DNA from: Polytrichum commune
Lineage: Eukaryota > Streptophyta > Polytrichopsida > Polytrichales > Polytrichaceae
Length of the DNA stretch: 64,000 bases
Reading direction: 5' to 3'
NCBI GenBank assembly: GCA_950295325.1
Contig: OX485803.1
Span: 248,001-312,000, forward strand
In this document: piece after piece, positions 1 to 64,000 of the stretch
How the letters are laid out: each line of letters starts with the position of its first letter
How positions within the stretch are numbered: position 1 is the stretch's first letter
The notes under the pieces: generated by a model
Seen by the model: the letters and a program-made list of their open reading frames with translations, nothing else
Database searches by the model: none
What the model was told of the DNA's origin: nothing
Position numbers and translations under genes: made by a program

Positions 1-596
1 TTTGTCATTCTCAAGATAACTATGTTTGACATACTCCAATGACTTGTCAATAGAATTTGGTTCATGTGCATATATGCAAGGAATGCCTAGTTGCTTATAT
101 TGCTATACAACATTGAGGCAATCTACTCTAGGATTTTTAATTTCTTGTAGCCCACACATGAGACTATTATATAGTCTATAATTTGTATGTATAGTCTTCT
201 TTTTGGTCATGAGAAATTTGTATATATGGAGTTCATATGAGGGGTCTAGCACGCACATGGCTCCCACTTTCAACAAAGTGGGTGCCCCACCCACCCCTAT
301 ATGGACAATTATCATAATAAAGAAAAGATATAACACACCCATACGGGTTAAAATATTCGTAAACAACTTATCATCCATATTGACTATGGAATTGATTGCT
401 TTAAAAAACCATCATGAACTCAAATCTTAGTGCTTTGATGAAAAGTTGATATGAATGTTGTTTTTCGGATTTACTATATATTGACGGAGATGCATTACAT
501 GTTCTTCCAATGGTACAAATGTCAAACTATATTGTTAGATGTCAACACCGCATAAGGCATTGAGGATGACCATTGATAAATTTTTGTGGGTGGACC
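1..596. other. Gene-free AT-rich stretch
   Basis: I see no coding pattern, RNA gene or element boundary here. Reading frames are short and without recognisable motifs. The right edge is the 8-bp target duplication of the next element. Confidence 0.5.
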
Positions 597-1092
597 CCCG
601 GGTACGCAACTCCCATATTATATGGTCCTGATTATAATCACTTATAATGCGTTTTAGTCCAATATTGAGTGATACAATTTGTTTTAATGTAGGGAACCCT
701 TGTAGCCCTTCTAACAAGGAATCCAAAAATGTAATTATATATAGGAAATGAATATATTTTGAAGCATATAATTGCATTAAAAACCTAATTATATGATTTT
801 TTTAATACATGTACCATAGGTCAAACTACCCAACTTTTTGGACTTTTTAATAAAATTTTAACATTGTGAATGAATTATAATTTTAATGGGAGGCAACTAT
901 TCGTGGCTTATAATTTTAATGGGAGGCTTAATAAATATGCAACCCAACTTTTTTTTCATCTCATTTTATTTAATTTGGTCTTCACCCAACTTTTTGATCA
1001 TTTTAATTTGATATAATTTTTACAAAAGCCGTCCTCTAAGCCGTTTTAAGTACGATGCCCCCTGCGTATAATATGGGAGTTGCGTACCCGGG
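597..1092. mobile_element. hAT-like MITE (non-autonomous), 496 bp
   Basis: The ends are inverted repeats of about 26 bp beginning CCCGGGTACGCAACTCCC, and the right end is the reverse complement. The element is flanked on both sides by the 8-bp direct repeat GGTGGACC (589-596 and 1093-1100), the target-duplication length of hAT elements. The interior has no coding frame. Its terminal CCCGGGTA closely matches the ends of the elements at 6750 and 17139, so the three belong to one family. The hAT assignment rests on duplication length and terminal form only; no transposase is present. Confidence 0.8.
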
Positions 1093-1536
1093 GGTGGACC
1101 TCTAAAAGAGTTAGATTATTTTCATAGGGTTGCAAGATTATATCCACTAAAAATGACCTATTTGAACCAAGAATTTTTAAAGTTGAAGTCAAAAGTCCCA
1201 CTTGATTATTCTAATAAAATTGACCGATCCAACTCCAAGGGAAAGTCCCAACTTTTTGTTGCCGTATTTTCCAACCATGTACGTAGGATATTGGGACTTA
1301 GAAACAGGGACGTAGTGTGAAGCCATTTTTTGAGTGGGACTTTGCCCATCTTGAATCACAATGCTTGGGAAAAGTGAGACTTAGGTAACATAACGTAGTG
1401 TGAAACGCACTAAGAGGTGGTGTGAGGTACAACAATGACAACACTACAAACTTGCTAAAACCAACTACGCATCAAATCAAACTAGAGCAATTTATAATTC
1501 ATATGCATGGGTGCAATGTGCTGGTATAAACACGAA
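1093..1536. other. Gene-free stretch left of the unit 0 gene remnant
   Basis: No gene or clear element is visible. The right edge is where homology to the LRR exon of the tandem gene family starts. Confidence 0.45.
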
Positions 1537-2340
1537 CAAGGACTGTAGGTTCTCCAAATCGTCCAAAGCTCGATTCTCACAATTAAATAGGTAGATAGTG
1601 TCATTGTTTGCATTTGGCAACCTTCGCTGCTCTTAAAGCAATCACTATTAAACCAACACTATGCAATACTGCCAGGTCCGCGTAGATGGAAGTACTTAAG
1701 TGAGGACAAGTGCTCGATCTCAGGATACACATCACCATAATCATCGATGTTTAGCCACCTGACTTTCCGGTCGCACTCGCTCTTGGAGACTCTTGCTTAC
1801 GGAAGCACCAGAGGTTTGGGGAATTCCTCAAATCCATCTTTCGGAGATGACGTAAGCACTTGTAAAAACACAACTTTTGCAGGTGCTGATGTTGAAAACA
1901 TGTCCCAAAAATCAAACCATCACCACAACATCGTGCGGATAGCTCCAGCCCTTGTGATAAATGACGTTGCACAGGTCATTGCAAGTCTCGAAGTCCATCA
2001 TGCTTAATGTGGAGGTGGATCTGATGGTTGGGGTATTTTCAAATCACATTCAACATAAACATTCTTGAACTTCCCCATTGCAAGGGAGGGCTTGCTCTGG
2101 TATAGACATAAATGTCCAGTAGACCATGGAGTGCAAGTTCCTGCACCTGCCACAAGTTTAGGGCTTAGGGTTAGGCTTCAGGCTTGTATATAAATCATAC
2201 GTTGCTTACGTGTGTACAAGCAACGTGCTCGTGATATATTAAGAAAAATCAGGTTTGTTTGAACATTACAACAAATCAGATATTGGTATTAGACTCTCTA
2301 TGTCCATCTGGTTATTTTCGAAAAGGTTCTGAGTAGATTC
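1537..2340 (-). pseudogene. Unit 0: LRR exon remnant plus part of the preceding intron
   Basis: About 1537-2146 matches the first half of the LRR exon of the genes at 43480 and 58702; the Leu-rich 'LKYLHL' and 'GLELF' regions are recognisable on the minus strand. The end encoding the last LRRs and the acidic tail is missing. Several small indels and stop codons break the frame. From 2147 to about 2340 the sequence follows the intron that precedes this exon in the intact copies, then jumps into the intron before it. The 49-residue winged-helix-like exon has therefore been deleted. It is a dead remnant of the same four-exon gene. Confidence 0.8.
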
Positions 2341-2426
2341 TAAAACCTCGAGAATCCAAGTTATGGGTTCCTTTAGTCTTCCTTTGAACTCGTCCTAAAT
2401 TAGCTAAGACATGACAAGAAACTTAA

Positions 2427-3269
2427 AACTTGTTTCAGTGACCTCCTCCCTCCCAGCTGTTGTGCATCATCCAGAATCTCTGTTCATTGGGTAGGAGCAA
2501 TGTCAATCGATGGCGTACTGTGTGTTAATTGATCACTCTGACCTCGATCCTCTCTTATTCCTAGTAAAGAGGCACCACGACTAAATTGTGAATTCTCTGC
2601 TTGTGTGTGGCCGTCACTTGAGCGAAAGTGAACACCAGCATGAGCTGAGTTACGAAACGGTAGACGATTGTGGTTCGCCTGACTGTGAGTAAGTGGATTG
2701 TAAGCAGTGCCACCTGGGGATGAACTCTGCAACCCTGGATGGTCAATACAGTTGGCTTGATGTTGGGCCGGGGATGCCTGGTTTTGAGGATCTGCATTTT
2801 TTCGTAGCCTGACCATGCCGAATTCAGGGCATGAATGCAGGTGGTGCACTTGGACCTTCAATCTATCACATTATAGAGGTAGGAGCAGCACCAGTTTGGA
2901 AAACCAGATTCTGCTTGTATGTGGTTATTATCTGGGGTAATTTCAACACATGCGTCATCTGAGTCATCAAGAGGTGGATGATCATTGGTGGTTTGACTGT
3001 GGGTAGGAGAGTTGCAACCAGTGCCAGGGGATGCACTCCGCAAAGTTGGTAGGTAATTGTAGGCTTGACTTTGGGTCCCTGAGGAATGAACTGGAACAAC
3101 ATGCATACGGCTATCCAACAAATCTGAGGTTTGAGAGTTGGGTTGTTAAGAGTTCACTTGGCACTTGTCGATGATCATGTACCATTCTCTCTTCAATTTT
3201 TACTTCTAGTTTCAAGTCTCCAACATCATAACCAATTTCCTTATCGACAAGTTGAGAGTAATTCTTCTG
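2427..3269 (-). pseudogene. Unit 0: C-terminal part of the trihelix exon
   Basis: This matches the Ser/Pro/Gln-rich second half of the trihelix exon in units 1-3 (for example the 'SPGTG.NSPTHSQT' and 'TDHPGLQ' motifs). The splice donor at its left end is altered: the intact copies have GTAAG, here TTAAG. The exon breaks off at 3269 inside the region after the trihelix domain. The part from 2667 to 3269 also forms the left arm of the hairpin described separately. The N-terminal half of this exon lies 10 kb away at 13844-14135, beyond a CACTA element. Confidence 0.85.
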
Positions 3270-3985
3270 ACAAGTTGAGAGCAAATTTGCAGACAGGAGC
3301 GAAATGAAGTTGAGCGACCAGATTCGACAGAAGTGGGACACTTTTCTCAAGTCCCAGAAAATAAGCAAAAAAGTGGTTGGGCCAGAAGAATTACTCTCAA
3401 CTTGTCGATAAGGAAATTGGTTATGATGTTGGAGACTTGAAACTAGAAGTAAAAATTGAAGAGAGAATGGTACATGATCATCGACAAGTGCCAAGTGAAC
3501 TCTTAACAACCCAACTCTCAAACCTCAGATTTGTTGGATAGCCGTATGCATGTTGTTCCAGTTCATTCCTCAGGGACCCAAAGTCAAGCCTACAATTACC
3601 TACCAACTTTGCGGAGTGCATCCCCTGGCACTGGTTGCAACTCTCCTACCCACAGTCAAACCACCAATGATCATCCACCTCTTGATGACTCAGATGACGC
3701 ATGTGTTGAAATTACCCCAGATAATAACCACATACAAGCAGAATCTGGTTTTCCAAACTGGTGCTGCTCCTACCTCTGTAATGTGATAGATTGAAGGTCC
3801 AAGTGCACCACCTGCATTCATGCCCTGAATTCGGCATGGTCAGGCTACGAAAAAATGCAGATCCTCAAAACCAGGCATCCCCGGCCCAACATCAAGCCAA
3901 CTGTATTGACCATCCAGGGTTGCAGAGTTCATCCCCAGGTGGCACTGCTTACAATCCACTTACTCACAGTCAGGCGAACCACAAT
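2667..3985. repeat. Near-perfect inverted repeat: two 603-bp arms, 113-bp loop
   Basis: The left arm (2667-3269) and right arm (3383-3985) are reverse complements with no indel. Comparing them base by base I find one mismatch, near 2873/3779. Paired positions sum to 6652 throughout. Both arms derive from the C-terminal half of the trihelix exon. The loop (3270-3382) continues the right-arm copy inwards, encoding on the plus strand the trihelix segment around 'SDQIRQKWDT'. The outer right end coincides with the first bases of the CACTA element. If transcribed through, the RNA would fold into a hairpin of about 600 bp. An assembly artefact is possible but is made less likely by the asymmetric loop and flanks. 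Confidence 0.93.
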
Positions 3986-4029
3986 CACTACTACAATGGG
4001 GGCAATTTAGAACGTTTCTGGAACGTCCT

Positions 4030-6740
4030 CATTTCCAACGAAATCTGTTGGCATACATTTGTAACAACTCTAGAACACACCACTACATCGTAAAATGTGT
4101 AGAATACTTTCATTTTAGCAACATTTTTGTAACGTTTCGGCGATATTTCTTTCCGTTCGAATTTCCAACGGTTCTCATATGGTTGTCTGACATAATTTCA
4201 ATATAATCACCTCATTTTCCATTGGTTTTTGTTGCAATCTTGTAATATTTTTTATTTTATTTTCATATATATCACAATCTTGAAAGAGATGCAAGTATGC
4301 TGATATACAAATATTTTCGTATCGTTATGCTGATGGATTGTGTGCAGATATATGGCAAAATCACAATTCCTTTGTGTTGTGATTAATTGACATTAAGAGT
4401 GATTTTAGGTTGTCGTGTTGAACACCACAATGCATTATGGAGCATTGATAGAAAATCCATTTATAATTACATACTATGTAGTGTGCCAAGTGCACATGCA
4501 TTCAATTTAAGTTCACATCAATGTGCAAACGTGTGTTTAGGGAAGCATTCTTTAGGGCCCAATTATAAATGTGTGGGTGATTTTATGCCAACCTCTTTAT
4601 TTGCAAAAATGGCAAATGATACTATTACAAACATTCATATGTCTACTTCCAAGGTCGGCAAAAGTATACGTACAGTCCCTCATAAGTGTACTCCCCGGAT
4701 ATGCATAGGGACCAATCATGGTGTTCATATGCCTACAATAGCCATGGAGCATCCATGGAAAATTTCAAAGTGAATTTAATAATTAGAAGTACAACACAAA
4801 CCATGGGGTTTCAAGATTTTCAATCCCGAATGCATTTCCAGAACGTGTCACTGGAAAATGAGGTTGTCATGGTGTTGCAATGAAGACAAATTTCCCATCA
4901 AATGGGCAAGCATAAAAACTTATGATGTTCATCATGAAACTGTTTCATTTCTTTCAACAACATGGATGAGTTGAAATGAATGGGAAATTTACATGTTGGG
5001 AATCATGGGGAAGAGTTGGGGGTGGAAGGTGAACCTCACAAACACAAAATCATCTCCAAAATATTTGTGCATTATACTCAATTTGAAAATGAAAGTAAAG
5101 TGGGTCTATGTTTCTTGTAATCCTATAATAATATAAGAAACTTGCATTAACAAAGACAAGTTTGTCCAACAAGTGACGATAAAAATAAATATAGTTAACT
5201 AAAATGAACAAACAAGTGATTGTGCCTTGACCATGGTACTGTGAGGTTTACTTGTGTGGAACTTCAGTACAGCAGGGTCCATAGAATCCAAATAAGAATT
5301 ATCAAGATTTCTCTACTTTGAGTGCCCCAAAACATTACTGACAGTGGGGTTCGAAAAATCTGGATGAATTTCACTGCTTTAGGAGGCTTCCATGTTTTGA
5401 CAAATCGATTGCAGGGAATTGGAGGTGTTAATGTAAGGGAGGTCACACCTACTATTGTTCGTACTATTCTGCATCTACCATAGACTTTGTCGCACGTTTC
5501 TTTGGCCATGGCTTATTCCGCCGCAATGAGTGGACTTCCAAATTAAGAATATGAGCATGCAAATATTGGAGGTTTCTATGGTTTCATTTTAGCATGAATA
5601 ATTTGTAATTTTGTTTTCTTCGGCATATGTGGCCCGTAAATACAACAATTATTTCACACAACAAGCAAGCCCAATTGTGCGTGACATTGCGGATGTATGT
5701 GCAGGAATAACAATTTAATTCATGTGTGGTTTCTATGTTAATTGGGCTATGTTAATCTATGTTAACCCTGCTCTCCATTTCAGAATTGATCCACCAAAAC
5801 CTCCAAGCCCACTGAACAATGAATTTTTTTTGAAACAAGAAAACGGTAGAAACATGGGTCTCCGTCCCTTCTTATGAAAGATTGCAACCATGGCTATCCA
5901 CTTTACTTGTGCTTGTCCGTGGCTATTTGCTGTACCTATAACCGAACCTTTCTTGGATTTTGTGCTCCTTCTTCTCAAATGCTAGATTAAAGCTATTCAT
6001 TTCTCACCCAAAAATCTTAAAATAATTATTTCTACATATAACCAAAGTTTTGTACACATTCATGAAAGTTGCTTTCATTCGGAGCATTTTTCCACACATT
6101 GTCTGGTGCGCTTGCACACACTACACACCCATCCAACTGATTCCAAGGCAATATTTTCATGATACATCTTCCATGAAAATTGGAATACAAGCTCATGGCA
6201 TTTGGACTTAGTTGAATAAAATTGCAAATGGATCGAGAGAATCGCATTTGGACTGAGTGGACATACATTCGGGGTTTGTTTTTGTAAATTACAATTATTT
6301 CCAAAAACTTCCACAAATATTAAAAATGCAAAAAAATATTTTTGCATTTCCTATAAATAAAAATTTCGCTTAAATCAACACTAATTATACATGTTAGATT
6401 TTAGTTTTTTTATATTTCTTATAATCCACCAAGTTTAAACGTATTGGTGGTCTTGACTTTTAAGACTTGCCAAACTACATTCATTCCTATGTAACCTTTT
6501 GATTGGAGAATACAAACTTTGCGTGCACAACCCTGGGTAATTTTTATTATGTCCTGATTTAGGTGGGAACAATTTTGCACAATACCACTGCAATTAAGTA
6601 TACAATTGTTCTCGTATCTAAATCAGGTCGCACAATATTGTTCTTTTGTCTTTTGCATGTCATGTATATATGACACATGTGTTTGTTCCACATTTGCGTT
6701 TAATAAAGATTATATTATAATCTTTCGAAGGTGACCTATA
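4030..6740. other. Interior of the CACTA element, left part; no recognisable gene
   Basis: After about 200 bp of subterminal motifs the sequence is AT-rich. A plus-strand frame of 128 residues at 4387-4773 and a minus-strand frame of 81 residues at 5264-5509 are open, but neither shows a domain I recognise, signal peptide or splice context. They could be eroded captured exons or chance frames. Confidence 0.4.
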
Positions 6741-6749
6741 AGTGTTTTG

Positions 6750-7311
6750 CACGGGTAGGTCACTCTAAGGCATTTTTGTGCACCACGTGCGGCTGGGGTT
6801 TTTTTTGTTTTGGGGCTATTTACCTTCAAGGGCTGAATTAAAGCCTTCCTATAATTACTTAAATTTCAAAAATGGCCCATTTGTTTGCACCCTTCCATTA
6901 CTTATATTGTCCAAGTCACTGCAATTTTTTGTACTCTATATTCCTTTTAAGTAATAAAAGCTAATCTACTTCCTAACGCATTGACGAGTGTTAAGGGAAA
7001 CCATGGAAACAAAGAAGGGTGCAAACAGTGTTATCATTGCAAACAAAGTTATGAAGAAAACACATAGGAGACCATAGCAAACATACTAAACATACCTTCT
7101 AGGATCCTTATCTTCAGCCCCTATATTAATTTTACAAAAAAATAATGGCCCACATTTTATGTCCATCTAACTTACTTATAATGGGATTGTCTACATTTAA
7201 TGGCCCCTTCATTATTTGGAATTCCTTTATAATTTTTATTTCAAATGATTTTAATCCTCTCTATATTATGCCACACGTCGTTTTTAAAATGCACTAAGTG
7301 ACCTACCCGTG
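6750..7311. mobile_element. hAT-like MITE nested in the CACTA element, 562 bp
   Basis: The terminal inverted repeats begin CACGGGTAGGTCACT and are perfect over the first 15 bp, with further imperfect pairing inwards. The element is flanked by the 8-bp direct repeat GTGTTTTG (6742-6749 and 7312-7319). The interior is AT-rich and non-coding. Terminal sequence and duplication length tie it to the elements at 597 and 17139. Confidence 0.85.
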
Positions 7312-7479
7312 GTGTTTTGGAAGGTTCAATGATTCAGTTCAATTATATGCAATTCAATTATATGATATATAAAAATATATTACATCGAGAGTATATTAGA
7401 GTATATTATATGTAGAACATTTTACAATATCTTATAATTATTTACATCTTCTAACTTTTTGAAATTTTAAAGTACAATA

Positions 7480-7685
7480 AGATACAATAAAATGTAGTGT
7501 AGACAAATATATTTTTGAATACAAAAGAATCCAACAAATATGATATAATATTAAAATATAATAAATAAACTGCAATAATAAGATCCAATAATGAACTACA
7601 ATAATAAAATCAAATAATAAACTAAATTAAGTAAATCACAATAATAAACTGCAATAAATAAAATCCAATAAAATACAATAAGGTT
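7480..7685. repeat. Degenerate AT-rich tandem repeat
   Basis: Variants of AATAATAAACTGCAATAA and AAAATCCAATAA recur about every 20-25 bases. The copies are too diverged to give an exact copy number. Confidence 0.6.
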
Positions 7686-7785
7686 TTGGGTCCTTGATGG
7701 CATATTCGTAGCGCCCATCTGGAGTAACAACAACGACTGCATTAAGCAAATCCTTCCAAGGAATTGTCACTTTGATGGGAGGTTA

Positions 7786-8154
7786 GGGCAGACTGCAAGG
7801 GCCTCCGTTGACGATGACAGAGTGCACTTCCATTTTTTTTGCCGTTTCACAGGGTGCAATTCCCGCAGGGAGAAGATGTCGCTGACAGGAGTCGTGAAAA
7901 TTCCCGCGCACTTCCCCGAGGGAGAAGTTGTCGCTGACCATATGTGTGTGATCTGTGTGCTGAACATTGCACAGCGCATCAGAGTACGGGGACGATGTTG
8001 GCGGAGTTTTACAGAAGAGGGAAGGCGAGGGTTGCTGGCGTGGCAGACAACCAGAATGAATCCGTCTACAATTTCCCAGTAGATGTAGAAGTAGAAGTGG
8101 AGAGGCTTACGAACACATTCAAGCAGGGATCGAACAAGTACTTCAGATCCTCCT
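7786..8154 (+). pseudogene. Exon-like fragment, unidentified, inside the CACTA element
   Basis: This stretch is clearly GC-richer than its surroundings and ends at a strong donor-like site (TCCTCCT followed by GTAAGT). The frame reading through 'VEVEVERLTNTFKQ' is open up to the donor from about 7944, while the upstream half is open in another frame, so it is probably eroded. I do not recognise the family. It precedes the ULP2-like fragment in the same orientation and may belong to it or to a separate capture. Confidence 0.35.
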
Positions 8155-8479
8155 GTAAGTTTGTTGAGCATTTACAATTTCCTTTCCGTCCATAACACAT
8201 CCCACATTGACCTGATTGCACCGAATACTGGCAGATAGCGAGAAGGTCAGATAGCGAGAATTACCTGTGACAAGTGGAAGCTCGGGGTGAGAAGGTCAGC
8301 AGTCTGCAATGGGGAGGCCCCATGACCAGGTAGTTATCGTTTTAGTGCCTCTATACTTTGTTGAGATAGTCTCTATCTTCAGAATTGTAAGTCTGTATGG
8401 ACAATTAAATATGTAATGGACTTTGGATGTACAAAGTATATGTCAATGGCCGGGGAGATTTTTGGACACAGTCGGTGGA

Positions 8480-8750
8480 GATCCTGGTGTTTCCAAGTCC
8501 AACCTGTTACATGTTGACATCTTTCGGTTTTTCTTTACCAATTTGAGTTGTATTCTCTAAATTCCTCCAAAAATTATCGGTGATTTTCCTGAAGTCTATA
8601 ACTTCAACCGGTTATTTCTCAAACTGAACCAGTCCATCTGTAACTAGTTGTCGGTTCTCACCGTTCATTGCTATGTGTGCGCAAATGTCAAATACAATGG
8701 TCGAATCCAGCATTGCCCACAATGGTCCTGTAGCAGCTTTGGCCAGTCTT
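8480..8750 (+). repeat. Dispersed repeat shared with 32700-32890
   Basis: The sequence from 'CATGTTGACATCTTTCGG' onward aligns with 32710-32880 in the same orientation, with many substitutions. A weaker match lies near 31900-32000. It is a remnant of an unclassified repeat family whose best copy is within the element at 31389-32951. Confidence 0.55.
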
Positions 8751-9051
8751 GAAAGTCCTGCGATATTCCATTGTCAGTCTTCGTGGTCTACCGAATAGGG
8801 CAACTCTGCATCCATGATATGAATTTGCTCTTCCGAAGATCCCTCGACAAGGTAGCTAGAAAAATCTAATTTACATGAAGAGAATAAAGAAGAGGAGTTT
8901 GGTTGCCGCCATGTGTTTTGTGAAGTCAGTGAAGGGAGTTGGGATTTACCATGTGTTACATTACGAGTCACTACTTAGCGAGGGGAGGCCATGGTTCCTG
9001 TACCACGACGCTCTGAGTATCTCAACATGTTATTCTGGTTTTGTTCTATAG

Positions 9052-10414
9052 GAGAGTATGTGGAGCTGTAGTTCAAAGCCAGGGATACCACGACAGCATA
9101 ACAGTGACAATAAAAGCAACCAGAGGCCAGTAGCTATCAAAGCCTCTCGTGTGAGGATTGGGCAGCATTACTGTAGGTTTCCAGAGGTGAGTTTCACCCC
9201 AAAATGGATAGAGATAGAGACGATGAAGGGCAATGAAGGGTGTCCGATAAGTGAATGGCCTCTGGAGGAGCTGTGCTCATTCGAATGCTACTACAACTTT
9301 CATTCTGGTAGTGTAAGAAAATCTCCAACAGGAACGACATGAATGGCTAATTATTATTTTGCCTAGTTTTGTTATCCAGTTGCATGATCAGAAGCATGGT
9401 TTCATGCTACTTGCACAGTTGAATGAACTGAGTATAGTTCACATGGAATTCTCTGTGCAAGTGTAAGCTGTGTATTTTTATTCTGCATCTGTAATTTGAC
9501 AATGTGCCCCTGTTCTTCAGACTGAGGACACAAAAGCAGTGGTGGGTTTTAAATTTGACAAGAGGAAGGATGGACGTAGTAGTGCTGACATTTGTAGCGC
9601 TGAAGATGGTGAGTTCCACAGTACATGATGAAATTCTTGCCACACTTATTTATTTATTCATTGAGGGAATCCTCTGTTCTTATGTAGTTATGACACCAAT
9701 TTGTTCAGACCTGGTTTTTGGATATTCCTTGTTTGTCCGAGTCTCTGTACATTGAGGGCCTGGTGCCTTCACCATTTTAATGTGATCACCTTCTTGGCCC
9801 TTTCAGCCGCTTGGCTGCTCGCTGACACAGGTGTCAACATCTTGGGTTCAGTTTTCACCTCTTTAGTTCCTCTCTGGTTCAAATAGATTCCATTGCTAAC
9901 TTCCACTGATCCCAAAGAAGATATGCTCTTATGGAAGAGTGCAAGTGGCAAGTCTTCGTGAATGTATTTCATATAGTGCTTCATTATCCCAGGCACTAAT
10001 ATATTTGGTACTTGCAAGTGCTTCAACCTTCAGCCTAACTTATTGAACATGCCTTATAGATTTTGCAACCTCCTTTGTCATGGAGGTGGAAAATGAAGAG
10101 CGGTGCAATCATGAACGAGAGATCTTCTCAATGTCCGAGAAGTACAAAATGGTCTGGAAACGCCTTACCAGGTACTTACCTTCTATGAACTTTCTTGAAA
10201 ATCAAAGAAGGCCCTTCGATTCTTGCATGTGTGCTCTTATTTTTAAGGTGACCAAACTGTATTATTGAGCATTAAGCCTCCTGAGTTAAAGTTCTTCTGA
10301 GGTCTGGGTTTCCTTTCACTGCTGAAAATGTGGCAACAGTGGTGCGCCCTGAACAGACCCCATTGATGGTTGGGAGCTCTACAAGGTGCAATTCAGAAGG
10401 ACAACCTTCACCAG
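9052..10414 (+). pseudogene. Captured gene fragment, four in-phase exons, resembling ULP2-type SUMO protease N-terminal region
   Basis: Four plus-strand exons, 9052-9312, 9521-9608, 10060-10171 and 10302-10414, each have AG before and GT after. Their phases are compatible, giving an open frame of about 190 residues. The motifs 'ISEWPLEELCSFECYY' and 'EREIFSMSEKYKMVW' resemble, from memory, the PH-like region upstream of the protease domain in plant ULP2/SENP6-7-type SUMO proteases (compare a 'W.I.DI..I..QW' block and an 'EI.SL...YK..W' block). No catalytic His-Asp-Cys domain follows, and the next exon-like piece is out of phase. It is best read as a gene fragment captured by the CACTA element, possibly transcribed. 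The family call is tentative. Confidence 0.42.
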
Positions 10415-10519
10415 GTGACAAAAAGTTTGGCTCTAATGGAATTATGAAATGTGCAATGTTTGTGATCATATGTTTGCGAAAAGACGATGACTACATGAGG
10501 AAAATCTAACTAACAGCAG

Positions 10520-11400
10520 GAAAATGGCACAGAACTCCTTGCAAGAGAAATGAAGGGTGAAGCAAGGGATTTTATGAACGGCAAGGAAGAAGGTATAACC
10601 ACGCAATTGATAACTCTGTGCTGCTGCTGAGTTTTGGAGCCTAACAGTCATCCCTGATCCAGAATCTCGATGTTGGAATTTTGTTTAGGACTATTTTTTT
10701 GAACACCTGCTATGGCAATTATTTTGCATGCAATTCTTAAGCTGCATGGATATCATTACTTCACCCTGAGCAAAAGCTGCCACAGAAGGAAGGGAAACCA
10801 TGTTGTTGGGAGTCTGTTATGAGTTTAGTGTTCCAAGAACTTCTGTTCATTTTCTTCTCAATTAGAAGAAGATTGCCGTAATGAAAGTTGCCAAAAGTTG
10901 TAAGAAGCTGTGGAGAAGGCCGAGGAGAATGGGTATGGCCAGTGTTATTGTGTAGAAGGTGATGACACTCGAAGGCCTGACGAAAGAAATAGCAGTGCAA
11001 ACATGCTAGGGTGCAGAAGCTTGAATTGGAGTATGATAAAAAGAGACGTATTAATTGTGGCAAGGAGTAACATTTTGCAGAGATGGAAAAGAAGCAATTG
11101 TCTGAGGATTCTCTGTGGCGAGCCGCAGTTTTGGAGACGCAGGCCAGTTTTCATCATTCTCTTGCTATCAAGCTTGGAGTACATGCCACCTTGTGGCGAG
11201 CAATCATCTCTGAAAACAAAGTTTTCCTTAATGCACATTTCCGAAAGTGTATTTTGGGTTTTATTGATTGCACACAATGCACAATCCTCTTCACATCTGC
11301 TGAAAATGAAATGCGAGTGGAAGAGTTGAAGTTCCATGAGAGTAATACCAGGGGTTGGGGGTGGTTGTGCCACAGCGGAGGCTACATTTAGTTTTTGGGG
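10520..11400 (+). other. Eroded exon-like pieces, unidentified
   Basis: Charged, protein-like stretches such as 'ELLAREMKGEARDFMNG' (about 10527-10600) and 'EMEKKQLSEDSLWRA' (about 11080-11130) lie in plus orientation. Stops and phase breaks fall between them and homology is not recognisable. They are probably remains of captured exons. Confidence 0.3.
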
Positions 11401-11688
11401 AGAAGAAGACACCATGACAAATGCTTGCGGCTGACTGAAGACTATGTAGTGAGGATGTTTTGCGATGCGTGAACTTGGCCATGGCAGCAATGTTTGGTTC
11501 TAGTGCCAAGCAAGTTTGTGATCGAGGAGCCCTGCTCTGTGGGCCACTGTGGTGGCTCTCTACGTACACTACATGAAAACGGGCATTTGAGGGTAGGATT
11601 TCAGTCGCATTGATGATACAGACATGTCAATTTAGATTAAATGTAATGTCACCCGGCCACACACCGATGGTTTCATTTTATACGAGCA

Positions 11689-12137
11689 ATGGCGATGCTT
11701 GCCCATGTTCCAAATGTTGAGGGTGTAGCTGAGGTGGATTGGAAATCAAAGCGGGAAGTGCTTATGAAGAACAAGGTACATTTTCACACTGTTTCGGTCC
11801 TGTCATTGCGATTTGTTGGTAAATGTCAAAGTTGGCTTAATGAGCAAACTTCACCATTGAGGGCTTGCATTGCCTTGTATTGACTGCTCACTGGATTGCC
11901 TGAGAGTGATCCAATTTGTGGTGATGAGGATTAGTATAAACAATTGCTGCAAGTAGCGAAAATCGTTGACATTGCATGTGCTCACACAACCAGAAGATGA
12001 TATAGTGTTATCAGATTTCTGAACAGGCTGACGTCTGATTGGTTGTGCAGCTGTGGTCAGTCTCCCCAAAGGAAGCATAACTGCCCCAAGAAGAAGGTTA
12101 TATTGTTCTTGATGTGCGCCCAGAAGGAGAATTTCAA
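11689..12137 (+). pseudogene. Rhodanese-like (STR14-type) gene fragment, two exons
   Basis: Exon A (11689-11775) reads 'VAEVDWKSKREVLMKNK' up to a GT donor. Exon B (12051-12137) starts after TTGTGCAG in the same phase, reading 'LWSVSPKEA', then one in-frame TAA, then 'GYIVLDVRPEGEF'. The 'VxWKSxREE', 'V.PKEA' and 'VLLDVRPE.EF' blocks are characteristic of plant chloroplast rhodanese-domain proteins of the STR14 group. The catalytic-loop half of the domain is absent. The stop codon and truncation make it a non-functional captured fragment. The neighbouring ULP2-like piece in the same orientation suggests several captures in one element. Confidence 0.65.
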
Positions 12138-13843
12138 GGGTGTGACTTTGGTGGTCAATCTTTGAGGACTGCACCTGGCAATACCGTGCATCAATATGCC
12201 GACAAGAGAAGCAAACTTCAAAATTTTCGTGATGACATGCCACTTAGAAGTCGATTTTTGTCTTGTAGGCTCATCCAACATGAGAGGTTGATGTACAAGT
12301 GTAAAGACTCATCAAGGAATGGACTCATTGTGTGGACACGAAGTCTCATGTGCACGCATTGATGTAAGAAATTGAAGCTTGTACGCATGGCATGGATGTC
12401 CATATCATTGGCCAAATCAAGAGTGGAATGAATTGTATGAATGAAAATGATTGTGCGGTCATAGTGGCGGATTTGTTGCAACTGGACTGTGATGTAGGCA
12501 AGATGCAGCACAACCCCTGAATTGATACAGAATGTCACAAATGAGGATGGAATTGTATGCATGATTTGGAAATGGGATCCCATAAAGAATGCACTAAAAA
12601 TAACCTATTACTATTGTAATGGGATGTACACAGTGAAGGGGGAATGTGGGTATGAAGTAAAGAAAACATGAAGGAAAAAGATGTGACATGTGGGGAAGTT
12701 GTACAAATTTAGATCCAAAAACAAAACAAAAGCATAGCAAAAGATCGCCCAACAATGTATAAAATGTGAAACATGAATGTGTCTGAAATGTTTGCAAATT
12801 AGCACAAGAAAAAGAAAGCAATGTAGCAAAAATGTATGAATGTTGTGGGAAAGAGGTCCCTAAACACGGGAAAAAGTGGATGCAAAGCATTGGGAGGTTG
12901 CGAATAGCATGCCTTCAAACTAACACAATTGTGTTATGCATGGGCCTCATATTGCATTGCAAATTCGAACTAGGAGTGCATGAAAACTGGTTGAAAAGTA
13001 GTAGAACTGCACGACAATAGTACTCTTGGAATATGTAAATATAGCGAGAACAAGGATGGAAAACGATTGAACAAATAAATGTAGTTTGTGAGAAAATGAT
13101 TTGAGGGTTGAGCCTAAGATAGGGGAATCGCAATGGCGAAAGGTCCAAATTCTGCTTTTCCTTTGCTCTATTCGTGTGTAAGAAGTGTTTAGAATCAAGG
13201 AAATAGACAAAGAGAGGGTGTATATGAAATGAATAAAAATTGGAGAGGAGGTGTCGTGAAACAACCCCGGAGCCATGCAATAAATGTGAGAATTGTTGTT
13301 TGTTGTTGTGAAGGACATGATGCAAATCCGTTGAGAATGGGTGGTACATGGAGATCCAAGTTCGGTTTGTTGGTGTATCCAGAACATCTGAAAAGTAACT
13401 AAAGCACATTGGAATATAGCGTGAATGACATAAGAATATTATAGTGAGAGTGCGGTAAACCAACATAACAAACGTGTGTGTTGTGAGGGAAGCTTGTTGG
13501 ACAATTGTGTGAAAACTTGCCCTACTCAGTGCATGAAGTGGTCTTGGGATGCAACAGAAACGTTACAATTTCATTCTTGTTGAAATTGTTGTTATCTTGT
13601 CACAAAAGGATGTCAACAATGCTCCAACAACGTTGGAAACAGACAAATAACAACGGATTTGGAATGGGACAAGCGCTCTTTTTTGCGTCGGGTCTGTAAC
13701 AGAGATTCCCATGTTGTTAGTTCATTTTTGCAACGGATTTGTTCAATAATGAACACTTTGAGAGGCCCATAAAAACCTCATTTTCGTTGCAAAAGCGTTA
13801 CAGAGGTGTCCCAAAGTGGCTCTAATTTGCTTTACTTGTAGTG
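12138..13843. other. Right part of the CACTA element, subterminal region
   Basis: Purine-rich plus strand without recognisable coding. The last 350 bp contain repeated subterminal motifs (CCAACGTTGGAAA, GAAACGTTAC, TTGCAACGGA, GTTACAGA) before the terminus at 13843. Long minus-strand frames between 12590 and 13470 follow from the purine bias and show no family features. Confidence 0.5.
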
Positions 13844-14135
13844 AAACCATTCCCAAAATCTCGTAGAGATCTTGTGCCAATCAGTACAATCGGCCTTACC
13901 CTTGCTAGGGCGACCTCCATTTCCGAGACCTGCCCGCTTTACACATGACACAAGAACTCGTTTTCGGCATCAGACCATTCACAGCTCGGTCTTTTGTTGC
14001 CTCTTGGTGTCTTTTTGCTTCTTGCGGGAGAATGTAACTGAACTCTGTAATTGCCCTGTTCAGGGTTACTTGGCTCTGAAAATTCATGTCTCCTTCCTTT
14101 GGGAGGATGAGCACCCGAGGTTTCGATACTTGGAT
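13844..14135 (-). pseudogene. Unit 0: N-terminal part of the trihelix exon
   Basis: This matches the first quarter of the trihelix exon of units 1-3, from the acceptor region at 14135 through 'CEWSDAENEFL' to the segment equivalent to 'EISRRFLDKF', where it is cut by the CACTA terminus. The frame is shifted by small indels. The missing next segment, around 'SDQIRRKWD', occurs instead in inverted orientation at 3285-3385. Coding exon 1 is absent upstream. Confidence 0.82.
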
Positions 14136-14560
14136 CTGAAGTATAACAATTCCAGGCAAAGCAAGGTAAGTTGAACATTTATTATACCGATATATCAAAA
14201 TTCCTCGAACTACTAGTTTGGTGCACTGCGTGTTGCTCGTATGAAACATCGTGTTTTCCCTATGGCATCAGGGGCACTGACCTATATCCGGCAAAGTATG
14301 AGGCACTGTAGACCTCATTGAGCCCCATCCAGCACTCCGGCTCACATCAATGTGGGTAAACTTGCAATCCTACACATTGGACTCGAGTACTACATTGATA
14401 CCTTGGGAGGTGACGGGCAAGCCAATGCAAACACCTAGTAACAAATAATACTTCAATAAGCTGCCTCTCTTTGGGTTTCTCACTGGATCAAGAATTAACC
14501 CCAAATTGCTCATTGATCTTCATATAAGTATGGAAATTTTCATACCTATAGAATAGGGAA
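14136..14560 (-). other. Unit 0: intron and flank remnant, leading to a deletion
   Basis: The sequence follows the intron between coding exons 1 and 2 of the other units (compare 29394-29790) as far as about 14520. It then ends at the MITE at 14561. Exon 1 and the leader intron are missing, so the unit 0 gene has lost its 5' end. Confidence 0.65.
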
Positions 14561-14982
14561 CACTACACTAAAAAGGATATTCAGTGTTTGATTATATTTA
14601 ATGTTTTTACCACCTTACCCTGCTCAACACTAATTTCCAATTCCTTGACGATTAGTGTTAGACGTAAATGTGCCGCTACCTTCCCTACTACCACCTCCCT
14701 TCATGTGAAGCATGGATTTCACTGGACTTGAGATTTTAGGTGTGGTGTCCTACCTTCATGCTCGTTGATCTCGTGCCTGCCGAAGTCGACGGCATTTTAG
14801 GGTTGATGTCTTCCTGTCTTACTAACACTAAATTCAAACATGTAACTTCTACATATTACCATAGTTGATATTTAGTGTTTGAATTTACATTTAATGTCAC
14901 TTACTTTCATAGGGTTATTGGCATGTAGTGTATGCGTTCGTATTTAGTGTCTCAAACACTAAATATCCTTTTTAGTGTAGTG
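14561..14982. mobile_element. CACTA-like MITE, 422 bp
   Basis: The terminal inverted repeats of about 30 bp begin CACTACACTAAAAAGGATAT, with one or two mismatches, and AGTGTTTGA continues on both sides. The interior repeats the word 'AGTGTT/AACACT' several times, a typical subterminal pattern. Flanking triplets (GAA and GGA) are not a clean duplication. The element sits at the right edge of a deletion relative to units 1-3. Confidence 0.75.
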
Positions 14983-15755
14983 GGATCTTCAGAACGCTTT
15001 CCAAATTAAACTAGCACCTTTGAGGACCATGTGCGAGCCTGATCCACATGTGACTTCCCACAATCTACTGGGAACTAAACTACAGTGTAGCACTCATCAC
15101 CGAAACTCCATAAAAATTCTGCAATTGGAAAGAAATGAAAAATTAAGGACACCTTACGAGTTGCTAAGTTGCTGGAGCAACTCATGAACGCATTTGAAAG
15201 ACTTACTGACGAGAATTCCAAAAGTGAGACGTGTCACGTGCACAAATTAGTTGTTGGCACTTGGCACTCTGTTTATGGGGATCGACTTGAATTGGTGCAT
15301 CCTGAATTGCTTCAACTTTGAGGACTTGAAATTGAGATCGGGTGGAGAGAGGCACAGAGGAGGCTTCCAGCCTGCGAAGTAGAGCCTCCTTCAATAAGCT
15401 GTTGGGTTTGGTTCCTGAGTGCCTCAGAGCAGTGATTCTTATTTCAAGTGTCGAAGAGAGAAGCATTGGCTACAACGATCAGAGTGGCGCAGCCACATAT
15501 GGATGATTATACCAATTTTGATTCAAATTTATACACACTCATCCAAAAGTTGGCAATCTCATCCAATTTTTTATATAAATTTTATGGATATTTCTGACTA
15601 TTTCATCCACATACATACATGGAATGATCGCATAATATCATGTTTTCTATTTTTAAATTTCACAAATCACAGGCACATAGACAGATTAAAAATCACTGCC
15701 TCAGATATGGTGGAGACATTTTGAGAAGCAGACACACAAATGGAGAAGCACCTAA
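14983..15755 (-). other. Unit 0: remnant of the 5' flank and leader exon
   Basis: The sequence aligns with 30490-31040 and 48180-48750, that is, the region upstream of coding exon 1 including the non-coding leader exon. A stretch at about 15500-15710 has no counterpart there. It contains an 87-residue minus frame (15203-15466), but the same frame is interrupted in the sister units, so it is not coding. Confidence 0.65.
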
Positions 15756-16169
15756 GGGCCGCTTTACACTACGGTTGAGAAGTGCACCGGTCGGTCAAGA
15801 ATTTTCGCCCAAGACATGGTTGTTTGAGGCGAGGGATGGTGTCCTAGAGAAGATGAAAAGACAATAAAATAATGCCTTAAGAAGTCTTGACCGGCCATAG
15901 TGTAACCACCTAGAGGAGAAGCGTATTGGACAACTTCACAAAACGGTCAAAGCCGGCCATAGTAGAAACCTTACCCCCTAAATGACCATTGTATTGATAT
16001 TTTAAGAAATTATATTGATAAAAAAAAATGTATATGGCAATGTTTTCGAACTTCTTTCATGACAATAATGTATTTGAAAATGTTCCACCTCTATAATACA
16101 TCCAAATTAAGGTAAATAAGTAGGTAACATTATCTTCTTCTATTTTTTAAAGAAATTACATGTTGGTAT

Positions 16170-16920
16170 AGTCCAACCTCGTTAATACGACACCCTCAAT
16201 ATTACGACACATTTTTACTAGACCAAACTTTTTAGTTCAAAACTCCCTCTTTTATACGACTAGAACACTCGATAATGCAACATATAGAATCTCCGATTTG
16301 TCATATTAAAGAGGTAGTTAATGTTGTAATTCCTTTCATCTATACAATGTACATCTAAAATACATCCATTTTCACTTGGGAACCACTTGGGAACTTCACT
16401 TATTGTTGGGAACTTAATGGTAATTAGGGTTACTAGTGTAGAATAGACATGGTTAGGGTGAGAGTGGCCTCCTCCCTTGTATGTTGCCTTGTACACGGGT
16501 GATATAATATCACCAATATCTTGATCCTAAGCGTCATGCATCATTGTTGTCTAGTTTCTTATTAAAGAACTCTTTATATTTTGGTGTCAATGAAATTATT
16601 AGTTTCCAAAAGTTAGATGGGAATTTAGATAAGATGACAGTTGCTAACTTGGGTAGGCAACACCAAAGATCTTTGGACTCTTATTTTAAGAGTTCTTGAG
16701 AGTATTTGTAATTGTTTGGAGTTATAAGTTATTATTACATACCATCTATATTGTTTAAATTCAAAAATATATTTTTAAGCTCATATTACTTATGTTTTCA
16801 TATTCCCTCAATAATATGACAACTTTACGTCATTTTTCATATTAATGAGAAGACAACAACTCAATAATACGACTTTTTTTGTACTTCCCAAAAATGTCAT
16901 ACTAAAGAGGGAGAAAAATG
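16170..16920. mobile_element. Possible pogo/mariner-type remnant
   Basis: The left side carries 'CCAACCTCGTTAATACGACA' and repeated 'ATACGAC' words. The right side carries the inverted forms ('GTCATACTAAAGAGG'). Such 'cctc..taatacgac' ends recall plant pogo/mariner-like elements with TA targets. The exact ends and duplication could not be fixed. It lies inside the Harbinger-like element. Confidence 0.3.
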
Positions 16921-17138
16921 TGCAAAGATTTCTCTTTGGTCCATCACACCCCCTTACGTTTCATAACCACGTGTGATAAAATTTTGCTACCCTATATTAT
17001 ATGCCATATATAATTTAAAATTTTATGATGTTTTTTCTACATATGCATAACCGTTGATAAAATCTTTTGTATGTATTTTTGAAATTTTTAGGCATCTTAA
17101 TTTTTGTAGTAATTGGTTCAATTCAATTTTGCGTCATT

Positions 17139-17904
17139 CCCGGGTAGGGCACTCGCGAAAATTTATTAAACCATGTGAGAAAGAATGTAGGGTATTTTTT
17201 ATTCATTTGTGAGAAAATTTATACAATTCTTCGATATAATGAAGCACCTCTTCAATTACAAAGTTGTGTGTATAAAAAAATAAGGGTACCATATAATGCA
17301 TCAATTTATCTAATTCTTTCAATCTAAAATAAGGTTGGGAATAGTAGGTAGAGAAAAAAAATTGAGGCAGAGGTATACAATGCATTTTATGGTGGTCAAT
17401 GGATGAAAAAATATTCATTTTCAATCCAAATTCCCGAATGGAAAATTTGGATGACGAGGGTTTTGGTGTTCTTTGCTTTGTGCGTTGTATCTTTGATTTT
17501 TGCCTAGGGTTGCTTGCTTCAAGTTTGTTTGATTTGAACATTGTTTGATGTATCTTTGGAACAATAAGAGGTCCTAATAATGCTTCAAGTTTTTATGTTT
17601 TGCTACATTGTTTGATGTCTTTAGTCTAGACATGGTTTATTGAATTTTCACTACAAACTTTCAAGAGTCCTATTATTCGTCATTCATGGGGTCAAATATA
17701 AAAATTATAAGGAACATAGGTACTAGAAACTAGTTCACTTGCGACTTTATAAATACAATTAGGGTCATCTAAAATGACAAAATTTATATTTATCTGTACT
17801 GATAGGGTGTAAAGAATTCCAATTTCTTAGATAAATAGCCTCATGATAAATACCCTTCCGTCGCAGATGGGTTATTAAATACATGTATGAGTGCCCTACC
17901 CGGG
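17139..17904. mobile_element. hAT-like MITE nested in the Harbinger-like element, 766 bp
   Basis: The inverted terminal repeats begin CCCGGGTAGGGCACTC and are perfect over at least 12 bp. The element is flanked by the 8-bp direct repeat GCGTCATT (17131-17138 and 17905-17912). The interior is AT-rich with no coding frame of note. It is the third member of the family seen at 597 and 6750. Confidence 0.85.
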
Positions 17905-18409
17905 GCGTCATTCTAGTTAGAAACGGTATGCTTTATTATTATTATTTTTTTAAATCATCAAATTTGGTTACCATTTTTTACAGCGTTATAGATACCATGT
18001 ATAACAATTGATAAAATTTTGACCCATTTTGGTGATGCTATATGTAGAATGTAGATTTGTTTTATCACATGTGGTGTTCAACTTGACAATGGAGTGCACC
18101 CCCCGAGAGATTTCTCTAAGGAAGAAATATTTTATTGAGGTTGGAGTTCTCCAGAGGCCAAGTTTGTTGTCCGAGGCTTTGAGGTTGCCCAAGAAACTTG
18201 ACCTCCGGAGAATTCTCCTTGGAAAAAGCGTTGCCACATTGCCAACCATTTCATTTTTTCATCCATGTACAAAGTTCTCCACCAAAGGACTCTTGGCCGT
18301 AGAATAAACCACCACCGGACAAGAGTGTCACTCTCGGCCAATCAAATTTCAGATTCCCCTAGAATTCCTGACCGGAGGACTTCTTGACCGTAGTGTAAAG
18401 CGGCCCTAA

Positions 18410-18684
18410 GTTAAGTTAGCTATTAGAGACAAAAGAAGCGATTGCGATCATCAATGCCATGGATGTATGAGAGCTAAGTCACTTCATGAAATATGTCGGA
18501 TGAGCATCTACTCCTCCTCCTATGGGACACTACGTAACCTAAGTTCACACAACATTGGGTCCAGAGTTAGCATTATTCAGCTGCTATCGGCTATTTCAGT
18601 CTAATAATATTCAATGACATGCCTCACCCAAATCTCACTTGTTCTTAGCTTGAGTCTACTTACTTACAAGCATCCATAAGGTAT
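18410..18684 (-). other. Unit 0: distal 5' flank of the gene
   Basis: The sequence resumes homology to 31060-31200 (upstream region of the unit 1 gene) immediately after the Harbinger-like element, confirming that the element split one ancestral flank. No gene is present. Confidence 0.6.
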
Positions 18685-21600
18685 AATTCTAGCACCTTAC
18701 ATGACATATTTCTAGTCCCACCCAATCTTGTCACTCAATCGAATAATGTTAGGAAGCATAACTTAGAAGTGTGTAGAATAATAATTAGTGCTCAATTATG
18801 TGGGCCTTATCATGTGGAGCTTTGACATGGGCCATCCCTACACCCAAAAAAGGGTAAAAGAATGCATCCATGTTAACCCATAAAGGCCAAGGCAAACTGT
18901 CTGTCTATAATCACCTCTGCCCGACAATAATGGTGTCCACATTTACGTTTCAATCCTCTTACCTTGGACACTTGGACAACTGAAAGTTTTTAAGAACTAT
19001 ATTAATCCTACAGAGCTTTCATGCATATGATCAAATTTACCATAAGAGGTGCCAATTATTTAAAATGGTCTTTTGATTTCAACTCAATTGTTTTAGATAA
19101 TTCGAAAGATTTTGGTTCAACTTTTAGAGATTAAAATAGTGATAAAAGCATATGCTCACATGTTGTGTACAATCAATTTGTGATGTTCCATACGAATGTA
19201 TTGTCTCTTTCAAATGACTAATTTTGGAAGGATGGATGAAGATGCAAATGAAACCATTTCTGTTCAATTGTTTTGTGACAATAGATTGGATAGGTAACAA
19301 CTTCCAAAAAGAAGAAAATAAAATATGATGATTTATTTTTATTTTTATTTTTGGTTAATCACATGTGCAACTCATATATATCTTATCACCGATTGAGTGT
19401 AATAGAAACATCACATCTTTGAGAGAGGAGGTTTGCAATTCCAAATATCAATAAATTGACACTCCAAATAAAACTTTAAACCTTGTGGATGTAGCCAAGT
19501 TAAAAATCTTTCAACAATTTTCCTATAATATAAAGAACACTCTAGGTTGCAAAGTCATTCATATGATGTCATATGAATATTCAAAAATTGTAAGAGACCC
19601 TTGAGGGTCATTCAAGTTTGAGGATCAACACCCAAAACCCACCTTATTCATGGTAGTTTCAGTCCAATATTTTTATTTTACAAACCACCATCTTTGCAAT
19701 AGTCATCGTAGACATAGGTTGGTGATGTTGATTACAATGTTGAGTTTTACTAGCATCTTGTAACTCCATCACAAATGTCATCATGCTTAGCATTTAAAGC
19801 ATTTTGAGGTTTCCATGTTAACGCTTGACCCTCAATAGCCTAAGCATTCCAAAATGTAAGTCTCAACTTCAAATCATTGTATTGTGCAAGTGTGCTTGTA
19901 TATATATATATATATATAAATTCCCAAACCGGCGGCAAAACTAGGATTCATACAATTCTAGACAAAGCCGGTGGTCGACGTCATCCTCTGAATCTCCTCA
20001 ATATCATGACTTCTTCCCAAAACTTTGTTGTGGTGCATCACATGTCATTTTTATTAGTTTATTATCATGCATTTTCGATCATAGAGTTGTGTGATTGCAC
20101 TATGTTTTTGTTTGTTATCAAACAATGCATGCATAATTCTAGACTATCCAAAAATCTATCATTACATAACTACCAATCAATAAGTTTTAAACTCTTTATC
20201 ACCTTTATAGCTTGATCAAAGCATCTAATAAATTTTAACTTATACCCCATGAAATGCTGACATTTAAAGAGATATGTTAATAGTTCGATCACTTCAAGAT
20301 CATCATGATATGCATAAAAAAAAATTCCATCAATCTATATAATTTATAATTACAGTCTATTGTATCAAGTTATGTCACCAAGACAACAAGATGTTGGGAT
20401 TCTCAAAGTATTCACTTGTAAGTTGTAAATTCAATATGAGAGACCAGAAGGATGTTTTGTATTTAAAACTAATGGATGTAATTTTTGATGAGGCTCCAAA
20501 GCCTTGGTCACCTTATAAGGTGCCCAAAACCCTGAAATTTCCCATCCTCCATACGCCCCTTGTTAAATTACCAACACTTTCACCCACTTGTGGACTCGTG
20601 GACAGTTCATTTCAAGACATTAAATTCTGCTCTAAATTAGTTTTACATTTGATTTCCCATTTTTGAGTTACATATAAACTAGTTGTCAACCAACCATTGT
20701 GGAGTGGCTTGGGGGTTAAAATATATAAGTTGCATTTAGGGTCCGGGGGAACACCTTTCACTAAAAGCATATGTCATGTGCGTGTGTCACCTTCATTTTA
20801 ATACCCCTAATATACAAGTTTTGGGTGGACAAAAATATGGTATACATACAAATGTCACAGTTAAGAAAGCGCGCGTGTGTATACATATACAATAAAAAAA
20901 TCAAATAACAAGGTAGTACCATAAGTTGTGTATACAAGAAAAAAAGGCTTGGAGAAAAACAAGCCTCCAATATTAGTATTGAGAAACACTTCACTATTGG
21001 TTAAGGAAGTCATGGAACTTAGTCTATCATCCACTGGATGTAATTCATACAAATTACTTCCCACCAGAATTGTTGTTATAGCCAACATAATTACCATTTT
21101 CAAGTCTATCATGATGTAGTCGGTCATATCACAAGTCCACATTGAGCCACTTCACCTTTGATACCAACATAACCCTATTTTCATGTTCAAAGGTCGGTTC
21201 ATGAGGACAATTGGATCTCTATATTGTACTCACCTATTTGCTATCTTCCAACACATCTTACTGTATACACACTCCCTGAGAATAAACTCTTGGTGACAAA
21301 TGGCTTTTATGATTGCGATGATAGTGGAGGAGCCATCCATATCTTGGATGAAATATAAAGATGTTCGATGATTGTCTCTAGCTTAAGCCCTGCTTAAATT
21401 TTGAAAATCTCCTATATATGTATGCCCTTGTTGTAAATTTATATGCATGTCCAATGTTCCATAAAACACAACATACACACAATATACCCACATTGTCAAC
21501 ACAAAAGTACCCTAGCCCTATGTATGTTTTGTATACCATGTTCAAATCAATACCCCTTATGTGCACCCACATGCTACATGCACAAAAGTGCAATGCGCCC

Positions 21601-22960
21601 CCTAGGATTTAGGGGTTGTATTGGAGCATGTGTGATAAGGACTTCATAGTATATCCTCAATTGCATACCAAAATGTGTATATATATGCAAGTCTAAATAT
21701 GGAGAAAATACATGCGATAGATGTGCATATGATCTCAAGGAATATATTTTCAAATGCCATATCCACATATGTTTATATATGAACATATGTTTGTATATAT
21801 GTATGCATGTATGTTTATTTTATACACATGTCATTATTCAAATCTATTTAATATTCATTAGTAGGACATTACCTTAATTGATTATAATGTGGAAATTATT
21901 CAACCCCATAGTATCTACCAAGGAGTTCATAAAGGGTTCATGATCATTATGCCCCATTTGAGGAAAATGATCGATTCTCCCCGTAATGTTGTGATATCTT
22001 AAAAGGAAAATTCATCTTGTAATTTTGATGGAAACCTTGATACGATTGGCTACAATAAAACATACCATATAGCAATTGGTGGAAATCTGCCAAAAAAAAA
22101 CATGAAGTGATACAAATGTCAAAATGTCATAAGAGGTGAGAGAAACATGAGGCACAAGCAATAACCAATCTTGAATATTTGTGAACACATATTCTATACA
22201 TGATAGCCAACCTCAATAGGCAAATTCGAAATAAGATATCATTAGAAATACCTACTTTCAAACATGAATCTACCATTTGAAAGCAAAAGTCTCATTTGGT
22301 ATGTTTATAAGTCGGATTCTAGAACTTGACTTCTAAAATTGATGTAGTTGATTATTATAGTATCTTAAATTGAACCATGCATGCCAATTCCTTTAAACCA
22401 TATGTTTGTTACATGCATGTGTATTGGTTAATCGCAAGTGATGTGGCATATTATAGCATAAGGTAGCGCATCAAGCATGTGTAATAAACTTGGTGGATAT
22501 AATTTGCACATGGATTGTTAATCTCTGGCCTCATATTATGTTTACTTGTTTTTAAGTAGGGAAACGAACAAAGTTATTGTGTGCATTGGATTCATGTAGT
22601 TGAATTTGCCAAATAAGACCCATCTATTGGACACCTATTGAAAGAAGAACAAGAAAAAGAAAGTCAAAGCAAGTGTCAAGAGTTTTATTGAAAGGTATAA
22701 ATTTACCATGCCCTAGCTAATAACAAAGAGTTAATGGTTAAATTAAATTTCACGGCCACATAAACATGAGGTTTCCTAGTTAAATCTAGGGCTCACAAGT
22801 TAGGTAAATACCTTGCCCTACATGCGAACTTGCAAATTTCTACTTAAATTCAAGGGCTACCAATTCTAATTATCTACCATGCCCTACTAGCTAATGCCAA
22901 GATTCTAACAAGTTGATAAAATCCCCTACCTTAGCAAACCAACAAAATATGGATATGTAC
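18685..22960. repeat. Tandem-unit block R-A, copy in unit 0
   Basis: A non-coding AT-rich block that aligns along its length with 39520-43290 and 54990-58530, with many substitutions and small indels. Short open frames (for example 19877-20215 and 21418-21649) are not kept open across the three copies, so I do not call genes. It contains (TA)n and TATG-type simple repeats near 19900 and 21780. It lacks the palindromic MITE present in the other two copies, giving an empty site near 20900. Confidence 0.8.
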
Positions 22961-24360
22961 CTTGTTGGGCAATGTGTTCATGGTGTCCAAGCGTGTGTCC
23001 AAGTGTCATGCAAACTCTTTATGTTTGTTTTGATCCTAATATAACATCGTAGTACAATCTTGAGGAAGTCAAGAAGGCTTGAAAGCTACATGTTTATGTT
23101 GCAATTTATTTCGGTATAGACAACATGTCGTGGTCTACTTCTATCTCATTGCAAGAACATTCCATAATGCAGTCTGCTAGAATGGGTTTCATACGTTTAT
23201 ATTTGCAGACAAAAACTGATGTTCCTAAGAAACAAGACCAAGAGATTGCTGAAATGAGTTTGAGTACAAGCACTTTTTAACATGTCCCAAAACTTACAAT
23301 TTAGGATTTTAGATGGTTCATGGAGACTTGTAACAATGATAGTCAAACGGCGTGTAGAGGGCTTGAAAAGTCATTTAAATCAATTGCATATGTAATTTGT
23401 CACTTGAATTACACATTGATATTTTCACAATATTAATTAATTTATGAATCTAATATTGGAGAAATTTTGACTCTCATAAATACCATAGGCTATAGTTGAT
23501 GATGACATTCAAAATAATACCAAAACCAATCTTGCACACAAATTGTCGGCGACGTACATTAAAGGGTTCACAATTCTTACAGAGTATATGCAAATCATAC
23601 ATTGGTGTGTTCTAACAATATTTGATTTCTTGCAATAATCATATTAATGTTGTTGAAACTAATTTTCTATGCTCATAAATATCATTGGCTACACTTATGA
23701 TAACTTAGCATTCATAGTTCTACCGAGATTCACTCCCACACAAGGCATGTGAGCAAGATCCAATTAAGGGCGTGGCAGCATCATAAATATGTCACAAATT
23801 GAGCTTGCAACTCTCAATTTACAAGTGATCTTGCGTCTAAAGCAAAAAAAAAAAACCCTCAGATAATAAAATTCAAATTCAAATGATTGTAACGCTAATA
23901 TATCAAACGCTAAATATTCGTCTCAACCAATAGTATGAGAGAAAGCTTGTATTGTGACAAACTAGTTGAACAGTCAGAAAAAATCATAATATAAGGACCC
24001 ACTCTGGACTCAGAGGCCAAGTGACTGGGAGTCCAAGAAGTTGGAAGTTGGCAATTGGAAGTGGAAGCCGAAGCCGAAGCCGAAGCCGAAGAGAGGGAAT
24101 TACCATATACAAACATGCTTGCACCCAAACATCATCTCACATTCTCCACATCATTCATCCTTGTTGATGTGGGCACATGCCATGCCCAACAAATCTCAGC
24201 CATACGTTTTCATTGACATCCATCGGCTCACAAAGTGCCTCAAGCGCGACCCTTCAAATATGTGTCATGATAACGTATGCGTAGGCTAGGTATCAACGCC
24301 CACAAGTATTGGTGGAGATGTGGGGTGGCGCTTCAAGTTAAACCACACTGTTGGATCTAG
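22961..24360. other. Gene-free stretch between unit 0 and unit 1
   Basis: Homology to the other R-A copies ends near 22960. The stretch holds no recognisable gene. A short GAAGCC-type repeat lies at about 24060-24090. Confidence 0.5.
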
Positions 24361-25735
24361 GGAATGAGGCGGCACAACAAGGTACCGCTAATTAAGAGAA
24401 GCACGATGATCATGGCCAGGGAATTGGACATGAGCGTGATGCACTTGGAATTGAGTGCCAAGGGAAAAATTAGCATGGAGGACTAGCAATCATCGAGGAA
24501 CGATGGGCGCAGTGATGGTGATGCCATCCGTGATGTTCGATCGAGAGCACACAAAATCGAGGAAGGTTTGAGAGCGTTGAGCCATTATTAGGAAACCATA
24601 GGTTAAAGAGTGTTCACACGTGTTGAAAGATGAAAGATCAATTGCCGCCTGTAAAGCTAGAAAGCAACAGGTAGTAGAGATTGAAGAACCTAAAATCTAT
24701 AGAATGAAGACACTACTATTGAGAGCGATAGGGAAAATACAAGAAATCTTCACAAGGATTGAGATATTGGAATTCTTGAGCTCCGCGGTGGTGTACAAAC
24801 TTGATAATGCTAGGGAAGGATGTCAAAAGAAGAGACGGCGACCTATGACTGAGCAAACATCACCGCCCCGATAAAGGATTCCAAGGTCTACTCACACAAC
24901 GTTAAGTGGACCCTAGGATCCACACATCCATTACATCCTGAAGCTCAATACCAAATTGAGAGAAAATTTGTGGAAACATCTGGAGAAGGAGATATTTTGT
25001 TGGCCTTTAAAAACAAAGGGACGAAGAATACAACTAACAACCTGGCAAAAGGATCGAGCTTGGATTGAGAGAGGAACTATCACCTTCGACAGGGAAATGT
25101 TATGTCAAGAGGACATCTGGATTCCCGCGACACGGTGGTGCCAAGTGACAATTCATCGAGCCTCGCCAGATTTTTGGTAATAGGTTAATTTTCACAATCA
25201 TATGAGGATTAAAAGCCAACTAAGTACGGAGTGTGGGTGTGATGGATATAGAGGAAAGTGTGGAGGTGAGCAATCAAACCATCTTCGGAAGAATATGATG
25301 AAGAGCAAGAAGAACAGGAGGAGGATCAGGAGGCACAAAATGAAGGGGCAGAAGTGCCCAAGGCCACATTGGAGAAACTCCAAGAAGCCCTCTTGGTGCT
25401 CTCCTCAAAGGCAGCTGGCTGACCTGATCATAACGGATCAAGTAATGCAAGTAGTCACCCCATTGGTTGAAGCCATGCAACATGTGCATGCACAAGCAAA
25501 TGTAAAGGAGGATTTAGCTCCAGAATCAGTGAACTAGCATGACGAAGGGGCGTTGAGAACGCGATCCATTGACGAAAAATAGGGGGCATGCCAAAATGAA
25601 CATTTTGATGTTTGAAACAGGAAAACTACCACCGCTACCTTTTTCCAAATACAGAAGAATGAAGACTTCTCAAGGTACATGAAGAGCTTTGAGGCAATTG
25701 CGGCAACCTACAATGCCAATGACGTGATTGTCTAA
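24361..25735 (+). mobile_element. Possible decayed retroelement gag-like remnant
   Basis: This segment is specific to the left edge of unit 1. It contains purine-rich stretches encoding an acidic Glu/Gln-rich region (around 25290-25420) and, further on, 'EDFSRYMKSFEAIAATYNAND' (about 25650-25725), which feels like a plant retroelement gag-type region. No LTRs or other parts were identified. It is broken and old. The assignment is weak. Confidence 0.25.
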
Positions 25736-25783
25736 ATTTTCTTTCTTGACAGAATTCTGATGGAACACTCTTTTTCAATAGGC

Positions 25784-28700
25784 TCAGAGACAGTTTGCCC
25801 TATCACTATCACTTTCACTTTCAAATTCACTTTCACTTTCATAGAAGATAGCAGAAGCAAGAGAATCACTCCACTCCGTTGCAATGAAAACTGTCTCCTC
25901 CCAAACCTTTGACAACCACTCGGGTAGGTTGCCACTTCCCAGCTTTGTTAAGAAAGGAGTGCGCTCGAGGTTAACCCATCGAAGTTTTTTCAAGTGACTC
26001 AAATCAGGAAGGTGTCCCAAGTCACTCCACTCACAGTTTAAGTACGTCAAGTTTTCCAGCTCCTCTACTCCATGGGTGCGGTTTTGCCAGAACCCTGAAG
26101 TATGGCTAAGGTCCAAGGAAGACAGGTTGCGTAAGGCACTCAAATCTACTATGTATTCGGGATCTTGGGCCCAGTCGAAACAGGAAAGACTAAAGCTGAG
26201 TTCAATCAGTGAATGCAACACACTAATCGTTTGGAGGATTTTGCTGGGGAGAATTGATACAGAAAGGGTTAAGGACTGTAGGTTCTCCAATTTGTCTAGA
26301 TGCTTTAAGATTATCTTTTTAGAAAGGGATATCAATTTCAGTGTTTGCAACTGACAACCTTCACTGCTCTCAAGCTCAAAAACAATCAAACCAGAAGTAT
26401 TGCTACTACAATACCATAGATGGAGGTGCTTCAGTGAGGGCAGGTGCTTCAGTGAGGACAGGTGCTTCAGTGAGTACAAGTGCTGCACCTCAAGGCCAAG
26501 AGTGTCAACACCCGTGACCTTTAGCCACTCGAGTTTTGTAACACTTTTCCAGCCAGTCACAATTGCTCTCGGACACTCTTCCATAATGAAGGATCGCAGG
26601 TTTGGCAAATTTATCAAGTTCACCTATCGGAGAAGCTCCGTACACTGGTAGAGATGTAAGTCTTTGAGTTGCTGATGTTGTACAGATGTCCTAAAAACCA
26701 ATCCACCACCACGACGGCGTGTGAACAGCTCCAGCCCTTCTGATAACCGACGTTGCAGAGATCTTTGCAAATCTCGATGTCCATCATGCCCAATGTGTAG
26801 GTGAATCTGATGTTTGGGGTATTTTCGAATCACACCCAACACAAATTTCTGGTATGCCTTTTTCACTTCAAATTCACTGTCCACATTCGCGAAAATCGCC
26901 ATTGCAAGGGAAGCTTGCTTATGTTCCTTATCAGCTGAATGTCCAATAAACCATGGATTGCAAGTTCCTGCACCTGCCATAGGTTTAGGGTTTAAGGTCA
27001 GGTTTAAATTCAGACTTGTAGACAAATCACAAGCACATAACTGAGAAAATTAGATTGCATACAAGCAACGTGCTCGTGATATGTTAAGAAAAATCAAGAT
27101 ATTTCGAAAATGAGGACAAACCAGATATTGGTATCAGACTCTCCGTGTCGATCTACTCCCTTCGAAAACTAAGTTCACGATTATGACAAGCTAGAAATGT
27201 GATCTGGCTCTTCACAAATTTTGTTCTCTGCCAGACTCTGCTATATGCGAAGGAGCTAGCATGCCTCATCTCCTTGAATCCTTTCAAGCCAGAGTTGTCC
27301 TCAATGACACCTAATTGACGGGTTCGGTTGCATCTTGCTAACCTTGGGTGGCTAGCGTTCAGAGTTATATCTTTATTCGCGTCTTCATATCAAGTGCATG
27401 AAACCACCTTCAAGGATTCAGGTTACCCAGCACGTCGATTTTGGTATCCTCCTGAACTACCAGGTAACACACTGAAGCTCATGAGGTTCTGGCTGTACAC
27501 TAACATACCATGTCAGCCTGAGAACAAACACTTGAAATGAAATTAGAGGTTGTTTAGGAACTTACAGATGCCATTATGTTTATGGGGTCTTCGTCGTGCA
27601 AACTAGCGAGCCATTGGCATACATCTCGTAAGTTATCAGGTATCTCGCAAACAATCAAGTCAAGAAGTACACTCTTCGTTGTCTCTGAAAGCGAGTTGAA
27701 GTATGGAATAGCCTGCATTCAACAACCACCATGGATATTCCATCAGCATGATAAACAGAAGAATACACCAGTACTTTACACACGTGTAGCATTGAAACAA
27801 GCATACAGATGTATAACTACACGATGGTAAGCAATGCCACAAATCACGGTGTTGAATTTCTGCTCCCATAGATGCTTCGATGACCAGTGAACGCCAGATG
27901 ATCGTCACAAACGTTATATTATCAAATGGAGGCGTGGATCGGACCTTGACATGCATAGTTCAAGGGAATTCCTGCTGATGGCTCACAGAGTATGTTTAGG
28001 AGAATCTGTAATGATACAAACTTCATGTTGGAGCCACTGGGAGTTGTGTGGATACGCAATGGTCGTGAAACCAGTCAGAACAGAGTGTAGTAGACCTTGA
28101 CGAAGAAATGGTTCGGAGTGTAAATTAAAATCCAAGATTCTCTTGTGTCATTCTAGCTCGGATAAGAAATGACAAAAAGAACACTTACAACTTGTTCCAG
28201 TGCTCTCCTTTCTCCCAGCTGTTGTGCCTCGTCTTGAATGCCTGTTGATTCGGTAGGAGCAATATCAATCGATGGCGCAGCGATTGTCAATTGATCACTC
28301 TGACCTCGATCCTCTGTCATTACTTGTAAAGTAGCACCACCACCAATTTGTGAATTGTCTGCTTGTAAGTGCCCATGACCTGAGCGAAACCAAACACCAG
28401 TGTCGGCTGTGTGACCAGACAGTGGTTGATAATGGTTCAATTGACTGTGGGTAAGTGGATTGTAAGGAGTGTCAGGGAATGAATTCTGCAGACGTGGATG
28501 GTCAGTACTGTTGGCTTCGTTTTGGGTCGCGGGAGCCTGATTTTGTACATCTGCAAGATTGGTAGCCTGAACATGATAAATCCATGGTTTGAATGTCGTC
28601 GGTACACTTTGACCTTCACTCTGTCTCATTACGACGGCAGGAGCAGCACCACTTCGAAAACCATTCTCTGCTTGTCTGTGGATATTATCTGGGGTAACTT

Positions 28701-29991
28701 CAATACATGCGTCACCTGAGCTACCAAAAGGTGGACTATCATAACTCGTTTGACTGTGGGTAGGAGAGTTGCGACCAGTCCCAGGGGATGCATTCTGCAA
28801 AGCTGGTGATTGATTGTAGGCCTGTGTTTGAGCCGGTGGAGACTGATCTGAGACAACGTGCACACGGCTATGCAATAAACCTGGGGTCTGACAGTTGGGT
28901 TGCTGAGAGCTCACTTGGCATTGGTCGATCATCATGTACCATTCTCTCTTCAATCTTATTGCTAGTTTCAAGCCTCCAACATCGTCATCAAAATCGTTAT
29001 CGGCAAGTTGAGAGTAATCCTTATGGCCTAAAAACTTTTTGATACTTTTGTGGGATTTAAGCATAGTGTCCCATTTCCGTCGAATTTGGTTGCTCGATTT
29101 CACTTGGCCCCGGTCTCCAAACTCAAGCAGAAATCTCTCAGAGATCTCGTCCCAATCAGTACAATTGGCTTTACCCTTGCTACGGCGACCTCCGTTTCCA
29201 AGGCTTCCTTGCTTACACGTGATCAAGAACTCGTTTTCGGCATCAGACCATTCACACCTTAGTCTGTTGTTGCCTCTTGGTCTCTTGTTGCTTCGTGCGG
29301 GGGTTTGTGTCCGAACTCTGTCATTGCCTTGGTCACGGCTACTTGGCTCTGTTCCTTGAGGAGCATGGGCACCCGAGGATTCGACACCTGGACCTGCATT
29401 GTAGAAATTCCAGACAATGTATGATCAGGTACATGGAAAGACATCATTACTATATATTGCTTGAATTATTACTTTGTTATATTGCCTGTCGCTTGTATAA
29501 AACATTGTTTTCTCAATCTGGCATCAGAGGAAGTTACGTATATCAGGCAAACTATGAGGTACTGTCGACCTGATTGACCACAATCCAGCACGCTGGTCCG
29601 CATTAATGTGAGTAAACTTGCACTTATGGGCGTGGCAGTCGGGTACTAAATTGAAACCTTGGGAGAAGAAGTCCAAGCCATTGCAAACATACTACTAATA
29701 ACGATACTTAAAACAGCTTCACCTTCTTTGGGTATCTCACTGGATCAAAATGTAACTCAAATTGCTGGTCGATCATCTTATAGGGAGGGAAGATTTTAGT
29801 TTATGCACGCATCAAGAGCTTGCACAAGAAATCCACTTGGAATGTGACAAAGACTAACCTCCCCCTGGTATTCCGGTATTGAAACCAGCTGGATGGCACT
29901 GAGCTGGACCAATTGGAGCATGCAAAACAGCTGAGGCCACCTGTTGAGGCATGTCAAGATACTGCCCATAAACCGTTGGGGAAGAATCGAT
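25784..29991 (-). pseudogene. Unit 1: trihelix / winged-helix-like / LRR gene, disabled
   Basis: All four exons of the family are present with intact GT-AG borders: exon 1 29859-29991, exon 2 28189-29393, exon 3 27566-27712, exon 4 25784-26973. Exon 2 is open, with the trihelix domain and an 18-nt in-frame insertion just before it (an extra 'RPRGNN'-like segment). Exon 3 is open. Three lesions disable the gene. The start codon position reads ATC at 29989-29991; the next in-frame ATG is 13 codons on. A 4-nt deletion early in exon 4, next to 'WTVNLK', shifts the frame. Farther on, a TAG replaces the GAG in 'LLREVDL'. Transcripts could still make a trihelix protein without LRRs. The LRR exon also carries a three-copy 18-nt repeat absent from its sisters. 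Confidence 0.85.
26426..26479 (-). repeat. 18-nt in-frame tandem repeat in the unit 1 LRR exon
   Basis: Three consecutive copies of an 18-nt unit encode repeated 'SLKHLS/P' hexapeptides. Units 2 and 3 have one such hexapeptide ('SLKYLH'), so this is a local slippage expansion. Confidence 0.85.
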
Positions 29992-30021
29992 GAAGAGATA
30001 CAGAAGGAACGCCCAGGATTA

Positions 30022-31388
30022 GCTGAAGTAAGTCTTGTGGACTCGACTCAATGATTGAAGCAGTCTGGAACAAGTACAATACTGAAACGTAAGGGCGTTA
30101 TACTACAAATTTTATTGCAGATAGTAGAATCCAAGTAGCGTGACACACATCTTCATACATACCCTACAGGATTTTCATATCTTTTCACTGCTACCTCGAC
30201 AGTTAGCAGATGATTCATTCAACATTGATTCCACTCCCAATTAAACCTTTCATGTCTTGCAACTATATAATATAGCATCAAACGAATACAATTACAGCCT
30301 TATGTTTGATGTGATTGAATCAATGTGAAAACGATGTTCACTTTTGGTTTTAGAGTTCTGTGATTCGAAGAAGATTAAACACTTGGATCCTCTACTTCAG
30401 CTCATACAATGTCAATCTTATACAGGCTAAGGCAAGCCATCAATGGAACATCTCTGCAATGAAAGTATAAAAACAGGCAACACTAGTGGGATCTTCAGAA
30501 TGCTCTCCAAATTAAATCGGTCCCTTTGAAGAGCATGTGCGAGCCTGATCAATATGTAACTTAACACAACCTGCTGAGGACTAAGTTACAGTGTAGCACT
30601 CATCACCCAAACTCCACAAAAAAGTGTGCAACCAGACGAAGTAGAATTGTAGGGACACCTTACGAGCTGCTACTTGTAGCTAAAGCAACACATGAACAAA
30701 TTTGAAATACTTACCCACGAGAGTTCCAGAAGTTGTAAACATCGCTTGCACAAATTAGCTGTTGGCGCTTGGCACTCTGTCTACAGGGGATCTACTTGAA
30801 CTGGTGAATCCTGAATTGCTTCAACTTCGAGGACTTGAAGTTGGGGTCTGTTGAAGAGAAGCACGGATGAGGCTCGTTGCCCAATTAGCTGTTGGGTTTT
30901 GGTTTATGAGTGCCTCAGAAATGGTGGGAGACAAGTTGAGGAAGAGATCTCTGAGTCGGTACAGAAAGGAAGTGCTTAAGCTGGGGGCTGGCTGGCTTCA
31001 TATCGGAGGTGGGTCCTCCGTGAAAACTGGGAGAAGCACCTAGCCTACCTTCGCTATCAGAGACAAAAGAAGGGATGGTGATCATAGATGCCATGGATGT
31101 ATCAGAGCTAAGTTACTCTACGGAAACATGTCGGACGAGCACGTAATCTCCTCATATCGGACACTTCATACCGAACTTGAAGTTGAGACAGAAACTGGGT
31201 GCAAACCTAATAACTTAAAGTGAGAAGTGTGCAGAAGAATTACAAGTGCTCCTGAGTCGCTTATGTCAATCATGGTGGGCCTTCTGATGATGTGGAGCTT
31301 GGACCCGCACCCTCATATCAGACACGTCAGGCAGACCTGGCTGCCCACCTGGTACCTATGTGCAATGAACAGGTAGAACCAACAGTTA
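30022..31388 (-). promoter_or_regulatory. Unit 1: leader intron, leader exon and upstream flank
   Basis: A conserved acceptor (TTACTTCAG) ends a leader intron at 30023, and a strong donor (GTGG followed by GTAAGT) ends a non-coding leader exon at 30715. Both sites are kept in units 2 and 3. Upstream, to about 31388, the sequence aligns with the flanks of the other units and presumably holds the promoter; no TATA box can be assigned with confidence. The reading frames in the leader exon are not conserved. Confidence 0.5.
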
Positions 31389-32951
31389 TAGCGTCCCCAC
31401 ACCTGCTGCTGGGGAGGCCAGTCGGCGACTCCCACCACCAGGGTCGAATTTTGAGGTGATTCTAGAGCGACTGGTTGCATCGGTCCTGTCACTCGCTCCT
31501 TTGCTGATGCGTGAGTTCATTTCGTACGCCAAATAATTCTGCATTACTGGATCATTTCGAGCGTAGTTAATTCATTACGTTTTCACCTTCACAATGAATG
31601 AGTTTAAATAGAGGCCACGAATTCATATCCCTCTGTAACTACAGTAAATATGATATTTAGGCAAAGCTTGCTATTTGGAATTACGCAATGCTATATTTAT
31701 TTATTGTACATCTCATATTTTACCAAAAAATGTTAAATTGGTAGTTTGGACATCATAGAACATCGACAACTTTACTTGGTAAAATTTTATTTCATTAGTA
31801 GAAGGATATAGCACTGTGTAAATGCAAATAGTAAGTCACACTAAATATCATATTTTTACTAACTGTCCACGGAGATTTTTTTTGGCATGATTGGTTAAAA
31901 TTCTATTCTTTCCAAGTTCGATTGGTTACATGTTGTGTGAACTTTCGGTTTTCCCTTCAATAATTTGAGGTTTATTCTCTTTATTCCTCTAGAACAATTG
32001 ATAAGTAGGGAATTTGACTTACTTACCTCTTTGGGGTCATGTAACTAATTATTTACATGAAACAAAATTACGAAACAACTTACATTCCTCATCATTTCCT
32101 CTACTCCATATTTGAATTTTTTTGCACACTTGCAAGTAAATATTTATGATCGAATCAGTTATTTTCGCCATTTTCCATATATATCTACCTTAACTCACAG
32201 TTCTCCCGTTGTGGATAAAATATCTTTTTATGCCTATATGTATGTAGAAGATTTAGTATGTTGGGTAGCATTTGCCATCTTTTTCGCCCACACTGACTAG
32301 CCGCAGTGAACAAAGTTCGCATGTTCACTGTTGCCCACCACCAATATGTGTGGGTTAACATATTTACTTAAGGTGGGCAACATGTCTTAACACATACACT
32401 TTTTAGCTTTGCACAAAATTAATGCAAGGTGAGTAGCAAATCCGAATTGTGCCCGTTACGCCAACTTCCTCATAGTTGTCGAAGCTAATATGAATATCTT
32501 ATTCATTATCGAAGTGAATGTTTTCTCTTCCTCCCTTTTTGTTTCATTAGCGCATGTGCCTAAGGTAGGGTACTTAAAGTAAGTAGGTATTAAACAAGAC
32601 TCTTTTTAGTGACACACTCTCTTCTTGTAAGATATGAAACATAAAATTAATGCAAGCATTTTAATTATGGATTTTTTTTTTTTAAATTAACTAATTGTAT
32701 GTTATTGTTGTTTGACATGTTGACATCTTTTGGTTTTTCTTTATTTAGTCTGTATATATTCTATAGATTCCTCAAATATGATCGGTAATTTTGTTGAAGT
32801 CTCGAATTTCAACCTAGTTAATTCTCAAACTCAACCAGTTCATCTGTACCTAACTGCCAATTCTCCCCGAACATAGGCCCACACTTACTGGTGGTAGTGG
32901 ACAGAGTTCGCCTGTTCAATGTTGCCCAACACCAGGTGTGTGGCCGGCCTA
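31389..32951. mobile_element. Element with TTA target duplication, 1563 bp, unit 1 only
   Basis: Unit 2 has an uninterrupted site (ACAGTTAGTTTG at 49711) where unit 1 has this insertion flanked by TTA (31386-31388 and 32952-32954). The GC-rich ends are partly inverted (left CCACACCTGCTGCTGGGG, right reverse-complemented CACACACCTGGTGTTGGG). Inside, two partly duplicated segments carry the motif 'TGTTCACTGTTGCCCACCACC' or a variant, near 32309 and 32909. There is no coding frame. The 3-bp TTA duplication fits PIF/Harbinger, but the termini differ from the other two elements. Confidence 0.6.
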
Positions 32952-33218
32952 TTAGTTTGAAAGATAACTGGCTCAAATTGAAGACTTGACGAAAATTGCC
33001 GGTTCATTTAGAAGAAAATGTGGGAATACTCTATTATTTTATTGAGAAGGCATGAAAGATGTCAACATGTAACTGGTTCACATGAAAAGAATAGGATATC
33101 GATGGATTCTCCCCCAAAAATCTCCCCGGACAATTGCTTATGTGGGCTTTATTTATCAATAATTGCAAGATACCGTAGGCACAGGTATTTCCTCGTGACA
33201 CTACTTATGAATAAGTTT

Positions 33219-33401
33219 CACAACATTATACAGATCTATAACATCGTTTTTGTGGGACTGATAGTATTCCGTGGAATTTTTTATTTTTTATTTTATTTTT
33301 ATTTTTTTCACATTGAGTATGAAATTGGAGAATATCATGGAATATTATATGGAATATTGTTAGTCCCACAAAACATTGTTATGAATTCGAATAATGTTAT
33401 G
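33219..33401. mobile_element. Palindromic MITE, diverged copy, about 183 bp
   Basis: The ends (CACAACATTATACAG on the left, the reverse complement of CATAACATTATTCG on the right) and the inner 'TTTTGTGGGACTGATAGTATTCC' arm, with its inverted partner, match the copies at 41235 and 57266. The centre holds a T-rich expansion. Unit 2 has an empty site near 50170. Confidence 0.7.
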
Positions 33402-33765
33402 TTGTCCTCCCAACTTACTTTTAGTTTATTTAGGGTTTAGGGTTTTAAATACCAAATATTGAAACAATGTGTGTTATGTTATGCATCCTAACAATTGTGT
33501 AATGAAATATTGTCATGGATAATTGAAATCTAGATGAAAAATCACTTAGGAAGTTGTAACAATGTACATCTATAATGCCCAATTTTCTTTAACAAGGAAT
33601 AACAAATAATGTGTTTGGTTTACATATAGAATTGGTGACACTAGATATAATGTTTAGTGCAGCAAGTGGAGGCTCCAACATAGTAGATAGGACCCTGGAT
33701 CGTGCCCTGGATTTGTCATTTTTACACTTTAACAATCTATATCTATGGAATTGTAATGGAGTGTG

Positions 33766-35178
33766 TGTGAGCCCAAAATTTATGCCCACATTGGTTGTTA
33801 ACACTTGTAAGACATTACAAGTGGTGTTTTGGTGATTTATGATTATTCACAAAAATATAAAAAGAATGAAGCTTGAAGAAAGCTTAGTTTGAAGCATTAG
33901 GGTTTTGTGGACTGGATTTAAGTAGGAGAAGGACAAACCTTGGTAAAGTGTGGTAGGTAGAAAGCCAAGGTTAGTTAAATGTTTGAATTAGGATCCTTGT
34001 TGATCATTTGAGGGAGGAAGGCTTAGAAGATAGGATTAGAGCCTACAAAGTAGGAGGAAATCTCGAGGGCTTATCGTGAGCCTTGAGGGTGCTCACCCCC
34101 TCAAACTCACTATATAATCCCTCATTCTTCCCTCACTCATCCTCTCTTTCCTTCGTGCTCCTTGGCACTTCACGTGTTATAAGTGTGGGTGCGTGGGAAG
34201 CAAGATAGGAGCACGTGTGTGTGCATGGATGTAAGGTTAGGAGCCAAGGCTAGTTGGCCTTGAAGAGGGCTTGACCTCTTGTTAGTAATAGTTGGGCGTG
34301 AATGATTTAAAGTTCAATTTATGGCTTTGTTTCAATACTTGGATTTACATTGATTAGCCTTATACTTATGCGGATGTGTAAAGTCTCTTATTGGAGCATT
34401 TAGTTTTGTTGGACTTCATATGAATTTTTGAGAGCCAAAAAACCGAGACTATGTCCAAACTTCCAAAAACTAGTGAAAAAGTGTAGATTCAAAGGGAACA
34501 GCGTAGAATTGTGACCATATACTTTGTGGCAGTAGAAATATTATTGCATATTCATGTAGAGGACTTCATTACCTATCCATGGATACCAAGAACTCATTTT
34601 TTGGACTTCATATGAATTTTTGAGAGCCAAAAAACCGAGACTATGTCCAAACTTCCAAAAACTAGTGACACACTCTTATAGTTTTTGACTTATGATGTTT
34701 AGACTTAAAGTGTTGGATTCATTAGGTAGGAAGGGGTGTGTGTAACTTTTGAATGTATTGGTGATTGAGCATTGAGGTTGAACTTAGTAATGGAATGTGA
34801 AGGCCTGTAAAGGAGAGGCCACCATAAGTTACACAAGTATTTTTTAATACTTAAACTTATGTGCTTCATGGAATCAACAAGCGAAGGTTCGTGCAGTAGT
34901 GTGCAATCAACGGCGAGGACTCGATTCACACGAGGGATATCTTTGAAGGCATGCGTGGCCAAAGCGGCCGGGTGGACTTTAGAGAAATATAAGGATGTGA
35001 CATTACCCGAGATTAAGGAGTGTAAGAAGACATAGTATAGACTTGGCTAAGTTGCGTATATTCCAACGATAGATTGGAATCATACATTGTGTTACAAAGA
35101 GAGAAATCTCTACATGTCATTATAAACTTCTCCATTCGGGCTAGGACGAAATTGAAGGGTGGAGGTTTTTTTGTGACA
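33766..35178. mobile_element. Solo LTR of an LTR retrotransposon, 1413 bp
   Basis: It begins TGTGAG and ends GTGACA (the TG...CA form of LTRs) and is flanked by the 5-bp direct repeat GTGTG (33761-33765 and 35179-35183). Unit 2 has the empty site near 50565, so it inserted after units 1 and 2 separated. A TATA-like CTATATAAT lies near 34110, as expected for an LTR promoter. A 68-bp segment is duplicated inside (34409-34476 and 34601-34668, identical by eye). No internal retroelement region is present. The family cannot be named. Confidence 0.72.
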
Positions 35179-37020
35179 GTGTGGCATGTCACTTGTGGTC
35201 CCACATCTCAAAATCATGAGAATTTATGGAAGGTTGTATGATATTAGTCAATGAACACTTTGTCTCATGCAAGAAGCAAGTGATGACCACGATGGAGCCA
35301 AGATGGGTAACACAAATGAATGCCCCTACCTGATCACAAATTTTAGAATACCCCAACATGTGAAATTTGTATTAATTTGATATACAATTTAGACGTTTCA
35401 ACTTACATGGCATCCAAGTGCATTTTGAAAGACTTAACAAGATAATCAGCATCTAAATCATATTACTCTAATTATTTAAACCCACCAAAAGTGACATGTA
35501 TAGGTGCAATTACCGTAGACAGTATGTTGGATCATATAAAACAAGGTGGATATGCTCAAATGTATGGTTCACCTTAAATGGAATATATAATCTATCTCCA
35601 AATAGAGATTATACAAAATGTAAACTACACTATGTATTCATTTCCTTTTAAGCCACTTTGAACTATGGGCATGGGTTGTGCCCATGAAATATATATGGCC
35701 TTTGAGAAGTCGCCCAAATGCCATACCATAGACTATTGCAAATTGATTTTTTCGTGAGTCATGGACCTTCAATTGTGCTGTAAAGACATGATGTGACAAT
35801 AATGTGATTATGTTGTCAACTGAATGTGTTATTTCATTACCATCGTTTAATACACTGTAATTATCAATTACATGATAAGATGTGATCATTCAAGTGTCAT
35901 GGGATTTCTAAGTGTCATTGTCTTACGGGTTTGTGTTAGACCCACCTCTTTGAGTTGAGCTTGAAGCAAATTCAATTACAACATAAAACATCATCCAATT
36001 CATACCTATGTAGGATTTCATGTATTCAAATTTCATCCATTCAAATTCCCTTTGGTCCCTTAGGCCCTCGAGCTCTAGTGTAAAATGCAATGGGACAAAA
36101 TCTTCTTATTCCACCAATGTGAGGTTTTAGATGTCACAGGCCCTCAAGCCTAATGGAAATTGCCCCTTAGTGTGATCCATGCTATTCATCTTTAACCCAC
36201 AAAATTATCTTACAATCATTGCACAACAACCAAACAAAGTGGCATGGGACACTTCATTTTACATGACAAGTCATGATACCACACTATTCAACCTAGAATC
36301 TCTATCGTAGTGCCACACCAAATCCAATATATAGTGTGCATATGCACATGTGATGCTATAGTGTATTGATTGATTGCTTCCTTGGGGCAAACAAACAAAT
36401 ATAATTGGTGAGAGGCAATACAACTGCGCAAGCACATATAAGAGCTAAGGTAAGTGACTTAAAACAAACAATTTAAGCTCGGCACCACATATCTCATGTG
36501 ATCGATACAAGGTAATTTGCAAATCCAAAGCGTGGCCATAACCATTTTCCTCATATTCTAAATATCTTATCCATTATCAAAGTTAGATTCTCTTTCTTGA
36601 TAACATCTACTTCTAATAATATATCATACCACTCCTACTTATATTCAATGTTTGAATTATTAATGGACATTAAGCGCAATATTTGATATTTAACACACAC
36701 ACACATACACACACACACACATCTTTCTAATGTCCGTTCTTAGATACCCACCTAACTACACACCAATCAATGCATGTGTCCAATGAATACAAGTAACCAA
36801 ATTAGGCATGTTGACCTTGTGTTTGCTCTAGTAATCGAAGGTCCATACATTTTAGAGTCTAAACCTAAGGTGAACAAATGCTTTAGTAATCTAAGGTCTC
36901 TACTTATTTGTTTGTTACTTTTATTGATTGAACACCCATATTTGAGTGGTATGTGGCTAGGTGTGGCTCCAAGAACAAATACCAACAATACATGTGTTTA
37001 AAAGATTATGAACTAGAGTA

Positions 37021-37803
37021 GAGGCGCCCATAACCAATCGAGAGAAGTATAAGGTGGTGCAAATTACCCCCTTGTAGGAAGATAGAATCACGAGGATTGC
37101 AATTTTTTGAGACTTTGGTTCCTCAAATTATATAATTAATGTGAAATTTTGAAGCCAAAAGTTGGCCGGGACATAATATGAATGTCTATAGTTTGCCATA
37201 ACCAATCAATTTAACCGTTCATTCCTCCTCACTTCAACATCCAAACCAGGGACATGTGTCATGACACTATTGGTTCCGCCTTTATTGAAATCTAGTCCTA
37301 GCCTAATGAAAATTAAGGCACCCTATAGGTTCCCAATGGGGTCCTAATCAGGAATAGGTACTTCGACTATATGTGCTCCAAACACAACAACCATTCTAGG
37401 TTCAATGGTCAACATAATTGGTGGAATCTATAGTAGGGGCACCTATCCTCAATAAGGACCCCATCGGCAATCTATAGGATAATGTAGTTTCAATTTGGTT
37501 GGGACTCAATTTCGATCAAATTGGAACCGATAGTACCATAACACATGTCCAAGGTTTTGAGTGCTAAAGTGAGGAGGAATGAGCGGTTTAGAGGAGCGGT
37601 TCTAGACATTGGGAATACGTTTGGGCCAACTTTTGGCTTCAAAACTTTGTAGTAATCTCAATGCAAGTTATATAATTACCAAAAACATTGCAATCCTCCT
37701 TATTTCAATCTTCCTACATATATGGGAATAATTTGCATTGCCTTATACTTCTCCGCACCACACCTAACACAAAATCTCTTAAGTGGACGGTTATGGGCGC
37801 CTC
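37021..37803. mobile_element. Long-TIR MITE, 783 bp, copy in unit 1
   Basis: The inverted repeats begin GAGGCGCCCATAACC and pair, with gaps, for about 200 bp on each side, through 'GAAGCCAAAAGTTGGCC'. The terminal flanks read AGTA and TACT, so a TA target duplication is possible. There is no coding frame. The same element occupies the same place in unit 2 (52249-53051), so it predates that duplication. Confidence 0.75.
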
Positions 37804-39519
37804 TACTCCACATAGCCTCTCAAAGAGCAAGAGGATCTTCCACATCGATAATGAATAAGATATTTACATGAGCTCCATAAATAATGAAGTAAGCGACCAC
37901 AACCTCCATTGAGATTTTCTACGGATCTCGTACTAATTGCGTGTTTTATCTCCTCGGAGACGTGGGCTAGTAGGAAAGTAACCATTTAAGACCCACCAAC
38001 TTTATTTTCCTGGAATCATCATGCCACTTGGATGTGTGTGCCCATGACCAAATGCACGCGATTACATAGAATTTGTATGCCACCATCTCCTAAGGCTAGG
38101 AATTTGTGGCATCTACGTAAACTTATCCATTACGAAGATGAAAACACAATGAATTATTTTACAACATGTAAGCGACCATTTTAAAACATTCGGGCTCCAG
38201 AAGAAATATCAAAGGCCCCAAATTAGTCTGTTTACTTAGAGGCCACGAATGCCAATCCCCATCTAAGATGTCTGGAAATTGTATCGGAGACCCAACGAGG
38301 TGACTCACTCCCCGAAGTATTTGGACATAGAATGTGAGTGCACATAAAAGACCAGGCTTCCGATAGAGGTCTCATAATTATCTGATAACTTAGTGGTACC
38401 AGAATAACTATCGGACCAGCACCTCCACAAGCTTCAAGTGACCAAAGTCAATGCTCGGAGAAAGTCTTAGTTATCAGACATTACTTACTTACTTCAAGGC
38501 GGCCCTCCGGAAGGTATAAATGCGGGCATTGTTTGGTTGCTTGTCTTTATTGGACACCTATATTTGATGGGGCGTGTGGTGGGGTGAGGATCGAAGCACA
38601 AACACCGCAGACATACACATGTCAAAAAGACATTGGATTGTTTCATCAGCCACTTCACACTCGATTTGAGTTAACGCAATTGGGCGGACTTGTGTATAAC
38701 TCCAAACTCCGTAGTATCACGCTTTGTGGCTACCAAAGTGCACATGATATTAAGGAGTTTTGTAACATCAACATGAGTGCATGATTAAAAAAACATCTAG
38801 TGTAGCATGTGACAGTACAGAACACCACAAAGCCAACTTTGTAATATTGGCGATAACTCCAATGATGACAATGGGATGCGTGTGAGTGGGTGGTTTGAGC
38901 TCTTTGGTGGTTTATTTTAACGTCAAAGCCCATGATGTATGGGAAGGAAATGTGACAATAAGGAGTAAGGTTTAAACTAATAATATTTGTCCATCCCCTA
39001 AGGTTTCGGGATACAAGAGAAGGAGTGACATCAAGGAGGTTGATGTTACGGGATTCAAAGTGCATTTGGTCAAGAATTCAACAAACGTGCACTTCACTAG
39101 TTAACCATAACTAAATACATGGACGCCCAATTTTCAATCCAAACATTTTGGTGATGCACATACCATAAAGCTTTGGATCATCTTCACTTGAGAATGTCCA
39201 CTTGGCACTGCAAATGTCGAGGTGGAGGGGTCCTTGGGGTAGTTTACATAAGGTCCGGGTTCCAAAAACCTCGGATCCAAAACACCCTACAGATTTGGTG
39301 GCAGAGTGATGCCACATTAACACCACTTCGGTTTGTTTATACCTCGGTCCCATACTACTCGAGTCAAAACTCCTTGGGTCCTTGGCCACAACCAATAAGA
39401 TCACTTGATTTTGGATTTTGGATTTTTTGGATTTTTTTAAATTATTATTATTATTATTATTTGGGATTTGGGATGATAGTAGAAACCTACCCTTAATAAT
39501 TTAGGGCCTAGAACCTCTT

Positions 39520-42500
39520 TCAAATGACTATTTTTGGAAGGAAGGATGGGGACGCAAATGAAACCATTTACGTTCAATTGTTTTGTGACACTTGATTGGA
39601 TAGGTAACGGCTTCGAGCAAGAAGAAAATAAAATATGTTAAAAAAATTGTTTCTTTAATGACATGTGCAACTCATATATATCTTATCACCGATTGAATGT
39701 AATAGAAACATCACATCCTTGTGAAAGGAGGTTCTCATGTGCACATATCAATAAATTGATACATCAAATAAAACTTTAAACCTTGTGGATGTAGCCAAGT
39801 TAAAGTTCTTTCAACAATTTTCCTATAATATAAAAAACACTCTAGGTCGCAAAGTCATTCATATGATGTCATATGAATATTCAAAAATTGTAATAGAAAC
39901 CCTCAAGTTTGACGATCAACACCCAAAACCCACCTTATTCATGGTAGTTTCAATCAAATACTTTTATTTTACAAACCACTATCCTTGCAATAGTCATTGT
40001 GGACATCGGTGGTAGATGTTGATTGCAATGTTGAGTTTTATTACCATCTTTTAACTCCATCACAAATGTACATTGTGCTTAGCATTCAAAGCATTTTGAG
40101 GTTTTCTCTTTTCATGTTAACACTTGACCCTCAATAGCCTAAGCGTCCCAAAATGGAATTTTCAACTTCAAATCATGCTTTTGTGCAAGTATGCATGTAT
40201 ACATATGTATATATGTATTCCCAAATCCAACGGCAGAACTAGGATTCACGTGATTCCAGACAAACCTGGTGGTCGACATCATCCTCTGAATCCCCTCAAT
40301 ATCATGACTTCTTCTCACAACTTTGTTATGCTGCAACATATGTCACTTTTATTAGTTCATTACCATGCATTTTTGCACGTATAGTTGAGTGATTGCACTA
40401 TGTTTTTGTTTGTTATCACACATTATGTGCATAATTCTAGACTATCCAAAAATCCAGCATCACATAAATACCAATCAATAACTTTTCACCTCTTTATCAC
40501 CTTTATAGCTTGATCATAGCCTCTAATAAAATTTTAACTTCATACCCAATGAAATGCCAACATCTAATGGGTTATTATAATAGTTCAGTCACTTCAAGAT
40601 CATCATGATATGCATGAAAAAATTCCATCATTCTATATAATCTATAATTACGGTCTATGGTATCAAGTTATGTCATCACGACAACGAGAAGTTGGGATTC
40701 TCAAAGTAATCACTTGTAAGTTGTAAATTCAATATGAGAGACCAGAAGGATGTTTTGTATTCACAACCAATGGATGTGATTCTTTGATGGGGCCTCAAAG
40801 CCTTGGTCGCCTTTTAGGGTGCCCAAAACCCTGAAATGTCCCATCCTCCATACACCGCTTGTAAATTTACCAGAACTTTCACCTACTTGTGGGCACGTGG
40901 ACGGTTCATTTTAAGACATAAACTTATGCTCTAAATTAGCTTTACATTCATACATGTACTTTACAATTTGGATTTCCCATTTTCATTTACATATAAACTA
41001 GCTATCAACCAACCATTGTGGAGTGCCTTGGGGCTAAAATATATAAGTTGCATTTAGGGTCCGGGGGAACACCCTTCACTAAAGAAAAAGCATATGTCAT
41101 GTGTGTGTGTCACCTTCATTTTAATATCTCTAATATACAAGTTTTTGGAGGACAAACATATGGTATACTATACATATAAAGTCACACCTAAGAAATTAAA
41201 AGTGTGTGTGTACATATATATATGATGAAAACTTCATAACATTATTCAGATTCATAAGAGTGTTTTGTGGGCTGATATTATTCTATAAAATATTCCTTGT
41301 ATTCATACTAGATACAAGGAATATTTTGCAAAATACTATCAGCCCCACAAAACATTGTTATGGATTTGAAGAATGTTATGTTAAATAAAGAGGTAGTATC
41401 ATAAGTTGTTTATACAAGAAAAAAAAGACTTAGAAAACATAAGCCTCTAATATTATTATGGAGTAGCATTTCACTATTGCTTAAGGAAGTCATGGAACTT
41501 AGTCTATCATCCAGTGGGTGTAACTCATACTAATTACTTCCTATCATAATTGTTATTGTACCCAACATAATTTCCAATGTTCAAGTCTATCATGACGTAG
41601 TCGGACATGTTACAAGTCCACATTGCTAAACCTCACTTTTGATACCAACATAACCTTATTTTCATGCTTAAAGGACGGTTCATGAGGTCAACTGGATCTC
41701 TATATTGTACTCACCTATATGCTATCTTCCAACACACCTTACTGTATACACACTCCCAAGATATCAACTCTTAGTGACTAATGGCTTTGATGATTTGTGA
41801 TGATAGTGGAGGAGCCATCCATAGGCTGGATGAAATATAGAGATGTTTGATGATTGTCTCCAACTTAAGCCTTGCCTGAATTTTGAAAATCTCCTATGTA
41901 TGTATGCCCTTGTTGTAAGTTTACATGCATGTCCAATGTTGCATAAAACACAACATACACACAATATACCTACATTGTCAACATAAAAGTACCCTATCCC
42001 TATGTATGTTTTGTACACCATGTTCAAATCAACACCCCTTATGTGCACCCACATGCTACATGTAGAAAAGTCCAATGCACCCCTTAGGATTTAGTGTATC
42101 CTCGATTGCATGCCAAAATGTCTATATATATATATATATATATGCAAGTCTAAATCTAGAGAAAGTACATGCGATAGATGTCCATATGATCTCAAAGAAG
42201 ATGTCCACAATATTTTCTTCAAATGCCATATCCACATATTTTTATATATGTATGTACGTATGCACATATGATTATGTATACATATGTGACTATTTTAATC
42301 CATTTAATATTCAATACTATGTCGTTACCTTCATTGATTATATTGTGCCCCGTTTGAGGAAAATGAGCATTTCTCCTTGTAATGTTGTAATAATTAGAAA
42401 GGAAAATTCATCTTGAATTTGTTTATGGAATCCTTGATATGACTGGCTACAATAAAACATATCATATAGTAGTTGGTGGAAATGTGCAAAAGAACATGAA

Positions 42501-43479
42501 GTGATACAAATATCAATTTGAAACTATCATATGAGGTGAGAGAAACATGAGGCACAAGCAATAACCAATCTCAATTGTTTGTCAACACATATTCTAGACA
42601 TGAAAGCCAACCTCAATAGGAATATTTGAAATAAGAAATCATCACAAATACCTACTTTCAAAACATGACTCTACCATTTGAAAACAAGAGTGCCATTTGG
42701 TATCATGTTTGTTAGTCGAATTCTAGTACTTGACTTCTCAAATTGATGTAGTTGATTATTATAGTATCCATGCCAAAATATATAAACCATTTGTGTGTTA
42801 CGTGCATGTGTATTCATTAACGGCAAGTGATGTGGCATATTATGGCATAAGGTAATGCATCAAGCATGTGTAATAAACCTGGTGGATATTATTTGCACAT
42901 AAGTTGTATCATGTTTAGTTGCTTTTAACTAAGGAAATGAACGAAGTAATTGTATGCAATGGATTCATGTAGTTGAATTTGGCAAATAAGACCCATCTAT
43001 CGGACGTCTATTGAAAAAAAACCAAAAAGAAACATACAAGTCAAAGCAAGTGTCAAGAGTTTTATTGTGAGGTATAAATTTACCATGCCCTAGCTAATAA
43101 CAAAGAATTAATAGCTCATTAAACATCACAACCACATAAACATGCAGTTTCCTAGTTAGATCTAGGGCTTACATGTGAGAGAAACACCTTGCCCTACATG
43201 CAAACCTGCAATTTCTACATAAATTCAAGGGCAACCGATTCTCATTAAATACCTTGCCCTACTAGCTAATGCCAAGATTCTAAGAATTTAATAAAACTTC
43301 TTACCTTAGCACTCCAGTGATCATCATGACTTGCACAATGGTGGTCCTAAAGGACTTAGCAATAATCTACTTCCTAACGCAATGACTTCCCAATGACAAA
43401 TTGCTCAAACTTAATTAGCTTCAAATCAAACTTTCATATACATTGCAAACTGGCAGCAAGCCACCCTTTCACTTACAGG
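39520..43479. repeat. Tandem-unit block R-A, copy in unit 1
   Basis: Aligned with 19205-22960 and 55545-58701. About 0.5 kb present at the left of the other two copies is missing here. It is non-coding, with a (TA)n run near 42125. The last 180 bp before the LRR exon are nearly the same as in unit 2 and form the gene's 3' flank. Confidence 0.8.
41235..41380. mobile_element. Palindromic MITE, 146 bp, unit 1 R-A
   Basis: The whole element is an almost perfect inverted repeat around 'CATACTAGATACAAGG', with ends CATAACATT and AATGTTATG. The corresponding place in unit 0 (near 20900) is empty, while unit 2 has it at 57266. It could fold into a hairpin of about 65 bp. Confidence 0.85.
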
Positions 43480-46400
43480 TCAAAAATCGCTATCACTACC
43501 ACTTTCACTTTCACTTTCACTTTCACTTTCAAAGAAGATATGAGAAGCAGCAGAGACATTCCACTCCGTTGCAGTTAAAAATGTCTTCTCCCGAAGCTTT
43601 GACAACCATTCGGGTAGGTCGCCACTTCCCAGCTTTCTCAAGAAAGGAGTGCCCTCGAGGTTAACCCATCGAAGTTTATTCAAGTGACTCAAATCAGGAA
43701 GGTGTTCCAAGTCACTGTCCTCACAGTCTAAGTACGTCAAGCTCTCCAGCTTCTCTACTCCAAGGGTGCCCTCGTCCCAGAAGTTCCGACTATGGCTAAA
43801 GTCCAAGGAAGACAGGTGGCGTAGGGCACTCAAATCTGCTCTGTATTCGGGATCATCGTACCAGTCGAAATTGCACTTCTCAAAACTGAGGTCAATCAGT
43901 GAATGCAACACACTAATAGATTGGACAACCCGACTGGGGACATATGCATTTAAAAGGCTAAAGGACTGTAGCTTCTCCAAATTGGATAAATGCTCAGAGA
44001 TGCCCAAGTAAAGAAAATGCCCGGACATTGTCAGTGATTGCAATTGACAACCTTCACTGCTCTCAAGCCAATCACCATCAACTAATTCATCATGATATTC
44101 ATCTGGCACACGCATTAGATGGAGGTACTTCAGTGAGGACAAGTGCTTCATCTCAGGGTAAACAGGGTGTGAACAATCCCTGACTTTTAGCCACTCGAGT
44201 TTTGTAACATATTTCCAGCCAGTCACACTTACTTTCCGACACTCTTGCATAGTGAAGGATCGTAGGTTTGGCAAATTCCTCAAGTCCACCTCTCGGAGAT
44301 ACTTACACTGGTAGAGACACAAGTCTTTGAGGTGCTGATGTTGTACAGATGTCCTAAGAACCAATCCACCACTACGACGACGTGTAAACAGCTCCAGCCC
44401 TTCTGATAACCGACGTTGCAGAGATCTTTGCAAATCTCGATGTCCATCGTGCCGAATGTGTAGGTGAATCTGATGTTTGGGGTATTTTCGAATCACACTC
44501 AACACAAATTTCTGGTATGCCTTTTTCACTTTCTTCAATTTCACTGTCCACATTTGCAAAAATCGCCATTGCAGGGGACGCTCGCTATCGCTAAATAACA
44601 GCTGAATGTCCAATAAACCATGAAGTGCAAGTTCCTGCACCTGCCATAGGTTTAGGGTTTATGGTCAGGTTTTAGAATTTAGGCTTGTAGACAAATCAAA
44701 AGCACATAACTGAGAAAATTAGATTGCATACAAGCAACGTGCTCGTGATATGTTAAGAAAAATCAAGATATTTCGAAAATGAGGACAAACCAGATATTGG
44801 TTTCAGACTCTCTGTATCGATCTACTCCCTTCCAAAACTAGGTTCACGATTATGACAAGCTAGAAATGTGATCTGGCTCTTCACAAATTCTGTTCTCTGC
44901 CAGACTCTGCTATATGCGAAGGAGCGAGCATGCCTCATCTCCTTGAATCCTTTTCAAGCCAGAGTTTTCCTCAATGACACGTAATTGACGGGTTGGGCTG
45001 AATCTTACTAACCTTGGGTGGGTAGCGTTCAGAGTTATATATTTATTCGCGTCTTCGTATCAAGTGGACGAAACCACCTTCAAAGATTCAGATTACCGAG
45101 CACATCGATTTTGGTATCCTCCTGAACTACCAGGTAACGTACTGAAGCTCATGAATTTCTGGCTGTACACTAACATACCCTGTCAGCCTGAGAACAAACA
45201 CTTGAAACGAAATTGAGAGGTTGGTTAGGAACTTACAGATGCCATCATGTTGATGGGGTCTTCGTCGTGCAAACTAGCGAGCCATTGGCATACACCTCGT
45301 AAGTTATCAGGTATCTCGCAAACGATCAAATCAAGAAGTACACTCTTCGTTGTCTCTGAAAGCGAGTCGAAGTATGGAATAGCCTGCATTCAACAACCAC
45401 CATGGATATTCCATCAGCTTGATAAATAGAAGTATAGACCAGTACTTAACACACGTGCAGTATTGAAATAAGCAAACCGATGTATAACTACACGATGGTA
45501 AGCAATGGCCCAAATCACGGTGTTGAATTTCTGCTCCCATAGATGCTTCGATGACCAGTCAACGCCACGTGATCGTCACAAACCTTATAATATCAAATGG
45601 AGGCGTGGATCGGACCTCGACATGCATAGTTGCAGGGAATTCCTGCGGATGGCTTACATAGTGTGTTTAGGAGAATCTGTAATAATTCAAACTTCATGTT
45701 GAAGCCCACTGGGAGTTGTGTGGCTACACAATGATCGTGAAATCAGTCAGAACAGAGTGTAGTAGACCTTGAGGAAGAAATGATTCTGAGTGCAAATTAA
45801 AATCCAAGATTCTCTTGTGTCATTCTAGCTCGGATATGAAATGACAAAAAGAACACTTACAACTTGTTGCAGTGGTCTCCTTTCTCCCAGCTGTTGTGCC
45901 TCGTCTTGAATTCCTGTTGATTCGGTAGGAGCAATATCAATCGATGGCGCAGCGATTGGCAATTGATCACTCTGACCTCGATCCTCTGTCATTGCTTGTA
46001 AAGTAGCACAACGACCAATTTGTGAATTCTCTGCTTGTAGGTGACCGTCACCTGAGCTAAACCCAACACCAGTATCGGCTGTGTGACCAGAGAGTGGACG
46101 ATAATGGTTTGCCTGACTGTGGCTAAGTGGATTGTAAGTAGTGTCAGGGGATGAATTCTGCAGACGTGGATGGTCAGTACTGTTAGCTTCGTTTTGGGTC
46201 GTGGGAGCCTGACATTGTATCTCTGCAAGATTGGTAGCCTGAACATGATAAATCCATGGTTTGAATGTCGTCGGTACACTTTGACCTTCACTCTGTCTCA
46301 TTCCGACGGCAGAAGCAGCACCACTTCGAAATCCATTCTCTGCTTGTCTGTGGATATTACCTGGGGTGACTTCAACACATGCGTCACCTGAGCTACCAAA

Positions 46401-47650
46401 AGGTGGATTATCATAAGTCGTTTGACTGTGGGTAGGAGAGTTACGACCAGTCCCAGGGGATGCACTCTGCAAAGCTGGTGATTGATTGTAGGCCTGTGTT
46501 TGAGCCAGTGGCCACTGATCTGAGACAACGTACATACGGGTATGCAATAAACCTGGGCTCTGACAGTTGGGTTGCTGAGAGCTCGCTTGGCATTGGTCGA
46601 TCATCATGTACCATTCTCTCTTCAATATTATTGCTAGTTTCAAGCCTTCAACATCGTCATCAAAATCCTTATCGGCAAGTTGAGAGTAATCCTTATGGCC
46701 CCAAAACTTTTTGATACTTTTGTGGGATTTAAGCATAGTGTCCCATTTCCGTCGAATTTGGTCGCTGGATTTCACTGGGCCCCCGTCTCCAAACTTGTCA
46801 AGAAATCTCCTAGAGATCTCGTCCCAATCAGTACAAGTGGCATTACCCTTGCTACGGCGACCTCCGTTTCCAAGGTTTGCTTGCTTACACGTGATCAAGA
46901 ACTCGTTTTCGGCATCAGACCATTCACACCTTGGTCTCTTGTTGCTTCGTGCGGGGGAACGTGTCTGAACTCTGTCATTGCCTTGGTCAAGGCTACTTGG
47001 CTCTGTGCCTTCAGGAGCATGCCCACCCGAGGGTTCGACACCTGGACCTGCATTGTACAAATTCCAGACAATGCATGATGAGTTACATGCAAAGACATCA
47101 TTCCTATAACTTGCTTGAATTAATACTTTGGTATATTGCCTGTTGCTTGTATGAAACATTGTTTTCTCAATCTGGCATCACAGGAACTTACCTATATCAG
47201 GCAAACTATGAGGTACTGTAGACCTGATTGACCACGATCCAGCACGCTCGTCCGCATTAATGTGAGAAAACTTGCAATTATGCGCGTTGCAGTCGTGTAC
47301 CAAATTGAAACCTTGGGCCGGGAGAAGAAGTCCAAGCCAATGCAAACATACCACTCATAACGATACCTAAAACAGCTTCACCTTCTTTGGGTTTCTCACT
47401 GGATCAAAATGTAACTCAAATTGCTCGTCGATCATCTTATAGGGATGGAGAATTTTAAATTATGCACGCATGAAGAGCTTGCAAAAGAAATCCACTTAAA
47501 ATGTGACAAAGACTAACCTCCCCCTGGTATTCCGGTATTGAAACCAGCTAGATGGCACTGAGCTGGACCAATTGGAGCCTGCAAAACAGCTGAGGCCACG
47601 TGTTGAGGCATGTCACGATACTGCCCATAAACCGTTGGCAGAGAGGCCAT
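43480..47650 (-). CDS. Unit 2: trihelix / winged-helix-like / LRR protein, 875 residues
   Basis: Four exons with GT-AG borders: 47518-47650, 45861-47047, 45237-45383, 43480-44640. Phases are 1, 0, 0 and the frame is open throughout. Residues 1-44 are unidentified. Residues 85-160 are a trihelix (Myb/SANT-like) DNA-binding domain with spaced Trp87, Trp119 and Trp146, preceded by a basic 'RSNKRPR' stretch that may direct nuclear import. Residues 200-440 are Ser/Pro/Gln-rich and hold two diverged copies of a roughly 110-residue repeat ('NSPTHSQ', 'NPLSHSQ'). Residues 441-489 ('FDSLSETTKSVLLDL...VCQWLASLH') resemble the winged-helix part of NLR receptors, continuing into 'LALHGLLDIQ'. Residues 590-850 are about ten LRRs, then an acidic Ser/Glu tail. 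No P-loop NB-ARC is encoded. A DNA-binding or immune-receptor role is inference. Confidence 0.78.
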
Positions 47651-47680
47651 GAAGAAATACAGAAGGAACGCCCAGAATTA

Positions 47681-48984
47681 GCTGAAGTAAGTCTTGTGGA
47701 CTCGACTCAATGATTGAAGCAATCTGGAACAAGTACAACACTGAAACGTAAGGGCGTTGTACTACAGATTTTATTGCAGATAGTAGAATCCAAGTAGCGT
47801 GACACACATCTTCATACATACCCTACAGGATTTTCCTATCTTTTCACTGCTACCTCAACAGTTAGCTGATGATTCATTCGACATTGATTCCACTCCCAAT
47901 TCAACCTTTCATATCTTGCTACTGTATAATATAGCATCAAAAGAATGGAATTACAGCCTTATGTTTGATAGGCACTGATTCAATGTAGTTGGTTGATGTG
48001 ATTGAATCAATGTGAAAACGATGTTCAATTTTGGATATACAGTTCTATGATACGGAGTGGATTAAACACTTGGATCCTCTACTTCAGCTCATACGATGTC
48101 AATCTTATACAGGCTAAGGCAAGCCCTCAATGGAACATCTCTGCAAAGAAAAAAAAGGAAAAAAAAAACAGGCAACACTAGTGGGATCTTCACGATGCTC
48201 TCCAAATTAAATCACTGCTTTTGAAGACCATGTGCGAGCCTGATCAATATGTAACTTAACACAACCTGCTGAAGACTGAGTTACAGTGTAGCACTCATCA
48301 CCCAAACTCCGCCAAAAACTTTGCAACCAGAAGAAATAGAATATTAGGGACACCTTACGAGCTGCTACTTGTTGCTGGAGCAACACATGAACAAATTTGG
48401 AAGGCTTACCTACGAGAATTCCAGAAGTTGTACGCATCGCGTGCACAAATTAGCTGTTGGCACTTGCACTCTGTCTACAGGGGATCTACTTGAACTGGTG
48501 AATCCTGAATTGCTTCAACTTCGAGGACTTGAAGTTGGGGTCTGTTGAAGAGAAGCACGGATGAGGCTTGTTGCCCAATAAGCTGTTGGGTTTTGGTTTA
48601 TGAGTGCCTCAGAGATGGTGGAAACAATTTCAGGAAGAGATCTCCGAGTCGATACAGAAAGGAAGTAACTTACTTAAGCAGGGGCTGGCTGGCTTCATAT
48701 CGGAGGTGGGTCCTTCGTGAAACTGGGATACAGACAGATGGAGAAGCACCTAGCCTACCTTCGCTATCAGAGACAAAAAGAAGGGACGGCGATCATCATC
48801 GATGCCATGGGTGTATCAGAGCTAGGTTACTCTACGAAACATGTCGGACGAGCATGTAATCTTCCTCATATCGGACACTAGGTACCTCGAAGTTGAGACA
48901 GAACGGGGTGCAAACCTAATTAAGTGAGAAGTGTGCAGAAGAATAAGGAGTGCTCCGGTATGTCAGAGACGGTGGGCCTTCTGA
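47681..48984 (-). promoter_or_regulatory. Unit 2: leader intron, leader exon and proximal promoter region
   Basis: Exon 1 is extended upstream to a conserved acceptor at 47681. A leader intron runs 47682-48409, and a non-coding leader exon ends at the donor at 48410 (CTCGTAG followed by GTAAGC). The transcription start is not determinable. The leader frames are not conserved between units. A MITE begins at 48985, about 0.5 kb upstream of the leader exon, in this unit only. Confidence 0.5.
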
Positions 48985-49590
48985 GGGCCTGTTTACACAA
49001 TGGGCCATGAAGTCGGACCATGGAAGATGGCCTTTTCCCATGGTCCGACTTGATGGTCTAACTTCCATGGTCCGATTTCTTATCAAATCAATTTATAAAG
49101 CCTTTGGGCCTTTCACTAAGTGTAAACAGAATGTGGATCAAGAGGAATGACCATGCACCAAAAAGTGAATGCGATGATTTTTTTTTAATAATATATGTCC
49201 AAAAAGGGCAGTTTTGAGAAGAAGAAAAAAAATTAGAAAATTAGAAAATTCCAGTTTGACCATTCTCTTGTCTTCTTTCGTCTTCATCTTGTCTTCCCCC
49301 AAAAAGAAATTCATCAACAGTTTTATTATATCAACATTTCTCGCCATGGGCCCTTGGTTTTTTCTATCAAAGCACCTCTTTTGTCTCTCCCACCACAAAA
49401 CCCATTGGACCATGTCAGTGGATGATGTAGGCCTTGAAATACATCTTTTGAGGACCTCGAACTCCATGGTCAATCTAACATTTTTCCTCCCTTGGTATAA
49501 ACCGAAATGGTCCCGGGATGAGTTCAACAGCCAATCATCAATTTTACATGGCCTTGGTACGACTTCACGGTCCATGGTGTAAACATCCCC
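48985..49590. mobile_element. PIF/Harbinger-like MITE, 606 bp, upstream of the unit 2 gene
   Basis: The ends GGGCCTGTTTACACAATGG and (reverse complement) GGGGATGTTTACACCATGG are inverted repeats, flanked by TGA (48982-48984 and 49591-49593). Unit 1 shows the uninterrupted site (CTTCTGATGATG near 31287). The termini resemble those of the 15756 element (GGGCC..TTTACAC.A.GG), so they are one family despite TAA versus TGA duplications. Frames on both strands (49138-49582) are chance products of the palindromic arms. Confidence 0.78.
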
Positions 49591-52500
49591 TGATGAGGAG
49601 TTTGGACTTGCACCCTCATATCAAACACTTCATGCAAACCTGGTTGAAAAACGGAGAAGTGTGTAGGTTAGCACCGACTGGTACTAATGTGCAATGAACA
49701 GGTACAAGCCACAGTTAGTTTGCGAAATCACCGGCTCAAATTCAAGGCTCAACGAAAATTGCCAATCGATTTAGTGGAATCTATGGAATATCCTGTTTAT
49801 TCATAGAGAAAGGCGTGAAAGATGTCAACATGTAACCTGTTCACATGGAAAGAATAGGATTTCAACCAATTATGCCCAAAAATCTCCCTTGACATTGCTT
49901 ATGTGGGCCTTATTTATAATTTTTGTGAGGCACAGTAGGCGCACACATTCCGGATTGTGACCTATTATAAACACCTAAAATTAGAGGCTTAGTAATGGAC
50001 ACAAGGCCTATGGTAAGGAGTAGGATAACCTTTATCATTTTGCACACACAAACTCGTCTACTGCTACAGTGTAGCACACCGTGACATAAACTATGTTATA
50101 AATTGTCTTTAGTGTCGTTGGGTATTTTATGTCACTTTGGCAAATTTTCTAGTGACATTTCTTATGAATAAGTTTACACGCACCGTCCTCCCAATTTACT
50201 TTTAGTTCATCCAAATGCCAATTACTGAAACAATGACTGTTATATTATTCATCCTAACAATCATGTGACGAAATATTGTCATGGATGATTGAAATCTGGA
50301 TGAAAAAAACACTTGGGAAGTGACAATACTTGTAACAATGTACACCTATAATGCCCCTCCTTTTTTTTTAACAGGGAATGACAAATAATGTGTTTGGTTT
50401 ACACTTACGGTTGGGGACACTACACGGGCGGTTTACAATTACATATACAATTGGTGACACTAGATATAATGTTTGGTGCGGTGAGTGGAGGCTTCGACAT
50501 GGTAGATAGGACCATGGATTTGTCATTTTTACACTTTCAAAGTTCATATCTATGGAATTGTAATAAAGTATGACATGTCACTTGTGGTCCCATGTCTCAC
50601 AATCATGTGAATTTCGGGAAGGTCGTATGATATTAGTCAATGCACACTTTGTCTTGTGCAAGACGCATGTGATGACCACAATGGAGTCAAGATGGGTAAC
50701 ACAAATGAATGCCCCTACATGATCGTGAATTTTAGGATACTCCAACATGTGAAATCTGTATAAATTTGATATACAATTCAAACGTTTCAACTCACATGAC
50801 ATCCAATTCCATTTTGAAAGGTTGTTTTAACAAGATTAGTAGCATTTAAATCATATCACTCTAATTATTCTCACTCACCAAAATAATGAATGGTATAGGT
50901 GCGACTATTGTAGACAATGTGTTGGATCGTATAAAACAAGGTGGATTTGCTCAAAATGTCTGATAGGGAGGATCTTTTGGCCTCATATTTTGCGTGGAGT
51001 ACCTCTCCTATCACATATTGTTTCTAGACTATTGAAAATTGAAATTTTGGTGAGTCATGGACCTTCGATTTGTGGTGTAAAGACGCGATGTGAGAATAAT
51101 GTGATTGTGCTTCCCACCGGACATGTTGTTTCGTTACCATCATATTAATACACTATAATTATCAATTACATGATAAGATGTGATCATTCAAGTGTCATGG
51201 GATTTCTAAGTATCAATGCCTTACGGAATTGTGTTAGATCCACCTCTTTGAGTTGAGCTTGAAGAAAATTCAATTACAACATAAAACATCATTTAATTTA
51301 AACTTATGCAAGATTGCATGTATTCAAATTTCATCCATTCAAATTCCCTTTGGTCCCTTAGGCCCTCGAGCTCTAGTGTAAAATGCAGTGGGACAAAATC
51401 TTCTTATTCCACCAACGTGAGGTCTTGGATGTCAATTGTCGCAGGCCCCCAAGCTCTAATGGGACTTGCCCCTTAGTGTCATCCATGCTTTTCATCTTCA
51501 ACACACAAAGGTATCTTGCAATCATTGCACAACAACCAAACAAAGTGGCATGGGAGACTTGATTTTACATGACAAGTCATGAGACCACTCTATTCAACCT
51601 AGAATCTCCATTCTAGTGCCACACCAAATCGAAGATATAGTGTGCATACGCACATGTGATGCTATAGTGTATTGATCGATTCTTCCTTGGGGCAAACAAA
51701 ACAAATATAATTGGTGAGAGGCATAACACATATAAGAGACAAGTTTAGTGACTTGAAACAGACAATTTAGGCTTGGCATCACATGTCGCATGTGATTGAT
51801 ACGAGATAATTAGCAAATCCAAAGCGTGGTTGTAACCATTTTCCTCATATTCTAAATATCTTATCCATTGTCAAAGTTAGATTCTCTTTCTTAATAACAT
51901 CTACTTCTTATATTCAATGTTTGGAATCTTAATGGACATTAAGCGCAATATCTAATATTCTAAAAACACACACATGTCTTTCTAATGTATGTTCTTAGGT
52001 ATGCACTAACTACACACCAATCGATACATGTGTCCAATGAATACAAGTAACCGAATTAGGCATGCTTACCTTGTGTTTGCTCTAGTAATTGAAGGTCCAT
52101 ACATTGTAGAGTCTAAACCTAAGGTGAACAACCCTTATTTGTTTACGTTTCTTAAGTGAACACCAATATTTGAGTGGTATGTGGTTAGGTGTGGCTCCAA
52201 GAATAAATATGAACAATACATGAGTTTAAAAGATAACGAACTCAAGTAGAGGCACCCGTAACCGATCGCTTAAGAGATTATGCGCCAAATTGGGAGAAGT
52301 ATAAGGTGGTGCAAATTACCCCCATGTAGGATGATAGAATCACGAGGATTGCAATTTTTTGAGAATTTGGTTCCTCAAATTATATTATTAATGTGAAATT
52401 TTGAAGCCAAAAGTTGGCCCAAACATAATATCAATGTCTATAGTTTGCCATAACCAATCAATTTAACTGTTCATTCCTCCTCACTTCAACATCCAAACCA

Positions 52501-54970
52501 GGGACATGTGTCATGACACTATTGGTTTTGCCTTTATTGAAATCTAGTCCTAGCCTAATGAAAATTAAGGCACCCTATAGGTTCCCAATGGGGTCCTAAT
52601 TAGGAATAGGTACTTCGACTATATGTGCTCCAAACACAACAACCATTCTAGGTTCAATGGTCAACATAATTGGTGGAATCCACAGTAGGGGCACCTATTC
52701 CTGATAAGGACCCCATCGGCAATCTATAGGATAATGTAATTTCAATTTGGTTGGGACTCAATTTCGATCAAATTGGAACCGATAGTACCATAACACATGT
52801 CCAAGGTTTTGAGTGCTAAAGTGAGGAGGAATGAGCGGTTTAGAGGAGCGGTTCTAGACATTGGGAATACGGTTGGGCCAACTTTTGGCTTCAAAACTTT
52901 GTAGTAATCTCAATGCAAGTTATATAATTACCAAAAAAATTGCAGTCCTCCTTATTTCTATCTTCCTACATGGGAAGAATTTGCATTGCCTTATACTTCT
53001 CCGCACCACACCTGACGCAAAATCTCTTAAGTGGACGGGTATGGGCGCCTCTACTCCACATAACCTCTCAAACAACAAGAGAATCTTCCGCATCGATAAT
53101 GAATAAGATATTTACATGAGCTCCAAAAATAATGAAGTAAGCGACCATAACCTCCATTGAGATTTTATACGGATCTCATACTAATCGCGTGTTTTATCTC
53201 CTCGGAGAAGTGGGCTAGTAGGAAAGTAACCATTTAAAACCCACCAACCTTATTTTCCTGGAATCATCATGCCACTTGGATGTGTGTGCCCATGACCAAG
53301 TGCACGCGATTACATAGAATTTGTATACCAACATCTCCTAGGGCTAGGAATTCGTGGCATCTACGTAAACTTATCCATTACGAAGATGAAAACACAATGA
53401 ATTATTTTACAACATGTAAGCGACTATTTTAAGACATTCGGGCTCCAGAAGAAATATCAACAGCCCCAAATTAGTTTGTTTACTTAGAGGCCACGAATGC
53501 CAATCCCCATCTAAGATGTATGGAAATTGTATCGGAGACCCAACGAGGTGACTCACTACCATAAGTATTGGGACATAGAATGGGAGTGTACATAAAAGAC
53601 CAGGCTTCCGATAGAGGTCTCATAATAATGGCTAGGGTGAACCAACTCCTACACTCGTACCCTCTGGGGATGAAGGCCTCGCGGATGACACTCAAAAGTT
53701 CATCCTTCTTTATAGGAAAGCCCCCCCCCCTTAGAAAGCCTATCTTTATGGCATGGGAAATATAGGACCTACACGAGTTGGCATCCAAAGCCCGTATTAG
53801 ATTAACTACAAGTCATGCATGAATCAATAATTAATATTATCTCCTTTAATTGGGGGACATTAAATACCCTCCCATGAACTTTTCGGGGGGAATATTCTGT
53901 TAGGGGCAGCCGCCCGTCCATTTTTCTGCACCCGACCGAAAACTGCTGCCCGCCCGCCCGCCCTACTTCGAAAAAACTATTGTACTTGCATTTTTGAAGG
54001 CTACTTGTCCACAAATCCCATATTGAGTGCACTTCATTTTCAAGGTCTCAAATCCAATATATATGTTCACTTCAATTGATAAATAAGCAATTGACTACAT
54101 TTCATTTTCAAAGTGAAAGCGCCAATAAAGCATGTAATTAATTTGGAAGTCAAAAATATTACAAAATCCTCATTAGTAATGAGGTTATAATTTTTGTCAC
54201 TTACAATTCAAAGGGACTTTGTCATTCTAAAATGAAACTAAAATCAATGATTTGTTTTTATATTTGAATAGTTTAATATAATCTATAATCTATTTAACAC
54301 CTTCTACTATCACAAAGTTTTCATATGCATTTAAACTAGTTAAGTAAGATTGAATGCAACTAAGTCTAATATATTCTGATTAATCCTAATTAAGCCTATT
54401 TAAGCCCAATTAAATCAGAAAGTATGCGTACCAAATTAATTAAGCCTAATTAATTATAAAATGTACTTACTAGAATTAATCATGATTTAAATGGAATTAA
54501 CTCCAGTAAATATAATTTATGATTCAGGAAGTGACATTAAGGAGGTTGATGTTACGGGATTCAAAGTGCATTTGGTCAAGAAATCAAGGGAGGCCCAATT
54601 TCCAATCCAATTATTTTGGTGATGCACATACCATAAAGCGTTGGATCGTCTTCACTTGAGAATGTCCACTTGGCACTGCAAATGTCGAGGTGGAGGGGTC
54701 CTTGGGATGGTTTACATAAGGTCCGGGTTCCAAAAACCTCGGATCCAAAACACCCTTCAGATTTGGTGGGAGAGTGATGCCACATTAACACCACTTCGGT
54801 TTGTTTATACGTCGGTCCCATACTACTCGAGTCAAAACTCCTTGGGTCCTTAGCCACAACCAATAAGATCACTTGATTTTGGATTTTGGATTTTTTTATA
54901 TTATTATTATTATTATTATTATTTTGGGTTTGGGATCATAGTAGAAACCTACCCTTAATAATTTAGGGCC
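49591..54970. repeat. Unit 2 distal flank and block R-B
   Basis: The first 125 bp complete the gene's upstream flank. From about 49717 the block aligns with unit 1 R-B. It lacks the solo LTR and the palindromic MITE of that copy, so it shows both empty sites. Between about 53630 and 54525 the sequence differs from unit 1 and includes a C run near 53720 and repeated CCCG near 53950. No gene is recognisable. Confidence 0.75.
52249..53051. mobile_element. Long-TIR MITE, 803 bp, copy in unit 2
   Basis: The same element and insertion point as 37021-37803, beginning GAGGCACCCGTAACC and ending GGGCGCCTC. The interiors are nearly identical by eye, while a short segment after the left end is present only here. 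Confidence 0.75.
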
Positions 54971-57900
54971 CAAACCCAAAAAAATTGCATGTTAAAAGAA
55001 CCCTTGTAATTATACGTAATTCTAGCACCTTACCTGACATATCCCTTTTCCCACCCAACCTTGTCACTCAGCCGAATAATGTTAGGAAGCATAACTTAGA
55101 AGTGTGTAGAATAATAATTAGTGCTCATGTATGTGGGCGTTATCATGTGGAGCTTTGACATGTGCCATCCCTACACCCAATAAAAGGGTAAAACAATGCA
55201 TCGATATTAACCCCTAAAGGCCAAGGTAGATGTTCTTTTTTGTCTACAATCACCTCTGCCCGACAATAATGGTGTCCACGTTTATGTTTCAATCCTCTTA
55301 CCTTGGACACTTGGGTAGGTGAAACTTTGTGAACTATGTTAATCCTACATAGCTTTTATGTATATGATCATATTTACCATAAGAGGTGCCAATTATTTAA
55401 AACGCTCTTTTGAATTAAACTCAATTGTTATAGATGATTTGGAAGATTTTGCTTCAACTTTTAGGGGTTAAAATCATGGTATAATCATATACTCACATGT
55501 TATGTACAATCAATCTGTGATGTTCCATACGAATGTTTTTTTCTCTTTCAAATGACTATTTTCGGAAGGATGGATGGGGATGCAAATGAAACCATTTAAG
55601 TTCAATTGTTTTGTGACACTTGATTGGATAGGTAACGGCTTCGAGCAAGAAGAAAATAAAATATGATAAAAATTTATTTCTTTAATCACATGTGCAACTC
55701 ATATATATATATATATGTCTTATCACCGATTGAATGTAATAGAAACATCACATCCTTGTGAAAGGAGGTTCTCATGTGCACATATCAATAAATTGATACA
55801 TCAAATAAAACTCTAAACCTTGTGGATGTATCCAAGTTAAAGTTCTTTCAACAATTTTCCTATAATATAAAGAACACTCTAGATCCCAAAGTCATTCATA
55901 TGATGTCATATGGATATTCAAAAATTGTAATAGAAACCCTCAAGTTTGATGATCAACACCCAAAACCCACCTTACTCATGGTAGTTTCAATCCAATACTT
56001 TTATTTTACAAACCACTATCCTTGCAATAGTCATCGTGGACATCGGCAGTAGATGTTGATTGCAATGTTGAGTTTTATTACCATCTTTTAACTCCATCAC
56101 AAATGTACATTGTGCTTAGCATTCAAAGCATTTGGAGGTTTTCTCTTTTCATGTTAACACTTGACCCTCAATAGCCTAAGCGTCCCAAAATGGAAGCCTG
56201 AACTTCAAATCATGCTTTTGTGCAAGTGTGCATGTATACATATGTATATATGTATTCCCAAATCCAACGATAGAACTAGGATTCACGTGATTCTAGACAA
56301 ACATGGTGGTCGACATCATCCTCCGAATCCCCTCAATATCATGACTTCTCCTCACAACTTTGTTGTGTTGCAACATATGTCACTTTTATAAGTTCATTAT
56401 CATGCATTTTTGCCCGTATAGTTGTGTGATTGCACTACGTTTTTGTTTGTTATCACACAATATGTGCATAATTCTAGACTATCCAAAAATCCAGCATCAC
56501 ATAAATACCAATCAATAACTTTTCACCTCTTTATCACCTTTATACCTTGATCATAGCATCTAATAAAAATTTCACTTTATACCCAATGAAATGCCAGTAT
56601 CTAATAGGTTATTATAAAAGTTCAGTCACTTCAAGATCATCATGATATGCATAAAAAAAAATTCCATCATTCTATATAATCTATAATTACAGTCTATGGT
56701 ATCAAGTTATGTCATCGCGACAATGAGAAGTTGGGATTCTCAAAGTGATCACTTGTAAGTTGTAAATTCAATATGAGAGACCAGAAGGACGTTTTGTATT
56801 CACAACCAATGGATGTGATTCTTTGATGGGGCTCCAAAGCCTTGGTCGCCTTTTAAGGTGCCCAAAACCCTGAAATTTCCCATCCTCCATACACCATTGG
56901 TAAATTTACCAGCACTTTCACCTACTTGTGGACACATGGACGGTTCATTTTAAGACATAATCTTATGCTCTAAATTCGCTTTACATTCATACATGTACTT
57001 TACAATTTGGATTTCCCATTTTCATTTACATATAAACTAGCTGTCAACCAACTATTGTGGAGTGCCTTGGGGGCTAAAATATGTAAGTTGCCTTTAGGGT
57101 CCGGGGGAACACCCTTCACTAAAAGCATATGTCATGTGTGTGTCACCTTCATTTTAATATCCCTAATATACAAGTTTTTGGAGGACAAAAATATGGTATA
57201 CTATACATACAATTTCACACCTAAGAAATAAAAAGTGTGTGTGTATATATATATGATGAAAATTTCATAACATTATTTAGATTCATAACAATGTTTTGTG
57301 TGTTAAGAATATTCTACAGAATATTCCCTATATTCATACTAGACACGAGGAATATTCTACAAAATACTATCAGCCCCACAAAACATTGTTATGAATCTGA
57401 AGAATGTTATGTTGAATAAAGAGGTAGTATCATAAGTTGTTTATACAAGAAAAAAAAAGTATGTATATATGTATGCACATACGATTACGTATACATTTGT
57501 CACTATTTTAATCCATTTAATATTCAATTGTACGACGTTACCTTCATTGATTATATTGTGCCCCGTTTGAGGAAAATGATCAATTCTCCTCGTAATGTTG
57601 TAATAATTAAAAAGGAAAATTCATCTTGAATTTGTTTATGGAGACCTTGATATGACGGGCTACAATAAAACATATCATATAGCAGTTGGTGGAAATGTGC
57701 AAAACAACATGAAGTGATACAAATATCAAACTATCATATGAGGTGAGAGAAACATGAGGCACAAGCAATAACCAATCTCAATTGTCTGTGAACACATATT
57801 CTACACATGAAAGCCAACCTCACAGGGATATTTGAAATAAGAAATCATCACAAATACCTACTTTCAAACATGACTCTACCATTTGAAAACAAGAGTCTCA

Positions 57901-58701
57901 TTTGGTATGTTTGTTAGTCGAATTCTAGTACTTGACTTCTCAAATTGATGTAGTTGATTATTATAGTATCTTAAATTGAACCATGCATGCCAAAATATAT
58001 AAACCATTTGTATGTTACCTGCATGTGTATTCGTTAACGGCAAGTGATGTGGCATATTGTGGCATAAGGTAATGCATCAAGCATGTGTAATAAACTTGGT
58101 GGATATTATTTGCACATAAATTGTATCATGTTTACTTGCTTTTAAGTAAGGAAATGAACGATGTAATTGTATGCATTGGATTCATGTAGTTGAATTTGGC
58201 AAATAAGACCCATCTATTGGACACCTATTGAAAAAAACCCAAAAAGAAACATACAAGTCAAAGCAAGTGTCAAGAGTTTTATCGTGAAGTATAAATTTAC
58301 CATGGCCTAGCTAATAACAAAGAATTAATAGCTCATTATATTAAACATCACAACCACATAAACATGTAGTTTCCTAGTTAGATCTAGGGCTTACATGTGA
58401 GAGAAACACCTTGCCCTACATGCAAACCTGCAATTTCTACATAAATTCAAGGGCTACCAATTCTCATTAAATACCTTGCCCTACTAGCTAATGCCAAGAT
58501 TCTAAGAATTTAATAAAACTTCTTACCTTAGCACTCCAGTGATCATCATGACTTGCACAATGGTGGTCCTAAAGGATTTAGCAATAATCTACTTCCTAAC
58601 ACAATGACTTCCCAATGACAAATTGCTCTACCTTAATTAGCTTCAAATCAAACTTTCATATACATTGCAAACTGGCAGCAAGCCACCCTTTCACTTACAG
58701 G
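54971..58701. repeat. Tandem-unit block R-A, copy in unit 2
   Basis: Aligned with 18685-22960 and 39520-43479. It keeps the left half-kilobase that unit 1 lost, but lacks about 0.7 kb present at 41450-42250 in unit 1. It contains (TA)n near 55700. It is non-coding and ends as the 3' flank of the unit 3 gene. Confidence 0.8.
57266..57411. mobile_element. Palindromic MITE, 146 bp, unit 2 R-A
   Basis: Same insertion point and length as the copy at 41235-41380, with a few substitutions, so it was inherited through the tandem duplication. Ends CATAACATT and AATGTTATG. Confidence 0.85.
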
Positions 58702-61700
58702 TCAAGATTCGCTATCACTACCACTACCACTTTCACTTTCAGAGAAGATCTCTGAAGCATTAGAGTCATTCCACTCCGTTGCAGTCAAAAATGTCTCCTC
58801 CCAAAGCTTTGACAACCATTCGGGTAGGTCGCCACTTCCCAGCTTTCTCAGGAAAGGAGTGCCATTGAGGTAAACCGATCGAAGTTTATTCAAGTGACTC
58901 AAATCAGGAAGGTGTTCCAAGTCACTGTACGCACAGTTTAAGTACGTAAAGCTCTCCAGCTTCTCTACTCCAAGGGTGCCCTTGTACCAAAAGTTCCGAG
59001 TAAGGGAAAGGTCCAACGAAGACAGGTGGCGTAGGGCACTCAAATCTGCTCTGTATTCGGGATCATCGCACTGTTCGAATGTGCTCAAGCCAAAACTGAG
59101 TTCAATCAGTGAATGCAACACGTTAATAGATTGGACACAACAACTGGGGACATCTACTTCAAAAAGGCTCAAGGACTGTAGCTTCTCAAAATTGGCCCAC
59201 TGCTTATCGGTACCGAAGTAAACAAAAGGCCCAGATATAGTCAGTGATTGCAATTGACAACCTTCACTGCTCTCAAGCCAATCATCATCAAATTCATTAA
59301 CGAAATCTTGATCCCCACACTTAAGATGGAGGTACTTCAGTGAGGACAAGTGCTTCATCTCAGGGTAAGCAGGGTGTAAACAATCCCTGACCTTTAGCCA
59401 CTCGAGTTTTGTAACATATTTCCAGCCAGTCACAATTGCTCTCGGACACTCCAACATAGTGAAGGATCGTAGGTTTGGCAAATTCCTCAAGTCCACCTCT
59501 CGGAGAAGCTCCGTACACTGGTAGAGACACAAGTCTTTGAGGTGCTGAAGTTGTACAGATGTCCTGAAAACCAATCCACCACCACGACGGCGTGTGAATA
59601 GCTTTAGCCCTTCTGATAACCGACGTTGCACAGATCTTTGCAAATCTCGATGTCCATCGTGCCCAATGTGTAGGTGAATCTGATGTTTGGGGTATTTTCG
59701 AATCACACCCAACACAAATTTCTGGTATGTCTTTCTCTCTTTCTTCAAATTCAAGGTCCACATTCGCGAAAATCGCCATTGCAGGGGAAGCTTGCTATCG
59801 ATTAAAAACAGCTGAATGTCCAATAAACCATGGAGTGCAAGGTCCTGCACCTGCCATAGGTTTAGGGTTTATGGTCAGGTTTTAGAATTTAGGCTTTTAG
59901 ACAAATCACAAGCACATAACTGAGAAAATTAGATTGCATACAACCAACGTGCTCGTGATATGTTAAGAAAAATCAAGATCTTTCGAAAATGAGGACAAAC
60001 CAGATATTGGTCTCAGACTCTCCGTGTCGATCTACTCCCTTCCAAAACTAGGTTCACGATTATGACAAGCTAGAAATGTGATCTGGCTCTTCACAAATTC
60101 TGTTCTCTGGCAGACTCTGCTATATGCGAAGAAGCTAGCATGCCTCATTTCCTTGAATCCTTTTCAAGCCAGAGTTGTCCTCAACGACACCTAATTGACG
60201 GGTTGGGTTGCATCTTGCTAACCTTGGGTGGCTAGCGTTCAGAGTTATATCTTCATTCGCGTCTTCGTATCAAGTGCTTGAAATCACCTTCAAGGATTCA
60301 GAATACCGAGCAGATCGATTTTGGTATCCTCCTGAACTACCAGGTAACGTACTGAAGCTCACGAGGTTCTGGCTGTACACTAACATACCATGTCAGCCTG
60401 AGAACAAACACTTGAAATGAAATTGAGAGGTTGTTTAGGAACTTACAGATGCCATCATGTTTATGGGGTCTTCGTCGTGCAAACTAGCGAGCCATTGGCA
60501 TACATCTTGTAAGTTAAAAGGTAACTCGCAAACAATCAAGTCAAGAAGTACACTCTTCGTTGTCTCTGAAAGCGAGTTGAAGTATGGAATAGCCTGCATT
60601 CAACAACCACCATGGATATTCCATCAGCATGATAAATAGAAGTATAGACCAGTACTTTACACACGTGTAAGCATACAGATGTATAACTAAACAATGGTTA
60701 GCAATGCCACAATCACGGTGTTGAATTTCTGCTCCCATAGATGCTTCGATGACCAGTCAACGCCACGTGATCGTCACAAACGTTATAATATCAAATGGAG
60801 GCGTGGATCGGACCTCGACATGCACAGTTGCAGGGAATTCCTGCGGATGGCTTACATAGTATGTTTAGTAGAATCTGTAATAATTCAAACTTCATGTTGA
60901 AGCCCACTGGGAGTTGTGTGGCTACACAATGGTCGTGAAATCAGTCAGAACAGAGTGTAGTAGACCTTGATGAAGAATTGATTCTGAGTGCAAATTAAAA
61001 TCCAAGATTCTCTTGTGTCATTCTAGCTCAGATAAGAAATGACAAAAAGAACACTTACAACTTGTTCGAGTGGTCTCCTTTCTCCCAGCTGTTGTGCCTC
61101 GTCTTGAATGCCTCTTGATTCGGTAGGAGCAATATCAATCGATGGCACAGCGACTGTCAATTGATCACTGTGACCTCCATCCTCTGTCATTACTTGTAAA
61201 GTAGCACCACCACCAATTTGTGAATTCTCTGCTTGTAAGTGGCCGTCACCTGAGCGAAACCAAACACCTGTATCGGCTGTGTGACCAGACAGTGGATGAT
61301 AATGGTTCGATTGACTGTGGGCAAGTGGATTGTAAGTAGTGTCAGGGGATGAATTCTGCAGACGTGGATGGTCAGTACTGTTGGCTTCGTTTTGGGTCGC
61401 GGGAGCCTGATTTTCTAAATCTGCAAGATTGGTAGCCATAACATGATAAACCCATGGTTTGAATGTCGTCGGTGCACTTTGACCTTCACTCTGTCTCACT
61501 ACGACGGCAGGAGCAGGACCACTTCGAAAACCATTCTCTGCTTGTCTGTGGATATTATCTGGGGTAACTTCAACACATGCGTCACCTGAACTACCAAAAG
61601 GTGGACTATCATAACTCGTTTGACTGTGGGTAGGAGAGTTGCGACCAGTGCCAGGGGATGCACTCTGCAAAGCTGGTGATTGATTGTAGGCCTGTGTTTG

Positions 61701-62843
61701 AGCCGGTGGGGACTCATCTGAGACAACGTGCACACGGCTATGCAATAAACCTGGGGTCTGACAGTTGGGTTGCTGAGAGCTCACTTGGCATTGGTCGATC
61801 ATCATATACCATTCTCTCTTCAATCTTATTGCTAGTTTCAAGCCTCCAACATCGTCATCAAAATCCTTATCGGCAAGTTGAGAGTAATCCTTATGGCCCA
61901 AAAACTTTTTGATACTTTTGTGGGATTTAAGCATAGTGTCCCATTTCCGTCGAATTTGGTCGCTGGATTTCACTGGGCCCCCGTCTCCAAACTCGACCTC
62001 AAATCTCTCAGAGATCTCGTCCCAATCAGTACAATTGGCCTTACCCTTGCTACGGCGACCTCCGTTTCCAAGGTTTGCTTGCTTACACGTGATCAAGAAC
62101 TCGTTTTCGGTATCAGACCATTCACACCTTGGTCTCTTGTTGCTTCGTGCGGGGGAACGTGTCTGAACTCTGTCATTGCCTTGGTCACGGCTACTTGGCT
62201 CTGCGCCTTCAGGAGCATGCGCACCCGAGGGTTCGACACCTGGACCTGCATTGTAGAAATTCCAGACAATGCATGATCAGTTACATGCAAAGACATCATT
62301 ACTATAACTTGCTTGAATTTATACTTTGGTATATTGCCTGTTGCTTGTATGAAACATTGTTTTTCTCAATCTGGCATCAGAGAGAGTTATATATATCAGG
62401 CAAACTATGAGGTACTGTAGACCTGATTGACCACGATCCAGCACGCTGCTCCGCATTAATGTGAGTAAACTTGCAATTATGCGCGTTGCAGTCGGGTGCT
62501 AAATTGAAACCTGGGAGAAAAAGTCCAAGCCAATGCAAACATACTACTAATAACGATACTTAAAACAGCTTCACCTTCTTTGGGTATCTCACTGGATCAA
62601 AATGTATCTCAAATTGCTCGTCGATCATCTTATAGGGAGGGAAGATCTTAGTTTATGCACGCATCAAGAGCTTGCACAAGAAATCCACTTGGAATGTGAC
62701 AAAGACTAACCTCCCCCTGGTATTCCGGTATTGAAACCAGCTGGATGGCACTGAGCTGGCCCAATTGGAGCATGCAAAACAGCTGAGACCACCTGTTGAG
62801 GCATGTCACGATGCTGCCCATAAACCGTTGGCGAAGAATTCAT
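58702..62843 (-). CDS. Unit 3: trihelix / winged-helix-like / LRR protein, 871 residues
   Basis: Exons 62711-62843, 61059-62245, 60447-60593 and 58702-59850 have the same phases as unit 2, and the first three have identical lengths. The protein starts 'MNSSPTVYGQHRDMPQ'. The trihelix Trp residues 87, 119 and 146 are kept, although 'SDAENE' reads 'SDTENE'. The low-complexity region and the two internal repeats are kept. Exon 3 differs slightly ('CELPFNLQDVCQWL'). Compared with unit 2 by eye, changes are sparse in exon 2 and dense at the surface-strand positions of the LRRs. The tail is Ser/Glu/Gly-rich. No frame lesion is visible. As for unit 2, function is inferred from domains only; a split into two genes (trihelix, LRR) is the main alternative. 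Confidence 0.78.
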
Positions 62844-62873
62844 GAAGAAATACAGAAGGAACGCCCAGGATTA

Positions 62874-64000
62874 ACTGAAGTAAGTCTTGTGCACTCCACT
62901 CAATCATTGAAGCAGTCTGGAACAAGTACAACACTGAAACGTAAGGGCGTTGTACTACAAATTTTATTGCAGATAGTAGAATCCAAGTAGCGTGACACAC
63001 ATCTTAATACATACCCTACAGGATTTTCCTATCTTTTCACGGCTACCTCAACAGTTAGCTGATCATTCATTCAACATTGATTCCACTCCCAATTCAACCT
63101 TTCATGTCTTGCAACTATATAATATAGCATAAACGAATAGAATTACAGCCTTATGTTTGATAGGCATTGATTCAATGTGGTTGTTTGATGTGATTGAATC
63201 AATGTGAAAACGATGTTCACTTTTGGTTTTAGAGTTCTGTGATTCGAAGAAGATTAAACACTTGGATCCTCTACTTCAGCTCATACGAAGTCAATCTTAT
63301 ACAGGCTAAGGCAAGCCATCAATGGAACATCTCTGCAAAGAAAGAAAGAAAAAAAAACAGGCAACACTAGTGGGATCTTCAGAATGCTCTTCAAATTAAA
63401 TCACTGCTTTTGAAGACCATGTGCGAGCCTGATCAATATGTAACTTAACTAAACCTGCTGAGGACTAAGTTACAGTGTAGCACTCATCACCCAAACTCCA
63501 CAAAAAAGTCTGCAACCAGAAGAAATAGAATTGTAGGGACACCTTACGAGCTGCTACTTGTAGCTAAAGCAACACATGAACAAATTTGGAATACTTACCC
63601 ACGAGAATTCCAGAAGTTGTAGGCATCGCTTGCGCAAATTAGCTGTTAGCGCTTGGCACTCTGTCTACAGGGGATCTACTTGAACTGGTGAATCCTGAAT
63701 TGCTTCAACTTCGAGGACTTGAAGTTGGGATCTGTTGAAGTGAAGCACAGATGAGGCGTGTTGCCCAATAAGCTGTTGGGTTTTGGTTTATGAGTGCCTC
63801 AGAGATGGTGGGAGACAAGTTGAGGAAGAGATCTCTGAGTCGGTACAGAAAGGAAGTACTTAAGCAGAGGCTGGCTGGCTTCATATCGGAGGTGGGTCCT
63901 AGCCTACCTTCGCTATCAGAGACAAAAGAAGGGATGGTGATCATAGATGCCGTGGTCGTATCAGAGCTAAGTTACTCTACGGAAACATGTCGGACGAGCA
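62874..64000 (-). promoter_or_regulatory. Unit 3: leader intron, leader exon and upstream flank
   Basis: The leader acceptor is at 62874 and the leader exon donor at 63599 (CTCGTGG followed by GTAAGT), as in the other units. A 79-residue minus frame at 63705-63944 is not open in units 0-2 and is taken as untranslated. The window ends inside this flank. Confidence 0.5.

What the first reader, a model, noticed from the sequence alone, without database searches (positions are those of the whole stretch)
43480..62843. A gene family joining a trihelix DNA-binding domain to an NLR-like winged helix and LRRs, without an NB-ARC
Seen: two copies (43480-47650 and 58702-62843) keep the same four exons with identical phases, GT-AG borders and open frames. 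The third (unit 1) keeps the same borders. The introns between trihelix, helix and LRR exons are only about 0.5-0.6 kb and hold no nucleotide-binding domain. Known: NLR immune receptors have NB-ARC before LRR and sometimes carry integrated DNA-binding decoys. Inference: this is either an NLR that exchanged its nucleotide switch for a trihelix domain, or a nuclear DNA-binding protein that took an NLR tail. I know of no described family with this order.
Basis: partly seen in the sequence, partly recalled or inferred. Interest (0 to 1): 0.78.

Follow-up and report, generated by a model that had tools for sequence, protein, structure and literature searches.

The report
Trihelix–leucine-rich-repeat fusion gene cluster
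A plant-type gene that joins a DNA-binding trihelix domain to a fast-changing leucine-rich-repeat domain, with no nucleotide-switch domain found, sits in tandem copies; it looks like a stripped-down immune-receptor relative, but the link to immune receptors rests mainly on how its repeat surface varies.

Summary
Two copies (B 43480-47650, C 58702-62843, minus strand) give open four-exon frames of 875 and 871 aa, GT-AG, phases 1/0/0. A third (A) lacks the start codon there and is broken in exon 4; an older copy (D) is broken. The shared borders alone prove little: the copies are recent segmental duplicates whose introns are as alike (93-96%) as the exons. Better evidence: 223 exon substitutions between B and C, no stop (10.9 expected), exon indels only 3, 3 and 12 bp. 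But amino-acid change is as fast as silent change (dN/dS 1.08).

The trihelix domain is firm (Pfam above cut-off). The C-terminal LRR fold is firm. No NB-ARC was found in the parts scanned. The "NLR winged helix" is only weakly supported: no Pfam match; 7 (B) and 15 (C) of 4000 shuffles fit a TIR-NLR profile as well; a second scoring failed in C.

The strongest receptor-like clue is new: a hypervariable LRR patch where core leucines stay and exposed residues change. Most likely a nuclear recognition protein with an NLR-like tail and a trihelix bait or output. New variant of a known kind; mechanism unproven.

The parts
43480..47650 (-). Copy B, whole coding region (open, 875 aa)
47518..47650 (-). 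B exon 1 (start ATG, residues 1-44)
   Evidence: start codon is inferred, stops lie in frame upstream
45861..47047 (-). B exon 2: KRPR NLS-like cluster at residue 81, trihelix domain (residues 84-158 by Pfam), Q/S/P-rich linker with an internal duplication of about 89 aa
45384..45860 (-). B intron 2 (phase 0), 477 bp, no NB-ARC found
45237..45383 (-). B exon 3 (residues 441-489): helical by model, weak TIR-NLR winged-helix likeness
44641..45236 (-). B intron 3 (phase 0), 596 bp, no NB-ARC found
43480..44640 (-). B exon 4 (from residue 490): about 100 residues of uncertain fold, then about 10 LRRs and an acidic Ser/Glu/Asp tail
43726..44150 (-). Hypervariable LRR patch of B: divergence to C 0.12-0.21, A/B 0.19-0.36, A/C 0.24-0.37; B/C elsewhere 0.02-0.10
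58702..62843 (-). Copy C, whole coding region (open, 871 aa): exons 62843-62711, 62245-61059, 60593-60447, 59850-58702
25784..29991 (-). Copy A: same borders; no ATG at the homologous start, exon 4 out of frame and cut by a stop; LRR part still open (25784-26623)
13844..14540 (-). Old copy D, 5' piece (start of exon 2 with the first half of the trihelix, and part of intron 1), broken
1503..3269 (-). Old copy D, end of exon 2 followed by start of exon 4 and an LRR remnant, with stops; 92-95 bp between the two matched pieces where B has about 1.0 kb, so no room for exon 3
3266..3987 (+). Inverted second piece of D exon 2; with the first it forms a palindrome 2666-3986

Best explanation
This is a small tandem birth-and-death cluster of a plant-type gene whose protein joins an N-terminal trihelix (Myb/SANT-like) DNA-binding domain, through a flexible linker, to a C-terminal module that looks like the tail of a TIR- or kinase-type NLR (start of the winged helix, then LRRs), without the nucleotide-binding part. 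Most likely working: the LRR surface binds a variable, probably pathogen-derived, ligand; the trihelix domain brings the protein to the nucleus or chromatin and serves either as bait for effectors that attack trihelix factors or as output. Without a nucleotide switch it would act as a sensor or decoy with partners, not as a self-assembling resistosome. Shown: gene order, trihelix, LRR fold, open frames kept, a hypervariable LRR surface on a kept leucine core, no NB-ARC found in the parts scanned. Inferred: splicing into one protein, NLR origin, nuclear site, ligand and output.
For: Trihelix above Pfam cut-off in A, B and C. LRR: Foldseek best E 2.4e-6, 180 PDB chains at E<=0.001; ten-residue pLDDT means of 57-87 over residues 101-340 of C's exon 4 frame; best Pfam LRR models, under cut-off, are LRR_R13L1-DRL21 and LRR_14 (that these were built on NLRs is recalled). 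Hypervariable LRR patch. In 10 LRR strands picked by eye on B, changed core-leucine positions against changed exposed positions: B/C 4 of 30 against 20 of 60 (p 0.047); A/B 3 of 27 against 26 of 54 (p 0.0012); A/C 2 of 27 against 26 of 54 (p 0.0002). No stop in B or C against 10.9 expected. The D piece with the start of exon 2 and the first trihelix half differs from B less than its intron does (39 of 245 against 95 of 397 sites, p 0.016). TIR-NLR winged-helix profile at exon 3: 7 of 4000 (B) and 15 of 4000 (C) shuffles as good. Introns 2 and 3 are phase 0; PMC3352924 (passages) reports phase-0 introns between NBS and LRR in HNL, PNL and TNL classes, and between N-terminal domain and NBS in HNL and PNL, so loss of an NBS exon could keep the frame (inference). 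D keeps exon 2 before exon 4 on one strand, so the order predates the A-C duplications.
Against: dN/dS is about 1 in exons 1, 2 and 4 (1.14, 1.01, 1.18) and 0.51 in short exon 3, none significant; trihelix part 13.5 nonsynonymous against 1.5 synonymous changes, not significant. In the hypervariable patch 1.07-1.39, none significant, with dS raised too, so import of diverged sequence by recombination fits as well as selection. No third-position excess between D and B in the main exon 2 piece (0.233/0.201/0.201) or in the inverted one (0.208/0.216/0.225); D's exon 4 piece is no less diverged than the noncoding DNA beside it (135 of 604 against 34 of 163, p 0.75). No Pfam winged helix. MHD-like block not convincing: B 61 of 2000 shuffles, with its best site inside the first LRR, C 655 of 2000; both blocks in order B 2 of 1000, C 180 of 1000. 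The first 100 residues of the exon 4 frame have pLDDT under 50. Best PDB fold matches are general LRR proteins; entries with NLRs appear only at ranks 24, 30 and 45 of the 50 listed, and FBXL17 at 9 and 21. No transcript seen.
Confidence: 0.42

Rival explanations
1. A trihelix transcription regulator with an LRR protein-interaction tail that has nothing to do with NLRs or immunity; the LRR binds host partners.
For: Trihelix is the only domain above a Pfam cut-off; NLR likeness of exon 3 is weak; top PDB fold matches are general LRR proteins.
Against: A hypervariable LRR patch with a kept core and a tandem cluster with broken members are more like recognition genes than like regulators with fixed partners.
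Confidence: 0.25
2. Two neighbouring genes read as one: a trihelix gene ending in intron 2 and an LRR gene starting at exon 3.
For: Exon 2 read on meets a stop after 11 more codons, and an in-frame ATG lies just before exon 3; no cDNA was available to me.
Against: A GTAAGT donor at the end of exon 2 and a CAG acceptor at exon 3, both phase 0, in A, B and C; no AATAAA on the minus strand of B's intron 2; D keeps the same order, though not the GT at that donor.
Confidence: 0.15
3. A decaying segmental duplication: all copies are non-functional or nearly so, and the open frames are left over.
For: A and D are broken; dN/dS about 1; no codon-position signal against D in the main exon 2 piece.
Against: No stop against 10.9 expected; exon 4 alone 6.4 expected, P(0) 0.0018; exon 2 alone 3.6 expected, P(0) 0.019; B/C exon indels in threes; kept LRR core.
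Confidence: 0.15

Closest known systems
NLRs with integrated Myb/SANT-like domains (Myb_DNA-bind_3 in Fragaria vesca and Zea mays, table in PMC4759884, passages seen)
   Same: A Myb/SANT-like DNA-binding domain in one protein with an NLR.
   Different: Those are NLRs with a nucleotide-binding part (that the paper selected them by NB-ARC is recalled); none was found here. Here the domain is Myb_DNA-bind_4 (trihelix) and stands at the N-terminus.
Bryophyte PK-NBS-LRR and hydrolase-NBS-LRR classes (PMC3352924, passages seen)
   Same: Unusual N-terminal domain joined by phase-0 introns to an NLR body; exon shuffling proposed by the authors.
   Different: They keep the NBS; the N-terminal domain is a kinase or a hydrolase.
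Trihelix transcription factors, e.g. GTL1, a regulator of immunity in Arabidopsis (PMC6198943, abstract and section list seen)
   Same: Trihelix domain.
   Different: LRR tail and hypervariable surface; that known trihelix factors lack an LRR tail is recalled.
Rx1, an NLR that binds and distorts DNA after pathogen perception (PMC4599002, abstract and section list seen)
   Same: Recognition and DNA binding in one protein.
   Different: By a section heading of that paper the NB-ARC of the NLR binds nucleic acid; no NB-ARC was found here.

Membership tests
Trihelix transcription factor family | Myb_DNA-bind_4/trihelix domain | tested here: met
   33.9, 35.1 and 34.3 bits against cut-off 27 in B, C and A
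Trihelix transcription factor family | One tryptophan in each of three helices | tested here: met
   CEW, DWDEIS and RRKW present in A, B and C; the rule and the helix borders are recalled, the domain was not modelled
Trihelix transcription factor family | Binds GT-element DNA | not testable with these tools
   needs a DNA-binding assay
Plant NLR | NB-ARC with P-loop | tested here: not met
   No NB-ARC match in six frames of 44.0-49.0, 33.5-43.5, 4.0-14.0 and 29.7-34.7 kb or on the minus strand of 48.7-58.7 kb, nor in the joined B protein
Plant NLR | Winged helix (ARC2) before the LRR | tested here: inconclusive
   TIR-NLR profile 7 and 15 of 4000 shuffles; wider segment 35 and 77 of 4000; Pfam none; block scoring B 93, C 453 of 2000
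Plant NLR | MHD motif at the end of the winged helix | tested here: inconclusive
   best sites lie elsewhere and are not convincing; an HD..RDL string at residues 553-559 of B is seen by eye only
Plant NLR | C-terminal LRR | tested here: met
   Pfam models under cut-off
F-box LRR proteins | F-box before LRR | tested here: not met
   small F-box profile (two solved, one typed consensus): 1597 (B) and 2910 (C) of 4000 shuffles as good over residues 431-525; 1849 (B) and no match (C) over 441-600; no Pfam F-box
NLR-type birth-and-death cluster | Tandem copies, broken members, hypervariable LRR surface | tested here: met

The most novel reading that the evidence does not exclude
A recognition protein derived from an NLR that dropped its nucleotide switch and couples a fast-evolving LRR sensor directly to DNA through a trihelix domain: sensor to promoter in one polypeptide. 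Surveys that start from NB-ARC would miss it.
Probability: 0.12. Interest if true: 0.8.

Novelty: new variant of a known kind. Interest (0 to 1): 0.47.

Why it matters
NLR surveys that begin with the NB-ARC (as PMC11126693 states for its own, passages seen) would not list such genes. If the protein is real and recognises pathogens, it shows that an NLR-like LRR sensor can work with a DNA-binding domain and without a nucleotide switch, and gives a direct test of whether integrated DNA-binding domains are baits or outputs.

Tried and rejected
Rejected: F-box reading of exon 3. MHD motif as proof of an NLR. Border conservation as proof of splicing: introns are as conserved as exons. Significant positive selection: no dN/dS test was significant. 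PDB sequence search with residues 441-849 (exon 3 and most of exon 4): only weak LRR matches, best E 0.038; with residues 439-520: nothing relevant, best E 0.49; with the trihelix piece: 0 matches at E<=10.

Led nowhere: relatives in viral contigs (7 pattern matches, 0 confirmed) and prokaryote genome contigs (18 pattern matches, 0 confirmed). No plant genome collection could be searched, so distribution among plants is untested. Foldseek with the exon 3 model: 3 matches, best E 7.8. The bacterial promoter/terminator scan of 45200-46000 does not bear on a plant gene. Not scanned with Pfam in six frames: 1-4.0, 14.0-29.7, 43.5-44.0 and 58.7-64.0 kb, and the plus strand of 49.0-58.7 kb; the long exon frames of A, B and C were scanned one by one. 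One weak match elsewhere, Me-amine-dh_H at 15.2 bits against a cut-off of 21, was taken as chance.

Papers that gave no parallel: PMC3991678 (part 1 of 4 read), whose kinase-LRR genes are receptor kinases; passages of PMC5067614 (no 'Myb' or 'trihelix' in the main text), PMC12787737 (none either) and PMC11218826 (more NLRs with integrated domains in two mosses); searches.

Choice of segment: the first winged-helix test used residues 426-640 (TIR profile 11 of 2000 shuffles for B, 35 of 2000 for C; all-NLR profile 26 and 65; CC profile 474 and 847). I then narrowed it to 431-525 and tried five profiles, so 7 and 15 of 4000 are not corrected for choice.
Full report
What is there. The window carries three tandem segmental copies (A about 18.7-38.4, B about 39.0-53.6, C about 54.5 kb to the window end) and an older, rearranged one in pieces between 1.5 and 15.4 kb. 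Each of the three holds one copy of the gene on the minus strand: A (25784-29991), B (43480-47650), C (58702-62843). B and C give open four-exon frames of 875 and 871 residues with phases 1, 0, 0 and GT-AG borders. A keeps the borders but has ATC where the others have the start ATG; its exon 4 runs out of frame after about 40 codons, and the LRR frame further down is cut once by a stop. D has several stops, no exon 3 match, only 92-95 bp between its exon 2 and exon 4 pieces where B has about 1.0 kb, and an exon 2 piece doubled as a palindrome (2666-3986, 94.7%). A further GTAAGT begins four bases after the stop codon in B and C, which may mark an intron in the 3' untranslated region.

Is it a gene? 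A better test is loss of frame. With the substitution spectrum of introns and upstream DNA, 223 substitutions in the coding sequence would give 10.9 stops on average; none is seen, and 0 of 5000 simulations had none (all changes were put into one copy; with half of them, 5.7 stops and P(0) 0.0036). By part: exon 2, 3.6 expected, P(0) 0.019; exon 4, 6.4 expected, P(0) 0.0018. Exon indels between B and C are 3, 3 and 12 bp; noncoding ones include lengths 1, 5, 11 and 37. Frames were therefore kept. Yet dN/dS is 1.08 overall, 1.14, 1.01, 0.51 and 1.18 in exons 1-4, none significantly off 1. Against D, the main exon 2 piece shows no third-position excess (0.233/0.201/0.201) and D's exon 4 piece is as diverged as the noncoding DNA beside it; only the start of exon 2 with the first trihelix half is less diverged than its intron (39 of 245 against 95 of 397 sites, p 0.016). 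So frames were kept while amino acids changed nearly freely. This is the main weakness.

Domains. Residues 84-158 of B match the trihelix model PF13837; the frames of A, B and C all score above its cut-off. A KRPR cluster stands at residue 81. The rest of exon 2 is a Q/S/P-rich linker with an internal duplication of about 89 aa (34% identity, E 1.7e-10). Exon 4 ends in about ten LRRs. The AlphaFold model of C's exon 4 frame (which starts with six intron-read residues; four-row alignment) has mean pLDDT 60.8, its first 100 residues under 50, and ten-residue means of 57-87 over residues 101-340. Foldseek finds 180 PDB chains at E<=0.001, led by SDS22 (2.4e-6) and other general LRR proteins; entries with NLRs (8zf0, 4kxf, 8yn0) stand at ranks 24, 30 and 45 of the 50 listed, FBXL17 at 9 and 21.

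The winged helix. Exon 3 starts AIPYFDSLSETTKSVLLDL, like the start of TIR-NLR winged helices in solved structures (Roq1: LKISFDGLRDYEKSIFLDI). A profile of three solved TIR-type NLRs matches there; 7 of 4000 (B) and 15 of 4000 (C) shuffles of residues 431-525 score as high. With residues 441-600 the figures are 35 and 77 of 4000; with 426-640 and a TIR profile that included my typed consensus, 11 and 35 of 2000. A CC-type profile and an F-box profile do worse. Block scoring over 431-640 gave B 93 and C 453 of 2000 for the first helix, B 61 and C 655 of 2000 for the MHD block (best site in B inside the first LRR), and B 2 and C 180 of 1000 for both in order. Pfam gives nothing. The exon 3 model is all helix, pLDDT 63, with no good PDB match. 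The likeness is suggestive, not established; no plant collection was open to me to find closer NLRs.

No NB-ARC. Pfam scans with stops read as X found none in six frames of 44.0-49.0 kb (all three introns of B), 33.5-43.5, 4.0-14.0 and 29.7-34.7 kb, nor on the minus strand of 48.7-58.7 kb. The same method found the trihelix in B, a positive control. The rest of the window was not scanned in this way.

A receptor-like surface. In 150-column windows, B/C divergence is 0.02-0.10 but rises to 0.12-0.21 within the LRR at 43726-44150 of B. A against B or C is 0.01-0.15 outside, 0.19-0.37 in the patch, and 0.22-0.25 in the last window (43428-43575, the acidic tail and the end of the alignment). In ten LxxLxL strands, picked by eye on B, core positions changed in 4 of 30, 3 of 27 and 2 of 27 cases (B/C, A/B, A/C), exposed strand positions in 20 of 60, 26 of 54 and 26 of 54. 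dN/dS in the patch is 1.39, 1.29 and 1.07, none significant, and dS is raised too. This fits selection for new surfaces, import of diverged sequence by recombination, or both. A's LRR, counted from just after its stop, stayed open at this divergence (about 4.1 stops expected on its half of the changes, P(0) 0.013), so its breakage is probably recent.

Meaning. The best reading is a recognition protein built from a trihelix domain and an NLR-like tail. PMC3352924 (passages) reports phase-0 introns on both sides of the NBS in kinase- and hydrolase-type bryophyte NLRs; loss of such an exon would keep the frame, as the phase-0 introns here would allow. This is inference; the exact intron places are in a figure I could not see. 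Fusions of Myb/SANT-like domains with NLRs are in print: PMC4759884 (passages) lists Myb_DNA-bind_3 in NLRs of two species, and lists an Arabidopsis Myb/SANT-like protein among effector interactors. Searches for trihelix or Myb_DNA-bind_4 with NLR, LRR or moss (20 of 28, 15 of 15, 20 of 676, 12 of 246 and 10 of 19 papers listed) showed, by title and start of abstract, no paper with this domain order; the library holds open-licence papers only. That the host is a land plant is inferred from the domain types; the species is unknown.

Noticed in passing
18684-64000: Three tandem segmental duplications of about 15-20 kb; matched pieces are 69-94% identical, with no other Pfam domain above cut-off in the parts scanned.
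   Followed up: partly
2666-3986: A 1.3 kb palindrome (94.7%) made of two head-to-head pieces of exon 2 of the old copy D.
   Followed up: partly
45861-47047: The linker of exon 2 contains an internal duplication of about 89 residues (34% identity, E 1.7e-10).
   Followed up: yes
26424-26484: Copy A's LRR has an 18-bp tandem repeat (3.4 copies); A also has a 36-bp indel against B and C in exon 4.
   Followed up: partly
43500-43531: A hexamer repeat codes the acidic Ser/Glu tail; its length differs between copies.
   Followed up: no
43476 and 58698: A GTAAGT begins four bases after the stop codon of B and C, a possible intron in the 3' untranslated region.
   Followed up: no
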